Below, piece after piece: positions 1 through 64,000 of a stretch of 64,000 nucleotides of DNA. Every line of letters starts with the position of its first letter. Within the stretch, counting starts at the first letter, position 1. Source of the stretch: Peristeroidobacter agariperforans. GTDB taxonomy: Bacteria; Pseudomonadota; Gammaproteobacteria; Steroidobacterales; Steroidobacteraceae. The stretch is from contig NZ_RYFW01000002.1 in NCBI RefSeq assembly GCF_004138335.1, positions 911,501 through 975,500 on the forward strand, written 5' to 3'. The position numbers and the translations under genes were made by a program. Under the pieces are notes generated by a model. It had not been told where the DNA came from. It ran no database searches and saw nothing but the letters and a program-made list of their open reading frames with translations.

Positions 1-3000
1 GCGCTGGCTTATACGTTGCAAACCGGTCGCGAGGCGATGGACGAGCGCCTCGGCATGATCGTGGGCTCGGTCGAGCAACTCGCGTCGAAGTTGCAAGCAC
101 AGCTGGATGGCAAGCCGCACAGCGACGATGGGCGAGGCCAGGTCAAACGCAAGGAAGCGGCGGCGCTGTTCGGCAGCGAAGCTGACGTGCAACGAATCCT
201 CGACGGTGCAATTGCCAGCAAAGATCTGATCAGGCTGCTGGATCTCTGGGTCAAGGGGCTGGCGCTGGATTGGCGAAAGCTCTACGGAGAGAGCGCGCCG
301 GCGCGCCTGAGTCTGCCCACGTATCCATTCGCGAAAGAGCGGTACTGGATGGATAGAACGGCAGAGGTCCGTGCGGTCGCCGCACCGGCAACAGCGATTC
401 TGCATCCCTTGCTTCACACCAACACGTCGGAACTCGGGCAGCAACGCTACAGCTCGACGTTTACTGGTCGCGAAACATTCCTCGTCGAGCGGACCTTGCC
501 AGCGGGCGCTTATCTGGAGATGGCACGAGCTGCGATCGAACACGCGTCCTCGGAGCGTCCGAAGTCGGCGGTGCTCGAGCTGCGAGAGGTGGTCTGGGCG
601 GAGTCGATCGAAGTCGACGAAACGCGGCCCATCAGCGTGGCCTTGCGGACCAGTGCGACGGAGGGAGTCGATTTCGAGATCTACAGCGAAGCTGGCGAGG
701 AGATCATCCATTGCCAGGGGCGCGCTGTGTTCGATCAGGACCCCGGGCCGATCGAGCTCGATCTCGATCGTCTCGGGAGCCAGGCGGGCGATCGGCAACG
801 TCTCATGCAACTCCGCGCGCTATCGGAGGTAGGGGAGTTGGGCCTGCATCCCAGCTTGATTGAAGATGCCCTGCAGGCCGTGCGTGCCCTGATCGCTGGC
901 ACGAAGTCACTCGCGACCTCACCGCGCTTGCCGCTCGAGCTGCATTGCCTGCGCATGCTTCGCAAGTGCGAAGCGCAAATGATGGCCTGGATCCGCTTCT
1001 CGGACAGTGCTCGCGTCGATGTCGATCTCTGCGACGTGCAGGGGCGTGTCTGCGTTCAGATGCGCGGGATCAGCTATCCAACCGAGCCGCCACTGACTTC
1101 TCTACCAGTCCCTACTGCTGTGACGGCCATTGCGCCGAAGCCGAAGGAAATCGCAATGCTCCCGACTGTTACCCCCTCTGTGGTGCTGGGCGAGTTGCAC
1201 TCGCCGCAAGCCGCTCCGGTCGAGCGCAAGAAGGCCACCGGCATTTCGTTGGCTGCGCCGGCTGAAGTTGCCGGATCGAGCGCTGTCAGTTTGTACCAGC
1301 ACGGCAGCGGCGTTTATTCCATTCGCATTGCCACGCCGGACGGCAACATGCTCTCCGCCGAGGTGATCGAGAAACTGGTTCAGGCGCTGGCCACGGCGAA
1401 ACAAGCGGCCGACCTGAAAGCCCTGATCATCAATGGGGCAGAGCGGTGTTTCCTGCGTGGCGGCTGCCAGCAGTACGACCGCGCTGTCGAGCAAGGGCTG
1501 TTCCATGCGATTGTTTCCTTTCCATGCCCGGTCATCGCAGCCATGCGTGGCGACGCGACCGGAGCGGGATTCCTGGTGGGAACGCTTGCTGACTTCATGA
1601 TCTGCGGCGAGCAAGCCACCTACAGTTACACCCGGCTGAGCGACGACTTCTATCCCACGGCCGAGCAGGTGGCGCTCTTCAACGACCGTTTTGGCGAGGC
1701 GCGCGCGCACGACCTTTTGTATGTGTCGCTTACTGCAACCGGAACGGAGCTGCGTGACAAGTGCTGGACCTGCCCGATCGTCCCGCAGGCGGAAGTCGAA
1801 AGCTATGCGCTGGAATTGGCGCAGTCGTTGTCCGCGAAGTCCCAACAGGCGCTGCATCTGCTGAAGCAGCACTTGTCACGTCGCTTGCTCGAGCAGGTGA
1901 AGAGCCTCACCGTCGGTCAAGGGGAACGGACAACCGCCGAGCGGCCGTTGAATGAAGCGGGTTTCGCGGCACGAATCACTTCGCCCTCCGGCGATCTGCA
2001 GCTGGAGAGTCGTGCGGGCAACGTGCTCCTCATCCGGATCCGAGACACCCAGCAGTCGTGGGACGACTTGTCTCGCGACTTGCAGGATGTGTTTGCGAAG
2101 GTCAGCGCCGCGTCTTGCCACAAGGTCATCGTCCTGGCGAGCGACTGCCCGGAATTCCTGCCGGCCGTCGCTGCGTCAGCGCAGGCAGCGCGAAAGCTGT
2201 GGCAGCTGATCGTCGAAGCCAAGGTGCCGGTCATCGGTGCTTTGAGCCGGAATGCTCGCGGCTTCGCGTGGCTGACCAGTCAGTTCTTCGATGCATGTAT
2301 CTACAACAAGGACGGTCGCTATTCGTTGACCGACGCGAGCGGTGAGTTCGCAATGGCCGATGAAGCCGCGGCAGTCTTTCCGCTGCGCTTCGGTGACTAT
2401 TTCGGCAAGGAGTTGTTGCTTACGGGCGGGGAATACACGGGCGCCGAACTGCAGCGACGTGTCGGTGCGCTGACTGTTGGTGAGCACGATCAAGTGCTGT
2501 CGGTGGCGCTGCGCCTGGCAGGCGAGTGGTCCTCGCTCCGGGTCGATGCCATCGGTTCGTGGAAGCGGCACATGTCTGCGCTGCTTCGGGATCGATTGTC
2601 GAGCGTGGCGGCCGGTCGTGCCGAGATCGATCTCGGGGACGAAACCCCGGCTTCATTGCCGGTCGCGCCGACTTCGGTCCGGCTCGACTCGGAGGTCATA
2701 TCCGCGGTCGCGCACCCCGAAGGCATCCTGGTCATCAAGATGGAGGATCGCCAGGCGAAGAACATGTTTTCCAAGGCCTTCGTCGCAGGCGTCGAGGAAG
2801 CATTCGCGCACATCAAGACGAGCTCGGCCTACAAGGCCGTGATTCTCACTGGCTACGACAGCTACTTTGCCTGCGGCGGTACGCAGGAAAGTCTGCTGGC
2901 CATCCAGGAAGGCAAAGAGAAGTTCACCGACGCCAGGATCTACCAGCTCGCCATGGAGTGCGAAGTGCCGGTGATCGCGGCCATGCAGGGACACGGCCTC

Positions 3001-6000
3001 GGCGGCGGCTGGACGCTCGGCATGTTCGCTGACTTCGTCGTGATGAGCGAACAAAGCCGTTACGTAAGCCCGTACATGGACTATGGATTCACGCCGGGCG
3101 CCGGCGCGACGCTGATTCTGCCTCGGCAACTCGGTGCAGACCTGGCAAAAGAAAGCCTGCTGACCGCTCGGCCCTATACCGGCACACAGTTGCGAGACCG
3201 CGGTTTGTTGCTTCCCGTGGCGTCTCGGAGCGAGGTCCTGACGACTGCAATGGCGTTGGCGAAGAAGATCGCGCAGATGCCGCGCGGCCGGCTGGTGCGG
3301 TTCAAACAGAAACTCACTCGATCCGTGCTGGCCGTCGTCGACGAGACCTATCGGCGGGAACTGGCGATGCATGAGCAGACGTTTGTGGGCCAGTCGGTGG
3401 CGATGGAACAGATCCAACGCAACTTCCTGCAGATCGGCGCCGCCGAAGGCGAATCAAATGCGATCGTTGCGCCGCCGAGCGTCACGGTTGCGCGTGCCGA
3501 AGCCAACCCGTTGCCTGCGATTACGGCCAAGCTCAAGCAGCTGCTGGCGCAAGAGCTGCACATGCAGGAAAGCGACGTGGATGAGGACGTGCAGTTCATC
3601 GACCTGGGCATGGATTCGATTGCCGCCGTGACCTGGGTGCGCAAGATCAATGAGGCTTACAAGATGTCGATGCTGGCCACCAAGGTGTACAGCTATCCGA
3701 CCCTGACCCAGCTCGCCAGGCACATCAAAGAAGAGACGGACAAACTCTTGCCGCCGCCCGTGGTGAGCAGTGCTGTCGTTGCCGATGTTCCGGTCGCGCC
3801 ACCGCAGAAATTGAAGGCTCCCTATACCAGCGCTGCACGGCTCACCACTCGAAAGCTCGTTTCCTGGCGCAACCGAGCGCCTGTAAAACAAGCTCCGCGT
3901 GCGGTCGAGGCTGCATTGTCGCAACCTATCGCGGTGGTCGGGATGGCGGGCCAGTTCCCGCAAGCCCGGAATCTGCAAGAGTTCTGGCGCAACATCGCTG
4001 CAGGCAAGAACTGCATTTCACGCGTTCCGGCGCAGCGCTGGGACATGGACGCGTACTACAGCGAGAGCGTCGTCGCGGGCAAGACCAATTGCCAATGGAT
4101 GGGAGCGCTCGACGAGTACGATCTGTTCGATCCATTGTTCTTCAACATTTCGCCCATCGAAGCGGAGTGCATGGATCCGGAACAGCGCCTGTTCCTGCAG
4201 GCGTGCTGGCACAGTATCGAAGACGCCGGCTATGACGCGAAATCGTTGTCCGGCAGCAAATGCGGCGTTTTCGTCGGGTGCACGGGCAGTGACTATCGCC
4301 AGTTGTCGCCGGAGCTGCGCTTCTCCGCGCAGGGCTTCACCGGCGGGGCCAATTCCATTCTCGCTGCGCGCATTTCTTACCTTCTGAATCTGCGGGGACC
4401 CTGTGTGTCCGTCGACACCGCGTGCTCTTCATCGCTGGTGGCGTTGGCACAGGCCTGCGATAGCCTGGCGATGGGCAACAGCGACGTGGCCTTGGCCGGC
4501 GGCGTCGCGCTGATGTCGACTCCCGAGATGCACATCAAGACCGCGCAGGCGGGAATGCTGTCGCCCGACGGACGCTGCTTCACTTTCGATCAGCGCGCCA
4601 ACGGCTTCGTCCCGGGAGAAGCGGTCGGGGTCGTGATGTTGAAGCGGCTCGCCGATGCGGAGCGGGATGGGGACACGATTTATGGCGTGATCCAGGGCTG
4701 GGGCGTCAATCAGGATGGTAAGACCAACGGCATCACCGCGCCCAATCCCGAATCGCAGACCCGGCTGCAACAGGATGTCTACGACAAGTATCAGATCGAT
4801 CCGGCGGGCATTCAGCTGATCGAAGCTCACGGCACCGGCACGAAGCTGGGCGATCCCATCGAAGTCGAGGGACTCAAAGGCTCCTTCGGCAAGTACACCC
4901 AGAAGAAGGGCTACTGCGCGCTGGGCTCGGTCAAGAGCAACGTCGGGCACTGTCTCGCAGCCGCCGGCATCGCCGGCTTCATCAAGCTGGTGCTCGCCTT
5001 ACAGCATCGGCAGCTGCCGCCGACTGTGAATTTCGACCGGTTGAACGAGCACATCGGTCTCGCCGACAGCCCGTTCTACGTCAACGATCGCTTGCAATCC
5101 TGGGACGTGGCCGAGACCGAGCGACGGCGTGCCGCCATCAGCGCATTCGGGTTCAGCGGCACGAATGCTCATGTGGTCGTGGCGGAACCCGTGATTCGAG
5201 AGGAGGCACGACGAGTGCGCCCCGACAGCAATGGCGTGATCGTCCCGCTGTCGGCACGCATGCCGGAGCAGCTCGAGCAGAAGGCTCGCGAACTGTTGGA
5301 CTTCATTAGTAACGCTGAGGAGTCGATCGATCTGGTGGCGCTGGCCTATACCCTGCAAGTAGGCAGGGAAGCGATGGAGGAGCGGCTGGGCTTGCTCGTG
5401 AGCTCGATCGCGCAACTGGCCGAAAAGCTCGAGGCGTTCCTGAGCGGCGCGCGTGACAGCGACGGTGTGTATCGAGGCCAGATGCAGAACGCCAAGGAAA
5501 CCCTGAGCCTCTTTGCCCAGGATGCCGACATGAAAGAGGCGATCGTCGATCGGTGCATCGCCCAGCGGCAGTTCGGCAAACTGTTGGGTCTGTGGAGCAA
5601 GGGTCTCGACCTCGACTGGCGCAGGCTCTATAGCGACTCGAAGCCCAAGCGCATGCGGCTGCCGCTGTATCCATTTGCGAAGCAGCGCTACTGGATCGAG
5701 TCGTCGCAGGCAATGCAAGCCGCTGCAAGCACCGATGCGCCGGCGCTCCTGCACCCCTTGCTGCACACGAACGCGTCGGACTTCACCGGGCAGAAATATC
5801 GATCCAAGTTCAGCGGTACGGAATTCTTCCTGCGAGATCACCGCGTCAAGCTCGGCGGCCTCGGTGTGCAGAAGGTGCTGCCCGGTGTCGCCTATCTGGA
5901 AATGGTTCGTGCGGCCCTACAGCACGCGGCGCCGGCGCAACCCAAATCGCCCTTGGTGGAGATCAGCGAGTTCGTCTGGTTGAAGCCGGTGGTCGTGACC

Positions 6001-6705
6001 GAGCCCAGAGAAGTGACCATCACTCTGTCGCGCAACGACGCCGACGACAACGTCAACTACGAGATCTCCAGCGAGGACGCGGCAGGTAAGACCGTTCACT
6101 GCCAGGGCTTCGCGGCTTACCGGCATGCATCGTCGACGCCGCGCTTGGATGTCGCGCAGCTCAAGACGCAGATGAACCGGAGCACGGCGGAATCGGCTGC
6201 GCTTTATGAAATGTTCGATGAGATGGGCCTGCAATACGGTCCGGCTCATCGCGGCATCACTTCGCTCCATCTCGGCCAAGACCAACTCCTGGCGCAGCTG
6301 CGCTTGCCGGATTGTGTCCGCTCGGGCAGCGCAGCCTTTCAGTTGCATCCGTCGTTGCTGGATTCGGCCTTGCAGGCATCGGCGGGATTGATCGTCGACT
6401 TCGATCGGCCTCCGGGCGAGCCGCTGGTGCCCTTTGCACTCGCGTCGTTGCGAGTCTTCGCCGCCTGCACCGAAGAGATGTTCGCCTGGCTGCGCTATTC
6501 GCCGGGCAGTCGTCGTGACGACAAGGTGATTCGGCTCGACATCGATGTGTGCGATCGCCACGGCAATGTCTGCCTGCAAATGGAAGGCTTCTCTGCTCGA
6601 GTCGCGGAGAACGCGGCAAGTTTCGACAGCGCGTTCTATGGCCGGCTGCTGGAACGAATCATGAGCGGTGAAGTGTCCGCGGACGACGCGGCAGAGCTGG
6701 GCTGA
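1..6705 (+). CDS. trans-AT polyketide synthase PKS-A (5' partial)
   Basis: The reading frame is open from base 1, and the first residues (ALAYTLQ) match the post-KS linker seen after every other KS here, so the 5' end lies outside the window. Residues counted from base 1 give this order: post-KS linker ending in YPFAKERYW (about 105-118), degenerate DH (135-360), three crotonase/ECH domains (430-645, 658-880, 895-1145), ACP (1170-1245, Ser1206, Trp1212), KS (1308-1730, Cys1475 in DTACSSS, His in EAHGTGT and in NVGHC), linker, and DH (1917-2210, His1947). There is no AT domain, which is the trans-AT hallmark. The C-terminal 25 residues (GRLLERIMSGE and following) look like a docking helix pair. 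The stop is 8 bases before PKS-B, which begins with a KR and ACP, so the KS-DH//KR-ACP module is split over two proteins. It acts in the cytoplasm on ACP-bound acyl chains. Confidence 0.95.
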   Translation, partial: ALAYTLQTGREAMDERLGMIVGSVEQLASKLQAQLDGKPHSDDGRGQVKRKEAAALFGSEADVQRILDGAIASKDLIRLLDLWVKGLALDWRKLYGESAPARLSLPTYPFAKERYWMDRTAEVRAVAAPATAILHPLLHTNTSELGQQRYSSTFTGRETFLVERTLPAGAYLEMARAAIEHASSERPKSAVLELREVVWAESIEVDETRPISVALRTSATEGVDFEIYSEAGEEIIHCQGRAVFDQDPGPIELDLDRLGSQAGDRQRLMQLRALSEVGELGLHPSLIEDALQAVRALIAGTKSLATSPRLPLELHCLRMLRKCEAQMMAWIRFSDSARVDVDLCDVQGRVCVQMRGISYPTEPPLTSLPVPTAVTAIAPKPKEIAMLPTVTPSVVLGELHSPQAAPVERKKATGISLAAPAEVAGSSAVSLYQHGSGVYSIRIATPDGNMLSAEVIEKLVQALATAKQAADLKALIINGAERCFLRGGCQQYDRAVEQGLFHAIVSFPCPVIAAMRGDATGAGFLVGTLADFMICGEQATYSYTRLSDDFYPTAEQVALFNDRFGEARAHDLLYVSLTATGTELRDKCWTCPIVPQAEVESYALELAQSLSAKSQQALHLLKQHLSRRLLEQVKSLTVGQGERTTAERPLNEAGFAARITSPSGDLQLESRAGNVLLIRIRDTQQSWDDLSRDLQDVFAKVSAASCHKVIVLASDCPEFLPAVAASAQAARKLWQLIVEAKVPVIGALSRNARGFAWLTSQFFDACIYNKDGRYSLTDASGEFAMADEAAAVFPLRFGDYFGKELLLTGGEYTGAELQRRVGALTVGEHDQVLSVALRLAGEWSSLRVDAIGSWKRHMSALLRDRLSSVAAGRAEIDLGDETPASLPVAPTSVRLDSEVISAVAHPEGILVIKMEDRQAKNMFSKAFVAGVEEAFAHIKTSSAYKAVILTGYDSYFACGGTQESLLAIQEGKEKFTDARIYQLAMECEVPVIAAMQGHGLGGGWTLGMFADFVVMSEQSRYVSPYMDYGFTPGAGATLILPRQLGADLAKESLLTARPYTGTQLRDRGLLLPVASRSEVLTTAMALAKKIAQMPRGRLVRFKQKLTRSVLAVVDETYRRELAMHEQTFVGQSVAMEQIQRNFLQIGAAEGESNAIVAPPSVTVARAEANPLPAITAKLKQLLAQELHMQESDVDEDVQFIDLGMDSIAAVTWVRKINEAYKMSMLATKVYSYPTLTQLARHIKEETDKLLPPPVVSSAVVADVPVAPPQKLKAPYTSAARLTTRKLVSWRNRAPVKQAPRAVEAALSQPIAVVGMAGQFPQARNLQEFWRNIAAGKNCISRVPAQRWDMDAYYSESVVAGKTNCQWMGALDEYDLFDPLFFNISPIEAECMDPEQRLFLQACWHSIEDAGYDAKSLSGSKCGVFVGCTGSDYRQLSPELRFSAQGFTGGANSILAARISYLLNLRGPCVSVDTACSSSLVALAQACDSLAMGNSDVALAGGVALMSTPEMHIKTAQAGMLSPDGRCFTFDQRANGFVPGEAVGVVMLKRLADAERDGDTIYGVIQGWGVNQDGKTNGITAPNPESQTRLQQDVYDKYQIDPAGIQLIEAHGTGTKLGDPIEVEGLKGSFGKYTQKKGYCALGSVKSNVGHCLAAAGIAGFIKLVLALQHRQLPPTVNFDRLNEHIGLADSPFYVNDRLQSWDVAETERRRAAISAFGFSGTNAHVVVAEPVIREEARRVRPDSNGVIVPLSARMPEQLEQKARELLDFISNAEESIDLVALAYTLQVGREAMEERLGLLVSSIAQLAEKLEAFLSGARDSDGVYRGQMQNAKETLSLFAQDADMKEAIVDRCIAQRQFGKLLGLWSKGLDLDWRRLYSDSKPKRMRLPLYPFAKQRYWIESSQAMQAAASTDAPALLHPLLHTNASDFTGQKYRSKFSGTEFFLRDHRVKLGGLGVQKVLPGVAYLEMVRAALQHAAPAQPKSPLVEISEFVWLKPVVVTEPREVTITLSRNDADDNVNYEISSEDAAGKTVHCQGFAAYRHASSTPRLDVAQLKTQMNRSTAESAALYEMFDEMGLQYGPAHRGITSLHLGQDQLLAQLRLPDCVRSGSAAFQLHPSLLDSALQASAGLIVDFDRPPGEPLVPFALASLRVFAACTEEMFAWLRYSPGSRRDDKVIRLDIDVCDRHGNVCLQMEGFSARVAENAASFDSAFYGRLLERIMSGEVSADDAAELG
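400..3735 (+). other. PKS-A beta-branching block: DH0-ECHa-ECHb-ECHc-ACP
   Basis: The DH (400-1085) has lost the HxxxGxxxxP segment: FLVERTLPAGAYLE stands where PKS-C has a DHRVHGNKVLP sequence. It also lacks the GxxYGP region and has Glu for Asp in HPSLxD, so it should not dehydrate. Three tandem crotonase-fold domains follow. ECHa (about 1288-1935) keeps a partial second oxyanion loop (GDATGAGF). ECHb (about 1972-2640) has lost it (SRNARGFAW). ECHc (about 2683-3435) is intact and closely resembles the free PksI-type ECH2 at 44913, sharing GYDSYFA.GGT, AAMQGHG.GGG, YGFTPG.GAT and MHE.TF. The ACP Ser is at 3616-3618, with the beta-branch Trp codon at 3634-3636 (DSIAAVTW). ECHc probably decarboxylates the glutaconyl intermediate in cis. 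Confidence 0.85.
3922..6630 (+). other. PKS-A elongation half-module: KS-DH
   Basis: The KS has a complete Cys-His-His triad (Cys codon 4423-4425, His 4828-4830, His 4948-4950). It is closest within the window to the KS at 13996, which also follows a Trp-type ACP, so both probably accept beta-branched chains. The DH (5749-6630) keeps the catalytic His (5839-5841) in LRDHRV, GLQYGPAHRGI and HPSLLDSALQA. It carries a short insertion (KLGGLGVQ) between the His and the VLPG motif. No KR or ACP follows; PKS-B supplies them. Confidence 0.85.
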
Positions 6706-6713
6706 GCGAGCGA

Positions 6714-9700
6714 ATGGAAACGCTGATGAAACAACAGTTGCAACAGATTTATCAGGATCTGTCCACGGGCAAGCTGTCCAAGACAGCGGCCCTGGAGATC
6801 ATCGCGACGCTCAAGCGGCAACAACAAAGCGTCGGCGTGGTCCTTGCTAGCCCTCAGTGGCAGGCGAGCGCGGACGAGATCCCGAGCGGGTCGACAGGGC
6901 AATACGCCGAACAGCTCGTGCTGCTGTGTGACTTGCCCGAGGTGGATGCAGGGGAGTTGGCCACGCTCGTAAGTAACGGGCGCTGCCAGTCATTGCGGTC
7001 CGAGGGCGCAACTATCGCTGCGCGCTACAGTGACTACGCCGTCGCTTGCTTCGAGGCGATACAGAACATCGTGCGCGGCAAGCCGAAAGGAAAAGTGCTC
7101 GTGCGGATCGCCATGCCGGACGTTGGCGAGCACCGCGTGTTCATGGGCCTGTCTGCGCTGCTCAAGACTGCCACGCTGGAAAATCCTAGCGTAGTGGGTC
7201 AATGCATTCTCGTGCCAGCCGATATCACGTCCGCTGATTTGGCGCCGAAGCTTCGGGGAGAAGCCAGTGCGGTCGTTAGATATCAGAACGGCGTGCGGCA
7301 GGTTCAAGCCTGGGCCCCCCAGCCAGCGACCGATGGCGATGCGCCGATTGCATTCAAGGACCACGGCGTCTACTTGATCACCGGCGGCCGGGGCGGCTTG
7401 GGCCAGATCGTTGCTCGGGAAATTCTCCAGCAAACTCGCACCGCGAAAGTCATCCTCGCGGGACGTTCTGCACCCGATGCCACAAACCTGCCGGCAGCCG
7501 AGCCGGGTCGTGTGGAATATCGTTGTGTCGATGTGACCGACTTGGGGCGGGTGGAGCAACTCATCTCCTCGATCGTCGAGGAGCATGGACAGCTCAACGG
7601 CATCATTCACAGTGCCGGCGTAACCGCGGACAACTTCATCCTGAAGAAGACCTCTGCGGAATTCCGCGGAGTGCTGGCGTCCAAGGTCACAGGCACATTC
7701 AACCTGGATTTCGCGAGCCGGCACGTCGAGCTGGATTTCCTGGTGTTGTTCTCGTCCATCGCCGCTGTGATGGGTAACGCCGGGCAGGCTGACTACGCAG
7801 CAGCGAACGGATTCCTGGATCGATTCGCTGCCCATCGAAATCGAGCCGTCGCGGCCGGTGAACGATGCGGACGAACGGTGTCCATCAATTGGCCGTTCTG
7901 GTCGGAAGGCGGCATGACGCTGGATTCGCGAACGCTGGAATCGCTGCGCAATTCGAGCGGCATCCAGCCCATGCAGACCGCAACGGGCATTCAGGCGCTG
8001 TATCGATGCTTGCAGTCGACCCACGATCAGATGCTGGTCATGGAAGGCGAGTTGGCGCAGCTGCATCGCGTGCTCGCGAACCAGACGCTCCAGGCGCAAC
8101 CCGCGACGATTGAGCCTGCGCCAAGCGAACCGTTCGCAAAAGACGCCGACGACTTGCTGGAAAAGACTCGGGACTATCTGCGCAAGCAGTTCTCGACGGT
8201 GTTGAAGCTGCCTGCTCACAACATCGATCCGCGCGCGGGTTTGGAAAGATATGGCATCGATTCCATCCTGGCCGTAAGCCTCATCAACAGCCTGGAACGA
8301 ACGTTCGGGCCGCTGTCCAAGACACTGTTGTTCGAATATCAGAACGTTCAGTCACTCGCTGAGTATTTCGTTCGGTCGCATGCCGCGGCGTTGGATGCGC
8401 TGTTCTTTCCGGAGAGCAGTGCGTCCAGGCGGGCGGCGGCTTCGCTCGAAAAGGCCGTGCCACCGGCGCCGAATCAGCGACCGGCGGCATCAGTCGCGCC
8501 TGTTCCGACGCAGAAGGCTGCTGCCCGGCGTCGAAGTGACTTCAGCTCTTCCGACAGCGCCGAACCCATCGCAATTGTCGGCCTGAGCGGGCGGTATCCG
8601 GAAGCGCCGGATCTGGGCACCTATTGGCGCAATCTCCGCGATGGCAGGGATTGCATCGTCGAAGTTCCCAAGGATCGTTGGGACTGGCGGGACTACTTCA
8701 GCGAAGACCGCACGCAGACTGGGCGTCACTTCAGCAAGTGGGGCGGCTTCATCGCGGGCGTCGATGAGTTCGATCCGCTGTTCTTCAACATTTCCCCGAA
8801 AGAGGCCAAGGGCATCGACCCGCAGGAACGCCTGTTCCTGCAGCATGCCTGGCTCGCGATCGAGGATGCGGGTTATACGCGCGCGAGCCTGCCAAACGAT
8901 CGCGTGGGCGTGTATGCCGGCGCGATGCACAGCGAATATCAGCTGTTCGGCGCCGAGGCCAGCGCGCAAGGTCAGCGCATGGCGGTCTCGAGCAGCTTTG
9001 CGAGCATCGCCAATCGCGTCTCCTACTTCCTGAACCTGCACGGTCCGAGCATGACGCTGGACACCATGTGCTCGTCGTCGCTGACCGCCATTCACCTCGC
9101 TTGTCAGGATCTGCGGCTGGGTCGGACTCAACTTGCGATTGCCGGCGGCGTGAACGTCAGCATCCATCCGAACAAGTATCTGTTGCTGAGCGCCGGGCAG
9201 TTCATTTCCAGCGACGGGCACTGCCAGAGCTTTGGCGAGGGCGGCGATGGTTACATTCCGGGCGAGGGTGTCGGCGTCGTGGTCCTGAAGCGGCTGTCGG
9301 AAGCCGAGCGGGATGGCAATGTCATCTACGGCGTCATTCGGGGCTCCGCGCTCAATCACGGTGGCAAGACCAACGGCTACACCGTGCCGAATCCGCAGGC
9401 ACAGAGCGACGTGATCCGTCAGGCATTGACCGATGCCGATCTGGATCCGCGACACATCAGCTATATCGAAGCGCACGGCACCGGCACGAAGCTCGGCGAC
9501 CCGATCGAGATCACCGCGCTGAGCAATGCGTTCCGTCGCGATTCCCAAGCCAGTGAAATTGCGCCCGGCACTTGTGTGATCGGCTCGGCCAAATCGAACA
9601 TCGGTCACTGCGAATCGGCGGCGGGTATCGCCGGCCTGACCAAGGTGCTGCTGCAAATGAAGCATCGGCAGATCGCGCCCTCGCTTCACTCCAGCAAGCT

Positions 9701-12700
9701 CAATCCACACATCGATTTCGATCGCACGCCGTTCGTGGTGAATCAGTCGCTGCGCGAATGGGAATGCCACGAAGTTGACGGCCAGCGCGTGCCGCGCATC
9801 GCCGGGATCTCCTCGTTCGGGGCCGGCGGCTCGAATGCGCACGTGATCGTCGAGGAGTATCGAGCCACATCAGCCGCTGCCGCCCGAGCTGACGAGCAGG
9901 TTGTCGTTCCATTGTCGGCAAAGACGACGGCGCAGCTGGAGCAGAAGGCGCGAGATCTGCTGGCCTTCATTGGCGCGCAAACGGATGCGCTCGATCTGAT
10001 ATGCCTGGCACATACGCTGCAGGTCGGCCGCGAAGCGCTCGAAGAGCGCTTGGGTCTGGTGGCAGGCTCGGTGGAGCAGCTGACCGACCAGCTCCAGCAA
10101 TTCCTCGCGGGTAACATTGCCGTCGATGGCCTGTATCGCGGCCAGGCCGGGCGCCACAACACACCGTTGTCGGTGCTGAGTGCCGATGCGGATTTCCGGG
10201 AGGTCGTCGATCGATGGATCGCCGAGGGCAAGCTGTCGAAGCTGGTCGAGTCCTGGGTCAACGGGGTGGAGGTGGGCTGGCAGAAATTTCATGAGGGCCG
10301 CCAGACGCCGCGGCTCATGAGCTTGCCCGGCTATCCGTTTGCTAAAGAGCGCTACTGGCTTGCGCTGCCGTCGCCTCTTGCGACCGCGCCGACTCAAACC
10401 ACGGCGCTGTTGCATCCATTGGTCCACAAGAACACCTCGACTCTGGCGCAGCAGAGCTACACCTCCAGCTTCAGTGGGACGGAGTCGTTCCTGGAGCGCG
10501 ATGAGGCAACCGATCGAACGCTGCTGCCTGAGTGGACCGCGCTGGAGATGATGCGCGCTGCGGTTGAGCTCGCATCGTCGAGCCGGTCTCCGTCGGACGT
10601 GCTCGAACTGCGCGACATCGCGTGGGGCAGGCCGATCGAAGTGATCGCAGATCGATCCATTCGCGTCGCGCTGCAGCCGCGGGACGATGGCAGCATCGAT
10701 GTCGAAATTGTGAGTGCCGACGGCATCGTCCATTGTCAGAGCACCGCTGCTTACACCGTTGCACAAACCCCGGATCGTCTGGATATCGCGCAGCTCGAGT
10801 CGGCGAAGCGCGTTCGCTTGGCAGCACCGAGCGGTGGCGAGAAGGAGCGTTATTCCTTGTGTCCGGAGCTGCTGAAGCTCGTCGCTGAGAGCGCAACGAA
10901 CTTCGCAGGCGAGAAGATCGCTTTGCTGTCGATGCACCGGGTGCGCCTGCTGATCGAGTGTCCTGACAACGCGCTGATTTCGATTCGACGAGCCGCACCC
11001 GCCGGCCTCGACATTGACGTGTGCAACGAGCAGGGCGATGTATGCCTGCAGGCTCGCGGCTTGCAATATGAAGTGGCAGAGAATACTGCCGTCGCAGTGC
11101 CTGCACTCTCGGTGCGATCTGAGCCCAGAGAGATTCCGCTTGGGGTTGAGCCGGCCGCGCCGGTCGAAGCTCCCGTTGCGGCCAAGGCCAGAAAAGTCAC
11201 ATTGGCCGCCACGGATGAGCTGCCGGCGAGCGAGGCAGCGCCACGAGCGGCCGTGACTCTGCTCGACCTGGCCTCGCCAGATTCGGCGCCGGCAACCGTC
11301 CCGCCGACGAGCCCGTTAGTGAAGCTTTTCGATCTGGGCAACGGCGTGTTCTCCATTGACATCGCGTCTGCGCCCGATGCGGCGCCGGCAACGGTCATCG
11401 AGTCGCTGCTGAACGCTGTGCGCGCCGCGCGGCGGGAAGCCTCTCTGAAGGTGTTACTGATCAAAGGCAAAAACGGCTTCTGGCCTGGCGACAGAGCAGC
11501 CTGCAATCGAGCGATTGACCGCCGCCTGTTCAGCGAGGTCGCATCGTTCCCGTTCCCTGTGATTGCAGTCATGCAAGGTGATGCCTGCGGCAGTGGCTTC
11601 TTGCTCGCCAGCGTCTGCGACCTGATGGTCGGCAGCAAGGAAGGTCGCTACGAATTCACGAGCCCACGGCTGGGACTCTTCCCGACCAAGAGTGAAGAGC
11701 GCTTCTTCGTCGAGCGCTTCGGCGCAGTGCAGACGGATGAGCTGTTATATCGAACCGGCCCCTGGACCGGCGAACAACTGCTGAAGAAGGGATGGACTTG
11801 CTGGATCGTGCCTGCTGCAAAGGTCGACATCAAGGCAATGGAGCTTGCCGCGGATCTTGCGCAGAAGTCCCACACGTCGCTGCGCTTGCTGAAGGAGCAC
11901 CTGGCGCGCGAGCTCGTGCCGCTCGTCGATGCGCTCACGGTCGCAACTCCGACGGAAGCGCCAGGTGGACTCGATGCTCGAACTCGCACCAAGATCGTTT
12001 CGCCGGTCGCGCACCTTTCGCTCGAGGCCTCGACCGAGAACGTCGCTGTCGTCCAGATCGGATCGAGCGATGTCGGTATCAAACCGCTGATTGCCGACCT
12101 GGCAGCGTTGTTCGAGCAGATCGGGCAATTCTCCGGCTACCGCGCCATCGTGTTGACGAGCGCTCAGTCAGGCTTCCTGCCTTCGAGTGAAACAGTTGAC
12201 GCGGGCGCGACATTAGAACTGCGCCGATTGGTACAGGGTTGCAAGGTGCCTGTGATCACGGCCTTCCGGGGCGACGCCGAGGGCGCCGCCTGGTTGCTGG
12301 GATTGTGGAGCGATGCCTGTGTGTATCAAACACAGGGACGCTACCGCGCAAACGCTCCTTGGGAACATCTGGTCAATGGCCAGGCCTCGCCGTCGTCAGC
12401 TTCGATCAACGAAGCGTTTCAACCAGTTGCAAGTTCGTCGAAGTCGGGGAAGTCGATAGATCAAAGCTTCCGTAGGGCAGATCCAGCGCTGGCTCGCGAA
12501 ATCGCGTCTCTGTCCGTGAGCCGACTTGGGCCAGCGCTGGGTCAGGAAGCTTGCCTGACGGGCCGCAGTTACAAAGGCGCCGATCTGCGTGCCCGAGCGG
12601 GTGCGCTGACGGTGGTCGACGCGGCGGACGTGATTCCGCAGGCGTTGCGTTTGGCCGAGTTCTGGGCGGAGTGGCCACGCGAGACTATCGAAGCCTGGAA

Positions 12701-15700
12701 GCAGTCGCGCGTGACCGCGGCGGAGCACGCTCCGGAAATTCTGCCGGTAGAGGAGGAGGCGACGCCAACCTCTGCACCGAAGGTCCCTCGATCCGATGCA
12801 GTGACGGTGGCCAACGATGCCGATGGCGTCGCTGTGATCACCATGCACGATCGGCAGACGAAGAATCTGTTCTCCGAATCGTTGCTGAGCGCCGTGAAGC
12901 AGGCCTTTGCATACGTCGAGCACACGCCGGCTTGCAAAGTGGTCGTGCTCACCGGCTATGACACGTACTTCGCGGCGGGCGGCACCAAGGGAACATTGCT
13001 GTCGATCCAGCAGGGTAAGGCGCAGTTCACCGACGAGCGCATTTACGAGATCGCCTTGAACTGCTCTCTGCCCGTGATCGCCGCCATGCAGGGGCACGCC
13101 ATCGGCGCCGGCTGGTCGCTCGGCATGTTTGCCGACCTGGTCGTGCTCGGCGAAGAGAGTCGTTTTCACAGCCCTTACATGGGTTATGGCTTCACCCCGG
13201 GTGCGGGCGCAACGCTGGTGTTCCCTCGAAAGATCGGCCACGACCTGGCACGCGAAACGTTGCTCACGGCACGCGAGATCGCCGGTCATGAGCTGCGAGA
13301 TCGTGGACTGCAGGTGGCGGTCATGCCGCGGCGGGAGGTCTTGTCGGCGGCCATCGAGCTGGCCCGAAACATTGCCAAGCATTCCAGAAGCCAATTGAAG
13401 GCCCTGAAACGTCAGTGGACGCATTCCCTCCGCCAGGCGCGCGAGGAGGTCTATCGACGCGAAGTACAGATGCACGAGCAGACGTTCGTGGGCAAGGACG
13501 ATACCCTGGCGCAGATCGAGACCAAGTTCTCGAACGCACCGGTCGTGGCAAGTCCCCGCGTGGAGGCCGCTCAATCGACAGCAAACGAAGGCCCGAACCT
13601 TCGCGACGTGATCGCAACGCTCCGGGGCCTGCTCGCGCATGAGTTGCACATGCAGGCCGACGGCATCGACGAAGGCGTGCAGTTCACCGATCTCGGGCTG
13701 GATTCGATCACGGGCGTGACCTGGATCCGCAAGATCAACGACCGCTATGGCACGAGCATCGAAGCGACCAAGGTCTACAGCTATCCGACGCTGGCAGAAC
13801 TCAGTCGGTTCGTGATGCAGGAAGCTGGCAAGACGGCGCCGTTTTCTGCGTCGGTGCAACCACGCGCGGCGCCAGCCGAGCCCGCACGACCCAAGGTGGC
13901 GCCACCGAAAACTGCACGTCGCGAGCTGGTGTCGCGATTGAATCGCGAGCCGGTGCGTCTACGTTCGAGTGTCAGTCCACGAAACGCGGCTACGGTTCAG
14001 CGCATCGCCGTGATTGGCATGGCGGGGCAGTTCCCCAAGGCGAACGATCTCGACCAGTTCTGGGAAAACATTGCCGCAGGCCGCGATTGCATCAGTGAAG
14101 TGGCCAACAAACGCTGGCGCCTGGACGATTACTATCAGCCGGGCGAAGCGGCGGCAGGGAAGACGTACAGCAAGTGGCTTGGTGCGCTGGAAGACTACGA
14201 CGCGTTCGACCCGCTGTTCTTCAACATCTCGCCCACCGAGGCGGAGTGCATGGATCCGCAGCAGCGCGTATTCCTGCAAGCGTGCTGGCACGGCATCGAG
14301 AACGCGGGTTATGACTCCCAATCCCTATCCGGCAGTCGCTGCGGCGTCTTCGTCGGCTGCGCGGCTGGCGACTACCACCAGCTGCCTCGCAGGAATCCGC
14401 TGGGTGCGCAAGATTTCACTGGCGCGGCGACCTCGATCTTGGCGGCTCGCATCGCATACTTCTTGAATCTGCGCGGCCCCTGTCTTTCCATCGACACGGC
14501 GTGCTCATCGTCACTGGTTGCGATTGCGGAAGCGTGCGACAGCCTGAGCTCCGGCACGAGCGATCTGGCATTGGCCGGCGGCGTCTATGTGATGTCCGGT
14601 CCGTCGATGCACATCATGACATCGCAGGCCGGCATGCTCTCGAGCGACGGCCGATGTTTCACCTTCGATCAGCGCGCCAATGGCTTCGTAATCGGCGAAG
14701 GCGTCGGCGTCGTGGTGTTGAAGCGTCTGGCCGATGCCGAGCGCGACGGCGACCGGATCCTCGGCGTGATCGAAGGCTGGGGCGTGAATCAGGACGGCAA
14801 GACCAACGGCATCACTGCCCCGAACGAGGACAGCCAGGCGCGTCTGCTGCAATCCATCTACGAGCGATTCGAGATCGATCCGGCAGGCATACAGCTCATC
14901 GAGGCGCACGGCACCGGCACGAAACTCGGCGATCCGATCGAGGTCGCGGGCTTGAAGGCAGCCTTCAAGCCATTCACGGATCGACAGGACTACTGCGCGC
15001 TCGGTTCGGTGAAGAGCAACATTGGCCATTGCTTGACCGCTGCCGGCGTGGCGGGTGTCGCGAAGCTGTTGCTGGCCATGAGGCATCGCCAGCTGCCGCC
15101 TGCTGCGAACTTCTCGCAATGTAACGAGCACATCGACCTCTCCGGCACGCCTTTCTATGTCAACGGCAGCCTGGCTGATTGGAATGTTGCGGATCAGGGG
15201 CTCCGGCGCGCGGCGGTGAGCTCGTTCGGATTCAGCGGCACCAATGCTCACATTGTGATTGCGGAGCATGCGGGGTCTGCGCAGTTGGAGTTCGACGCGC
15301 CGGTCTGGCCACAGGGCGAGAAGTTCATCGTGCCGCTGTCGGCAAGGAATGAAACCCAGCTGCGACAGAAGGCCGAGGACTTGCTGAAGTCTCTGCGCAA
15401 GCGAGGCGCAACGCTGCGGTTGGTCGATGTGGCCTACACGCTGCAAGTGGCTCGCGATTCTATGTCGGATCGCGTGGTCTTCCTGGCCGGGTCACTCGAC
15501 GAACTGATCGCCAGGCTCGAAGCGTATGTAGCGAGCGAAGCCGAGATCGCCGGCGCGTTCCGGGGGCTGGCGAAGCAAAACAAAGACGAGATGAAGCTGT
15601 TCACGCAGGACGACGATGTCCGCACGACCATGGTTGGCAAGTGGTTGCGTGAGCGCAAGCTCGCCAAGCTGGCGCAGTGGTGGTCGAAGGGCCTGACGCT

Positions 15701-18700
15701 GGATTGGAAGCAACTGTACGGTGAGGCGAAGCCGCGGCGCATCGAGTTGCCGGGCTATCCCTTCGCCAAAGATCGCTTCTGGATCGACGGCACCGGGGCG
15801 ATGGACTCGCCGGTCGATCACGATCGAATCCATCCGCTGGTGCACGGGAATGCGTCGTTGCTCAGTCAGCAACGATATCAATCGAGCTTCGCTGGCAACG
15901 AATTCTTCCTCGACGACACGAAGGCGTTTCCCGCCCTGTCATTGGTGGAGATGGCGCGTGCGGCAATCGTGCACGCCACGTCCGATCACGGTGTGCCGGC
16001 GGCGCTCTCGATTACCGGGATGGAGTGGGATCAGCCACTGTTCGTGACTGAACCGACCGAAGTCACCATCAATCTCGAGGCCGACGACGACGTGATCGAA
16101 TTCGAGATCCAGACTGAAGAGGTTCATGCGCGCGGCCGCGCGGAACTGGTTGCGAATGTTCAAGTAGAGCAGCTCGACCTGGCAGGCACGATGGGGCGGA
16201 TGACGCGGGATGAGCTGCAACCCACTTGCGTGGATGCCTCGCTCCAGGGCTTGAAGGAAGTCTTCCGTGGCGACGGCTGTCTATTGGCGCGAATCGAAAT
16301 CGGGCAGGAACGTGGCGTTCAAGAATACGCGCTGCACCCATGTTTGCTGGAAGGCGCATGGCAGGCCTGCACGATGTTCCTAGGCGCTGACGCGGGCTCT
16401 CGGCTGCCTGCTTCCATTGATTCGGTCACCATCGCTTCGACCGCTGCGGAACGGATGTATGCGTTGATTCGATACGCATCGACTGACGATCAGGCATTGG
16501 ATGTCGATCTCTACGACGAGGCGGGCAATGCCTGCGTGCTGATGAGAGGCGTGCGTTGGACGGCGCCGGGTAGTACCGCTGCCGCTCCATCGAACCCATC
16601 GAAGTGGGATGGCATCAGCTACCTGCATCGCTGGGAAGAGTGCCGGGACTCGCTGCCGAACTCCACCCTTGCACACCAGACCGTCCTCATCGTTTGCCGC
16701 GATGGTTCGTACGGATTTGAAGAGGTCATTCGCCAGCGCAATCAGCAGGCGAACGTGGTGCTGATTCGGCTGACGGAAACGACGGCGCAGTTATCCCAGA
16801 ACGAGTGGCGCTGCGGAGAGCGCGACCCGCGAGGATTCGAGACCGCGTTGCAGGGTGTTCGGCAGATCGATGCACTGTACTTCCTGGCTGCCAGCGAGCG
16901 GGCCGAGCATTCCTCGGTCGAGCAGGATGCGGAAGGCCAGCTGTTGCGACTGGTGAAGTTCCTGAAACAAAGCCAGAAGGTCGGTGACATGGTCGACACC
17001 TACATTCTCACGGTCGACAACCACTCGCTGACCGGCGAAGCCAATGCGCGGGCCGGAGCGGGCGCATCGGGCCTGGGTTATTCCCTGGCGCAGGGCAACT
17101 ATCAGTTCCGGGTCCGAAACCTCGATTTGTCGGCCGAGGATCTGCGTGACCCGGGCCGCGCAGAGCAACTGCTCACTCTGATCAGTCGTGAGCCGTCCTC
17201 GGATCGCGGCGAGGTATTCAAGCTCCATGCAGGCAAGCGCTATCGCGGGTCGTTCTTCAAGTTGAATTGGGGATCACCCACGCCCACGGCGATCAAACAG
17301 AACGGCGTTTACCTCATCGTCGGCGGCACGGGCATCGTCGGTCGCATCATCACGCGCAATCTCATCCACAAATATGCGGCCACCGTGGTCTGGCTGGGCC
17401 GAAGCGATCGCGATTCGCCGAAAGTGCGCTCGGCGCTGCAATCGTTCGCGGAGTTCGGCAACAAGCTCAGCTACCTGCAGGCGGACGTGCTGAGCCTGGA
17501 TTCGATGCGGCAGGCCGTTGCCACGATCAAGAATCGTCATTCCGCACTGAACGGCGCCATCTTCTCGGGGATGGTGTTCGGCATCGACAACTCCATCGAT
17601 CAGATCTCGGAGGCGGAGTTCGAGTCCGTCGTGGGCATCAAGACCCAAGGCAGCAGGGTGTTCCACGCTGCGCTGAGCGACGAATCGCTGGATTTCATGG
17701 TTTATTTCTCTTCCGGACAGGCGTACTCCTTCTCGGGCGCAATGACGGTCGCGGCATACGCCGCAGGCATCAGCGCGGCCGACAGCTTCACGCGATCCAT
17801 TCAGAGCACGACGAGAGTTCCGGTTGGCACGATCAACTGGGGCGCGTGGCGAGCCTTCGTCAAAGAACGCATGGAAGTTCATCATGACGTGCGCGCGAAG
17901 AACGTGGGCTCGCTCAGCGACGAAGAGGGCTTCGCGTGTTTCGAGCGGTTCGTGGGCGAGCTTCAGCAGGGCAGAGTTCACCAGGTCCTGTGCATGCGGG
18001 TCTCGGCAGAGGTGCAGCCGCTGATCAACTGCAACTCGGAGGAGATCGTGACGTTGGCGGCGGACGCGCCTTTCGCGCCACCCGTGTCGGATCTGCAGAT
18101 CGAGCTTCCGGGCGAGCGCATCGCGACCTTGATACGCGCTCAGCAGCGCAGCGACCTGGACGATTGGTTCAGTCAGCTGCTGTTCTATCAACTGAATCGG
18201 CTGGTGGAGGCATCGGATCACAGTCTGCCGGCGCGAGTGCCGACGACCGTCGCGGAGCTGCACGAGCGCTGTCGGATCCTCGACAAGTACATTCCCTGGG
18301 TCAATGAAAGCCTGCGCATGCTGGCGAAGCGGCAGCTCATCGAGCTGCGCGACGATGTCATCGTCCGTTGGGATGCCAAGGAGGCGAAGGCGAAGTGGCA
18401 CGAATGGCAGTTGCGACGGCAGGCGTATGTCGATGACGCGTACTCGAAGGCGCTCACGGCGCTGGTCACCGACTGCCTGGTCAGTCTCCCGGACATATTG
18501 AATGGAAACGTGTCTGCAACGGATGTCATCTTCCCGAATTCGTCGCCCGAGAAGGTAGCCGCGCTTTACAAGGAAAACGCCGTCGCCGATACGTACAACG
18601 AGGTCGTGGGTGACGCTGTGCTGGCTTGTTTGCAGCAGCGCCTGCAAGCGGACCCGAGCACGCGCCTGCGAATTCTCGAGATCGGTGCGGGCACCGGTGG

Positions 18701-21494
18701 AACCTCGGCGATGGTCTTCGCCAAGCTGAAGCCGTTCCAGCACGCCGTCGACGAATACTGCTACACGGACCTGTCCAAGGCGTTCTTCCTGCACGCGGAG
18801 GAAAACTATCTTCCGGGCAATCCCTATATCGTCTGCCGCCGGCTGGATATCGAACAGCCGATCGAGCCCCAGGGTATCGAGGCCGGCACGTACGACGTGG
18901 TGATCGCCACCAACGTCCTGCACGCCACGCGAGACATTCGACAGACGTTGCGTAATGCGAAGGCGGCACTACGCAGCAATGGCTTCCTGCTGCTCAATGA
19001 GATCAGCGACAAGTCGCTGTCGCCGCACCTCACCGTTGCGCTGCTCGACGGCTGGTGGCTGTTCCAGGATCCGGAGCTGCGTATCCCTGGTTGTCCGGGG
19101 TTGTATCCACAGAGCTGGAAACGTGTGCTGGAGGAAGAGGGCTTCTGCTCGGTGCAGTTCCCAGCGGAGCAAGCGCATGTCCTTGGCAATCAGGTCATCG
19201 TCGCTCGCAGTAATGGAGTCATCCGGCAGAAGGCGGTTAGTGTCGCAGCTCCGGTTGTTACCAAAGCACCGATGCCTGTCGAACGCCGCGAAAGCACTCC
19301 GGTGCCGGTGCGTACAGTGGCAATGGAGCGGGCGCCAGCGGTTTCTAGCAGCGCGCATGTGAGAGAGACCATCCTTGGCTGCTTGTCGAAGACGCTGAAG
19401 GTTCCCGCTTCGAGCATCGGCGCCGAGATCGCGTTCTCCGACTACGGCATCGATTCCATCCTCGGCGTCAACTTCGTCAAGCAGCTGAACGACACCCTGC
19501 GGATCTCGTTGAACACGGCGATCATCTTCGAGTATCCGTCGCTGGAGCGGCTGAGCAAGCACGTTCTGGCGGCGTATGGAGATCAAATCGAATCGCAGTT
19601 GAGCGCGCCCCCAAGCGTGCCAGCTGCGACACCCAGGCCAGCTCCCGTGCCGACGCAAGCACCTGCCGTTACTACGAAGCGGCATTCGAAGCGCAGCGAG
19701 AGCCGAGCACCTGCAGCTGGCGCAGACATCGCCGTCGTAGGCATGTCGGGTCGCTTCCCAAAGGCGGAGAACGTGCGGGAGTTCTGGAACAATCTCGTGT
19801 CCGGCGTCGATGGCGTCGATGAACTGTCGGCCCGGTATCTGGACCAGGTGAACTACAGCCCGAAGAAACAGAAGGGCAAAACGCGCTGCAAATGGGGCGG
19901 CGTGCTCGCAGAGCGGGATTGTTTCGATCCGTTGTTCTTCAACATTTCGCCGAACGAAGCGGAGTCCATGAATCCGCACCAGCGGCTGGTGATGCAGGAG
20001 AGCTGGAACGCCATCGAGGATGCCGGCTACAACCCGCGAGCACTGGCGGGCACGCAAACCGGCGTATTCGTCGGCTCGGAGCCCACCGGATATCAGGGCC
20101 ATACGTTCACGGGCCTGTCGGAGGCGATCATCGCCTCGCGCCTGTCCTACGTGCTGAACTTCAATGGCCCGGCGTTCGTCGTCAACACCGGTTGTTCCTC
20201 TTCGGGTGTCGCAATCCACCTGGGCTGCGAGAGCTTGAGAAATCGGGAGACGGATGTTGTGCTCGCGGGCGGTGTGCACGCGTGCATGAACCAGGCGACG
20301 CAGATCCGTCTGGATGAAATCGAGATGTTGTCGCCCAGCGGGCGTTGTTTCACCTTCGACGCGGCCGGCGACGGCACCATCATCTCCGAAGGCGTGGCCA
20401 TGGTGATGTTGAAGCGCCTGGACGACGCCATTGCCGCCGGCGATCACATCTACGGCGTCATCAAAGGCTCCGGCATCAATCAGGACGGCGCCAGCAACGG
20501 CATTACCGCTCCGAACGGCGCCGCGCAGGAGCAACTGATCCGCAGCGTCTATGACAAGTTCCAGATCGATCCGGAACGCATCAGCTATGTCGAAGCGCAT
20601 GGCACGGGCACCAGGCTCGGCGATCCGGTCGAGACGAATGCGCTGGTCCGGGCGTTCAAACACTACACCGGCAAGCAAAACTATTGCGCGGTCGGCAGTG
20701 CGAAATCTCACGTCGGGCACACTGCTGCGGCGGCCGGCGTCACGGGCTTGATCAAGGTGCTGCTGTCCATGCAACACCGGCAACTGCCCAAGCTGCTCAA
20801 CTTCAAGACGCTCAATCCGCTCATCGAGTTCGAGCGCTCGCCGTTCTACGTCGTCACCGAGCGCTCGGCCTGGCAGCCCGCGGGCCAGGTTCGGATGGCG
20901 GCCATCAACTCCTTCGGCCACAGCGGCACGAACGTTCACATGGTGGTGCAGGAGTACTCACCGGCGACGCGCCTGGAGGGCAAACGTGCAAACCGCTCCG
21001 TCATCGTGCCGTTGTCGGCAAAGACGCAGGAACAGCTGCAACAGAAGGGGCGCGACCTGCTCGAGTTCATCGAATCCGCCGACCCAGCGATCGAGCTGGC
21101 GTCCCTGGCCTGGACTCTGCAAACAGGGCGCGAGGCTATGGTGGAGCGCGTTGGGTTTGTCGTCCGCTCGCTCGATCAACTGAAGGACAAGCTTCGCGCC
21201 TGGCTTGCGGGTGAGATTGATGTTCGAGGCACGGACAAGCTCGACCAGCAGCTCGCATCGTGGCTGCAAGGTGAAGCGCAGGACTGGGCGCTGCTCTGGG
21301 GCGACGCCAGGCCGCCGCGGATGAGCTTGCCCGGCTATCCGTTCGCCAGGGAAAGGTACTGGACGGGCCTTTCGGGCCTGGCCACGACTTCCACAAACCT
21401 TCCGTCGCAAAACATCGAGGACATCATCGATCGCATCGATGACGACTCGATCGACGCCCACGCCGGCGTGCAGCTGCTGAAGCTGATGGTCTGA
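6714..21494 (+). CDS. trans-AT polyketide synthase PKS-B
   Basis: This is a 4926-residue trans-AT PKS. Order by residue: N-terminal docking helices (1-35, KQQLQQIYQDLSTGKLSK), KR (216-430), ACP1 (Ser517), KS (617-1052, Cys786), degenerate DH (1232-1455), ECHa/b/c (1533-1745, 1763-2010, 2026-2275), ACP2 (Ser2331, Trp2337), KS (2428-2860, Cys2597), degenerate DH (3038-3285), degenerate KR (3290-3772), C-methyltransferase (3840-4170), ACP3 (Ser4248, Phe4254), KS (4338-4760, Cys4494), and a C-terminal docking segment (EDIIDRIDDDSIDAH). Translation may start at 6714 or at the in-frame ATG at 6726; neither has a strong Shine-Dalgarno. The 8-base gap after PKS-A indicates coupled expression. The protein begins and ends inside split modules. 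Confidence 0.95.
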   Translation: METLMKQQLQQIYQDLSTGKLSKTAALEIIATLKRQQQSVGVVLASPQWQASADEIPSGSTGQYAEQLVLLCDLPEVDAGELATLVSNGRCQSLRSEGATIAARYSDYAVACFEAIQNIVRGKPKGKVLVRIAMPDVGEHRVFMGLSALLKTATLENPSVVGQCILVPADITSADLAPKLRGEASAVVRYQNGVRQVQAWAPQPATDGDAPIAFKDHGVYLITGGRGGLGQIVAREILQQTRTAKVILAGRSAPDATNLPAAEPGRVEYRCVDVTDLGRVEQLISSIVEEHGQLNGIIHSAGVTADNFILKKTSAEFRGVLASKVTGTFNLDFASRHVELDFLVLFSSIAAVMGNAGQADYAAANGFLDRFAAHRNRAVAAGERCGRTVSINWPFWSEGGMTLDSRTLESLRNSSGIQPMQTATGIQALYRCLQSTHDQMLVMEGELAQLHRVLANQTLQAQPATIEPAPSEPFAKDADDLLEKTRDYLRKQFSTVLKLPAHNIDPRAGLERYGIDSILAVSLINSLERTFGPLSKTLLFEYQNVQSLAEYFVRSHAAALDALFFPESSASRRAAASLEKAVPPAPNQRPAASVAPVPTQKAAARRRSDFSSSDSAEPIAIVGLSGRYPEAPDLGTYWRNLRDGRDCIVEVPKDRWDWRDYFSEDRTQTGRHFSKWGGFIAGVDEFDPLFFNISPKEAKGIDPQERLFLQHAWLAIEDAGYTRASLPNDRVGVYAGAMHSEYQLFGAEASAQGQRMAVSSSFASIANRVSYFLNLHGPSMTLDTMCSSSLTAIHLACQDLRLGRTQLAIAGGVNVSIHPNKYLLLSAGQFISSDGHCQSFGEGGDGYIPGEGVGVVVLKRLSEAERDGNVIYGVIRGSALNHGGKTNGYTVPNPQAQSDVIRQALTDADLDPRHISYIEAHGTGTKLGDPIEITALSNAFRRDSQASEIAPGTCVIGSAKSNIGHCESAAGIAGLTKVLLQMKHRQIAPSLHSSKLNPHIDFDRTPFVVNQSLREWECHEVDGQRVPRIAGISSFGAGGSNAHVIVEEYRATSAAAARADEQVVVPLSAKTTAQLEQKARDLLAFIGAQTDALDLICLAHTLQVGREALEERLGLVAGSVEQLTDQLQQFLAGNIAVDGLYRGQAGRHNTPLSVLSADADFREVVDRWIAEGKLSKLVESWVNGVEVGWQKFHEGRQTPRLMSLPGYPFAKERYWLALPSPLATAPTQTTALLHPLVHKNTSTLAQQSYTSSFSGTESFLERDEATDRTLLPEWTALEMMRAAVELASSSRSPSDVLELRDIAWGRPIEVIADRSIRVALQPRDDGSIDVEIVSADGIVHCQSTAAYTVAQTPDRLDIAQLESAKRVRLAAPSGGEKERYSLCPELLKLVAESATNFAGEKIALLSMHRVRLLIECPDNALISIRRAAPAGLDIDVCNEQGDVCLQARGLQYEVAENTAVAVPALSVRSEPREIPLGVEPAAPVEAPVAAKARKVTLAATDELPASEAAPRAAVTLLDLASPDSAPATVPPTSPLVKLFDLGNGVFSIDIASAPDAAPATVIESLLNAVRAARREASLKVLLIKGKNGFWPGDRAACNRAIDRRLFSEVASFPFPVIAVMQGDACGSGFLLASVCDLMVGSKEGRYEFTSPRLGLFPTKSEERFFVERFGAVQTDELLYRTGPWTGEQLLKKGWTCWIVPAAKVDIKAMELAADLAQKSHTSLRLLKEHLARELVPLVDALTVATPTEAPGGLDARTRTKIVSPVAHLSLEASTENVAVVQIGSSDVGIKPLIADLAALFEQIGQFSGYRAIVLTSAQSGFLPSSETVDAGATLELRRLVQGCKVPVITAFRGDAEGAAWLLGLWSDACVYQTQGRYRANAPWEHLVNGQASPSSASINEAFQPVASSSKSGKSIDQSFRRADPALAREIASLSVSRLGPALGQEACLTGRSYKGADLRARAGALTVVDAADVIPQALRLAEFWAEWPRETIEAWKQSRVTAAEHAPEILPVEEEATPTSAPKVPRSDAVTVANDADGVAVITMHDRQTKNLFSESLLSAVKQAFAYVEHTPACKVVVLTGYDTYFAAGGTKGTLLSIQQGKAQFTDERIYEIALNCSLPVIAAMQGHAIGAGWSLGMFADLVVLGEESRFHSPYMGYGFTPGAGATLVFPRKIGHDLARETLLTAREIAGHELRDRGLQVAVMPRREVLSAAIELARNIAKHSRSQLKALKRQWTHSLRQAREEVYRREVQMHEQTFVGKDDTLAQIETKFSNAPVVASPRVEAAQSTANEGPNLRDVIATLRGLLAHELHMQADGIDEGVQFTDLGLDSITGVTWIRKINDRYGTSIEATKVYSYPTLAELSRFVMQEAGKTAPFSASVQPRAAPAEPARPKVAPPKTARRELVSRLNREPVRLRSSVSPRNAATVQRIAVIGMAGQFPKANDLDQFWENIAAGRDCISEVANKRWRLDDYYQPGEAAAGKTYSKWLGALEDYDAFDPLFFNISPTEAECMDPQQRVFLQACWHGIENAGYDSQSLSGSRCGVFVGCAAGDYHQLPRRNPLGAQDFTGAATSILAARIAYFLNLRGPCLSIDTACSSSLVAIAEACDSLSSGTSDLALAGGVYVMSGPSMHIMTSQAGMLSSDGRCFTFDQRANGFVIGEGVGVVVLKRLADAERDGDRILGVIEGWGVNQDGKTNGITAPNEDSQARLLQSIYERFEIDPAGIQLIEAHGTGTKLGDPIEVAGLKAAFKPFTDRQDYCALGSVKSNIGHCLTAAGVAGVAKLLLAMRHRQLPPAANFSQCNEHIDLSGTPFYVNGSLADWNVADQGLRRAAVSSFGFSGTNAHIVIAEHAGSAQLEFDAPVWPQGEKFIVPLSARNETQLRQKAEDLLKSLRKRGATLRLVDVAYTLQVARDSMSDRVVFLAGSLDELIARLEAYVASEAEIAGAFRGLAKQNKDEMKLFTQDDDVRTTMVGKWLRERKLAKLAQWWSKGLTLDWKQLYGEAKPRRIELPGYPFAKDRFWIDGTGAMDSPVDHDRIHPLVHGNASLLSQQRYQSSFAGNEFFLDDTKAFPALSLVEMARAAIVHATSDHGVPAALSITGMEWDQPLFVTEPTEVTINLEADDDVIEFEIQTEEVHARGRAELVANVQVEQLDLAGTMGRMTRDELQPTCVDASLQGLKEVFRGDGCLLARIEIGQERGVQEYALHPCLLEGAWQACTMFLGADAGSRLPASIDSVTIASTAAERMYALIRYASTDDQALDVDLYDEAGNACVLMRGVRWTAPGSTAAAPSNPSKWDGISYLHRWEECRDSLPNSTLAHQTVLIVCRDGSYGFEEVIRQRNQQANVVLIRLTETTAQLSQNEWRCGERDPRGFETALQGVRQIDALYFLAASERAEHSSVEQDAEGQLLRLVKFLKQSQKVGDMVDTYILTVDNHSLTGEANARAGAGASGLGYSLAQGNYQFRVRNLDLSAEDLRDPGRAEQLLTLISREPSSDRGEVFKLHAGKRYRGSFFKLNWGSPTPTAIKQNGVYLIVGGTGIVGRIITRNLIHKYAATVVWLGRSDRDSPKVRSALQSFAEFGNKLSYLQADVLSLDSMRQAVATIKNRHSALNGAIFSGMVFGIDNSIDQISEAEFESVVGIKTQGSRVFHAALSDESLDFMVYFSSGQAYSFSGAMTVAAYAAGISAADSFTRSIQSTTRVPVGTINWGAWRAFVKERMEVHHDVRAKNVGSLSDEEGFACFERFVGELQQGRVHQVLCMRVSAEVQPLINCNSEEIVTLAADAPFAPPVSDLQIELPGERIATLIRAQQRSDLDDWFSQLLFYQLNRLVEASDHSLPARVPTTVAELHERCRILDKYIPWVNESLRMLAKRQLIELRDDVIVRWDAKEAKAKWHEWQLRRQAYVDDAYSKALTALVTDCLVSLPDILNGNVSATDVIFPNSSPEKVAALYKENAVADTYNEVVGDAVLACLQQRLQADPSTRLRILEIGAGTGGTSAMVFAKLKPFQHAVDEYCYTDLSKAFFLHAEENYLPGNPYIVCRRLDIEQPIEPQGIEAGTYDVVIATNVLHATRDIRQTLRNAKAALRSNGFLLLNEISDKSLSPHLTVALLDGWWLFQDPELRIPGCPGLYPQSWKRVLEEEGFCSVQFPAEQAHVLGNQVIVARSNGVIRQKAVSVAAPVVTKAPMPVERRESTPVPVRTVAMERAPAVSSSAHVRETILGCLSKTLKVPASSIGAEIAFSDYGIDSILGVNFVKQLNDTLRISLNTAIIFEYPSLERLSKHVLAAYGDQIESQLSAPPSVPAATPRPAPVPTQAPAVTTKRHSKRSESRAPAAGADIAVVGMSGRFPKAENVREFWNNLVSGVDGVDELSARYLDQVNYSPKKQKGKTRCKWGGVLAERDCFDPLFFNISPNEAESMNPHQRLVMQESWNAIEDAGYNPRALAGTQTGVFVGSEPTGYQGHTFTGLSEAIIASRLSYVLNFNGPAFVVNTGCSSSGVAIHLGCESLRNRETDVVLAGGVHACMNQATQIRLDEIEMLSPSGRCFTFDAAGDGTIISEGVAMVMLKRLDDAIAAGDHIYGVIKGSGINQDGASNGITAPNGAAQEQLIRSVYDKFQIDPERISYVEAHGTGTRLGDPVETNALVRAFKHYTGKQNYCAVGSAKSHVGHTAAAAGVTGLIKVLLSMQHRQLPKLLNFKTLNPLIEFERSPFYVVTERSAWQPAGQVRMAAINSFGHSGTNVHMVVQEYSPATRLEGKRANRSVIVPLSAKTQEQLQQKGRDLLEFIESADPAIELASLAWTLQTGREAMVERVGFVVRSLDQLKDKLRAWLAGEIDVRGTDKLDQQLASWLQGEAQDWALLWGDARPPRMSLPGYPFARERYWTGLSGLATTSTNLPSQNIEDIIDRIDDDSIDAHAGVQLLKLMV
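7360..8400 (+). other. PKS-B KR-ACP completing the PKS-A module
   Basis: The KR has the NADPH loop ITGGRGGLG, the catalytic Ser 13 residues before Tyr (FSSIAAVMGNAGQADY) and the YAAAN Asn, so it is predicted active. The Asp in GVTADNF is compatible with a B-type (D-hydroxy) ketoreductase. The ACP Ser codon is 8262-8264 in YGIDSILAVS, with no Trp at +6, so this is an ordinary ACP. Together with KS-DH of PKS-A the module should give a double bond. Confidence 0.8.
8561..13830 (+). other. PKS-B beta-branching module: KS-DH0-ECHa-ECHb-ECHc-ACP
   Basis: The KS (Cys codon 9069-9071, DTMCSSSLTAIH) is followed by a DH remnant (10408-11080) in which FLERDEATDRTLLPEW replaces the catalytic His segment. 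A second triple crotonase array follows: ECHa about 11310-11950, ECHb about 12000-12740 (strongly diverged, FRGDAEGAAW), ECHc about 12790-13530 (intact PksI-type: GYDTYFAAGGTK, AAMQGHAIGAGW, YGFTPGAGAT). The ACP has Ser at 13704-13706 and Trp at 13722-13724 (DSITGVTW). The domain order is the same as at 400-3735 in PKS-A, which suggests duplication of a whole block. Confidence 0.85.
13996..19590 (+). other. PKS-B methylating module: KS-DH0-KR0-cMT-ACP
   Basis: The KS Cys codon is 14502-14504. The DH (15826-16570) lacks the catalytic His (FFLDDTKAFPALSL). The KR (16590-18030) keeps a GGTGIVG cofactor loop, but around its Tyr (17757-17759) the sequence is AAYAAGISAAD. The usual Asn four residues later is Ile, and the Ser-Tyr spacing is altered, so activity is doubtful. 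The methyltransferase (18230-19220) has ILEIGAGTGGTS, followed by YTDLS, LDIEQP, TNVLHAT and GWW, typical of PKS C-methyltransferases. ACP Ser is at 19455-19457, with Phe rather than Trp at +6. The expected product is an alpha-methylated beta-keto intermediate. Confidence 0.8.
19725..21490 (+). other. PKS-B terminal KS with C-terminal docking segment
   Basis: The KS has its Cys codon at 20193-20195 in VNTGCSSSG, a context different from the DTAC/DTMC motifs of its neighbours, with EAHGTGT and SHVGH histidines present. A shortened linker (YPFARERYW) and a short acidic-hydrophobic tail end the protein. The matching DH-KR-ACP is at the start of PKS-C, so this is a second split module (KS//DH). 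Confidence 0.8.
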
Positions 21495-21522
21495 AGCCAG
21501 ATCGACTGATCTTCCTCCTCCT

Positions 21523-21546
21523 GACGCGCCGGGGATCGGCGGCGTC
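21523..21546 (+). other. RNA hairpin in the PKS-B/PKS-C gap
   Basis: GACGCGCCG (21523-21531) pairs with CGGCGGCGTC (21537-21546), with one bulged G and a 5-base loop. The 82-base gap has no T-run after the stem, so this is not a classical terminator. It may pause polymerase or stabilise mRNA ends between two giant genes. The GAAGAG at about 21564-21569 could serve as ribosome-binding site for PKS-C. Confidence 0.4.
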
Positions 21547-21576
21547 GCGCCCGATATCGCACGAAGAGTCAGCCCA

Positions 21577-24500
21577 ATGATCGATTTCATCGAATACGTG
21601 GTCGGCGAGTTGAAGAGCAAGCGCCTGTCGAAGGGGCATGCTTTGTCGCTGATCAATCAGTTCTCCGGCCGCGCCAGCGCGGCCGGCACAGCGGCGCTTC
21701 ATCCGCTGCTGCACAGGAACACCTCCGATCTTGCCCAGCAGAGCTATGCGAGCAGTTTCAGCGGCTCGGAATTCTTCCTGCGCGATCACCGGGTGCACGG
21801 AAACAAGGTGCTGCCCGCGGTGGCTTACCTGGAAATGATTCGGGCGGCGATCGCGGATGCCGTCCCTGATCGAGCGGAGCAGACGCTCGAGCTGCGCAAT
21901 GTCATCTGGGCCCAGCCCGTTGTCGTGCACGACAGGAAGGACGTGTCTCTGGCGTTGTCTGTCGATGCGGGCGGCAGCCAGGAACAAGTCGATTTTGAAA
22001 TCTATAGCGACGCGGAGTCGGATGAAGTCATTCATTGCCAGGGCCAGGCGCTGCTGATCGATGGCGCGCGGCCGCCTCGATGTGACATCGAAGCGCTTCG
22101 AGCGCAAATGACTCGGGGCCACGTGGAGGCGACGAGCATCTATTCCGCAATTGCCGGAATCGGCATCGACCTCGGCCCCGCGCAGCAAGGCATTCGGGCG
22201 ATCCATCAGGGTGAGCGGCAGCAGCTCGTGGAGATTTGCCTGCCCGAAACGGTGCAGGGCGCCCGCGACGAATATGTGCTGCACCCGAGCCTCATGGACA
22301 GCGTGCTCCAGGCCGCTTCGGGACTGTTCGTCGATCTGACTCGGGCAGCCGGACAACCGCCGGTGCCGTTCGCACTGGAATCGTTGCGAGTGTTCTCCGG
22401 TTGTCAGCCGGAGATGTTCGCATGGGCTCGCTTTGCGCCGGGAAGCAGGCCTGGCGACAGCGTGGCCAAGCTGGACATCGATCTGTGCGACAGCGAAGGG
22501 AATGTCTGCGTCAGCATGCGTGGCTTCTCGTCCCGGATGTTGAGCGCGGACGTCGAAACGGCTTGCGTGCTCGCCGTGCCGGAGTGGCAAGCAGCGAGTG
22601 CGGCGGTGGTCGACTACCGGCCCGTTCAGACGCACGTCATTCTCTGCGACATTCCGGGCGTGGCGGCGACGCAGTTGGAAGCCGAACTCGGCAAGGCGGA
22701 GGACCGGTTTTCTTGTCGCGAGTGGAAGAGCGCTCGGCAATCGATGGCCAGTCGCTACACCGAAGCAGCGCTTGCGTGTTTCGATACGTTGCGCTCGCTG
22801 TTGCAAGGTTTGAAAGAGCGTGCGCATGTGCAGGTCGTTATCGCACACTCGGATCTCATCTTTGCCGGCCTGTCCGGCTTGCTGAAGACAGCGACGCAAG
22901 AGAATCCGAACCTGCTCGGGCAGCTCGTCGTGACGACACCTGCGGTTTCTGCAGTCGAACTTGCGAGGCAGTTGCGGGAGGCGCGCTCGTTGCCGCACCA
23001 GGCGGCCATTAAGTTCGCAGATGGCAAGCCCGAGGTGTTGCGTTGGCGCGCTGTTGAGCCCTCGAATGCGCAAGAGCCCTCGGTCACTTTCAAGGATCGA
23101 GGCGTCTATGTCATCACCGGAGGGCTCGGTGGCCTGGGGTTGATATTCGCGCGCGAGATCCTGGCGCAGACGACGGACGCCAAGGTCATCCTGACGGGAC
23201 GATCTGCAGCCAGCGACGCGACCCAGGAAACATTGCGTCAGCTATCCAATCGGGCGTTCTATCGCCAGCTGGACCTCAGCGATCTGCAGCAAGTCAAAGG
23301 CCTGTTCGGCTCGATCCTGCAGGAGTTCGGCCGCGTCGATGGAATCATTCACAGTGCGGGAATGATCGCTGACGCATTCATTCTGAAGAAAACACCGGAT
23401 GCCTTCGCGCGCGTGCTGGAGCCGAAGGTGACGGGCACTGTCAATCTGGACGCCGCCACTCAGGACATCAGCCTGGACTTCCTGGTGCTGTTCTCGGGCG
23501 GAGCTGCGGTTCACGGCAATCCAGGGCAGGCGGATTACGCCGCGGCCAACGGCTTCATGGATCAGTTCGCCGCTCATCGAAATCGGCTGGTCGCCGCGCA
23601 GGCGCGGCATGGCCGGACCCTCTCGATCAACTGGCCGCTGTGGCAGGACGGGGGAATGACCATCGATCCTGAGCACCTGCAGGCCTTGCAGCGCTCGACG
23701 GGCATGCATCCGATGCAGACGCAGACCGGACTGCGGGCTTTTCATGAGTGCCTGAGGTTACAGCGCAGCCAGGTGCTGGTCGTCGAGGGCGACGCGGAGC
23801 GCATCCATCGTGCATTCCTCGCCGAGCCGCAGATCTCCGCCGAAGTCGCCGAGCGCAACGCGGCGGCTGCGCCGGTGGATTCGAGCAACCTCATCGACAA
23901 GACGCAGAGCTTCCTGCGCAAGCAGTTCTCGGTGGTGCTGAAGCTGCCGGCGCAGAAGATCGACCCCGCCGCGCCGCTGGATCAGTACGGCATCGATTCC
24001 ATCGTGGCGATGAGCTTGACCAATCAGCTCGAGCTCACGTTCGGCTCATTGCCCAAGACTTTGTTCTTCGAATATCGCAGCGTGCGTGACCTGGCGCGAC
24101 ACCTCATCGAGTGTCATGCAGACAAGTTGGCGAAGCTGTTCGCGGCTGAGAGCACGGACGGTAAAGTCGAGCAGCGTGCAACCAACGTTCAGCCGACCGC
24201 GGTTACCTCCGCAGTTGCGCAGCCGAGGAGGCAGAAGTCGAGGAAGGCACGGCGGTTCCGTCACCAAGAGCAACGGGCGAACCAAGCTGCAAGCCTCTCA
24301 GTGGCGAACGGACCGATTGCCATCGTGGGTTTGAGCGGACGTTATCCGGAGTCCATCGACGTCGAGGCGTATTGGCGCAACCTGCGCGATGGCAAGGACT
24401 GCATCACCGAAGTCCCGGAGCAGCGCTGGAGCTGGCGCGAGCATTACACCGAGGATCGCACCAAGCCCGGTTATCACTACAGCAAGTGGGGTGGATTCAT

Positions 24501-27500
24501 CGCAGGTGTCGACGAGTTCGATCCTTTGTTCTTTGGCATCTCGCCGCGTGAGGCGCGGCTCATGGATCCGCAGGAACGTTTGTTCCTTCAGCATGCGTGG
24601 ATGGCCGTCGAAGATGCCGGTTATACACGTGCTTCTCTGCAGGTACCGCGCACACACGGGCTGCCCGGCCAGGTCGGTGTCTACGTCGGCGTGATGTATG
24701 GCGAATATAACTTGTCGGGCAGTCTCGCCGGCATCGCGAATCGGGTCTCGTCGGTGATGAATTTTCACGGCCCCAGCATGTCGCTGGACACGATGTGCTC
24801 ATCCTCGCTGACTGCCATTCACCTCGCTTGCCAGGATCTGAAGCAGGGGCGCACGGACGTGGCGATTGCGGGCGGTGTGAACGTCAGCATTCATCCGAGC
24901 AAATACCTGATGCTGAGCGCCGGGCAATTCATCTCCAGCGATGGCCATTGCCAGAGTTTCGGCGAGGGTGGCGATGGTTACATTCCCGGCGAGGGTGTGG
25001 GCGCGGTGGTGCTCAAGCGCCTGGCCGATGCCGAGCGAGATGGCGATCGCATCTACGGCATCATCCGCGGCAGCGCCCTGAATCATGGCGGCAAGACCAA
25101 TGGCTACACCGTGCCGAATCCGCAAGCTCAGGCGAGCGTGATTCGCCAGGCATTGACGGACTCCAACACCGATCCTCGCCATGTCTCGTACATCGAGGCG
25201 CACGGCACCGGCACGAAGCTTGGCGACCCCATCGAGATTGCGGCGTTGAGTAAGGCGTTTGACGAGCTCGGCCGAGAGAGGGCGCAAAACGAATCGCGCA
25301 GCGCCTGCGCGGTCGGATCAGCGAAGTCGAATATCGGCCATTGTGAGTCTGCCGCTGGTATTGCCGGCCTCACGAAAGTCCTGCTGCAAATGCAGTATCG
25401 GCAGCTCGTTCCTTCGTTGCATTCGGCTCGCCTGAATCCGCACATTGATTTCGAGCGCACCCCGTTCGTGGTCAATCAAGCGCTGCGAGCGTGGGAACAG
25501 CCGGTCTGCGAGGGAACGCCGCTGCCGCGGATCGCGGGCATTTCTTCCTTTGGTGCCGGTGGTTCGAACGCCCACGTCGTGGTCGAGGAGTACGTGCCGT
25601 CCGCCCGAACCGAGTCGGTGCGTGGGCCGGTGATCATTCCGCTCTCTGCGAGAACGGCGGATCAGCTGAAGCAGCGTGCCCGCGACTTGCTCGATTTCAT
25701 TCGTGCACGCGAGCCGGAAGGGTCGATTGATCTGGCTGGCATGGCGTACACGCTGCAGGCAGGCCGAGAGGCGATGGACATCCGCCTCGGCTTCATCGTC
25801 GATACAGTCGCGCAACTCGCCGAGAAGTTGGAAGCGTATCTGTCGAGCACGGATATCGTCGGTGCAGACATTGAGGGAATGTGCGAAGCGCGGATCAGGG
25901 ATCACAAGGAAACGCTGTCCGGCTTCAGTGAGGATCCGGACTTCCAGGACACGATCGACAGGTGGCTGGCGCGCAAGAACCTGCCCAAGTTGCTGGACGT
26001 GTGGGCAAAGGGGTTGGACTTGAACTGGTCCAAGCTCTACGACACGCCGCCGCGTCGAGTGAGCTTGCCGACGTATCCATTCGCGAAGGAGAAGTATTGG
26101 ATCGAGACGGTCGGGCAGGTTGTGAAGAGCGCGCTGCAGTCGGCAGCGACGGCGGCTGCGACCAAGCCGAAGTCGATTCAGTTGGACAGCGCACCGGCCG
26201 GCGGCGCCGTGGGGACAGCGAGCAAACCGAAGGCGGTGGCGTTGATCGGATTGCAGGAACTCGATGCGGATCAAGCGACCGCGCGGATCGCGATGCTCGA
26301 GCAGGTCCAACAGACGGACCCGCTGGAGCAGGCCGAGCAGGCTCAGCAAATCGCTCAAACCCCGCGGCACGAGCAGACCGCTGTGGTCGAACAGGCCGAG
26401 CAGATCGAGGTCATCGAAGAGTTCGAGCTCGTCGAAGCCATCGAGTCGCAGGTCGACTCCGTCGCTGTGGACACGCCGATAGCGCTGCCATCGCTGAGCG
26501 ACTTGCAGCGGAGACTGAGCGCCACCCTGGCCGAAGCGCTGTACATGGACGTGGCCGATGTCGACAGCGAGAAGTCGTTTGTCGATCTGGGCCTGGACTC
26601 CATCGTTGGCGTCGAGTGGGTGAAGGTCATCAACAAACACTATGGCCTGTCGCTCGCCGCCACTCGTGTGTACGACTATCCGAACATCAAGGAGCTGGCG
26701 TCTTTTGTCGCAAAGGAATTGGCTCAGCAGGCGGCGGTTGCCAGACCGGTGTCCAGGCCGATCGCGAAACCTGTCGCGGTCGAGAAGCCAGCATCCGTGC
26801 CGGCAGCCAGCATTGCCGTGAAGCGAACGACATCGGTCGCAAAGTCTGTTGCGACAGTCAGCCGTGAGCAACTCGTCGATCGGACACCCGAGCCTGTGGT
26901 CGATTCTTCGCAGCAGACGGTCATGCCGCCGTCCGGAAAGATCGCCGTTGTCGGCATGTCTGGCAGATATCCGCAGGCGGACAATCTGGGGCAGTACTGG
27001 GACAACCTGGCTCGAGGAAGAAATTCCATCGTCGAAATTCCCAACTCGCGCTGGCGCGTGAATGACTATTTCGACGCCGATCCGACCAAGCCAGGCAAGG
27101 TGTATTGCAAGTGGCTCGGCCTGCTCGAGGACGTGGACTGCTTCGATCCGCTGTTCTTCCAGATCTCGCCCGCCGAGGCGCAGGCCATGGATCCACAGCA
27201 TCGGCTGTTCATGCAGGAAGCCTATCGGGCATTCGAAGACGCGGGCTACTCGAACACGGCGCTCAGCAATGTGAAGTGCGGTGTCTATCTCGGGATCATG
27301 AGCAACGAGTACTCGTTGCTGCTCGCCAAGGACAGCTCCATCAACGCCGCCGCTACTGGAACGAGCTACGCCATTGGCGCCGCGCGCATCGCCTATCACC
27401 TGAATCTGAAGGGACCAGCGATCCCGATCGACACCGCGTGCTCGTCGTCGCTCGTGTCCATCCATCTGGCTTGCCAGGCGTTGATGAATCGCGAGATCGA

Positions 27501-30500
27501 CATGGCGCTGGCCGGCGGCGTCACGCTGTATCTGACGCCTGACTCCTACCTGGCGATGTGCCAGTTGGGCATGTTGTCGAAGGATGGCCAGTGCAAGACA
27601 TTCGACGACTCCGCCGACGGCTTCGTGCCGGGCGAGGGCGTTGGGGCCGTCGTTCTGAAGCGCCTGGAAGATGCCGAAGCGGATGGCGATTTCATTCACG
27701 GCGTCATCCTCGGCTCGGCGATCAATCAGGACGGCAAGACCAACGGCATTACCGCACCCAGCGTCAGCAGCCAGATCGAGCTGGAGCGCGATCTATACGC
27801 CAGGTATCGGATCGATCCGGAGACGATCAGCTACGTCGAGACGCACGGCACCGGCACGAAGCTGGGCGATCCCATCGAGCTGGAAGCGCTGGCGACCGTA
27901 TTCGGCGAAAAGACCGCGAAGCAGAATTTCTGCGCGCTCGGCTCGGTCAAAACAAACATCGGACACACTTCCGGCGCGGCAGGAGTTGCGGGCGTGCAGA
28001 AGGTGCTGTTGTCGATGCGGCATCGTTCGCTGGCGCCCAGCCTGAACCTGACGACTGAGAACACGCTGTTCGATTTCAAAAGCTCACCGTTCTATGTCTG
28101 CCGAGAGCAGCAGGCGTGGAATGCACCGCCGGGCTCGCTGTTGCGCGCCGGTGTCAGCTCGTTCGGGTTCAGCGGCACCAATGCGCATCTGGTCTTGGAA
28201 GAATATGTGCCGTCGGTGAAGAACATTCAGCAGCGGCCAGCTGCCGGAGATGTTGCTGTCGTGCTGTCCGCGAGGACGCCGGCGCAACTGGAGCAGAAGG
28301 CGAAGGATCTGTTGGAGTTCCTGCTACGGGCGGAAGAGATCGATCTCGCTGCGGTGGCATATACGCTGCAAGTGGGCAGAGAAACATTCAAGGAGCGCTT
28401 GGGTGTGGTGGCGGGCTCGGTCGCGGAGTTGGTGGAGAAGCTCCGTGGCTTCACGTCGGGCGAGAGAAACGTAGAGCAGTTGTACCGCGGCCAAGCAGGC
28501 CGCGACAAAGATGCGCTTGCGCTCTTCAGTGCGGACTCTGATTTGCAGGCCACGATTGGCCGATGGTTGGAGCAGGGCAAGTTCAGCAGCCTGCTGGACC
28601 TTTGGGTCAAGGGATTGGACGTTGATTGGCGCAAGCGCTACGCCGGGCAGAAGGCTCCGCGTCGCATCGGCTTGCCGACGTATCCATTTGCCAAGGACCG
28701 CTATTGGCCGAACGTGACTGAGGCTGCACCGACGCGAGCGAGCACGTCCACGGTCGACACGATGGCGTCAAGCAATGCGGCGCTGGCCGCAGAGAAGCAA
28801 CGACTGATCTACGCGCCACGCTGGAAAGTCGAAGCGTTGTCGCAGTCCGATCGAACTGCGCGACTGTCCGGCCCCACTTTGTTGCTGGACACCTCGGACG
28901 AGTTGTTTCTGGCGCTGAAGGGGCAACTTCCGGCCGACGCGAATCTTACGCTCGTCCGCCTGCAGCCAGGCTCTTCGTATGAAGAGACGGCGGCAAATCG
29001 GTTCACGCTCGATCCTGAGCGCAGCGCGCAGTTCTCGGAGCTGGTGGAGAACCTCAGCTCTCGCAACCAGCTCCCGGTGCAGGTGCTGAACAACTTTACC
29101 GCAGCGGATGCCGGCGGGTTCCATTCGATCTTCAATCTGTGCAAAGCGATGCTCGCAAACAAACAGCAGTCGCCGGTGAGAGTCGTATCGGTGCACGCGG
29201 GAGAGTCGGGCATACCGGCTGCACGGAATGCCGCGCTGGCTGGGTTCTTCAAGACGCTGGCGCTGGAGAATCCCAAATACCGCGGCAAGGTAGTGAACAT
29301 TCGAACCGCCGCGAGCGATCCGTCGCAGATCGCGCGGCTGGTGCTCGATGAGCTGGAAGAACAGAACTGGTCGGTCACTTCCGTCAGCTATCAGCAAGCT
29401 CGCGATGAGTCGCATCGTTACATTCGGAGCGTCGAGGAGCTGGTTCCCCACACTTCGATGCGCGCACTCCCGACCGAGCTGCCGCTGAAGCAGCGGGGTG
29501 TCTACATCGTCGCCGGTGGGCTGGGTGGGCTCGGATACGTGTTCAGCGAGTACCTTGCCAAGCGCTTCGGCGCGCGGCTGGTCCTGCTCGGGCGGTCATC
29601 GCTCACAGCTGCGCAAGCGAACAAGCTGCGCCGTCTGCAAGCTCATCAGCCGGACATCGCGTATGTGCAGGCTGACGTTGCGAGGTTGGACGACGTTGCT
29701 CGCGCGGTGCAGGCGACGAAACTGCGCTTCGGCGCCGTCAATGGCGTCATTCACGCCGCCGGCGTGAACAAAGACGCGTTCATTCTCAAGAAGACACGCG
29801 AGGAGATGAATGCGGTGCTGAGCGCGAAGGTGCTCGGCACGGTAAACCTCGACTTGGCGACCCGCGCCGAGCCGCTGGATCTGTTCGTGACCTTCTCGTC
29901 GGTCGCAGCGACCTGGGGCAATGCGGGTCAGAGCGACTATGCGTACGGCAACAGCTTCATGGATGCGTTTGCCGAGCACCGAGAAGAGCTGCGAAGCCGC
30001 CTCGAACGCTCGGGTCGCACGCTGTCGATCGACTGGCCGTTCTGGATGGAAGGCGGCATGACCTTGTCGCAAGGGGACCTGGAGCGCACTCAGGCCCAAA
30101 CCGGCCTCAGTCCGCTGCCGACCGAAGAGGGCCTGCAGCTGTGGGAGGATATCTTGCGCACCGATCTCCCGAGAGCTGTGGCGCTTTACGGCGATGCAGC
30201 CAGGATCGGTGCCCAGCTCACGAAAGCGAAAACGCGTGAAGAAGCAAATCCGGTCGGGCATGCGGCCAGCTCGGCCGATCTCCTGTCGCAAGCGCGAGAG
30301 TACTTGCAGCGACTCATTGGAGCCGAGATCAAGCTGTCCGCCGAGCAGGTCGATCCGCTGGAGCGCTTCGACGCGTTCGGCATCGATTCGGTCGTGGTGG
30401 GGCGGTTGAACGCTGCGCTCGCCCGCGATCTGGGCGAGTTGCCGAAAACGTTGTTCTACGAAAGAGAGAACGTCGAGGAGCTGGCCCAGTATCTGGCCAG

Positions 30501-33294
30501 CGAGGCTGCGGGTGCGCTGTCGAAATTCTCTGGCGCAAGCGTTGCGAGCGGCGCCCCGGCCGTGCTGCCCACGGTTCAGCTGGCGCCGCAGGAAACTCAA
30601 CCTGCAGCGAGTAGGGACGAACAAATCGCCATCATCGGCGTGCACGGCTACTACCCCGGTTGCAACGATCTCGAGGATTACTGGCGACACCTGCGCGATG
30701 GCGCAGATCTGGTTGGCGCCGTGCCGCCCGATCGCTGGGATGCCGAAGCGCTCTACGACAGCGATCCGGCCAAGGCCGCTGCTGGAAAGATCTATTGCAA
30801 GTCCGGCGCGTTCCTTGCCGACGTCGATAAGTTCGATGCACCGTTCTTCAACATTCCGCCGGCCGAGGCCAGCGTCATCGACCCGCAGGAACGACTGTTC
30901 CTGAGCTCGGTGTGGGCGGCGCTGGAAGATGCTGGTTACACGCGGGACAGCTTGAAGAAGCGCTTCCCGAAAGCGAAGAGTGCGGACGTGGGCGTGTTCG
31001 TCGGCGTCACGACCAATTCGTATCAGCTGCTGGCGGCGGACGAGTGGGGCAAGGGCAACGTTGCATCTGCCAGCGCGCTGCCCTGGTCCATTGCGAACCG
31101 TGTTTCCTATTTCTTCGACTTCCAGGGGCCGAGCATGCCCATCGACACGGCGTGCTCGTCCTCGCTCGTGGCAATTCACCTCGCGTGCGAAAGCCTGCGC
31201 AATCGCGAGTGCCGGGTCGCCATCGCTGGCGGTGTGAATCTGTACCTGCACCCCACCAAGTATCATTCGCTGTGCGACCGACGCATGCTGGCGACCGAAG
31301 GCAAGTGCCGGAGCTATGGGGCAGGCGACGACGGCTTCGTTCCTGGCGAAGCGGTCGGCACGCTCGTGCTCAAGCCCCTGAGTGAGGCGCTCAGAGACGG
31401 CGATCACGTTTACGCGGTGATCGCGGGCAGCGCTTACGATCACAGCGGCCGCTCCAATGGCTATTCCGCGCCGAACCCGAACGCCCAGGCCAGTGTGATC
31501 GGCCGTGCGCTGGAGAAGGCTCGCATCCATCCAGAGTCGATCAGTTACATCGAGGGACATGGGACCGGGACGCAGCTGGGCGACAGCCTGGAAATCGCCG
31601 CCGTGGCGCAAGCCTTTCGCAAGCACACGGACCAGCGTCAGTTCTGTCCGGTGGGTTCGGTGAAGGCCAATCTGGGTCACGCCGAGTCGGCCGCGGGCAT
31701 TGCCGGCGTCACGAAGGTCCTGCTGCAGATGAAGCATCGGCAGCTCGCTCCCAGCCTTCATTCGGACGAGATCAATCCCAATATCGACTTCGAGGCATCG
31801 CCCTGTTACTTGCAGCACGGGTTGTCGCCGTGGCTGTCTTCGAACGATCGACCGCGCCGGGCACTCATCAACTCGTTCGGTGCGGGTGGCGTAAACGCCT
31901 GCGTGGTGCTCGAGGAGCATCGAGCGCCGATCGCCACAGATGGTGTACGAGCGACGGGCCCGTATCTCGTCGTCCTGTCAGCGAAGACGCCGGACCGCCT
32001 GGCGGAGTCTGCGCAGCAACTGCTCGAGCACATCGAGGCGACGGACGACATCGATCTGGCGGCGCTGTCTTTCACCTTGCAGGTGGGCCGGGAGGCGATG
32101 ACAGAACGACTGGCGCTGATCGTCACGAACGTGACGGAGCTGAAGCAAGCGCTGAGAGGTAACGCATCCGCAACTGTCTACCGAGGCACAGTCGCAGCGG
32201 GTCGAGCCAATAGGAAGCCGTCGAAGGTCGCCGGTCGGGATCTCGAATCGTTGGCAAAGGCGTGGTCCGCCGGCGAAGAGATCGATTGGGACCACTTGTA
32301 CGCTGGCGAGCTGCCGAAGCGCGTCTCCCTGCCGACTTATCCATTCGCGAAGGAGCGCTACTGGGTCTCACAGTCCGCACGACACACGCCGCGGGCGATT
32401 GCGACCAACGAGACACGACTGCACCCGCTGGTCTCGCACAACTCGTCGACGTTGAAAGAGGTGAGCTTCAGCTCGCTGCTGTCAGCAACCGAGTTCTATG
32501 CGCGCGATCACAAGGTCAACGAGGAAATGATCTTTCCCGGCGCGGGCTACCTGGAGATCGCCCGAGCCGCCGGTTCCATCGCCGCGTCCGCCCGAGTGAC
32601 CGGCATCAAGGATGTGGTGTGGGTTCAGCCGCTGATGTTCTCCACCGAGTCGCAGCTGGTTCAAACCGCATTCCAGGCGGGCGATGGCGAGGCGCAGTAC
32701 ACCATCACGTCGTTCGGTGAGAACAACGAAAAGGTGGTGCACGCGGAAGGCATCGTCCAGTTCGAGGCTGATGGCGCCGAGCCGTCGATGCTCGAAGCCC
32801 ATCTGCCCATCGAATCCTTGAAGGTGCAATGTCCGAAGCGCATCGGCGGCGCGAGCTACTACGACCAGGTCGAGAAGTCCGGTCTGAGCTACGGGCCTTC
32901 ATTCCGCACTGTGCAGGAGCTGTACATCGGCGATTCGTTCGCACTGTCGAGGCTGCGTCTGCCGGACGAGCTCGCGAGCGACCTGGACGAGTACGTGCTC
33001 CATCCGAGCATTGTCGACGGCGCTCTGCAAACGGTGTCTGGCCTGATCGGTCGCGTGGAAACATCGGTGCCGTATCTGCCATTCGCGATCGAAGAAGTGC
33101 AGATCCTGCGATCCACGGCGCCAGCGTGCTACGTGCACGTCGAGGCCGCCGGAGCGGAGTCGCAAGGCAATGCCGAGGTCCGGAAGTTCAACCTGCAGAT
33201 CACGAACGAGCAGGGCCTGGTGCTGGTGAAGATCAGCAAGTTCTGCGTTCGTTCCTTCAAGTTCACGCCCGCCGGCGTTCCGCTGGGCGCCTGA
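21577..33294 (+). CDS. trans-AT polyketide synthase PKS-C
   Basis: This is a 3905-residue trans-AT PKS. Order by residue: docking helix (1-35, MIDFIEYVVGELKSK), DH (39-328, His71), KR (350-735, Tyr654 but Gly641 where the catalytic Ser is expected), ACP1 (Ser808), KS (911-1343, Cys1074), post-KS linker then a Glu/Gln-rich linker (1562-1635), ACP2 (Ser1675, Trp1681), KS (1787-2213, Cys1955), KR with structural subdomain (2408-2870), ACP3 (Ser2938), KS (3016-3450, Cys3193), and a DH-like domain (3613-3898, His3645, Glu3649). It stops right after this DH with no ACP, thioesterase or clear docking tail. The chain must therefore pass to a protein encoded elsewhere. It starts in the middle of a module begun by PKS-B. 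Confidence 0.95.
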   Translation: MIDFIEYVVGELKSKRLSKGHALSLINQFSGRASAAGTAALHPLLHRNTSDLAQQSYASSFSGSEFFLRDHRVHGNKVLPAVAYLEMIRAAIADAVPDRAEQTLELRNVIWAQPVVVHDRKDVSLALSVDAGGSQEQVDFEIYSDAESDEVIHCQGQALLIDGARPPRCDIEALRAQMTRGHVEATSIYSAIAGIGIDLGPAQQGIRAIHQGERQQLVEICLPETVQGARDEYVLHPSLMDSVLQAASGLFVDLTRAAGQPPVPFALESLRVFSGCQPEMFAWARFAPGSRPGDSVAKLDIDLCDSEGNVCVSMRGFSSRMLSADVETACVLAVPEWQAASAAVVDYRPVQTHVILCDIPGVAATQLEAELGKAEDRFSCREWKSARQSMASRYTEAALACFDTLRSLLQGLKERAHVQVVIAHSDLIFAGLSGLLKTATQENPNLLGQLVVTTPAVSAVELARQLREARSLPHQAAIKFADGKPEVLRWRAVEPSNAQEPSVTFKDRGVYVITGGLGGLGLIFAREILAQTTDAKVILTGRSAASDATQETLRQLSNRAFYRQLDLSDLQQVKGLFGSILQEFGRVDGIIHSAGMIADAFILKKTPDAFARVLEPKVTGTVNLDAATQDISLDFLVLFSGGAAVHGNPGQADYAAANGFMDQFAAHRNRLVAAQARHGRTLSINWPLWQDGGMTIDPEHLQALQRSTGMHPMQTQTGLRAFHECLRLQRSQVLVVEGDAERIHRAFLAEPQISAEVAERNAAAAPVDSSNLIDKTQSFLRKQFSVVLKLPAQKIDPAAPLDQYGIDSIVAMSLTNQLELTFGSLPKTLFFEYRSVRDLARHLIECHADKLAKLFAAESTDGKVEQRATNVQPTAVTSAVAQPRRQKSRKARRFRHQEQRANQAASLSVANGPIAIVGLSGRYPESIDVEAYWRNLRDGKDCITEVPEQRWSWREHYTEDRTKPGYHYSKWGGFIAGVDEFDPLFFGISPREARLMDPQERLFLQHAWMAVEDAGYTRASLQVPRTHGLPGQVGVYVGVMYGEYNLSGSLAGIANRVSSVMNFHGPSMSLDTMCSSSLTAIHLACQDLKQGRTDVAIAGGVNVSIHPSKYLMLSAGQFISSDGHCQSFGEGGDGYIPGEGVGAVVLKRLADAERDGDRIYGIIRGSALNHGGKTNGYTVPNPQAQASVIRQALTDSNTDPRHVSYIEAHGTGTKLGDPIEIAALSKAFDELGRERAQNESRSACAVGSAKSNIGHCESAAGIAGLTKVLLQMQYRQLVPSLHSARLNPHIDFERTPFVVNQALRAWEQPVCEGTPLPRIAGISSFGAGGSNAHVVVEEYVPSARTESVRGPVIIPLSARTADQLKQRARDLLDFIRAREPEGSIDLAGMAYTLQAGREAMDIRLGFIVDTVAQLAEKLEAYLSSTDIVGADIEGMCEARIRDHKETLSGFSEDPDFQDTIDRWLARKNLPKLLDVWAKGLDLNWSKLYDTPPRRVSLPTYPFAKEKYWIETVGQVVKSALQSAATAAATKPKSIQLDSAPAGGAVGTASKPKAVALIGLQELDADQATARIAMLEQVQQTDPLEQAEQAQQIAQTPRHEQTAVVEQAEQIEVIEEFELVEAIESQVDSVAVDTPIALPSLSDLQRRLSATLAEALYMDVADVDSEKSFVDLGLDSIVGVEWVKVINKHYGLSLAATRVYDYPNIKELASFVAKELAQQAAVARPVSRPIAKPVAVEKPASVPAASIAVKRTTSVAKSVATVSREQLVDRTPEPVVDSSQQTVMPPSGKIAVVGMSGRYPQADNLGQYWDNLARGRNSIVEIPNSRWRVNDYFDADPTKPGKVYCKWLGLLEDVDCFDPLFFQISPAEAQAMDPQHRLFMQEAYRAFEDAGYSNTALSNVKCGVYLGIMSNEYSLLLAKDSSINAAATGTSYAIGAARIAYHLNLKGPAIPIDTACSSSLVSIHLACQALMNREIDMALAGGVTLYLTPDSYLAMCQLGMLSKDGQCKTFDDSADGFVPGEGVGAVVLKRLEDAEADGDFIHGVILGSAINQDGKTNGITAPSVSSQIELERDLYARYRIDPETISYVETHGTGTKLGDPIELEALATVFGEKTAKQNFCALGSVKTNIGHTSGAAGVAGVQKVLLSMRHRSLAPSLNLTTENTLFDFKSSPFYVCREQQAWNAPPGSLLRAGVSSFGFSGTNAHLVLEEYVPSVKNIQQRPAAGDVAVVLSARTPAQLEQKAKDLLEFLLRAEEIDLAAVAYTLQVGRETFKERLGVVAGSVAELVEKLRGFTSGERNVEQLYRGQAGRDKDALALFSADSDLQATIGRWLEQGKFSSLLDLWVKGLDVDWRKRYAGQKAPRRIGLPTYPFAKDRYWPNVTEAAPTRASTSTVDTMASSNAALAAEKQRLIYAPRWKVEALSQSDRTARLSGPTLLLDTSDELFLALKGQLPADANLTLVRLQPGSSYEETAANRFTLDPERSAQFSELVENLSSRNQLPVQVLNNFTAADAGGFHSIFNLCKAMLANKQQSPVRVVSVHAGESGIPAARNAALAGFFKTLALENPKYRGKVVNIRTAASDPSQIARLVLDELEEQNWSVTSVSYQQARDESHRYIRSVEELVPHTSMRALPTELPLKQRGVYIVAGGLGGLGYVFSEYLAKRFGARLVLLGRSSLTAAQANKLRRLQAHQPDIAYVQADVARLDDVARAVQATKLRFGAVNGVIHAAGVNKDAFILKKTREEMNAVLSAKVLGTVNLDLATRAEPLDLFVTFSSVAATWGNAGQSDYAYGNSFMDAFAEHREELRSRLERSGRTLSIDWPFWMEGGMTLSQGDLERTQAQTGLSPLPTEEGLQLWEDILRTDLPRAVALYGDAARIGAQLTKAKTREEANPVGHAASSADLLSQAREYLQRLIGAEIKLSAEQVDPLERFDAFGIDSVVVGRLNAALARDLGELPKTLFYERENVEELAQYLASEAAGALSKFSGASVASGAPAVLPTVQLAPQETQPAASRDEQIAIIGVHGYYPGCNDLEDYWRHLRDGADLVGAVPPDRWDAEALYDSDPAKAAAGKIYCKSGAFLADVDKFDAPFFNIPPAEASVIDPQERLFLSSVWAALEDAGYTRDSLKKRFPKAKSADVGVFVGVTTNSYQLLAADEWGKGNVASASALPWSIANRVSYFFDFQGPSMPIDTACSSSLVAIHLACESLRNRECRVAIAGGVNLYLHPTKYHSLCDRRMLATEGKCRSYGAGDDGFVPGEAVGTLVLKPLSEALRDGDHVYAVIAGSAYDHSGRSNGYSAPNPNAQASVIGRALEKARIHPESISYIEGHGTGTQLGDSLEIAAVAQAFRKHTDQRQFCPVGSVKANLGHAESAAGIAGVTKVLLQMKHRQLAPSLHSDEINPNIDFEASPCYLQHGLSPWLSSNDRPRRALINSFGAGGVNACVVLEEHRAPIATDGVRATGPYLVVLSAKTPDRLAESAQQLLEHIEATDDIDLAALSFTLQVGREAMTERLALIVTNVTELKQALRGNASATVYRGTVAAGRANRKPSKVAGRDLESLAKAWSAGEEIDWDHLYAGELPKRVSLPTYPFAKERYWVSQSARHTPRAIATNETRLHPLVSHNSSTLKEVSFSSLLSATEFYARDHKVNEEMIFPGAGYLEIARAAGSIAASARVTGIKDVVWVQPLMFSTESQLVQTAFQAGDGEAQYTITSFGENNEKVVHAEGIVQFEADGAEPSMLEAHLPIESLKVQCPKRIGGASYYDQVEKSGLSYGPSFRTVQELYIGDSFALSRLRLPDELASDLDEYVLHPSIVDGALQTVSGLIGRVETSVPYLPFAIEEVQILRSTAPACYVHVEAAGAESQGNAEVRKFNLQITNEQGLVLVKISKFCVRSFKFTPAGVPLGA
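21691..24140 (+). other. PKS-C DH-KR-ACP completing the PKS-B KS
   Basis: The DH has HRVHGNKVLP (His codon 21787-21789), which fits HxxxGxxxxP, and HPSLMDSVLQA, so it looks active; GxDLGP replaces GxxYGP. The KR has ITGGLGGLG and QADYAAAN, but the residue 13 before Tyr is Gly (codon 23497-23499, FSGGAAV) instead of Ser; a Ser remains one position earlier. ACP Ser codon is 23998-24000 in YGIDSIVAMS, without Trp. Confidence 0.75.
24307..26730 (+). other. PKS-C minimal beta-branching module: KS-linker-ACP(W)
   Basis: The KS (Cys codon 24796-24798, DTMCSSSLTAIH) is followed by the usual linker to YPFAKEKYW, then no DH, KR or ECH. Instead there is a stretch of about 75 residues rich in Glu and Gln (26259-26480, with EQAEQ repeated), then an ACP with Ser at 26599-26601 and Trp at 26617-26619 (DSIVGVEW). 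The beta-keto group would be branched by the free HCS cassette using free ECH1 and ECH2. Confidence 0.8.
26935..30530 (+). other. PKS-C reducing module: KS-KR-ACP
   Basis: The KS Cys codon is 27439-27441 (DTACSSSLVSIH). The KR has a structural subdomain (28800-29480) and a catalytic half (29495-30190) with VAGGLGGLG, FSSVAATWGNAGQSDY and YAYGN, so Ser, Tyr and Asn are all in place. Asp in GVNKDAF is compatible with B-type. ACP Ser is 30388-30390 in FGIDSVVVGR. Expected product: a beta-hydroxy intermediate. Confidence 0.8.
30622..33270 (+). other. PKS-C terminal KS and atypical DH
   Basis: The KS (Cys codon 31153-31155, DTACSSSLVAIH; HGTGTQLGDSLE; NLGHAES) has its catalytic residues. The DH-like domain has DHKVNEEMIFPG: the His (32509-32511) is present, but Glu replaces the Gly of HxxxGxxxxP. 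YGPSF and HPSIVDGALQ are retained. It could be a dehydratase, a double-bond-shifting or cyclising DH relative, or inactive. The gene ends shortly after, without a carrier protein. Confidence 0.75.
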
Positions 33295-33312
33295 TCATTC
33301 GCTCCGTTCCGC

Positions 33313-33332
33313 GCCCGCAAGCCATTGCGGGC
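33313..33332 (+). other. Strong hairpin between PKS-C and the transporter gene
   Basis: GCCCGCAA (33313-33320) and TTGCGGGC (33325-33332) form a perfect 8-bp stem with a GCCA loop, 18 bases after the PKS-C stop. No T-run follows, so it is at most a weak terminator or attenuator. It overlaps a misleading upstream TTG start; the real transporter start lies beyond it. Confidence 0.45.
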
Positions 33333-33354
33333 CCTCAATCAATGTAGGACTGCC

Positions 33355-35937
33355 ATGAAGAGAGTATTGCAAGCGATTGCCGCGCACATCACTCATGTGC
33401 CGGAACGGCTGCAGCGTCGCAAGCTGCTGGTCCTGACGTTCTTTGCGCTGGCGACGGCGGTCTTCTGCTATGGACTGACGCAGCTGAAGTTCGACTTCAC
33501 GCTGGAGCGCTGGTTCGAGCAGGACGACGCGTCGTTCATCGCATACAACGAGTTCCACGAGCAGTTCGGCAGCGAGGACGGCGTCGTCATCGTCTACAAG
33601 GCGAAGGACGGCGATGTTTTCTCCGCCCAGTCGCTGCAGGCCGTGCAGGGCATACGCGAAGAGCTGCTGAACTACCACAAACACCTGAAAGAGGGTGAGG
33701 AGTCCGCGCTCGACCACATCGTGGATGTGGACTGCCTGATCAATGCTTTCATCCTGACCGTCAAGGACGACATTCTCCTGTCCAGCGGCTTGGTGGGAGA
33801 TACGGTGCCGACGGATCGTGCGGCGCTGGAAGATATCCGGCGCCGGGCACTGTCACAGCGCGACTTCCCGCTGAAGTTCTTTTCCAAGGACATGCAGCAC
33901 GCGGCGATCTATATAAAGACGGATTTCGGCGCCATTCCGCTGGACTCGGACGAGAAGCCCGCCTCGGGCATGAGCATCGACATGGCGCAGGAAATCGCCG
34001 CCGCCTCCAGCACGCAGAAGAAGGGGCCGCCGCGATTCAAGCCGACCGATACGGCGGATTACCTGGCGTTGAACGCCGCGCTCAAGGTCATCCTCGAGAA
34101 GCCCCAGTTTGCCGAACACCTGGAGTACTACAAGGTCGGCAGCACCATCGAATCCGAGCACCAGCTGGAAATGGGCAAGGAAGTCGCGGTGCTGTATCTG
34201 GCGGCGCTGGTGATCATGCTGATCTCGCTGCTGCTGGTGTTTCGTTCCTTATCGGCGGCGGTCTGGTCGTTCCTGATCGTCATCCTGAGCACGATCTGGA
34301 CCCTGGGCATCGCTGGCCTGGCTGGCCTGGCAGCTACGCCGTTCGTCACGCTCACCATTCTGCTGATCCTGACCATGGGCATGGCGGACGTGGTGCACAT
34401 CATCTCCGGGTACTTGTTCTTCCGTAACGAAGGGCATGATTTCAAGGCCGCGGTGCGAATGGCCTACGAGAAAGCTGGCGTGGCCTGCTTGTTGACCGCG
34501 ACCACCGCCATGGCGGGTATGTTGTCGCTGTTGTTCACCAATCTGGTGCCGATCAAACATTTCTCCATCATGTCGGCGACGGGCGTGGTCGTGGCATTGT
34601 TCCTGACGCTCTATCTGCTGCCGGTGCTGCTGGATCTGTGGGCGCCGGTGCCGAAGGTGAGGAAGGCCAATGCGGGCCGTTTTTCTTCGCTCCTGCAACG
34701 GCTCATGCCGAACTTCGCCCTGTCGCTGCAGAAGCGCCTCGATAAGGTGCTGCCGGTGGTAGAGAAGCGCCCACGAACCTTCGTCGCTCTGTTCTCGGTG
34801 ATCCTTGCGATCTGCATCTACGGTGCGTTCCAGGTGAAGGTCGACTACACCAGCTACGACCAGTATCCGAAGGAATCCAACTTCTATCGCAGCATCAAGC
34901 TGCTCGATGAACAGATGGCGGGCTCGGCGCGAGTGTCGTTGTACGTCGATCTGGGCAAGGACAACGGATTCCAGGATTCGGAGGTGCTGCGAGCGGTCGA
35001 AGCCATGCAGCGCAAGCTGCAGACCGATTACAAGAAATATGTGGTCACGACATCTTCCATCGTAGACATCGTCAAGGACGCCAATCAGAAGCAGAACGAA
35101 GGCCGTGCCGAGATGTACAAGATCCCGGACAGCCAGCTGGAGCTGTCGCAGACGCTGTTCATGTTCAACACCGCGGATCCGGAGGAGCGCGAGAAGGTCG
35201 TCAGCGAGAACTACCGTAAAGCCAACATCACCGTCACGCTGCGCACCTTCGGCTCGAACGAATACACCGATGTGTTCGCGGCAATGAAGCAGGACGTGAA
35301 TGACACGTTGGGCGTCATCAAGAAGACCTATCCCGACGCGACCGTGTCCATCACCGGTCTGTTCTCGATGGGATTGCAGGCCGCCGACTATCTCATGACC
35401 AACGAGCTGCAGAGCTTCGGTCTGAGCCTGCTGGTGATCTCGTTGATCCTGCTGATCATCTTCAACTCGTTCAAAGCCGGCTTCATTTCGCTGCTGCCCA
35501 ACCTGATTCCGTCGTTCCTGGTGCTCGGCATCCTCGGACTGCTGGATTTCCCGATCGATTTCTACACCATGATGCTCGCGCCCATCGTGGTCGGCATTGC
35601 GGTCGACGACACCATTCACTTCGTCAGCCAGTACCGGGCCGAAGTGTTGAAGGATGGAGACATCAGGAGGGCGCTGCGCGACACGGTGAAGGAATGCGGT
35701 CAGGGCATCGTGTTCACATCGCTCGTGCTCGGCCTCGGCTTCGGCATCATGTCGATCGCCAGCTCTCCGGGCCTGGCGAATCTAGGCAAGCTCGGGTTCC
35801 TGTCGATTCTCTCGGGGCTGCTCTGCGAGCTGTTCCTGACCCCCGCACTGATCATGGTGTTCAAGCTGAACTTCGCGTCTCAGCGTGACGAACGGCGCGT
35901 CGAGCCGGAACCAGTGCCCGGCAGCGCCCAAGCCTGA
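33355..35937 (+). CDS. RND/MMPL-family exporter permease
   Basis: This is an 860-residue inner-membrane protein with the RND two-repeat layout. There is one N-terminal helix (about 24-44), a periplasmic loop, a five-helix block (about 277-430), a second single helix (about 480), a second loop, and a last helix block (about 690-840). The second block contains GIAVDDTIHF (about 747-756), typical of MMPL/HpnN-like and Patched-like RND proteins. The start is ATG 33355, behind GTAGGA at 33344-33349. RND proteins of this class use the proton gradient to move lipophilic molecules. Position directly after the PKS genes and before a LolA-like protein and a barrel suggests export of the polyketide or of a lipid carrying it. 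The substrate is inferred. Confidence 0.85.
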   Translation: MKRVLQAIAAHITHVPERLQRRKLLVLTFFALATAVFCYGLTQLKFDFTLERWFEQDDASFIAYNEFHEQFGSEDGVVIVYKAKDGDVFSAQSLQAVQGIREELLNYHKHLKEGEESALDHIVDVDCLINAFILTVKDDILLSSGLVGDTVPTDRAALEDIRRRALSQRDFPLKFFSKDMQHAAIYIKTDFGAIPLDSDEKPASGMSIDMAQEIAAASSTQKKGPPRFKPTDTADYLALNAALKVILEKPQFAEHLEYYKVGSTIESEHQLEMGKEVAVLYLAALVIMLISLLLVFRSLSAAVWSFLIVILSTIWTLGIAGLAGLAATPFVTLTILLILTMGMADVVHIISGYLFFRNEGHDFKAAVRMAYEKAGVACLLTATTAMAGMLSLLFTNLVPIKHFSIMSATGVVVALFLTLYLLPVLLDLWAPVPKVRKANAGRFSSLLQRLMPNFALSLQKRLDKVLPVVEKRPRTFVALFSVILAICIYGAFQVKVDYTSYDQYPKESNFYRSIKLLDEQMAGSARVSLYVDLGKDNGFQDSEVLRAVEAMQRKLQTDYKKYVVTTSSIVDIVKDANQKQNEGRAEMYKIPDSQLELSQTLFMFNTADPEEREKVVSENYRKANITVTLRTFGSNEYTDVFAAMKQDVNDTLGVIKKTYPDATVSITGLFSMGLQAADYLMTNELQSFGLSLLVISLILLIIFNSFKAGFISLLPNLIPSFLVLGILGLLDFPIDFYTMMLAPIVVGIAVDDTIHFVSQYRAEVLKDGDIRRALRDTVKECGQGIVFTSLVLGLGFGIMSIASSPGLANLGKLGFLSILSGLLCELFLTPALIMVFKLNFASQRDERRVEPEPVPGSAQA

Positions 35938-35966
35938 ATCAATCATCGCAACTGAAGGAGATTCCC

Positions 35967-36854
35967 ATGAAAACCTACTGGGGCGCGATTGCCCGTGCAC
36001 TGGCCATCGGCTGTTTGATGGCGCCATTGCGGCTGCCTGCCGCCATGACCGGTCCCGAGATCATGAAGATGGTCGACGACGTGAACCGCAAGGCGTTCAC
36101 GACGGCGGTCGTGAAAACGCAGTTGTCCACTTGCAAGTACGAGAAGTCGGACGGCGGCATCCGCTGCAAGGACAAGCCGCGAGTGGTCGTCCTGGAAGTC
36201 GGCGAGAAGAAATACGGTGACGACAATCGCGACGGAAAATCGATCGCGCTGGTGCTCGAGCCGATCTCGGACAAGGGCGTGGGCATGCTGCGCTATGAGT
36301 ACTACGAGGCCGACCGGGACAACGAAAACTTCCTGTATTTGCCGGCGCTGGGCAAGGTGCGCCGCCTGGTATCAGGCAGCGACAACGAGGACGGCGGCAG
36401 CTTCTTCGGCACCGAGTTCTACGGTGACGACGCGCAGGCTCGCAAGATCAACGAGTTCACTTACCAGTTGCTGCGGGAAGAAACCTACGACGAGCGGCCG
36501 ACCTGGGTCATCGAAGTGACGCCGACCGCCGAGCGCGCCAGGAAAACGGCCTATGGAAAGATCGTCGTGTGGGTGGACAAGGAGCGCAAGATCTATCTGA
36601 AGGAAGATATCTATAACCGCGCCGGCAAGCTGTATCGGCAACGCCTGTACCGGAAGTACACGCTGATCGACGACGTGTGGCTGTCGCGACAGCAGACCAT
36701 GAACAATCTGTCGACCAGCCGGATCACGTCCATCGACAACATCTCGGTCACCTATCACCGCGAAGTGCCGGACGAAGTGCTGACCGAGCGCAGCCTCACC
36801 GACTTCACCTTCAGGGAAAGGAATCTCGCCCTGCTGAGAACCTATTACCACTGA
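35967..36854 (+). CDS. Outer membrane lipoprotein-sorting (LolA-like) periplasmic protein
   Basis: This is a 295-residue exported protein with an N-terminal signal sequence (cleavage near LRLPA-A). The start ATG is preceded by AAGGAGA at ideal distance. The body (EIMKMVDDVNRKAF and following; YEYYEADRDNENFLYLPALGKVRRL; YGKIVVWVDKERKIYL) matches the LolA-like family often encoded beside MMPL permeases. These proteins have a half-barrel that can hold a lipid in the periplasm. Here it probably ferries the exported product from the permease to the outer-membrane partner. It lies 29 bases after the permease stop, so it is co-transcribed. Confidence 0.8.
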   Translation: MKTYWGAIARALAIGCLMAPLRLPAAMTGPEIMKMVDDVNRKAFTTAVVKTQLSTCKYEKSDGGIRCKDKPRVVVLEVGEKKYGDDNRDGKSIALVLEPISDKGVGMLRYEYYEADRDNENFLYLPALGKVRRLVSGSDNEDGGSFFGTEFYGDDAQARKINEFTYQLLREETYDERPTWVIEVTPTAERARKTAYGKIVVWVDKERKIYLKEDIYNRAGKLYRQRLYRKYTLIDDVWLSRQQTMNNLSTSRITSIDNISVTYHREVPDEVLTERSLTDFTFRERNLALLRTYYH

Positions 36855-36884
36855 TGTCGTGAAGTCGAAGCGGAGGGGGCGACG

Positions 36885-38231
36885 ATGCCAAACCTTTTAC
36901 GATGCGATCTGCGGTGGGTCGTGCCACTGTGCCTCACCGCCGTGAATCCCTTCATTGCGCGTGCGGAGACGCTCGCGCCCGAGCCGGAACCCGGTCCGAG
37001 CTCGAACACCGATCACGCCGTGCCGGACTTTTCCATAGTCGATTCGACGGCGGAGGAGTCCACCACGGACAGCAGCAGCGGCAGTCAGTCGAGCTCACCT
37101 CTGCGTGTAACGTTGGCGCACGAGGTTTCTTACAAGGTAGAGAAGCCGCAGTACGTCGTGAAGAATCGTTCTTCGCTGCGAGTCGAGTATTCCAAGTACG
37201 TGCTCGACAATTTCTACGTGCAGCTGGACGGCAAGGCGACCGGCTTCTGGGGCGAGGATCATCGTCACGACGCGGAAGGCGAGGACTTTCTCGTGTCGCA
37301 GGCGTACTTGCAGACCAGCTTCGGTCACACGGCGATTCGGGCGGGATTTCAAAGCGTGCCGTGGGGCGAGTCGATCCTGGCGCCGATTACCGACGAGGTG
37401 AGTCCCAGGGATAACCGCGAGCTGTTCAACTTCAATCTGGAGGAGCTGCGGATCGGCCAGCCGATGCTGGTCGTCGACCAGTTTTCGGGGTGGGGCAGCG
37501 TCAGCGTGTTCTTCAATCCGCGCGCTTCCTTCAACAAGAACCCGGAGCGCGGCACGGCCTATTCCTTCGACAGATTTCGCTATCGAAGCGAGGTGGGCGG
37601 CGAGACCGATCTTTCGGAGTACGGCGCCAGCTGGAGAAAAACGTTTACGCGCGGCGACATCACGTTCATGACCGCCAGTCTGGTCGACAACGACTACGCG
37701 CTGAGCATGAACGAGGATGGGACCGTAACTCGAGAGCGCGCGCGATTCTCGATGAACGGGTTCTCCTTCAACTACGCCTTCAGTGATTTCGTGCTCCGCG
37801 GCGAAGCGGCTTGGAAGCAAGATTTGCCGTTCAACACCGCGGCGTTGCAGGTCGTGAAGCGCGACGCCGTGGATGCCTATGTGGGCCTGGAGTACCAAGC
37901 CTCCTCGACACTCACGTTGAGCGTGGAAGCGATCAATCAGCACGTCTCCGACTGGACCAGCGAAGTCGCCAGTGCGCCGCGCGACAGTCAATCGTTGCTC
38001 GTCAGCATGACCAAGCTGCTGATGCACGAGGACCTGAACATCCAGGTCATGAACTTCTACACCCAGCCGGGCAACAGCAACCTGGCCATCCTGCAGACCA
38101 CCTACGACTGGAACGACAACCTGAGATTCGGCTTCAACGTCGTCTACCCGTACACGCGCGACGAAAAGGCTGGCCTGTGGAATGTTCGTGACCAGAAGCA
38201 GGTCGCCTTCAAAGTTCAATATCAGTTTTAA
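36885..38231 (+). CDS. Outer-membrane beta-barrel protein, export partner
   Basis: This is a 448-residue protein with a signal sequence (ends near FIARA-E), a Ser/Thr/Glu-rich spacer (about 45-70), then alternating hydrophobic/polar strands typical of a barrel. It ends in VAFKVQYQF, a C-terminal Phe beta-signal for the BAM machinery. It resembles the DUF1302/porin-like proteins encoded next to MMPL and LolA-like genes, though the exact family is not certain. It follows the LolA-like gene by 30 bases. Role by context: the outer-membrane part of the export route. Confidence 0.7.
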   Translation: MPNLLRCDLRWVVPLCLTAVNPFIARAETLAPEPEPGPSSNTDHAVPDFSIVDSTAEESTTDSSSGSQSSSPLRVTLAHEVSYKVEKPQYVVKNRSSLRVEYSKYVLDNFYVQLDGKATGFWGEDHRHDAEGEDFLVSQAYLQTSFGHTAIRAGFQSVPWGESILAPITDEVSPRDNRELFNFNLEELRIGQPMLVVDQFSGWGSVSVFFNPRASFNKNPERGTAYSFDRFRYRSEVGGETDLSEYGASWRKTFTRGDITFMTASLVDNDYALSMNEDGTVTRERARFSMNGFSFNYAFSDFVLRGEAAWKQDLPFNTAALQVVKRDAVDAYVGLEYQASSTLTLSVEAINQHVSDWTSEVASAPRDSQSLLVSMTKLLMHEDLNIQVMNFYTQPGNSNLAILQTTYDWNDNLRFGFNVVYPYTRDEKAGLWNVRDQKQVAFKVQYQF

Positions 38232-38295
38232 GGCCGGCAAAGCTGCGCGATTCAAGGAGCGCGGCTGCGGTCATCCCGAGGGAGGGCGCGCAACG

Positions 38296-39279
38296 ATGAA
38301 GAGTGCAATGAAAGCGGTCGTGTGCACCGGCTATGGCCCGCCGGAAGTTCTCCGGATGCAGGACGTGGAGAAGCCACTGCCCGCGAGTAACGAGGTGCTA
38401 GTGAAGGTTCACGCGACGACGGTGAGCATGGGCGACCACAGGATCCGAAGCTTCACCGTGCCCTCGGCAGTATGGTTGCCGGCGCGAATGGCGCTTGGCA
38501 TCCGGCGCCCGCGCCGGAACATCCTGGGCATCGAGCTCGCCGGTGAAGTCGAAGCAGTGGGCGAGAGCGTGCGACGTTTTCAAAAGGGCGACCGGGTGTT
38601 TGCCGCGACATTGCAGGGCTTCGGCGCTTATGCGGAGTATCGATGCCTTGCCGAAGACGGTCCGGTGGCCGCGAAACCCAAGAACCTGACGTATGAGGAA
38701 GCCGCGGCCGTTCCGATTGGCGCGCGCACGGCACTGCATTACCTCAGAAAAGCACAAGTCCAGTGCGGCCAGGATGTTTTGATCTACGGCGCATCGGGAA
38801 GCGTGGGCACGTATGCGGTGCAGATGGCGAAGCACTTTGGCGCCAAGGTCACTGCCGTGTGCAGCGCTGCGAATCTCGATCTCACCCGATCGTTGGGCGC
38901 CGATGTCGTCATCGACTACACGGCGAACGACTTCACCAAGCGTCCCGACAAGTACGACGTCGTGTTCGACACAGTCGGGAAAGCCTCGTTCGCCGGCTGC
39001 ATCGCGGTGCTCAAGAGCGGCGGCAGCTATCTGAATTGCACTCCTGTGCTGCCGAGCGTGCAGGTCATGCGAGCGAAGCTCTCGGGCACGCACAAACTCA
39101 TCCTCGGTGAAGCGCCGCCGGAAACTGCCGAGGCGCTCGAATTCATCCGCGAGCTGCTGGAAGCCGGAAAGATCCGAGTCGTCGTCGATCGCCAGTACAG
39201 GTTCGATGAAATCGTCGAGGCGCACCGCTACGTCGATCAGGGTCGCAAGAAGGGCAACGTCGTCATCTCGATCGTCTGA
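38296..39279 (+). CDS. MDR-family NAD(P)H-dependent oxidoreductase (quinone/enoyl reductase type)
   Basis: This is a 327-residue medium-chain dehydrogenase/reductase. It has MKAVVCTGYGPPEVL at the N-terminus, a GroES-like fold with AGEVEAVGESV and KGDRVFA, and a cofactor-binding YGASGSVGTYAVQ (about 163). No catalytic zinc ligand set is apparent, so it is of the quinone oxidoreductase branch. Start ATG 38296 has GGAGGG (38281-38286) upstream; ATG 38308 is an alternative. It may act as a tailoring or free-standing enoyl reductase on the polyketide. No PksE-type flavin enoyl reductase is seen in the window. Confidence 0.8.
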   Translation: MKSAMKAVVCTGYGPPEVLRMQDVEKPLPASNEVLVKVHATTVSMGDHRIRSFTVPSAVWLPARMALGIRRPRRNILGIELAGEVEAVGESVRRFQKGDRVFAATLQGFGAYAEYRCLAEDGPVAAKPKNLTYEEAAAVPIGARTALHYLRKAQVQCGQDVLIYGASGSVGTYAVQMAKHFGAKVTAVCSAANLDLTRSLGADVVIDYTANDFTKRPDKYDVVFDTVGKASFAGCIAVLKSGGSYLNCTPVLPSVQVMRAKLSGTHKLILGEAPPETAEALEFIRELLEAGKIRVVVDRQYRFDEIVEAHRYVDQGRKKGNVVISIV

Positions 39280-39289
39280 AGGGCAGGCC

Positions 39290-40546
39290 ATGAACACCGA
39301 AGCCGAATATTTCCACAAGCTCTACGGAGCGAAGCGGCAGCGAATTACGTATCAGCCGAAGGATGCGCTCGACTATGCGCTGATGCTCGCGATCATCGGC
39401 ACGGTGCTCTGGTTCAGCTTCGGCGCGACCAATGTGCTGACTCCCATCGGCCTGGCGCTGTGCGTGTTCATGTTGTTTTCGTTCCCGATCCGGCACGGGA
39501 TCGAGCTCAGGAAACCGGTCATTCTCTCGAATCCGTTGGATGTGCTGTATTCGCTGGTCTACAAGATCCAGAACATCAAGCCGGCCTACCTGTGGGCGAT
39601 CGGCCTGCTGCTGCTGGAGAACTGTGTCATCTACCTGACGCCGCAGTGGCCGCACCACGTAAAGTGGATGCGCCAAGCCGCGCTGTATCTGTTCTACGGT
39701 CACCTGGCCGTCATCACGCTGTATCGAACCGTCATTCTGTTCTCGCACCTCTACAAGAAGGATCTGGTGCGGGAGATCCTGATGGAGTCGATCTGGAAGA
39801 AGCGCCTGGAGCGGCAGCCGAGCATCGTCTTCGAGATCTTGCACGCCTATTGCACCGGACTGCTGACGCATCTGGTGCTGGTCGCGCCGTGGTATCTGGT
39901 GATTACGCACGCGAATTTCTCGCTGGTATTGCTGCCGATCACGCTGGTCGCCGGCGTGGTGCTCTCAGTCAACTTCGCCAAGGTCATCAACGAGTGGTTC
40001 TATCGGGACCACTGGGTGGGTCACAACTCGGAGTTCGATTTCGTTTATCTGCACGGCTCGCACCACGACGCGATTCCCTCGGGGCTGATTGGCGTGGCGG
40101 GTAACGGATACCTGGAAGGATTTCTCCGCGGCACCATCGCGTTTCCGACGCCTTTCCTCAATCCGCTCATCGCGGCGCTGTACTACACCATCGAGGTGAA
40201 GAGCGACATCGACCTGCACCAATACATTCCGGGCGTGTTTCCCAAGTTGCCGAGACACATCTTCGAGATCGCACAGCATTCGGTGCACCACTTCGGACGG
40301 GTCGAGCCCTATAGCTTCGCCGTGAATGTGGATCAGCCGCACATCTCCGAAGACATCAAAAGGCAATTCAAGATGTTCCCGGCCGGGCTCAGGCAGGCGA
40401 TCGCGCTCGATGAGCGGCTGGACGGCTATCAGTGGGATAACGCGCGGTATCGATGGTTCATGGATCTGGTGAATCGATATCACGATGCGGACGACGACCG
40501 TGTGCACGCTCTGGTCGATGACACGGACGTGAAGGAGCCATCATGA
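39290..40546 (+). CDS. Membrane di-iron fatty acid hydroxylase/sterol desaturase family protein
   Basis: This is a 418-residue integral membrane protein with about six hydrophobic segments. Its histidine clusters HWVGH (about 240-244), HGSHH (about 254-258) and HSVHH (about 330-334) correspond to the HxxxH, HxxHH, HxxHH ligands of the fatty acid hydroxylase superfamily. These enzymes use O2 and a di-iron centre to hydroxylate or desaturate. Start ATG 39290 lies 10 bases after the oxidoreductase stop. A sterol-desaturase-like enzyme is known in the Lysobacter HSAF polyketide cluster, which makes a tailoring hydroxylase role plausible. Its stop overlaps the next gene start (ATGA). Confidence 0.8.
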   Translation: MNTEAEYFHKLYGAKRQRITYQPKDALDYALMLAIIGTVLWFSFGATNVLTPIGLALCVFMLFSFPIRHGIELRKPVILSNPLDVLYSLVYKIQNIKPAYLWAIGLLLLENCVIYLTPQWPHHVKWMRQAALYLFYGHLAVITLYRTVILFSHLYKKDLVREILMESIWKKRLERQPSIVFEILHAYCTGLLTHLVLVAPWYLVITHANFSLVLLPITLVAGVVLSVNFAKVINEWFYRDHWVGHNSEFDFVYLHGSHHDAIPSGLIGVAGNGYLEGFLRGTIAFPTPFLNPLIAALYYTIEVKSDIDLHQYIPGVFPKLPRHIFEIAQHSVHHFGRVEPYSFAVNVDQPHISEDIKRQFKMFPAGLRQAIALDERLDGYQWDNARYRWFMDLVNRYHDADDDRVHALVDDTDVKEPS

Positions 40547-41553
40547 AGATCGACTGGGTCGCTGAAGGGTTCTCGGCCATGCGCGATTGCGGCGAGGACA
40601 TCTCGATCGTGTACGGCCGCGTCAACAAGGCGCCGCGTGCGGAGCCCGAGTGGGTCGAATTGCCGCACGATCAGTTCGATGGCATTGGCGGCTTTGCGCA
40701 TTTGCTGCGCGAGCGGGGTTGTCGCGTGGACGAGCTGCCGGCCTTGCAGGGAGACAGCCTGACATTCTCTCGCGCGGTGCGCGGGTTGATGGCTGTTTCA
40801 CCGGCACTGAAAGTGCGAACCCAGCAGTGGCGCAACTTCGATCGCACTCGTAACGCCACCTTTCGCCCCGTCGGGCAGCGGGTCGCGTGGAAGCTGCTGA
40901 CCGAGCGCGAGACGGCATCGATCGTTGCAGCGGCCAAGAGCACCGGCGTGACCGTCAACACGCTGCTGCTGTTTCACCTCGACAGAGCAGTGTCCGCCCA
41001 GCTGACGCCCGACGCGGCGAACCGGTTGTGGATGATTCCGGTGAACCTGCGCGGAGGGCTGCGGCCTGAGCATCCGGAAACCTTCCTCAAGATGTCTTTT
41101 TTTCCAGTCGAGATGCAGGGCCGCCCGTCGGTGGGTCAGCTGCAGGCTCAGCTGACGAGTCTCAAGGATCGACATTGCCATTGGGGCTCATGGTCGGCGC
41201 TACACCTCGGCAAGCTGATAGGCGCGGCCGGCATCCGCAAAGAGTTGCGCAATCGGGATAAACAGAACAACGGCTGGACGGGCCTCTTTTCCAACCTGGG
41301 TGTTTGGAACGTGCCGGGCGCCGGCCATTGGATATTCGGTCCCGCTGTGTCGCGTGCTCAGCCGATCGGCGCGGGCTGCGTCACGCTGAATCGCTGTATG
41401 GCGCTCACCGTGCAATTGCACGAAGCGCTGAGCGATGACCTGCAGGCGACGTGTGACTTGCTGGATGCGTGGACGGAGCCCTTCATTCAAGCGACGCCGG
41501 CGAACATCGATCGAGTCGGCAGCGATCGACCCATCGAGCCCGTGTCGGCGTGA
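40543..41553 (+). CDS. Condensation/CoA-dependent acyltransferase-fold protein
   Basis: This 336-residue protein carries PHDQFDGIGG (His42, Asp46, Gly47), the HxxxDG active-site motif of the condensation/chloramphenicol-acetyltransferase superfamily. It also has TVNTLLLFHLDRAV, MIPVNLRGG, and a C-terminal SNLGVWN...VSRAQPIG segment of the same fold. The motif normally lies at about residue 130, so the N-terminal subdomain is unusually short. ATG overlaps the preceding stop (ATGA). Likely role: O- or N-acylation of the polyketide or its release; the substrate is not visible. Confidence 0.65.
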   Translation: MKIDWVAEGFSAMRDCGEDISIVYGRVNKAPRAEPEWVELPHDQFDGIGGFAHLLRERGCRVDELPALQGDSLTFSRAVRGLMAVSPALKVRTQQWRNFDRTRNATFRPVGQRVAWKLLTERETASIVAAAKSTGVTVNTLLLFHLDRAVSAQLTPDAANRLWMIPVNLRGGLRPEHPETFLKMSFFPVEMQGRPSVGQLQAQLTSLKDRHCHWGSWSALHLGKLIGAAGIRKELRNRDKQNNGWTGLFSNLGVWNVPGAGHWIFGPAVSRAQPIGAGCVTLNRCMALTVQLHEALSDDLQATCDLLDAWTEPFIQATPANIDRVGSDRPIEPVSA

Positions 41554-41565
41554 AGCGGCTGAAGC

Positions 41566-41647
41566 GGTTAGCGGTTGGCGGTTCGCGGTTGGTTCGGGAA
41601 AGGCGGCAGTATTCTCGCTCCTTTTGGCTAACCGCCAACCGCTAACC
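41566..41647 (+). repeat. Perfect 18-bp inverted repeat (REP-like) before the AT gene
   Basis: GGTTAGCGGTTGGCGGTT (41566-41583) and its exact complement AACCGCCAACCGCTAACC (41630-41647) are separated by 46 bases, which include another GCGGTTGG. The arms consist of degenerate 7-base units (GCGGTTA/GCGGTTG). It lies in the 131-base gap between the acyltransferase and AT genes. It could be a dispersed intergenic repeat, an mRNA-stabilising stem, or a partial terminator. Confidence 0.7.
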
Positions 41648-41684
41648 ACTGGCATCAAAATTCCTGGTTCAAGTGGAGGTGTTC

Positions 41685-42827
41685 ATGAAAGTCTTTATGT
41701 TCCCAGGGCAGGGGTCGCAGGCCAGAGGCATGGGCGGGGCGTTGTTCGACGAGTTCGAGGCGCTCACGGCCAAGGCCGACAGCATCCTGGGATATTCCAT
41801 CAAAGAGCTGTGCCTGGAGGATCCGAGCAACCAGCTCGGCCAGACTCAATTCACCCAACCGGCCTTGTTCGTGGTCAACGCGCTGTCGTACCTGAAGAAG
41901 GTGACGGAGCAGGGCAAGCCGGATTTCGTCGCGGGCCACAGCCTCGGCGAGTTCAACGCTTTGCTTGCTGCGGAATGCTTCGATTTCGAAACAGGCTTGC
42001 GGCTGGTGCGCCGGCGCGGCGAGTTGATGAGCCGCGTCTCGAACGGCGGCATGGCGGCGATCTTGAATGCCAGCAAGGACGAGATCGAAACCATTCTGAG
42101 GCGCAATGGCCTCAAGAATATCGACCTGGCCAACTACAACACGCCGTCGCAGATCGTGATTTCCGGCCAGCTGGACGAGATCACTCAGGCGCAGTCGTTG
42201 TTCCAGGTGGGCACGATGCTCTATTACCCGCTCGTGACCAGCGGCGCGTTCCACTCGCGCTTCATGCGCAATGCGATGGAAGAGTTTGGGACGTATCTGC
42301 GCACGTTCAAATTTTCGGCGCCGAAGATTCCGGTGCTCGCGAATGTCACGGCCCGGCCTTACGAGCAGGGCAAGATCGTCGACGGTCTCTCCAATCAAAT
42401 CGCCAGCACCGTGCGCTGGTGCGAAAGCATTCAATACCTGATGGCGCTGGCCGAACACCGCGGTGAGGCCGCGGTGTTCGAGGAGGTCGGGTACGGCGAT
42501 GTGCTGACCCGCATTTTCCAAACCATCAAGCGACAGACGCCGGAATCGGCGCTCGAGCCGTACCGGGCCGAGCTGCGACGCGCCGGCTCGTCCCCGCGCG
42601 CGGCAGCATCAGCGGCGCGCGTCCCCACCGATCCGAGCGGCAAGGTCGTTGCCTGGAACACGAAATACCCCGTGGGCACGCGCGTGCGGTCCACGCTGAT
42701 GGACGATCAGCCGCTCGAGACGCGCACGCCGGCGCTGGTGCTATTTGGCCATCGCGCGGCGGTCTACATGAAAGGTTACAACGGCTATTTCGATCTCGAT
42801 GAGGTCGTGCCGTTGAAGGCTTGTTGA
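41685..42827 (+). CDS. Free-standing malonyl-CoA:ACP transacylase (trans-AT)
   Basis: This is a 380-residue transacylase with FPGQGSQARGMG at the N-terminus, GHSLGEF (nucleophile Ser86, codon 41940-41942) and GAFHSRFM, the form typical of malonyl selectivity. It should load malonate onto the AT-less PKS modules in the cytoplasm. Start ATG 41685 has GGAGG (41675-41679) five bases upstream. The AT core ends near residue 285. A C-terminal extension of about 95 residues follows, with a low-complexity spacer and then a compact segment (TRVRSTLMD, LETRTPALVLFGHRAAV, GYNGYF), which may dock to PKS or ACP. It opens the beta-branching gene set. Confidence 0.9.
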   Translation: MKVFMFPGQGSQARGMGGALFDEFEALTAKADSILGYSIKELCLEDPSNQLGQTQFTQPALFVVNALSYLKKVTEQGKPDFVAGHSLGEFNALLAAECFDFETGLRLVRRRGELMSRVSNGGMAAILNASKDEIETILRRNGLKNIDLANYNTPSQIVISGQLDEITQAQSLFQVGTMLYYPLVTSGAFHSRFMRNAMEEFGTYLRTFKFSAPKIPVLANVTARPYEQGKIVDGLSNQIASTVRWCESIQYLMALAEHRGEAAVFEEVGYGDVLTRIFQTIKRQTPESALEPYRAELRRAGSSPRAAASAARVPTDPSGKVVAWNTKYPVGTRVRSTLMDDQPLETRTPALVLFGHRAAVYMKGYNGYFDLDEVVPLKAC

Positions 42828-42865
42828 AGCTCAACACTCATCTTACGAACAGCAGGTAGCTTGTC

Positions 42866-44128
42866 ATGGTCAAGGCAGGAATCGAGGCAATGAACGTGTT
42901 CGCCGGCACCACGTTCCTGGACGTCAAGAAGCTGGCCGAGCATCGCAATCTTGATCGCAGGCGTTTCGACAATCTGCTCATGAAGCAGAAGAGCGTCACG
43001 CTGCCTTATGAAGATCCGATTACGTTCGCGGTCAACGCCGCCAGGCCCATCATCGATAGCCTGAGCGCCGAGGAGAAGGATCGCATCGAGATGGTGATCA
43101 CTTGCACCGAGTCGGCCTTCGACTTCGGCAAGTCCATGAGCACCTACTGTCACGATCTGCTCGGTTTGAATCGGAATTGCCGCCTGTTCGAGGTTAAGAA
43201 CGCGTGCTTCTCCGGCGTCGCCGGCTTCCAGAACGCGATCAACTTCGTGCTCGCGCAGGTGTCGCCGGGCGCCAAGGCGCTGGTCATTGCCACCGACATT
43301 TCACGTTTCATGATCGAAGAGGGCGGCGACGCCCTGACCATGGAATGGTCGTTCGCCGAACCGAGCAGCGGCGCGGGCGCGGTGGCGCTGTTGATCAGCG
43401 AAACGCCGCACGTGTTTCAGGTGGACCCGGGCGCGATCGGCTCGTATGGCTATGAAGTGATGGATACGTGCCGCCCCTCCACGGACAGTGAGGCAGGCGA
43501 CTCGGATCTGTCGCTCACGTCGTACCTGGACTGCAGCGAGAACGCGTTCCTCGAGTATCAGAAGCGCGTCAGCGGGGCGGACTACCAGCGCACTTTCGGC
43601 TATCTCGCCTATCACACGCCGTTCGGCGGCATGGTGAAAGGGGCCCATCGCAGCTTGATGCGCAAGCACGTGAGAGGCGTGACGCCTTCGGACATCGAAG
43701 CGGACTTCGAGCGTCGCATGGTGCCGGGCCTGACGTATTGCCAACGCGTCGGCAACATCATGGGCGCGACCGCCATGCTGTCGCTCGCGAGCACCATTGC
43801 CAACGCCAACTTCGACAAACCGCAGCGAGTCGGCGTGTTCTCGTACGGCTCGGGCTGCTGCTCGGAATTCTTCAGCGGCGTCGCCACCAAGGAAGGGCAG
43901 GAGCGCGTTCGCGCCATGGGCATCAAGGAACATCTGGATCGACGCTATGAGCTGTCGATGGACGAGTACGACGACCTGCTGGTCGGCAGCAACGCGGTGA
44001 AGTTCGGCACGCGCAACGTGGTGCTGGACTCGAACTTCATTCCCAAGGCGCGCACGACGCACGGCCGGCCGACGCTGTTCCTGAAAGAAATCAAGGAATA
44101 CGGGAGGAAGTACGAATGGGTGCAGTAA
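42866..44128 (+). CDS. HMG-CoA synthase-like beta-branching enzyme (HCS, PksG type)
   Basis: This is a 420-residue HMG-CoA-synthase-fold enzyme. The nucleophile Cys (codon 43205-43207) lies in KNACFSG, with the His in YHTPFGG; both belong to the Glu-Cys-His site of the family. It condenses acetyl carried on the donor ACP with the beta-keto group of an ACP-bound polyketide, giving an HMG-like branch. Its targets are probably the three Trp-marked ACPs of PKS-A, -B and -C. The next gene overlaps its end by 13 bases. Confidence 0.9.
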   Translation: MVKAGIEAMNVFAGTTFLDVKKLAEHRNLDRRRFDNLLMKQKSVTLPYEDPITFAVNAARPIIDSLSAEEKDRIEMVITCTESAFDFGKSMSTYCHDLLGLNRNCRLFEVKNACFSGVAGFQNAINFVLAQVSPGAKALVIATDISRFMIEEGGDALTMEWSFAEPSSGAGAVALLISETPHVFQVDPGAIGSYGYEVMDTCRPSTDSEAGDSDLSLTSYLDCSENAFLEYQKRVSGADYQRTFGYLAYHTPFGGMVKGAHRSLMRKHVRGVTPSDIEADFERRMVPGLTYCQRVGNIMGATAMLSLASTIANANFDKPQRVGVFSYGSGCCSEFFSGVATKEGQERVRAMGIKEHLDRRYELSMDEYDDLLVGSNAVKFGTRNVVLDSNFIPKARTTHGRPTLFLKEIKEYGRKYEWVQ

Positions 44129-44910
44129 TCGCGGAAGCGCTCCCGTACCAGACGCTGCGGGTGCGGGCGGCCCAGGATGTTTGTTTCATCCAGATCCACC
44201 GCCCCGACGCCAACAATTCGATCAACGATCGACTGATCGAGGAGTTCACGGCGGCACTGGATCGCTGCAGCCCGGAAATCAAGGTCGTGGTGCTCGAAGG
44301 CAGCCCCGAAGTGTTCTGCTTCGGCGCCGACTTCAAGGGTTTGCAACAGAGCTTCCAGGCCACGGGGCGGCCGGCCGTCATGGATCCGGAGCCCATGTAC
44401 GAGCTGTGGCGACGGCTTGCGTCCGGCCCCTACGTGACGATCGCTCATGTTCGTGGCCAGGCGAATGCCGGCGGCATGGGCTTCGTCGCCGCCTGCGACA
44501 TGGTGATCTGCGACGACAAGGCGACTTTCAGCCTGTCCGAGCTGTTGTTCGGACTGATGCCGGCGTGTGTGCTGCCGTTCCTCGTGCGCCGGGTCGGCTT
44601 CGCCCGCGCCAACTACATGACGCTGATGACCGAGCCCATCGCAGCGAAGACTGCGCTCGAGTGGGGCCTGGTCGATGACTGCGCCGCGGACAGCGGCAAT
44701 CTGCTCCGGAAGAAGCTGCTGCGTTTGCGTCGCCTGTCGAAGTCCGCGATCTACCGCTACAAGCGCTACGCACAGCATCTGGATGACACGCTGGAGGCGG
44801 CCAAATCGAAGGCATTGGAAGCAAACGTGGAGGTGTTCTCCGACCGAGCGAATCTGCAGAAGATCGCACGATATGTGAGCACCGGTCAGTTCCCTTGGGA
44901 AGCGGAGTAG
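44116..44910 (+). CDS. Enoyl-CoA hydratase-like dehydratase ECH1 (PksH type)
   Basis: This is a 264-residue crotonase-fold protein with a first loop FCFGADFKG, the oxyanion loop RGQANAGGMGF, and TFSLSELLFGLMPA, whose Glu is the expected catalytic acid of ECH1 dehydratases. It removes water from the HMG-type branch to give a 3-methylglutaconyl intermediate. It overlaps the HCS gene by 13 bases, which indicates translational coupling. Confidence 0.88.
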   Translation: MGAVIAEALPYQTLRVRAAQDVCFIQIHRPDANNSINDRLIEEFTAALDRCSPEIKVVVLEGSPEVFCFGADFKGLQQSFQATGRPAVMDPEPMYELWRRLASGPYVTIAHVRGQANAGGMGFVAACDMVICDDKATFSLSELLFGLMPACVLPFLVRRVGFARANYMTLMTEPIAAKTALEWGLVDDCAADSGNLLRKKLLRLRRLSKSAIYRYKRYAQHLDDTLEAAKSKALEANVEVFSDRANLQKIARYVSTGQFPWEAE

Positions 44911-44912
44911 CC

Positions 44913-45659
44913 ATGGAACCCGCGGTCGAGCTGCGTTACGTCGACGATGGCATCGCTCAGATCAGGATGCAGGATCGTGTGAGCAAGAACACGTTCTCGA
45001 TGCCGCTGGCCGAGGGCTTGATCGCGGCGTTCGCCGAGGTCAGCGAGGATGAGCGCTGCAAAGTCGTGATCCTCACCGGTTACGACAGCTATTTTGCCAG
45101 CGGCGGCACCAAGGAAAGTCTGCTGCTGCTGTCGGATGGCAAAGGCAAGTTCACCGACGTCGACCTCTACAGCCTGGCGTTGAACTGCCCCGTGCCGGTC
45201 ATCGCGGCCATGCAGGGGCACGGCATCGGCGGTGGCTTCGCGCTGGGAATGTTTGCTGATTTCCCCATCCTGAGCCGCGAAAGCATTTACACCACCAACT
45301 TCATGAAGTACGGCTTCACGCCGGGCATGGGGGCGACTTTCATCCTGCCCAGAAAGCTCGGCATTACGCTGGCGGAGGAAATGATGATCGTGGCCCGAAC
45401 CTATCGTGGCGAGGAGCTGCAGAGGCGCGGTGTGCCATTTCCAGTGCTGCCGCGAGCCGAGGTTGCCGCCTACGCGTTCGATCTGGCGAAAGACATCGCG
45501 GAGAAGCCGCGAGTGTCGCTGGTCACGCTCAAGGACCACCTGGTCGAATCGTTACGAAGCGGGCTGCCCGCGACTATCGATCAGGAGCTCGAAATGCACG
45601 AGCGGACCTTCCACCGCCCCGAGATCCGGGATCGTATCGAGACACTCTTCGGGCGTTAG
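44913..45659 (+). CDS. Enoyl-CoA hydratase-like decarboxylase ECH2 (PksI type)
   Basis: This is a 248-residue crotonase-fold protein with GYDSYFASGGTKE, AAMQGHGIGGGF, MKYGFTPGMGAT and a C-terminal MHERTF. It lacks the ECH1 Glu context. It decarboxylates the glutaconyl intermediate to the beta-methyl (or exomethylene) product. It is the closest relative in the window of ECHc in both in-line arrays, so it probably serves the PKS-C branch module, which has none. Start ATG 44913 follows CGGAG; a GTG at 44895 inside ECH1 is less likely. Confidence 0.88.
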   Translation: MEPAVELRYVDDGIAQIRMQDRVSKNTFSMPLAEGLIAAFAEVSEDERCKVVILTGYDSYFASGGTKESLLLLSDGKGKFTDVDLYSLALNCPVPVIAAMQGHGIGGGFALGMFADFPILSRESIYTTNFMKYGFTPGMGATFILPRKLGITLAEEMMIVARTYRGEELQRRGVPFPVLPRAEVAAYAFDLAKDIAEKPRVSLVTLKDHLVESLRSGLPATIDQELEMHERTFHRPEIRDRIETLFGR

Positions 45660-45683
45660 CCCGTCTTTTGACAGGAGCGCATC

Positions 45684-45923
45684 GTGAACAAAGAAGACAT
45701 CTTCGCCATCGTCACCCGCCATACGCAGGAAGTGATTCCGGCGCTGCGCGGCCATCAGTTCCAACCTACCCAGTCGCTGCGCGAGCTGGGCGCCAATTCC
45801 ATCGATCGCTCCGAGATCGTGATGATGACGCTCGAATCGCTGGCGCTGCGCATTCCGTTGGTCGAGACCGTCAAGGCCACGAACATCGGCGAGCTGGTCA
45901 ACGTGCTGCATGCAAAACTCTGA
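45684..45923 (+). CDS. Donor acyl carrier protein of the HCS cassette
   Basis: This is a 79-residue discrete ACP with ELGANSIDRSEI; Ser39 (codon 45798-45800) is the phosphopantetheine site. Asn precedes it instead of Asp and no Trp is at +6, both usual for donor ACPs of beta-branching cassettes and unlike the module ACPs. The start is GTG 45684 with AGGAGC upstream. It carries malonyl, which is decarboxylated to acetyl by the following KS-like enzyme. The next gene overlaps its end by 14 bases. Confidence 0.9.
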   Translation: MNKEDIFAIVTRHTQEVIPALRGHQFQPTQSLRELGANSIDRSEIVMMTLESLALRIPLVETVKATNIGELVNVLHAKL

Positions 45924-47157
45924 TTCATCCGCCATCCTCGTCACAGGCGTTGGCATCACCAGCGCCATCGGCCACGGTGCGGCTGACTTCACTGCGGCTT
46001 TGCTGGAAGGCAACAGCAATTTTGCGGTGATGAAGCGGCCGGGACGGCAGTGTTCGACGGGAGACGAGCCACCGACGACTCAGTTCATCGGCGCGGAGAT
46101 TCCTTCGTTCTCGCCGGCCGACGGCATCCCCGCGAGCATTCTTCGAACGGCATCGCTGTCCGGGCAAGTGGCGCTCGCTACGCTGCACGAAGCATGGCAC
46201 GACGCCAGGCTGTCGCACGTCGACCCGATGCGCATCGGCCTGGTCGTCGGTGGATCCAACGTCCAGCAACGAGAGTTGATTCGGGCTCACGAGTCCTATC
46301 GCGAGCGGCCGCAGTTCCTGCGTCCGACCTATGGTCTGTCGTTCATGGATAGTGATATCTCCGGGATGTGCAGCGAGGTCTTCGGCATCCGGGGTTTCGC
46401 ATACACCATCGGCGGTGCATCGGCCAGCGGACAGCTCGCTGCCATCCAGGCGGTGCAGGCCGTGGCGTCCGGCCAGGTCGATGTTTGTATCGCAGTCGGT
46501 GCATTGATGGATCTTTCCCATTGGGAGTGTCAGGGACTGCGGTCGCTGGGCGCGATGGGATCCGATGAGTTCGCGGCACAGCCGCAGCTCGCGTGTCGAC
46601 CCTTCGATCGGCGCACCGATGGCTTCATCTTCGGCGAATCTTGCGGAGTGGTCGTGGTGGAGCGGGCGGGTGCGGCCACGAGGGCCGGTGTACGGCCCTA
46701 TGCACGCGTCGCTGGATGGGGCGTGCGAATGGATGCCAACAGAAATCCCAATCCTTCGTTCGAGGGCGAGGTGGGTGTGATCCGGCAGGCTCTGCAAAAG
46801 GCCGGCTTCGATGCGCAGACCATCGACTACGTCAATCCGCATGGCACCGGATCGCGATTGGGCGATGCGACCGAGCTCAAGACCATCGAGGAGGTGGGAC
46901 TCAAACACGCTTATATCAACACGACCAAGTCGCTGATCGGGCACGGACTGAGCGCCGCGGGTGCGAGTGAGCTCGTCGCCACTCTGCTACAGATGCGAGC
47001 GGGCAAGCTGCATCCCTGCGGAAATCTCGAGCAGCCCATCGACGACGCTTGCAACTGGGTGCGCGGCCGCTGCGTCGATCACGATATCCAGCGTGCAGTA
47101 AAAATCAGCCTGGGTTTCAGTGGCATCAACTGCGCCATGTGCCTCGAAAGGAGTTGA
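45910..47157 (+). CDS. Decarboxylating ketosynthase-like enzyme (KSdec, PksF type)
   Basis: This is a 415-residue KS-fold protein in which the nucleophile Cys is replaced by Ser (codon 46420-46422): GGASASGQ where PKS KSs have DTACSSS. The two histidines remain (NPHGTGS, LIGHGLS). Such Cys-to-Ser KSs cannot elongate; they decarboxylate malonyl on the donor ACP to acetyl for HCS. It overlaps the donor ACP gene and closes the cassette. The next gene begins after a 52- to 88-base gap holding a candidate lux box. Confidence 0.9.
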   Translation: MQNSDSSAILVTGVGITSAIGHGAADFTAALLEGNSNFAVMKRPGRQCSTGDEPPTTQFIGAEIPSFSPADGIPASILRTASLSGQVALATLHEAWHDARLSHVDPMRIGLVVGGSNVQQRELIRAHESYRERPQFLRPTYGLSFMDSDISGMCSEVFGIRGFAYTIGGASASGQLAAIQAVQAVASGQVDVCIAVGALMDLSHWECQGLRSLGAMGSDEFAAQPQLACRPFDRRTDGFIFGESCGVVVVERAGAATRAGVRPYARVAGWGVRMDANRNPNPSFEGEVGVIRQALQKAGFDAQTIDYVNPHGTGSRLGDATELKTIEEVGLKHAYINTTKSLIGHGLSAAGASELVATLLQMRAGKLHPCGNLEQPIDDACNWVRGRCVDHDIQRAVKISLGFSGINCAMCLERS

Positions 47158-47166
47158 CCACCCCCG

Positions 47167-47186
47167 ACCTGCAAGAGTTTCCAGCT
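47167..47186 (+). promoter_or_regulatory. Candidate lux box upstream of the NusG-like/luxI genes
   Basis: ACCTGCAAGAGTTTCCAGCT has the CTG-N10-CAG core of LuxR-type boxes with a full ACCTG left half-site and a CAGCT right half; 6 of 10 dyad positions pair. It lies 10 bases after the KSdec stop and 60 before the preferred NusG-like start. If centred at -42.5, transcription would begin near 47219. LuxR (49140) would be the natural binder. The core alone is expected by chance about 16 times in 64 kb, so placement carries much of the weight. Confidence 0.5.
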
Positions 47187-47245
47187 ACGCAAGGCGGCGC
47201 ATCGACGTAATGTCAGTCCCACGGAAGGGAAGGTGGGTATTGGCT

Positions 47246-47803
47246 ATGTCGCAGACAGATCCGTGGCTGGTGCTTAGAACGCGCAGCCATCAAGAGAACA
47301 CAGTCGAGCAGAGCCTGCGGCAGAAACAGATCATCGCTTATCTGCCCAGACACCCAGTGCCGCGCCGACGCGCCAACGGTCCGCGCACCTTCGTCCAAAT
47401 GCCTTTGTTTCCTGGCTATATCTTCGTGCAGCCGCGCGTGGAGCAGTTCGAGCACATGCGTTACATCCGCGGCTCGTGTGGCCTGATTCTCTCTGGGGAC
47501 AAGCCGGCCGTGATGCCGGAGAAGGATCTGGAGGCGGTGCAGATCCTGGTCGGCAGCGGCACGGATCTGGCGGTGAATCCGCGGCTCATGCCGGGCGAGC
47601 GCGTCGAAGTCGTGGCCGGACCGTTCATGGGCATCCAGGGCGAGCTCGTTCGCATCAAGAACGAGGATCGCCTGGTGATAAATGCGCCGCTGTTGAGCAG
47701 CAGCGTCAGCGTCGAGGTCGACGTCGACGACGTGACTTCGCTCGAGCCGCGTAAGGTCTACTCAGCTGTCAAACCTGTCAGTTACCAGGGCATCCCGGCC
47801 TGA
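47246..47803 (+). CDS. NusG-family specialised transcription elongation factor
   Basis: This is a 185-residue NusG paralogue with an NGN domain (WLVLRTRSHQENTVEQSL, VQMPLFPGYIFVQ) and a C-terminal KOW domain (GERVEVVAGPFMGIQGELVRI). Start ATG 47246 fits the NGN domain, with AAGGTGGG about 10 bases upstream; an ATG at 47210 would add 12 residues and fall ahead of the inferred transcription start. It sits inside a secondary-metabolite cluster rather than beside secE/rplK. That suggests a LoaP/RfaH-like role: suppressing pausing and termination across the giant PKS operon. Confidence 0.8.
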   Translation: MSQTDPWLVLRTRSHQENTVEQSLRQKQIIAYLPRHPVPRRRANGPRTFVQMPLFPGYIFVQPRVEQFEHMRYIRGSCGLILSGDKPAVMPEKDLEAVQILVGSGTDLAVNPRLMPGERVEVVAGPFMGIQGELVRIKNEDRLVINAPLLSSSVSVEVDVDDVTSLEPRKVYSAVKPVSYQGIPA

Positions 47804-47845
47804 CATCTAATCCATCCACGGACGGCGCGTTAAGGAAACTCTGGC

Positions 47846-48475
47846 ATGCCAAACCTCTCCACCGGGAACTGTAGGCAACTCAGCTCCGCCCTCATCCACC
47901 TGATGCACGAGTTTCGTCACGAAGTGTTCGTGAAGCGGCTCAAGTGGTCGCTGCCGGCAACCGACGGCGTAGAGCGCGATCAGTACGACACGTCGAGCGC
48001 GAAGTACGTCGTTCTCACCGACGATACGGATCGAATCACCGCGTGCGCACGCCTGCTGCCCACGATGGAGAACTACATGCTGCCGGAGCTGTTTCCTCAG
48101 CTGCTCAGCGGGTGCGACACACCGAGAGCCCCCAACATCTGGGAGCTCAGCCGCTTCGCGACGAGCGTGCGCGAAACCGGCGAAGGGCGTATTCTTGCGC
48201 TTTCCAAGCCGACGCTGGACTTTCTCGAGCAAGTGTTGGAGTGTGCCCAGCGCCATAACATACGCCGATTGATCTTCGTCACGTCGATCGGGGTAGAACG
48301 ATTGATGCTACGGGCCGGGGTGCCGGCCCACCGTATCGGTCCACCGGCTTTGGTTGACGGACAGCTGACAGTGGCCTTGTTTATCGAGGTCGAGAAAGAA
48401 AAGGCTGTAGCTCCTGCTCCCGCGCACATCACATTGGACATGTCGCATCCCAGTGCGGCAGGAGTGGCAGCCTGA
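47846..48475 (+). CDS. LuxI-family acyl-homoserine-lactone synthase
   Basis: This is a 209-residue autoinducer synthase. Conserved LuxI features are RHEVFVKRLKW, GVERDQYDT, RLLPT and WELSRFA (Arg, Phe, Trp, Glu, Asp, Arg, Glu, Arg positions of the family). A weakly conserved C-terminal tail of about 25 residues follows. It makes an AHL from S-adenosylmethionine and an acyl-ACP in the cytoplasm. The ATG follows AAGGAAA and lies 42 bases after the NusG-like gene, so the two are probably co-transcribed. Partner receptor: LuxR at 49140. Confidence 0.9.
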   Translation: MPNLSTGNCRQLSSALIHLMHEFRHEVFVKRLKWSLPATDGVERDQYDTSSAKYVVLTDDTDRITACARLLPTMENYMLPELFPQLLSGCDTPRAPNIWELSRFATSVRETGEGRILALSKPTLDFLEQVLECAQRHNIRRLIFVTSIGVERLMLRAGVPAHRIGPPALVDGQLTVALFIEVEKEKAVAPAPAHITLDMSHPSAAGVAA

Positions 48476-48502
48476 TTTGCGATTTGTCACGGCGGTACGG
48501 AC

Positions 48503-48523
48503 GCGCCCCCCAAAGTCGGGCGC
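48503..48523 (+). other. Hairpin after luxI
   Basis: GCGCCC (48503-48508) and GGGCGC (48518-48523) can pair around a 9-base loop in the 65-base gap between the AHL synthase and the RsaM-like gene. No T-run follows. It could reduce readthrough between the two. Confidence 0.3.
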
Positions 48524-48540
48524 ACAGGGCGGTCTGAATA

Positions 48541-48936
48541 ATGCAGCGTGAGGGAAACACACCGGATGGATTCGTGCGGATACCCAGCGAGGTGCTCGCA
48601 GAGGTCGAGCTGCGCCATCTGATTTCGGAGAAGGATGTCACCATCGCCGTGCCCGGCGGTGGCGCGAGCATCACCGGCATCACCGAATGGGTCGGGCAGT
48701 GGCGCAACCAGACCGTATCCATCGGCTGGGACTGGGGGGTCGTCGACGGCCTCATCGTGCTGGTCAATCCGAGCGAAATCCGTACGAATATCCAGCTTAT
48801 TTCGCGCACCGGCAGCGCCGAGCCGCCGGCGCTCGCGCAGATTCATTTGTTCCACTGGATCGAGTCGCTGCCATGGCGCAGCGGCGCCGTCGAAGAACTG
48901 CTGGCGGGCGAACGCAGCCTGAACAAACAGCGTTGA
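48541..48936 (+). CDS. RsaM-like quorum-sensing modulator (DUF4902-like)
   Basis: This is a 131-residue soluble protein with ITEWVGQWRNQTVSIGWDW and EIRTNIQLI. The Trp-rich GWDW core and the RTNI-type segment recall RsaM proteins, which lie between luxI and luxR in Burkholderia and some Pseudomonas and dampen AHL production. Placement between luxI and luxR here is the same. Identification is from memory of the family pattern and is moderately secure. The start codon has no clear Shine-Dalgarno. Confidence 0.6.
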   Translation: MQREGNTPDGFVRIPSEVLAEVELRHLISEKDVTIAVPGGGASITGITEWVGQWRNQTVSIGWDWGVVDGLIVLVNPSEIRTNIQLISRTGSAEPPALAQIHLFHWIESLPWRSGAVEELLAGERSLNKQR

Positions 48937-48969
48937 GTGCGAATAGGCCTTTTGCCCTTCACGCGCCTG

Positions 48970-48998
48970 TTACCTTTCTGAAACTCATCTCGTATAGT
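48970..48998 (+). promoter_or_regulatory. Predicted sigma-70 promoter for luxR
   Basis: TTACCT (48970-48975) and TATAGT (48993-48998) are separated by 17 bases, in the 203-base gap before the LuxR gene. It leaves a leader of about 135 bases with no other recognised feature. No lux box was found next to it, so luxR may be constitutive. Confidence 0.4.
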
Positions 48999-49139
48999 GT
49001 CTTCGGCAGCGCGATGGCGAGCGCCGAGGGCAGGACTTGTAAAACATGCCCCGCAGCGCCAGCGTAGCGACAAGAACGCAGGGAGCCAGTCGAGGGGGGC
49101 GAGGGGCTCAGGTGAGGGCAACCGGGCAAACGGCCACCT

Positions 49140-49874
49140 ATGGGAAACTCATGGACGCTGAATTTGCTGTGCGAGGCCTACGATGCCATGGAACGCGCGC
49201 ACAGCTCCGAAGAGCTACGTGCCGAAATGGACAAGTTCGCCCGGCAGAGCGGCTTCGAACATTTCGCGTATGTGCTCACGATCAGCGCGCCGTCGCTCAG
49301 GCTGCAGCATCACGTGATCAACGGTTTTCCGCTGCAATGGCACGAGCGTTACATTGCGCGCGAATATTTCAAGATCGATCCGATCGTTCAGCACGTGCAG
49401 ACCAGCTCGCTGCCTGCGATCTGGAGCGATGAGAAGTTCCACACCGGGGAATCCCGCGAGTTCTGGGACGAGGCAGAAGCGCTGGGACTCAGAGCCGGCA
49501 TGAGCTTTGCGGTTCACGGGCAGCCGGGCCTGACCGGGCTCATGAGCCTGTCGCGCGATAAGCCGCTGAACCTGCCGTCCGCCGAAATGGCCGCGCTCAT
49601 CGGGCGGGCCCAGATGTTCGCCAGCATGTTGAACGACGCCGTAGTGCGCATCGATTTGCCGAAACTTCTGCCCGAGCAGAGCATCCCGATGACGCCGCGC
49701 GAGCGGGAATGCCTGAAGTGGTCGGCCGACGGCAAAACCGCGTGGGAGATCGGGCAGATCCTGAGCATCACCGAGCGCACGGTGGTGTTCCACATGAACA
49801 ACGTGATCCAGAAGCTCGGCGCCTCGAACAAGATTCAGGCCATCGTTCGAGCCGTGAGCCTGAAGCTCGTTTAA
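49140..49874 (+). CDS. LuxR-family AHL receptor and transcription regulator
   Basis: This is a 244-residue regulator. The N-terminal autoinducer-binding domain has [17 protein letters not shown] (Trp, Tyr, Asp-Pro of the ligand pocket), IWSDE and [12 protein letters not shown]. The C-terminal LuxR helix-turn-helix has [17 protein letters not shown]-like spacing, followed by [18 protein letters not shown]. It should bind the AHL made by the upstream synthase and activate lux-box promoters such as the one at 47167. It has its own predicted promoter and is followed by cysS. Confidence 0.92.
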
Positions 49875-49910
49875 CTTATCTCGTTTTCTTCGCACCAGGA
49901 CCGCGCGGCT

Positions 49911-49927
49911 GCACCAGCTTTGCGCGG
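49911..49927 (+). other. Hairpin after luxR
   Basis: CCGCGC (49911-49916) pairs with GCGCGG (49922-49927) as the outer stem in the 89-base gap before cysS, but only five bases are left for the loop. Pairing in this GC-rich stretch may differ. There is no T-run, so a terminator role is uncertain. Confidence 0.25.
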
Positions 49928-49963
49928 CTCGCTCCCATTGCACTCATCCTACGAGGCAGGACC

Positions 49964-51355
49964 ATGATCCGCATTCACAACTCGCTTTCCGGCCAGAAAC
50001 AGGAGCTGGCGCCGATCCGGCCGGGTCACGTTCGCATGTATGTGTGCGGCATCACCGTGTACGACCATGTGCACGTCGGCCACGCGCGGATGTTTGTGGT
50101 GTTCGATATGGTGCGACGATATTTGCAGCGTCGCGGCTTCGCGGTGACGCTGGTTCAGAACATCACGGACATCGATGACAAGATCATCCGTCGCGCGGCC
50201 GAGAATGGCGAGCCGATGGAAGCGCTGGTCGAGCGATTCATCCGCGCCATGTGGGAAGATCGAGAACGGCTGGGCATCGTCGCGCCGGATCACGAGCCGC
50301 GGGCGACGGAATATCTTCCGCAAATCATCTCCATGGTGGAGCGCCTGATCGAGCGTGGCTATGCCTACGTGGCGTCGAACGGCGACGTCATGTATTCGGT
50401 CGCGCAGTTCGAGGGCTACGGCCGATTGTCTGGAAAATGTCTTGCGGATCTGCGTGCCGGCGCGCGGGTTGCAGTCGTCGAGGCGAAGCGCGATCCGCTC
50501 GATTTCGTGTTGTGGAAAGCCGCCAAGCCTGGCGAGCCGGCGTGGAATTCGCCGTGGGGCAGCGGCAGGCCCGGATGGCATATCGAGTGCTCGGCGATGT
50601 CGACGTCGCTGCTTGGCGACCACTTCGACATTCACGGCGGCGGGCTGGATCTCAAATTCCCCCATCACGAAAACGAGATCGCGCAGTCCTGCGGCGCTTC
50701 CGGCCACTCACACTTCGCGAACCTCTGGATGCACAACGGCTTCGTGAATGTGGACAGCGAGAAGATGTCGAAATCGCTCGGCAACTTCTTCACTTTGCGA
50801 GACGTGCTGGCGAAGCTGCGTCATCCGGAGGTGATGCGTTACTTCATGTTGTCGAGCCACTACCGAGGACCAATCAATTATTCGCTCGAGCAGCTCGAAC
50901 AAGCGGATGCGGCGCTGGTGCGCCTGTACACCGCGCTACGGGAGCTGCCGAGAATTCACGAAGTACAGTCTGGTGTTCACACCGAGCGCTTCTGTGAAGC
51001 GATGGACGACGACTTCAATACCCCCGAAGCGTTGGCGGTACTTCAGTCGCTCGCACGCGGCATCAACTCGGCGCGCGCCGCCGGTGACAACTCACAAGCG
51101 ACCCTGCTCGGTGCGGAGCTTCGCTCGCTCGCTGGTGTGCTGGGCCTCGCGCAAGCCGATCCCGAAGCATGGCTCCGCGGGGCCGGCGAAGCAGATATTG
51201 CGGATTCGGCGGTGGAGTCTTTGATCGAGGAGCGCAATACGGCGCGTCGGGGCAAGAACTGGCCCGAAGCGGATCGAATCCGCCAGCAACTCGACAGTGT
51301 CGGGGTGATTCTGGAGGATCAGCCCGGCGGCAAGACCCTTTGGCGCCGGGCCTAA
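49964..51355 (+). CDS. cysS: Cysteinyl-tRNA synthetase
   Basis: This is a 463-residue class I aminoacyl-tRNA synthetase with [17 protein letters not shown] (the HIGH motif as HVGH), zinc-ligand Cys/His in GWHIECSAM and [15 protein letters not shown], and KMSKS. Length matches E. coli CysRS (461). Start ATG 49964 gives the canonical N-terminus, with GAGGCAGG upstream; the frame is open further upstream into luxR but without family similarity. It charges tRNA-Cys in the cytoplasm. The tRNA-Cys gene lies 90 bases downstream on the other strand. Confidence 0.97.
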
Positions 51356-51406
51356 CGCTGCCCTATCGCGTGCCACCCAGGTACATGGACGTACCCGCCG
51401 CGCTCG

Positions 51407-51435
51407 GAGGGGCGGGGCAGGAGCCCCGATCCCTC
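51407..51435. terminator. GC-rich hairpin between cysS and tRNA-Cys
   Basis: CGGGGC (51413-51418) and GCCCCG (51423-51428) form a stem around AGGA, extended by GAGGG/CCCTC (51407-51411, 51431-51435). It lies between two convergent transcripts, so it could end either one. Neither side has a clear T-run. Confidence 0.4.
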
Positions 51436-51445
51436 GTCATAAATA

Positions 51446-51519
51446 TGGAGGCGCGGACAGGATTCGAACCTATTTACGAGGCTTTGCAAACCTCTGCCTC
51501 ACCGATCGGCCACCGCGCC
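51446..51519 (-). tRNA. tRNA-Cys (anticodon GCA)
   Basis: On the minus strand the 74-base gene begins GGCGCGG and ends CCGCGCC-TCCA. It has a perfect 7-bp acceptor stem and a genome-encoded CCA. The anticodon arm GAGGT-TTGCAAA-GCCTC gives GCA in the loop, and the T-loop GTTCGAATC is standard. It faces cysS tail to tail, an enzyme and its cognate tRNA side by side. Confidence 0.96.
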
Positions 51520-51571
51520 ACTGGAGAGAGATGCTACGCACTTCGCGCGGCGTTTCCGCCTGTCAACTCTG

Positions 51572-53305
51572 TCAGTGTTTGCTCTTCAGCCAGTGCGCGA
51601 CTTGTTCGCGCAGCATCGGTAAGGTCACTGCGCCGTTCTCCAGCAGCACGGAGTGGAACTCGCGAATGTCGAAGCGTGAGCCCAATGTTTCCTGGGCCTG
51701 CTTGCGAAGGGCGAAGAATTCCAGCGCGCCGGTGTCATAGGCGGTGAGCTGGCCGGGCCACATGGCGACGCGGTCCACCACTGACCTGGCCGTGTTGTCG
51801 TCGAATCGGCCGCTCTCGGCGACGAACGCGATCGTCTGCTCGCGCGTCCAGTCGAACATATGAATGCCCGGGTCCACGACCATGCCGCGTGCCGGCCACA
51901 AACGTCGATTGGCTAGCGCGTAGTTGGAGCTGTACAGCCCCATTTCTTCCGCAAGCGCCTCGGCGTAGCGAGCCCAGCCCTCACTGAAGCCGGAATTGCC
52001 GACCAGGCGAGTGATGGGATGTGCGGCCGGCCGTTCGACGGCGAGCGCGATCTGCAAGTGATGACCGGGATACGCTTCGTGAAACGCGGTGATTTCGGCA
52101 TTCGAGCGCGTGGTTTGAGCGTAGGGATACAGCGTGATGCGATACATCGCGGGCCGGCTGCCGTCTTCGGCGGCGGGCCAATAACTGTCGCTGGCGGTCT
52201 GCTCCAGGAAATCGGGGTAGGGCTCGACGACGATCTTCGCCTCGGGCACGCGGGCGAACCACTTCGGCATGTGATCTTTGGCGCGGTCGACGGCCGCCTG
52301 CGCGAACGTCAGCAGCTGGTCGCGGCTGGTGAAATGATTCGCCGGATCGTCCTGCAACTTCTTCAGTAACGTCGGCAGATCGTTCGCTTGCAACTCCTTC
52401 TTACCGATGGCGAGCGCGGTCGCCAGGTTGCGGTCCACTTCGCGACGTCCCAGCTCGAATGTTTCTTTGGCGGGACGATCCAGCGTCGTGTAGCTGCGGA
52501 AGGAGGCCTGATAGCACTGCTCGCCGTTCGGATTCGCCTTGATGGCGATGGATTCGCGCGCCTTGGCGAGATATTCATTTTTCAGGAATCGATTGTAGCG
52601 TTCGGCCACCGGCCTGACCTGTTCGCTCAGCAGCGCGGCCCAGGCCTTCTTGAACTCCGGCGACTCATCGCGTGAAGCCGGGCTGTACATGGGCCATTCC
52701 TCGACCGGCTTGGCGAGCATCTGATCCAGTTGCTCGATGAACAGTTGCACGTTGGCTTTGGGCGTGGTGTAGCCGTTTCGGAGTCCTTCGCGGAGATTGT
52801 CCAGCTCGTTCGACAAGTAACGCGGCAACTTGCCCCAGCGCGCGAGCGCTTCACGACGCGCCTGCTCGGAGCCCACCGGCTGGATGGCAGCGAGCTGCGT
52901 CGTCATGAAGGGCCAGCCGGACATTTGATTGACCGGCCACAGCTCGTATTTGCAAACGCGCAACTGACGCGACGATTCGACGGCTTCCCGCAAGAAGCCG
53001 AGCACGACCCACTCGGGCTTGCCGAACAGCGGCGCCGAATCGATCCTGGCGAGCTCCTTGGACCAACCGTCTTCCAAAACCTGCCAGCGTTTCAGCGCGG
53101 CGAGGGAGTTGTCGCTCAGGCCATCGTGGTGTTCTTGCTTCACGCCACTGAATGTGGCCATCTCGGGAAAGGTCTTGGTGTACTCGGCAACGTAGCTATC
53201 CGCGAGCGAGATAACCTGCTGCGTCGATTGCTCCGCGGCGTTTGCACCTCCCATCCACAGGGAGACAGCCACCATTGCGATCGCTGATGTATTTCGGATC
53301 TTCAC
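51572..53305 (-). CDS. Exported DUF885-family putative metallopeptidase
   Basis: This is a 577-residue protein with a signal peptide (KIRNTSAIAMVAVSLWMGGANA-A). The motif AFHEAYPGHHLQ at about residue 408 is the hallmark of DUF885, a gluzincin-like HExxxGH zinc-site pattern. The start is GTG 53305, preceded by GGGAAA; the frame extends 24 codons further, but these would bury the signal peptide. It is predicted periplasmic. Substrate unknown; related proteins are annotated as putative dipeptidases. Confidence 0.8.
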   Translation of the reverse strand: MKIRNTSAIAMVAVSLWMGGANAAEQSTQQVISLADSYVAEYTKTFPEMATFSGVKQEHHDGLSDNSLAALKRWQVLEDGWSKELARIDSAPLFGKPEWVVLGFLREAVESSRQLRVCKYELWPVNQMSGWPFMTTQLAAIQPVGSEQARREALARWGKLPRYLSNELDNLREGLRNGYTTPKANVQLFIEQLDQMLAKPVEEWPMYSPASRDESPEFKKAWAALLSEQVRPVAERYNRFLKNEYLAKARESIAIKANPNGEQCYQASFRSYTTLDRPAKETFELGRREVDRNLATALAIGKKELQANDLPTLLKKLQDDPANHFTSRDQLLTFAQAAVDRAKDHMPKWFARVPEAKIVVEPYPDFLEQTASDSYWPAAEDGSRPAMYRITLYPYAQTTRSNAEITAFHEAYPGHHLQIALAVERPAAHPITRLVGNSGFSEGWARYAEALAEEMGLYSSNYALANRRLWPARGMVVDPGIHMFDWTREQTIAFVAESGRFDDNTARSVVDRVAMWPGQLTAYDTGALEFFALRKQAQETLGSRFDIREFHSVLLENGAVTLPMLREQVAHWLKSKH

Positions 53306-53409
53306 GAATGTTTCCCACGCGAATATAGTCAACGGATACTCGCAGACACGAATTTGTCGATGAGTCCGGCAGCTCATCGTCGAAGCCGGGCATCAATATC
53401 ATCGGATGC

Positions 53410-54315
53410 CTATTGCAATTGAATACCGGGGTGCCAGCCGCTCTTGGCGAGGAACGCTTTGGCGTCGGTCATTTCCAGGATGTCGCGGAAGGCTTGGGTT
53501 TTATCGGGAGCGCGTTGGTAGTAGGCCTTGCAGATTCGATAGCCGACCCAGTAGCCGAGGTCGCCGGGCTTTTCCAGCGTACTGTTATCCAGCCATTGCG
53601 ACAGATCGGTCTTGTCCTGATCGGCGATGAATGCGGTTTCGATCTGCTTCTCGCGGCCCTGGGTCAATGGGCCGAAGTGAGCGTAGCCCGTCTTGCCTGA
53701 CGTGAGTTCCGCGACCAGTTCGGCCGCGCCTTCCAAGAGGGATCGCTGCAATACCGTGAAGTGATCTTCGTCGGTGTTGGTCGCCACTTGTTGAATGTGT
53801 GCGTACTCGTGCGCGATGACGTGCACGAAGCGATCCTCGAGGTTGGGATAGAACCAATCCACCGCGCACAGTGCTTCCAGGCCGATCTGCAATCCCGTGT
53901 CGGGATAGCCGACGCCGACCGGCTTGCCGCGACCGACGACGATCGTGACCGGCGGAATGCGAGCTTGCGGGTAGAGCCTGACCAACTCGCGCAATGAAAC
54001 CTCCAGACGCTGCCGCACGCCAGGCAAAACCGCGAGACAGCGCTTGGCATTGGCGTAGATCGCAGGCTGCTTTGCGATCCGGTCGGCGATGCTCTGAGCG
54101 GTCACGTTGCGAATCTTCGCCAGCGTGTGCAGCTCCTCGGTGCCGGCATCGAGATAGTCACGTTGCAGCTGCTCGACGGTCGGGTGGCCGTTCGCGGCGT
54201 CGTAGATTTTGTAGAAGCGGTCCACGTCCTCGATTTGTATCTGCGGTCCTTCGGCGGCGCCAGCGGTCGCGCAGGCAAGGCCACCAATCAGGACAGCCAG
54301 GCCGAGTCCTTGCAT
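53410..54315 (-). CDS. Exported DUF2268-like zinc protease
   Basis: This is a 301-residue protein with a signal sequence (MQGLGLAVLIGGLACATAGA-A) and VIAHEYAHIQQ near residue 168, an HExxH zinc-binding motif. A downstream Glu in LLEGAAELVAEL could be the third ligand. It fits DUF2268 predicted Zn-dependent proteases. The start at 54315 is chosen because AAAGGAGAG lies just upstream on the minus strand; ATGs at 54357 and 54339 lack one. It lies about 100 bases upstream of the DUF885 gene on the same strand, so the two may be one transcript. No specific function is evident. Confidence 0.75.
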   Translation of the reverse strand: MQGLGLAVLIGGLACATAGAAEGPQIQIEDVDRFYKIYDAANGHPTVEQLQRDYLDAGTEELHTLAKIRNVTAQSIADRIAKQPAIYANAKRCLAVLPGVRQRLEVSLRELVRLYPQARIPPVTIVVGRGKPVGVGYPDTGLQIGLEALCAVDWFYPNLEDRFVHVIAHEYAHIQQVATNTDEDHFTVLQRSLLEGAAELVAELTSGKTGYAHFGPLTQGREKQIETAFIADQDKTDLSQWLDNSTLEKPGDLGYWVGYRICKAYYQRAPDKTQAFRDILEMTDAKAFLAKSGWHPGIQLQ

Positions 54316-54406
54316 TGTTTTTGCTCTCCTTTCTGCCATGACCCTTGCGACGCGCATCCCCCGTAAAAGGTTGCACAGAGATTGTAGCCCTGTTTAGGGA
54401 GCCCCC

Positions 54407-55036
54407 ATGGAAAAGCCCAACCCCACATTCGCATTCAGCGGTGTAGTGCCTTCCATATGCGATGCCGAAGCTGGCGACTCGGAATGGTGTAGTCAGCAGA
54501 ATCGATCGGCCGATGGCGGCGGTCCGCCCGATCTGCCTCAGCCGGGAGCGCACATCGCCACCGAGCGCAGAGCGTACGTTCACCACGGCATTTATCTCGG
54601 CGACGGTTTGGTCGCGCACTACGCCGGTTTCGTGCGCAGCCTGCGCCCCGGTCCGATTGAAGCGGTGTCGATGGAACGGTTCACGCAAGGCCGACCGTGG
54701 TACGTGATCCCGGAAAGCTCGCCTGCGTTCAGCAGCACCGAAATCGTCAGTCGCGCGCTGTCCCGCCTTGGGGAGCATCGCTATCACTTTCTCAATAACA
54801 ACTGCGAGCACTTCTGCGAATGGTGCCTGCGGGCGGAGCACCGCAGCTATCAAGTGGATCGGTTGCTTTCCTGGCCGCTGCGTAATCTGCAGCGAGCATT
54901 GAATGTCGCCGCGACGCTGATCAATCTGCCGGATTGCTTCGCGCGCGTGCACGACGAGATCGTCGCCGGAAGAGATAAATCGCTAATGCCAGTGCTGCCA
55001 CGACACACGCAATCGGCGCCAGGATCGCGAGAATAG
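54407..55036 (+). CDS. LRAT-domain (NlpC/P60-like) protein
   Basis: This is a 209-residue protein with HHGIYLGDGLVAHYAG (His60, His71) and NNCEHFCEW (Cys133), the His-His-Cys set of the lecithin:retinol acyltransferase domain, a permuted papain-like fold. Bacterial members are acyltransferases or thiol hydrolases of unknown substrate. It has no signal peptide. The ATG follows TTAGGGAG. Its last 116 bases overlap, antisense, the end of the DUF4126 gene. Confidence 0.75.
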   Translation: MEKPNPTFAFSGVVPSICDAEAGDSEWCSQQNRSADGGGPPDLPQPGAHIATERRAYVHHGIYLGDGLVAHYAGFVRSLRPGPIEAVSMERFTQGRPWYVIPESSPAFSSTEIVSRALSRLGEHRYHFLNNNCEHFCEWCLRAEHRSYQVDRLLSWPLRNLQRALNVAATLINLPDCFARVHDEIVAGRDKSLMPVLPRHTQSAPGSRE

Positions 55037-55505
55037 AAATCGTCGCAGCGCTCGCGGTCTCCGCGGTGCTGACGACGGGATTGCCCAGCCCGCCGGTCAA
55101 CGCTGTACTTTTCACGCGCAGCAGAGCGGCTCCGGTCTTGGTCAGGCCGGCAATGCCGCCACCGGCGATGATCGCAATCGGCCACCTCGCTTCCGGCGGC
55201 ACATCCACCATCACCGAAGCGCTGGCCAGCACGCCCGCCACGACCGCCAATGGACCGGCCAGGACATCGAGCAGGTGATCGACGCCCGGGATATAGAAAG
55301 CCAGCGTCTCGAGCGTGGCCGCGGTCCCCAGGGCGATCAACGCGGGCGTGCTTTGCAGCCATTGAAAAGAGTCGGCCAGGGGGATGACGCCGACCCGAGC
55401 TGCGAATCCCGCCACCAGCAGCGGCACGAACACGCGAAAGCCCGTCGCCGCCGCGAGCCCGATGCCCAGCGCGACGCTGAAAAGCATGTTCAGAGAAGAG
55501 TCCAC
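54921..55505 (-). CDS. DUF4126 membrane protein
   Basis: This is a 194-residue hydrophobic protein with about five membrane segments (LFSVALGIGLAAATGFRVF, PLAVVAGVLAS, WPIAIIAGGGIAGLTK, ISILAILAPIACVVAALALAIYLF) and a basic C-terminus (RRRSRRARAR). The pattern ATGFRVFVPLL, then GVDHLLD and GGGIAGLTK, fits DUF4126. Function unknown. Its 3' end overlaps that of the LRAT gene. Confidence 0.75.
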   Translation of the reverse strand: MDSSLNMLFSVALGIGLAAATGFRVFVPLLVAGFAARVGVIPLADSFQWLQSTPALIALGTAATLETLAFYIPGVDHLLDVLAGPLAVVAGVLASASVMVDVPPEARWPIAIIAGGGIAGLTKTGAALLRVKSTALTGGLGNPVVSTAETASAATISILAILAPIACVVAALALAIYLFRRRSRRARARSNPAD

Positions 55506-55557
55506 CGTCAGTAAAGAACTGGCGGGATATTCTGTTCCATCTGCCGGAGAACAGCGA

Positions 55558-55582
55558 GAGCGGGCAGCCGAGCTGCCCGCTC
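55558..55582 (-). terminator. Rho-independent-type terminator hairpin of the TonB receptor gene
   Basis: GAGCGGGCAGC (55558-55568) and GCTGCCCGCTC (55572-55582) form a perfect 11-bp stem with a CGA loop, starting 11 bases past the receptor stop. On the minus strand the stem is followed by TCGCTGTTCTCC, a weak T-rich tail. Confidence 0.7.
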
Positions 55583-55592
55583 CATCGATCGA

Positions 55593-58010
55593 TCAGAACG
55601 ACTTGTTGACGGTCAAGCCATAGGTGCGCGGATCGCCCAGCTGCGCGACGACCAGGCCGGTGCTGCCCGACTGGGTGGACAGGAATTCGAAGTAGTCCTT
55701 GCCGAAGGCGTTGCGCACCCAGCCGTACACGTTCCAGCCGTCGCCGAAGCGGGCGCCGGCGCGGAAGTTCGCGAGCGAGTAGCCCGACACGTCGGTATAG
55801 ATCGAGCGCGACGGATTCGACGAGAACTTGGAGCGATAGCTGCCGTCGAACGCGAAGTACGCGCCGCCCTCGGCGCCGAGCGCATTCAGCGGCAAGTCAT
55901 ACTCGAATCCATACGACAGCGCGACCTTCGAAACGCCCGGCAACCATTGGCCGGAGATATCGCAGGAAGGCGGGCTGAAGCCACCAGGTGTGCCGGGCGC
56001 ACTCGGCGGATTCGCGGCGCTCGCAGCGGTGCCGCCCGAAAGCTCCGGCGGGCACGGCGCATCAGGAAACTTCACATACTCGTGATCCGTGTAGGCGCCG
56101 TTGAAGAACACGCTCAGATTGTCGAGCGGTCGTGTGCTCAATTCCAACTCCACGCCACGCACTCTCACTTGCTCGGCATTCGCAAGATAGCCGCGGATCA
56201 CGTTCGCCTGGCTGTTCGTGACCGTCGCCTGATAGTCGTCGATGTCGGTCCAGAATGCAGACAAGTTGAGCGTCACGCCTTGCGAGAACAACTGCGTCTT
56301 CAAACCGGCCTCGTAGTGGTTGGTCTTCTCGGGATCGACCGTCGCCACCGCAGTGATGGGCTGGCTGTTCGCATCCAGCGGCAAGCCCGACAGGTTGATG
56401 CCGCCCGATTTGAACGAGCGAGCGTAAGTAACATACGCGAGCACATCATCGGCCACGTCATACGACACCGTGAAGTCGCCCGACACGTTGGTGTCGTCGA
56501 ACTCGGGCTCATAGCTCTGCGGCGCGAGCACGCCGCGTTCGGCAGACGTGAGCGGCGTGCTGGTCGCATTCGTCACCGTTGCAATGTACTTGCCTTCCTT
56601 CTTGTCGTAGTTGACGCGCAGGCCGGGCTGCAGCCGCAGATCGTCCGTGATATGCCAGGTGAGCTGGCCGAACGCCGCGACGCTGGTGTTTTTCAGGCCG
56701 ATGTCGTTCTCCGAGCGCAGCCCGTCGAGGATGGCAGGATTGTTCGCGTTCGCGCCGCTGAGCAACCAGCGGCTCGCGAGCGGGCCTTGCTCCTGCACGC
56801 CGGAGGTATCGACGGTCTGGTAGAAGCCATACAAGCCGACGACGTAGTCGATCTTGTCTCCGGAGTCGGCGTAGCGCAGCTCTTGCGAATACTGACGCTG
56901 CTTGGACGGATTCGCGGACACGGTGGTGATGGGCAAGCCGATGAAGTCACGATCGTTCGACGGACCCCAGTCCCACTTGCGATAAGCGCTCACCGAGGTG
57001 AGTTGGCCGGAGCCGACGTTCCACTCGGCCACCGCCGAGGCGCCGCCAAATTGCTGGATGGCGGTGAGCGGGGTGTCCAGGTCGGTCAGCCGATCGAACG
57101 GATTGAAGCTCGGCGGCTGATAGTTGCCGGACGCAGCGGCGAGCGCGTCGTACTGGCGATTGAGCGGCCGTTGAGTCGAGCCAGTCCTGGCCCACACCTG
57201 GCCATAGCCGATCGGATCCTGTTCGGTGTAGTCAGCGGAGAAGTTGATTTTGAAATCCTGGCTCGCCTGCCAGAGCAGCTGGCCCTTGACGCCGCGATTG
57301 TCCAGCTCGTTGATGTGCTGACCGGTGGCGGTGTTATAGATAGTGCCGTCACGCGAGGTGTACGAAGCGCTCAGGCGACCCGCGAGCGTTTCGCCAATGA
57401 GCGGGCCGGACACCGACGCCTTGCTCTGGATGTAATCGTAATTGCCCCGCGTCAGCTCGACGCGTGCTTCCGGCGTGAACGTCGGCTTGCGCGAAGTGAT
57501 GTTGACCGCGCCGGCCGTGGTGTTCTTGCCGTACAGCGTGCCCTGCGGGCCGCGCAGGATCTCGACTTGCTCGACATCGAGGAAGTCGAACGTCGCGGTG
57601 GCGTTGCGATTGTAATAAACCTGGTCGATGTAGATGCCGACGCCGGGCTCGATGCCGTCGTTGGTGAGGCCGAATGGCGTGCCCAGGCCGCGGATGTTGA
57701 CGCTGGAATTACGCGGGTTGCTGGAATAGAACTGCACCGAAGGCTGCAGCTGCGAAAGGCGGCCGACGTTGATGGTGCCGGTCTGCTCGATGGTGTTGGC
57801 ATTGAGTACCGATACCGCCAGCGGTACGTCTTGAACCGCTTCTTCGCGGCGTCGAGCCGTGACCGTCACGCTCTCGATCTGCGAATCCGCCGAAGCGTTC
57901 GTGTCGGTGTCGCCCTCGGCAGCGTGAGTAGCGCTCGTGCTCCCCGCAACGATCAGGGCGAGCAGGGCCGAGTAGCCCAGCGATTCGCTGTTAGTCCGAA
58001 GTCCGCGCAT
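55593..58010 (-). CDS. TonB-dependent outer-membrane receptor
   Basis: This is an 805-residue receptor with a signal sequence (LGYSALLALIVAGSTSATHA-A), a TonB-box-like ESVTVTARRREE, a plug domain (VQDVPLAV, VNIRGLG, VEILRGPQGTLYGKNTTAGAVNI) and a 22-strand-type barrel ending YGLTVNKSF with the C-terminal Phe. It imports a large substrate (siderophore, glycan or hydrophobic compound) using TonB energy; the substrate cannot be read from the sequence. It has no STN domain and so is probably not the signalling partner of the divergent FecI-like sigma factor. Start ATG 58010 has a weak GTGGGAA upstream. Confidence 0.92.
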   Translation of the reverse strand: MRGLRTNSESLGYSALLALIVAGSTSATHAAEGDTDTNASADSQIESVTVTARRREEAVQDVPLAVSVLNANTIEQTGTINVGRLSQLQPSVQFYSSNPRNSSVNIRGLGTPFGLTNDGIEPGVGIYIDQVYYNRNATATFDFLDVEQVEILRGPQGTLYGKNTTAGAVNITSRKPTFTPEARVELTRGNYDYIQSKASVSGPLIGETLAGRLSASYTSRDGTIYNTATGQHINELDNRGVKGQLLWQASQDFKINFSADYTEQDPIGYGQVWARTGSTQRPLNRQYDALAAASGNYQPPSFNPFDRLTDLDTPLTAIQQFGGASAVAEWNVGSGQLTSVSAYRKWDWGPSNDRDFIGLPITTVSANPSKQRQYSQELRYADSGDKIDYVVGLYGFYQTVDTSGVQEQGPLASRWLLSGANANNPAILDGLRSENDIGLKNTSVAAFGQLTWHITDDLRLQPGLRVNYDKKEGKYIATVTNATSTPLTSAERGVLAPQSYEPEFDDTNVSGDFTVSYDVADDVLAYVTYARSFKSGGINLSGLPLDANSQPITAVATVDPEKTNHYEAGLKTQLFSQGVTLNLSAFWTDIDDYQATVTNSQANVIRGYLANAEQVRVRGVELELSTRPLDNLSVFFNGAYTDHEYVKFPDAPCPPELSGGTAASAANPPSAPGTPGGFSPPSCDISGQWLPGVSKVALSYGFEYDLPLNALGAEGGAYFAFDGSYRSKFSSNPSRSIYTDVSGYSLANFRAGARFGDGWNVYGWVRNAFGKDYFEFLSTQSGSTGLVVAQLGDPRTYGLTVNKSF

Positions 58011-58046
58011 TCTTGTATTCCCACGTAGTTGGCCAGTGTTGGAGCT

Positions 58047-58075
58047 ATCGTAGGAGCTGGCCGATACCGGTTCAG
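58047..58075 (-). promoter_or_regulatory. Predicted promoter of the TonB receptor, with operator-like repeats
   Basis: On the minus strand CTGAAC (58070-58075) and TACGAT (58047-58052) are 17 bases apart, a plausible sigma-70 promoter. An inverted repeat GGCCAG (58031-58036)/CTGGCC (58057-58062) and a direct GGAGCT repeat (58041-58046, 58053-58058) flank the -10. Further upstream CGGTCAC occurs twice (58084-58090, 58095-58101), 11 bases apart. Confidence 0.35.
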
Positions 58076-58215
58076 TCGCGGCGCGGTCACGAATCGGTCA
58101 CCGTTCATGCCGGGCTGCCATCAGCAGATCACAAATAGTTACCTCGGCAGGAGGGGCTGAAACATATCCGTCATACGCACCGCCTAGCATCTGCCGTCGT
58201 TTTTTGCTGCTGGGA

Positions 58216-58869
58216 ATGTGGACGCGGGTGTCTGATCGAACCGAATTAGAGGGGGACAGGGATTTCCCTCTGGACGATGTCGAGAGAGCTCGCTGGTTCG
58301 TGCACCACATCCTGCCCCACGAGGCCGCCCTCAGGGGCTGGCTGTCGCGCCGACGTGCGCCGGGGGCCTTCGACGTGGATGACATAGTGCAGGAGAGCTA
58401 TGCGCTGCTGGCCGAGCGCGAGCGCGTAGACGACATCCTGAATCCGCGCGCCTACCTGTTCCAGGTCGCCCATTCATTGGTCGTTCGAAGCATTCGCCGG
58501 GCGCGGATCGTGCCCATCCTCGCCGTCGAAGATCTCGGGCTGGCGGACCTGCCCGACGACGCGGCCACTCCGGAACAAAGCGCCATCGCGCACGACGATT
58601 TGCGCCGACTGGCGGAAGTCATCGCCAGCATGCCGGGGCAGACTCGCGAGGCATTCGTTCTACGCCGGGTCCGCGGCTTGTCTCAGCGGGAGATCGCTTC
58701 GCGCATGGGACTTTCAGAGAACACAGTCGAGAAGCACATCGTTCGTGGCCTTCGCTGGTTGGGAGATTGGTTCGCCAGTGGCGGAAACCCACCCGCTAAA
58801 AGCTCTAATCAGTTGAAGCGTGAACAAAGGCGTGCCGGTGCAAGAGCTCGAAACCAGTCAGGATATTGA
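58216..58869 (+). CDS. FecI-like ECF sigma factor
   Basis: This is a 217-residue ECF sigma-70 factor with region 2 (DVDDIVQESYALL, NPRAYLFQVAHSLV) and region 4 (REAFVLRRVRGLSQREIASRMGLSENTVEKHI) and no region 1 or 3. ATG 58216 is the most likely start; TTG 58204 and GTG 58228 are alternatives. It is followed, with a 50-base overlap, by FecR, and then by an STN-containing TonB receptor. That is the usual surface-signalling order, so it probably drives transcription of the receptor operon. Confidence 0.9.
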   Translation: MWTRVSDRTELEGDRDFPLDDVERARWFVHHILPHEAALRGWLSRRRAPGAFDVDDIVQESYALLAERERVDDILNPRAYLFQVAHSLVVRSIRRARIVPILAVEDLGLADLPDDAATPEQSAIAHDDLRRLAEVIASMPGQTREAFVLRRVRGLSQREIASRMGLSENTVEKHIVRGLRWLGDWFASGGNPPAKSSNQLKREQRRAGARARNQSGY

Positions 58870-59842
58870 TCGAGCCGCGGCAGAATGGGTGGCCCGGATG
58901 GATCGTGCGCCCCTTGCCGCCGGCGAAACTGAAGAGCTGACGCAATGGCTGACAGCCGATCGACGCCGCCGGGGCGCGTTCATTCGCGCGCGAGCGATAT
59001 GGATGCGCAGCGAGTCGGCGCGGGCACTCGGCCCACAGTACGATCCTGAGAACTTTCAACCTGCGGCAGCCGAACCGCCGCCTCCCGCGCACGTCGAGCG
59101 CCGACGACCGATGATGAAGTGGAGCGGAGCGCTGGCCGCATCGCTCGTGGTCGCCGTGATGCTTGTGACAACGTTGCAGATGCCTACGGCCTACGCCACG
59201 GCCAAGGGTGAGATGCGTACTGTGCCATTGGGAGATGGCGCCACGGTGACACTCAACACCGATACCCACATCAAGCTCTACGACGACGAGGGCCGGCGAC
59301 GCATCCGTGTGTTGCGAGGTGAAGTCCTGATCGAGGGCGCCGCGGCGACGTCGCCGACTTTGGTTGAAGTCGACGGCAAGCAGCTGGAAGGTTCGGCGGC
59401 GACATTCGTCGTGCGCAAATTGAACGATCAGCCCGCGCAGGTGCTGGTTCAGGAGGGCCGCGTCGTGCTCGCCGAAGAGAGACAGGCGACCCTGCCGCTG
59501 TCGGCGAACACTGGCGCGTCGTTGCTCGAAGGCAAAGAGCAGGGATGGCAGCTGCGAGCGTTGTCTTATGGACAACTCAGCCGCGAGCTGGCCTGGCGCG
59601 AAGGCAAGATCGCCTTGCAGGGTGAAACCTTGGCGGAAGCAGTGGCCCTCTATGCACGCTACAGCGACACGCCCATCGTCATCGCCGATCCGGGGTTGGC
59701 GACAGTCCCCGTTGCCGGTCTGTTCGCAGTCAATAATGCGCTGGGCTTCAGTCGCGCCGTCGCGAATGTATTCGACGCGGACGTGCGACAGGAAGGCGAT
59801 CGAATCGTCATCGCCGCTCGACATCGAGCTGGCGGACTTTGA
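58820..59842 (+). CDS. FecR-family anti-sigma/signal transducer
   Basis: This is a 340-residue protein. The N-terminal DUF4880-type cytoplasmic domain has AAEWVARMDR and LTQWLTADRRRRGAFIRARAIW. One membrane helix follows (WSGALAASLVVAVMLVTTLQ, about 112-131), then a periplasmic FecR domain (TVPLGDGATVTLNTDT, RRIRVLRGEVLIE) and a C-terminal STN-like segment. It holds or activates the sigma factor according to the state of the outer-membrane receptor. The start is GTG 58820, overlapping the sigma gene; GTG 58832 is possible. Confidence 0.9.
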   Translation: MNKGVPVQELETSQDIDRAAAEWVARMDRAPLAAGETEELTQWLTADRRRRGAFIRARAIWMRSESARALGPQYDPENFQPAAAEPPPPAHVERRRPMMKWSGALAASLVVAVMLVTTLQMPTAYATAKGEMRTVPLGDGATVTLNTDTHIKLYDDEGRRRIRVLRGEVLIEGAAATSPTLVEVDGKQLEGSAATFVVRKLNDQPAQVLVQEGRVVLAEERQATLPLSANTGASLLEGKEQGWQLRALSYGQLSRELAWREGKIALQGETLAEAVALYARYSDTPIVIADPGLATVPVAGLFAVNNALGFSRAVANVFDADVRQEGDRIVIAARHRAGGL

Positions 59843-59884
59843 ACTTTTTTTGACAGCAGACGGAAACGTCGGCGCCAGCGCTCT

Positions 59885-59920
59885 CTGATCTCAACTGCTC
59901 ATTGAGCTCGTTGAGATCAG
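59885..59920 (+). promoter_or_regulatory. 11-bp stem-loop directly before the STN TonB receptor start
   Basis: CTGATCTCAAC (59885-59895) and GTTGAGATCAG (59910-59920) are perfect complements with a 14-base loop; the stem ends two bases before the ATG at 59923. No other ribosome-binding site is evident, so the stem could occlude initiation or be a protein-bound operator. Confidence 0.55.
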
Positions 59921-59922
59921 AC

Positions 59923-62900
59923 ATGAATCGTTACAAGAATGTCCTGCTGGCCAGCGCCATCGCCGCCGCGCTGGCATCCGCTCCCCAGGCCGACGCGCAA
60001 CAGCGTAAGTTTGAAGTTCCCGCACAGCGTGCGGTCACAGCCATCCCCGAGTTGGCGCGGCAGGCGCAGGTGCAGATCATTGCGCCTGCTGGATCTTTGG
60101 AGGGCATCGACACACCGGCGATCGCTGGCGAGATGGATACGCGCGACGCTCTGCGCACACTGTTGGCGGGTACTGGCCTGAGGATCAAGTCCGATGAAGG
60201 CAATGTGATTTTGCTGGAGCAGGCGGGCGGCAGTGTCGCGCGTACGCCGTCTCAGCAGCACGTCGGCACCGGCGGTGTGCGCGGTCGCATTCTCAATACC
60301 GCGACGGGCGAGTATGTGCGTAACGCGGAGATTCGCGTCGAAGGCACGTCGATCGTTACTTACTCCGAAGATGGCGGTAATTTCCGACTCAACGTCGTGC
60401 CGGCCGGCGAGATCACCGTCGTCGTCAGATACACCGGTCTGCAAGAGTCGAAGGCGGCGGTCACCGTGCTCGCGGATCAGATTGTCACGCTGGATTTCGA
60501 GCTCCGCGTGCCTTCCTACGCCGATGCAGCCGGTCCGGACGAGATCAACATGGTGATCGTCACCGCCAAACGCGAGGGCCAGGCCAGCGCGATCATGGAG
60601 CGTCGCGCCGCGATGAATGCGAAGAACGTGGTCGAAGCCGACAACTTCGGCGCGCTGACCATGGGCGACGTCGGCGAGTTCATGAAGTCCATGCCGGGCA
60701 TTTCGCTCGACTACACCGAAGTGGACGCGACGGCCGTGCGCATCGGCGGCCTCGATCCGAAATACTCCACGTTCACCATCGACGGCGCCCGCATGGCCAC
60801 CGCGACGTCGAACAACAACACCGGTCGCCAGAACTCCTTCGAGCAGATGTCCATCACCGGCATCGAGGCGATCGAGCTCAACAACACGCTCACGGCCCGC
60901 ATGGATGCCGACTCACCCGGTGGCACGATCAACTTGCGCAGCAAGTCCGCGCTCGACCTCACCGGCCGCGAAGTCGTTTTGCAGCTCGGCGGCGTCGGCA
61001 CCTCCGACTCCACGTCCTCGCGCAAGTACTTCCCGGACGATAAGAAGCATTCGACCGTCTATCCCTCGGCGCAGCTCGGCTACAGCGACATCTTCATGGA
61101 CGGTCGCCTGGGTGTCGCGTTCAACACCAGCTATAACGCCAACTACGTTCAGCAGGATCGTATCCAGACGGACTGGTCGTATCTTCCCGACGGGCGCGTC
61201 ATGCCTTATCGCGTCATGTGGCGTCCGGGCCCGAAGATGACCACTCGCACGGCCGCCAACCTGAGTGCGGACTATCAGATCACCGACGATCTGGTGTTCT
61301 CGTTGCGGAGCATGTACTCGTTCTATGACGTCGAGTACTTCAACCAATACACGTTCCTGTACTTCGGCACCACTACGACGTCCTATGCCACGCCGGATTC
61401 CACGCCTACGCACATCGTCGTGAATCCGAACGGGACGAACACGCGTTTGCGCACCGAGTATTCGCATCGCTACGCCGGCACACCGACGTACACCATTGCG
61501 CCGAAGCTGGAATTCAAGGGCGACACGCTGGAGGTCGCGCTGCGCCCCAGCTACTCCCGCTCGGAATTCAACTTCCGTGACAATGACGAAGGCTTCTTCC
61601 AGCGCACCGATACCTGGCTGACCGGCATCGGCTTCACGCTCGATCGCGCCTCGCAGGACTCGAACGCGTGGAACCTCACGCAGACCGCGGGGCGCGACTG
61701 GAGCGATCCCGGGAACTTCAATCTGGATGCGGACATCGGCAACAACATTCGCACCTCCCAGTCCGATGCCATCAACGAGCAGTACGGCGTCAATCTGGAC
61801 CTGAAGAAGGATCTCAACTTCGGCGACCTGCCGGTGACGTTCTACACCGGCTTGGGCAGCCGCACGAACGACTGGCGCACCGACGAGGGTTCTTATCGGC
61901 AGTTTCAGTATGTCGGTCCGAACGGCGATCTGACGCAGCGGGATCCCGCGGCCGTCATTCCCTGGACCCAGAACTACGACTTCGAAATCACCGGTTTCAA
62001 CGCCGGCAACATGAATGCCCAGAACTGGCGCGCCGATAGCAACTACGCGGTCTACGACATCTACAAGGAACACCCCGAATATTTCGTGCCCGACACCGTC
62101 GGCAACCTGAAGCGCCAGCTGGATTTCAACAAGCGCATCCAGGAGGACGTCGAGGCGGCATACATCGAAGGCGAGACCCGCGTCGGCGACGCGCGCTTCG
62201 ATCTCGGCGTGCGCTATGAGAAGACCAAGACGGCGGCGCGCGTGGCTACCGTGCGCACGCCCGCCGAAGTGACTGCCGCCGGTCTCAACGTCAACACCGT
62301 CGAAGGCCTGCTCTATCAGTACAACAACGGCGCGTACTCCGACCGCCACGGCGAATACGACGACTGGTTCGTTAGCGGCGGCGTCAAGTACGACTTCACC
62401 CGGAAGCTCGTCGGCCAGCTCGCGTTCAGTCAGGCGATCCTGCGCCCCGACTACGGCAACCTCGGCGGCGTGGTGACCGTGAACGAGGACACCTCGACCG
62501 TCAACGTGCCGAATCCGGAGTTGAAGCCCGAGCACGCCACGAAGTATTTCGCAGCCCTGCAGTACTACCTCGAGCCCTCCGGTCTGATCGGTCTGTCCTA
62601 CTACAAGCTCGACATCAAAGACATGCAAGTGGCCGGCATCGAGGTCGAGCCCGAGGCGGTCGGCTTCGGCCCCGACGAATATTCCGGTTTCACCTTCCGC
62701 AGCGCGCAGAACGTCCCGGGCAAAAGCACCAATGAAGGTCTGACCTTCGAATACAGCCAGCAGTTCACCTTCCTGCCGGGCGCATTGAAAGGCCTGAGCG
62801 TGTTTGGCTCGATCACGCGCATCAATCCGGACGGCGAGCGCGTGAACATGCCGGAGCGCGCGGCCAACATCGGCGTCGGCTACGCTTACGGTCCATTCGA

Positions 62901-63174
62901 CTTCAGGATCAACGGCAACTATCAAGGGAAGTATCGGACCAGCGCGCTGAGCAATACCGCGACCACCGCCAACAACGGCATCCTCTATCACACCTCGCGC
63001 GATCTGTGGAATATCAGCGCGAGCTACAAGTATTCGGACAACCTCGAAGTGCAGCTCGCGGGCCGCAACATCTTCAACGAGCCTGATATCATCTACTCCA
63101 ACGTCGAGAGCCGAGTGCAGCAGTACACGATCTACGGTTCGATGTGGAACCTCGGAGTGAAGGTTACATTCTGA
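59923..63174 (+). CDS. STN-domain TonB-dependent receptor (surface-signalling type)
   Basis: This is a 1083-residue receptor with a signal sequence (to ASAPQADA-Q), an STN domain (about 27-105, RKFEVPAQRAVTAIPELARQ and following), a carboxypeptidase-regulatory-like beta-sandwich (about 115-200, VRGRILNTATGEYV), a plug (about 220-350, FMKSMPGISLDY, IRIGGLD-type loop) and a long barrel ending YGSMWNLGVKVTF. This architecture is common in receptors for glycans, siderophores and other large ligands in Xanthomonadales-like bacteria. With FecI/FecR upstream it probably senses and imports its ligand. The next gene overlaps its stop (TGATG). Confidence 0.92.
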   Translation: MNRYKNVLLASAIAAALASAPQADAQQRKFEVPAQRAVTAIPELARQAQVQIIAPAGSLEGIDTPAIAGEMDTRDALRTLLAGTGLRIKSDEGNVILLEQAGGSVARTPSQQHVGTGGVRGRILNTATGEYVRNAEIRVEGTSIVTYSEDGGNFRLNVVPAGEITVVVRYTGLQESKAAVTVLADQIVTLDFELRVPSYADAAGPDEINMVIVTAKREGQASAIMERRAAMNAKNVVEADNFGALTMGDVGEFMKSMPGISLDYTEVDATAVRIGGLDPKYSTFTIDGARMATATSNNNTGRQNSFEQMSITGIEAIELNNTLTARMDADSPGGTINLRSKSALDLTGREVVLQLGGVGTSDSTSSRKYFPDDKKHSTVYPSAQLGYSDIFMDGRLGVAFNTSYNANYVQQDRIQTDWSYLPDGRVMPYRVMWRPGPKMTTRTAANLSADYQITDDLVFSLRSMYSFYDVEYFNQYTFLYFGTTTTSYATPDSTPTHIVVNPNGTNTRLRTEYSHRYAGTPTYTIAPKLEFKGDTLEVALRPSYSRSEFNFRDNDEGFFQRTDTWLTGIGFTLDRASQDSNAWNLTQTAGRDWSDPGNFNLDADIGNNIRTSQSDAINEQYGVNLDLKKDLNFGDLPVTFYTGLGSRTNDWRTDEGSYRQFQYVGPNGDLTQRDPAAVIPWTQNYDFEITGFNAGNMNAQNWRADSNYAVYDIYKEHPEYFVPDTVGNLKRQLDFNKRIQEDVEAAYIEGETRVGDARFDLGVRYEKTKTAARVATVRTPAEVTAAGLNVNTVEGLLYQYNNGAYSDRHGEYDDWFVSGGVKYDFTRKLVGQLAFSQAILRPDYGNLGGVVTVNEDTSTVNVPNPELKPEHATKYFAALQYYLEPSGLIGLSYYKLDIKDMQVAGIEVEPEAVGFGPDEYSGFTFRSAQNVPGKSTNEGLTFEYSQQFTFLPGALKGLSVFGSITRINPDGERVNMPERAANIGVGYAYGPFDFRINGNYQGKYRTSALSNTATTANNGILYHTSRDLWNISASYKYSDNLEVQLAGRNIFNEPDIIYSNVESRVQQYTIYGSMWNLGVKVTF

Positions 63175-64000
63175 TGGCTCGTACTTTCATTGCAGCCGCA
63201 GCGCTGCTCATCACCACCTGCGTGGCGACGGCCGAGCCCGTCGCCACGCCCACCGCTCGGTTGCCGCTCACGCAGAACGGCGGCACGTGGGACGCGGGGC
63301 ACGTACAAGGCATCGCCGTGGACGTGAAGGGTGGATATATCTATTACTCGTTCACCAATCTGCTCGCGAAGTACGATTTCGGCGGCAAGCTGGTGGGCAC
63401 GATCGTCGGCTGGACCGGCCATCTCGGCGACCTCGATTTCAATCCCGCCGATGGCAAGCTGTACGGCTCGCTGGAGTATCGCGAGTACAACGCGTTCTAC
63501 GTTGCCGTGATTGACGTGAAGCGGCTCGATCGCGTCGGCATCGAGGCCGGCAAAAGCGAAATCTTCCGGACCGTTTATCTACCGGAGGTGGCCAGGGATT
63601 TCCTTGCCGATGTGGATGGCGATGGCAGAACCGATGGCGCCAAAGATCATCGCTACGGCAGCTCCGGCATCGACGGCGTTGCCATCGGGCCGGCCTTCGG
63701 TCGGGTCGATGGTCCGCTTTATCTCACCGCCGGTTACGGTGTCTTCGGCGATACCGAACGCGACGACAACGACCATCAAGTGCTCATTCAATATGACGTG
63801 AGCGATTGGGCGAAGTACGCTCGACCGCTGAATGAATCGGATCCGCATCGCAGTGGACCTGGCGCATACCAGGGAAAGTATTTCGTGCGCACCGGTAACA
63901 CGACCTGGGGTGTGCAGAATCTTTCCTACGACCGCTCGATGCAGCGCTGGTTCATGGGCGTCTACCGGGGCAAGAAGAAGTCCTTCCCCAACTATCTGCT
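63174..64000 (+). CDS. Secreted protein of unknown function (3' partial)
   Basis: The ATG at 63174 overlaps the receptor stop and the frame is open to the window edge (275 residues seen). A signal peptide (ARTFIAAAALLITTCVATA-E) precedes repeats of aromatic-rich strands (GIAVDVKGGYIYYSFTN, YDFGGKLVGTIVGWTGHLGDLDF), which suggest a beta-propeller-like fold. DVDGDGRTDG could bind calcium. Translational coupling to the receptor suggests it binds or processes the receptor's substrate. I do not recognise the family. Confidence 0.7.
   Translation, partial: MARTFIAAAALLITTCVATAEPVATPTARLPLTQNGGTWDAGHVQGIAVDVKGGYIYYSFTNLLAKYDFGGKLVGTIVGWTGHLGDLDFNPADGKLYGSLEYREYNAFYVAVIDVKRLDRVGIEAGKSEIFRTVYLPEVARDFLADVDGDGRTDGAKDHRYGSSGIDGVAIGPAFGRVDGPLYLTAGYGVFGDTERDDNDHQVLIQYDVSDWAKYARPLNESDPHRSGPGAYQGKYFVRTGNTTWGVQNLSYDRSMQRWFMGVYRGKKKSFPNYL

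Follow-up and report, generated by a model that had tools for sequence, protein, structure and literature searches.

PksI, the free ECH2 of bacillaene biosynthesis (4q1g-4q1k), is described as a trimer in solution, a disk-shaped homotrimer of 83 x 75 x 39 A that has three active sites and acts in trans (PMC7501309). CurF ECH2 (2q2x, 2q34, 2q35) is an in-line decarboxylase of a cis-AT pathway, where it occurs as a single copy and forms its trimer between chains. Beta-branching modules pose the structural problem of how a trimeric ECH2 is accommodated inside a dimeric polyketide synthase (PKS). In lasonolide LasH and LasO, a truncated, inactive ECH precedes the in-line ECH2 of a Trp-flagged module (ECHa-ECHb), an arrangement that the lasonolide paper calls common (PMC9600693). 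The pairing of a truncated ECH with an active ECH2 has thus been published already; that description gives two copies and offers no structural reason for them (PMC9600693). For kalimantacin, the in-line ECH2 termed mECH is proposed to act in cis to give an exo-methylene, in competition with the free BatE (PMC12560621). The aurantinin protein Art21 ECHQ-TE is described as an ECH2 relative that has Gln in place of the catalytic His and is nevertheless functional; it is a free protein with a thioesterase and has no array (PMC11425284). The label "tandem ECH" in NaPDoS2 refers to an ECH with an ER. Neither a triple in-line ECH array nor a proposal of a cis trimer came up in searches of open-licence PMC papers; the triple may be described elsewhere, for example in a 2021 review of beta-branching to which the lasonolide paper refers.

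We analysed a stretch of 64,000 nucleotides from Peristeroidobacter agariperforans (the window), in which a sequence-only reading had noticed three crotonase domains within one PKS module and had proposed that they form a trimer in cis. The locus resembles the lasonolide type in having degenerate ECH sequence upstream of ECH2, but with three copies rather than two. The third copy, ECHc, shares its in-line position with CurF ECH2 and its catalytic His with PksI. Unlike CurF, however, each chain carries three copies, and unlike PksI, the proposed disk would have one active site only.

Two triple arrays in a beta-branching cluster

Array A (ECHa-ECHb-ECHc) occupies positions 1267-3450 of the window in PKS-A and comprises 728 residues, corresponding to about 78 kDa. 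The module order is KS-DH-ECHa-ECHb-ECHc-ACP, with the KS in the same frame upstream of the window edge. Pfam recognizes three ECH_1 stretches in the PKS-A frame. Scored separately over their own genome, the copies reached E-values of 2.8e-27 (ECHa), 2.7e-5 (ECHb) and 1.7e-50 (ECHc), while ECHb together with its neighbours scored 28.9 bits against a cut-off of 27. When a profile of 19 ECHb domains was compared with PDB sequences, it matched CurF ECH2 at 6.6e-31 and PksI at 3.6e-26, which ruled out ECHb as a non-crotonase. ECHc has a crotonase fold closest to PksI and CurF ECH2, to which all copies of both arrays are related, and is 48.8% identical to the free ECH2 of the cluster. The sequence-only reading had placed the three tandem domains at about 1288-3435 and had described ECHc as keeping the motifs of the free ECH2 at 44913, ECHa as keeping some and ECHb as having lost the oxyanion loop. 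Our comparison agrees on each point: the motifs are present in ECHc, some glycines remain in ECHa, and the loop is gone from ECHb in the alignment. That reading would have been contradicted by ECHa or ECHb lacking the crotonase fold; both are crotonases by sequence.

The following PKS gene holds a second, homologous triple (11304-13553), which had been overlooked earlier. Its middle copy has no match with Pfam ECH_1 and was assigned by its likeness to ECHb and by NCBIfam NF005496, which gives three stretches in each array. Compared copy by copy, arrays A and B are 42% (a/a), 35% (b/b) and 52% (c/c) identical, whereas copies inside one array share 22-26%. Since copies match better across arrays than within one, the array was inherited as a three-part unit. 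In a tree of 66 arrays all ECHb copies form one clade with a support of 0.991, and the support for the 66 ECHa copies is only 0.287. Local triplication was therefore ruled out by the cross-array matching together with ECHb monophyly.

The ACPs of both arrays carry the beta-branching Trp at Ser+6. Among 79 ACPs near arrays in relatives, this position is Trp in 63, Phe in 15 and Leu in one. The cluster further contains the set expected for HCS beta-branching, namely HMG synthase, ECH1, ECH2, KS and a donor ACP, the last judged by eye.

Table 1. Features of the two arrays and of the associated cluster, in window coordinates.
Feature	Position	Strand	Remarks
ECHa, array A	1267..1968	+	crotonase; catalytic His and active-site loop missing
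ECHb, array A	1969..2676	+	most degenerate of the three; no oxyanion loop, active-site loop or His
ECHc, array A	2677..3450	+	intact ECH2-type, catalytic His and C-terminal helices
ACP after array A	3529..3726	+	GMDSIAAVTW, Trp at Ser+6
ECHa, array B	11304..11987	+	first copy of second triple
ECHb, array B	11988..12779	+	insertion of about 38 residues; no Pfam ECH_1 match
ECHc, array B	12780..13553	+	catalytic His retained; Gln at PksI Lys80 position
Active-site motif, ACP after array B	13695..13736	+	GLDSITGVTW, Trp at Ser+6
Active-site motif, third ACP, no array	26590..26631	+	Trp at Ser+6
Free acyltransferase, FabD-like	41673..42827	+	
HMG synthase-like protein, HCS cassette	42866..44128	+	
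Free ECH1	44116..44910	+	NCBIfam NF005498
Free ECH2, PksI-like	44895..45659	+	start may be ATG at 44913
79-residue ORF, likely donor ACP	45684..45923	+	GANSID, judged by eye
Free ketosynthase of cassette	45910..47157	+	NCBIfam NF005490

Distribution, active-site residues and selection

To find related arrays, the ECHc domains of six triple arrays were used as queries and the best 80 of 353 relatives were kept (78 loci), a scan that favours triples because of both the queries and the cut. This similarity-biased set held 83 in-line ECHc domains; three were cut by contig ends and dropped, leaving 80 that could be assessed. Here 71 belong to an a-b-c array in one chain and two to arrays split over two genes, with a in one gene and b-c in the next (L091 and L100), so that tandem triplets, which the sequence-only reading had suggested looking for, occur in 73 of 80 modules of the similarity-biased set. 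The remaining seven have two copies. The order of copies is the same over several phyla. Copies were called at a domain E-value below 0.05 with refined profiles, and some ECHa and ECHb matches are partial (e.g. L079). The ECHb profile proved unhelpful as an array marker: at 1e-8 it has matches in 172 of 398 genomes, and most of these fall in frames about as long as an ordinary crotonase. A class search of 369 genomes with the ECHc profile matched four genomes, three of them with a match inside a long frame. These are the genome of the window itself, G640 (the L091 genome, already counted) and G341, where an a-c double with a weak ECHa of 46 bits adds a further two-copy case.

For residue comparison we aligned 64 of these arrays with the two window arrays, excluding those with short ECHa or ECHc matches. 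The column of the catalytic His (PksI His230) is His in 66 of 66 ECHc copies, in a single ECHa and in no ECHb; the active-site loop is present in every ECHc and in none of the ECHa or ECHb copies. ECHa and ECHb thus do not combine the catalytic His with the active-site loop that mark an active ECH2, and this loss supports the earlier suggestion of one active copy. These comparisons support ECHc as an intact ECH2-type copy and putative decarboxylase. The position of PksI Lys80 was abandoned as a test of ECHc activity because it varies in ECHc (Lys 51, Arg 9, Gln 3, Val 2 and Thr 1 of 66) and because PksI-K80A is reported to be still active (PMC7501309).

Between the window and S. agaridevorans, dN/dS is 0.20-0.24 for ECHa, 0.19-0.25 for ECHb and 0.04-0.09 for ECHc. 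For the dead copies it is about 0.2 in two pairs and 0.3-0.44 in a third. ECHa and ECHb therefore change faster than ECHc, and are still under purifying selection. In the pair L087/L092 the dS of ECHc lies far above that of ECHa and ECHb, as if ECHc had been exchanged, which counts against tight co-adaptation of the copies.

Predicted packing of array A

AlphaFold2 modelled the 728 residues of array A with a mean pLDDT of 88.9 (86.7-88.9 over five models) and a pTM of 0.91. The three copies share one order of strands and helices in the model and are predicted to pack as one body. Among the VIA-align matches listed (50 of 1000 chains), ECHc superimposes on PksI at 1.4 A over 252 residues and on CurF ECH2 at 1.1 A over 241 residues. 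Four of the listed chains (3sll_A, 7mcm_B, 3h02_E and 4els_A) run from ECHa into ECHc, in ranges that give end points only and not the place where the alignment switches domain. Indirectly, these end points suggest a possible pseudo-three-fold, trimer-like geometry. None of the 50 listed matches is confined to ECHb, and nothing about the ECHb fold follows from this. At the level of prediction, the cis-trimer reading is hence supported, and the three independent domains that would have spoken against it do not appear in the model.

A proposed single-chain disk and its alternatives

We consider it probable that each array is a cis pseudo-heterotrimer, that is, a single-chain crotonase disk with one active site. 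The trimer of the free ECH2 type would be built into one polypeptide. In it, ECHa and ECHb would have been reduced to structural subunits closing the disk around ECHc, which alone retains the catalytic His, the active-site loop and the C-terminal helices. On the Trp-flagged ACP immediately downstream, the HCS cassette and the free ECH1 would install a branch of the 3-methylglutaconyl type, and ECHc would decarboxylate it in cis, probably to an exo-methylene. This last link is not strict, because the lasonolide authors predict an endo-methyl at one such module (PMC9600693). The free ECH2 would act in trans elsewhere, perhaps on the array-less Trp-flagged ACP at 26590. A single-chain disk would also place a complete trimer on each chain of the dimeric PKS. 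Besides the pair L087/L092, other observations stand against a cis trimer. Seven of 80 modules in the similarity-biased set, together with G341, have two copies only, and two copies per chain make no simple trimer; in addition, CurF ECH2 is trimeric without dead copies.

Alternatively, ECHa and ECHb may serve as landing or gating platforms, binding the ACP or enzymes of the cassette and shutting out the free ECH2, which would lead to processing in cis; they could then touch ECHc without forming a trimer. The dead ECHQ of Art21, described as steering the aurantinin assembly line (PMC11425284), and the competition between cis and trans ECH2 proposed for kalimantacin (PMC12560621) lend this some plausibility, as do the two-copy modules. 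We nevertheless regard it as unlikely, since the model packs the three copies as one body and a platform leaves the number three, so frequent in the similarity-biased set, unexplained. Functionless duplication relics, joined as independent domains, would account for the residue loss and the faster change of ECHa and ECHb, but hardly for a dN/dS well under 1 in three pairs, a constant copy order over several phyla and the high pTM of array A, and we hold this to be very improbable.

Least credible is that ECHa is an in-line ECH1 dehydratase, with the array being an ECH1-ECH2 pair plus a spacer, even though a pederin-family comparison labels the upstream copy in OnnB as ECH1 (PMC6855096). Among solved structures ECHa is closest to ECH2 enzymes and not to ECH1, namely to PksI and CurF ECH2 (3.6e-22, for PksI, to 1.8e-19), all 66 ECHa copies are without the loop, and the cluster already has a free ECH1. 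ECHa also does not join the two ECH1 sequences in the tree, a placement of limited weight because the tree was rooted on them.

The cis disk thus remains our preferred explanation, with scaffolding as the presumed reason why dead copies are kept. Extending it, we see about even chances that a large group of beta-branching PKSs has in-line ECH2s of this kind, each a single-chain disk with one active site and two scaffold subunits. In the split arrays, the dead ECHa that closes one protein would join the ECHb-ECHc that opens the following one, and would thereby be an inter-protein docking element as well. Since a degenerate middle copy can escape Pfam, as in array B, it may be worth recounting the domains in published annotations of two copies. 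If true, the cis disk would answer for this group how a trimer fits into a dimeric PKS, would explain why a "truncated, inactive" ECH is retained beside ECH2, and would caution engineers against excising dead ECH domains.

Residues and surroundings of the three crotonase copies

Two PKS genes in the window each carry three in-line crotonase copies, ECHa, ECHb and ECHc (arrays A and B), and NCBIfam NF005496 matched three stretches in each of the arrays. Pfam ECH_1 did not detect ECHb of array B. That copy (11988-12779) also has an insertion of about 38 residues, and the S. agaridevorans copy is without it. PksI was matched by ECHa at 3.6e-22, and a profile built from 19 ECHb domains matched the CurF ECH2 at 6.6e-31. 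ECHc shares 48.8% identity with the free ECH2, and PksI was the top structural match of its predicted fold in a VIA-align listing of 50 chains. By sequence and predicted fold, ECHc is thus an ordinary ECH2.

We aligned 66 arrays, 64 related ones and both from the window. The His230 column held His in 66/66 ECHc, 1/66 ECHa and 0/66 ECHb, and the Lys80-Phe81 loop was found in all 66 ECHc and in no ECHa or ECHb. At the oxyanion Ala column, 58 of the 66 ECHc had Ala or Ser, 51/66 ECHa had Leu and 47/66 ECHb had Leu or Ile. These losses support the single intact copy of the sequence-only reading. In array B the Lys80 position of ECHc is Gln, which need not matter because PksI-K80A is described as active (PMC7501309).

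Both ACPs downstream of the arrays carry Trp at Ser+6, and an interaction of such a Trp with beta-branching enzymes has been described (PMC9600693). Inspection by eye did not reveal an HxxxGxxxxP motif in the DH of the array A module.

Crotonase arrays and neighbouring features of the cluster (window positions)
Feature	Position	Description
Left-edge PKS frame	ends at 6705	C-terminal portion of a 5069-residue PKS frame
Array A	1267-3450	crotonase copies of module KS-DH-ECHa-ECHb-ECHc-ACP; KS just outside window, upstream
Array B	11304-13553	inside next gene, 6714-21494; ACP after array, as in array A
Third Trp-bearing ACP	26590	array absent
MMPL-family protein and LolA-like lipoprotein-sorting protein	33325-36854	right after PKS genes
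Cluster ORFs	36885-38231, 39107-40546, 40543-41553	no Pfam match at 1e-8
Cassette block	41673-47157	AT, HMGS, ECH1, ECH2, likely donor ACP, KS

Conservation and history of the array

A scan with ECHc from six triple arrays gave 78 loci (best 80 of 353 relatives), a set that favours triples, and copies were called with profiles refined on these loci. After removal of overlaps, this similarity-biased set held 83 in-line ECHc: 71 in chains of three copies, 7 in doubles (ECHa-ECHc), 3 interrupted by contig ends and 2 with ECHa and ECHb-ECHc on consecutive ORFs. By record title, the triple loci come from Proteobacteria, Bacteroidota, Acidobacteriota, Verrucomicrobia, Planctomycetota and Chitinivibrionales, with numerous MAGs. 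In the split loci L091 (2980-3260) and L100 (2700-3000), ECHa closes the upstream PKS frame and ECHb-ECHc open the next ORF, 73 and 123 nt away, respectively, as measured to the ATG of the common start ATG CCA AAA CAA TCA.

A tree of 224 domains placed all 66 ECHb in one group (support 0.991) and joined the 66 ECHa weakly (0.287). ECHc, including those of two-copy and split loci, fell together with free ECH2 (0.991); ECHa of doubles and both ECHa and ECHb of split arrays lay outside the ECHa and ECHb groups. From these sequences the contiguous array looks like a single old unit.

The window genome and its Steroidobacter agaridevorans and S. gossypii relatives (G001, G011) belong to the same genus. 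Between the window and S. agaridevorans, ECHa and ECHb had dN/dS of 0.20-0.24 and 0.19-0.25, respectively, and ECHc had 0.04-0.09 (both arrays, two methods). A third pair, the array common to S. gossypii and Lysobacter sp. ISL-50 (L087:4564-6732 vs L092:4564-6732), gave values of 0.30-0.44 in the two degenerate copies, ECHa and ECHb, and of 0.10-0.27 in ECHc. Here the dS of ECHc (0.56-1.19) was far higher than that of ECHa and ECHb (0.18-0.22), as if recombination had swapped ECHc.

A proposed pseudo-heterotrimer and its alternatives

AlphaFold2 with the 66-row alignment predicted the 728-residue array with a mean pLDDT of 88.9 and a pTM of 0.91 (single prediction without control), with low confidence at 222-232 and 725-728. 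Three domains with undefined mutual placement would generally be expected to fall short of such a pTM. In the VIA-align listing of 50 chains, which gives each alignment by its first and last residues only, four single crotonase chains have alignments that begin where ECHa begins and finish where ECHc does: 3sll_A (236 residues, 2.6 A), 7mcm_B (213, 2.4 A), 3h02_E (219, 4.1 A) and 4els_A (220, 4.1 A). The alignment of 3t89_F, a further MenB chain, is confined to ECHa (204 residues, 2..209). In the MenB trimer, the C-terminal segment crosses onto the adjacent subunit. Weakly and indirectly, the alignment end points suggest that the MenB core would lie on ECHa and that its crossing segment would match the C-terminal helices of ECHc, placing ECHc at the trimer-neighbour position of ECHa.

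An in-line mECH that makes exo-methylene in cis has already been proposed in print (PMC12560621), and a truncated inactive ECH immediately upstream of ECH2 is described as common with exo-methylene, one exception being predicted endo-methyl (PMC9600693). Oocydin- and phormidolide-like compounds have an exomethylene branch in common (PMC7930024) and have been suggested as possible in-cis cases (PMC12560621), both statements being at the level of compounds. The triple array, its conservation and the cis trimer were not found in the open-access literature searched.

PksI in solution is described as a trimer in which each monomer has one active site (PMC7501309). Crotonase heterotrimers are not automatic, because PksH and PksI stay unmixed, but one could still arise within a fused triple. 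The two-copy loci (L083, L095, L096, L097, L099, L101, L102; also L125), in which a dead ECH accompanies a single ECH2, do not fully fit this arrangement. Of the seven doubles, the four that were examined read KS-ECHa-ECHc-ACP-ACP, with the DH match absent. Doubles may take a subunit from elsewhere or form an open pair. By analogy with the aurantinin ECHQ domain (PMC11425284), the dead copies may instead serve another role, for example in gating the ACP. A single-chain pseudo-heterotrimer, with ECHa and ECHb structural and ECHc active, as the sequence-only reading had proposed, would explain the three copies, the loss of active sites with the fold kept, and the split arrays.
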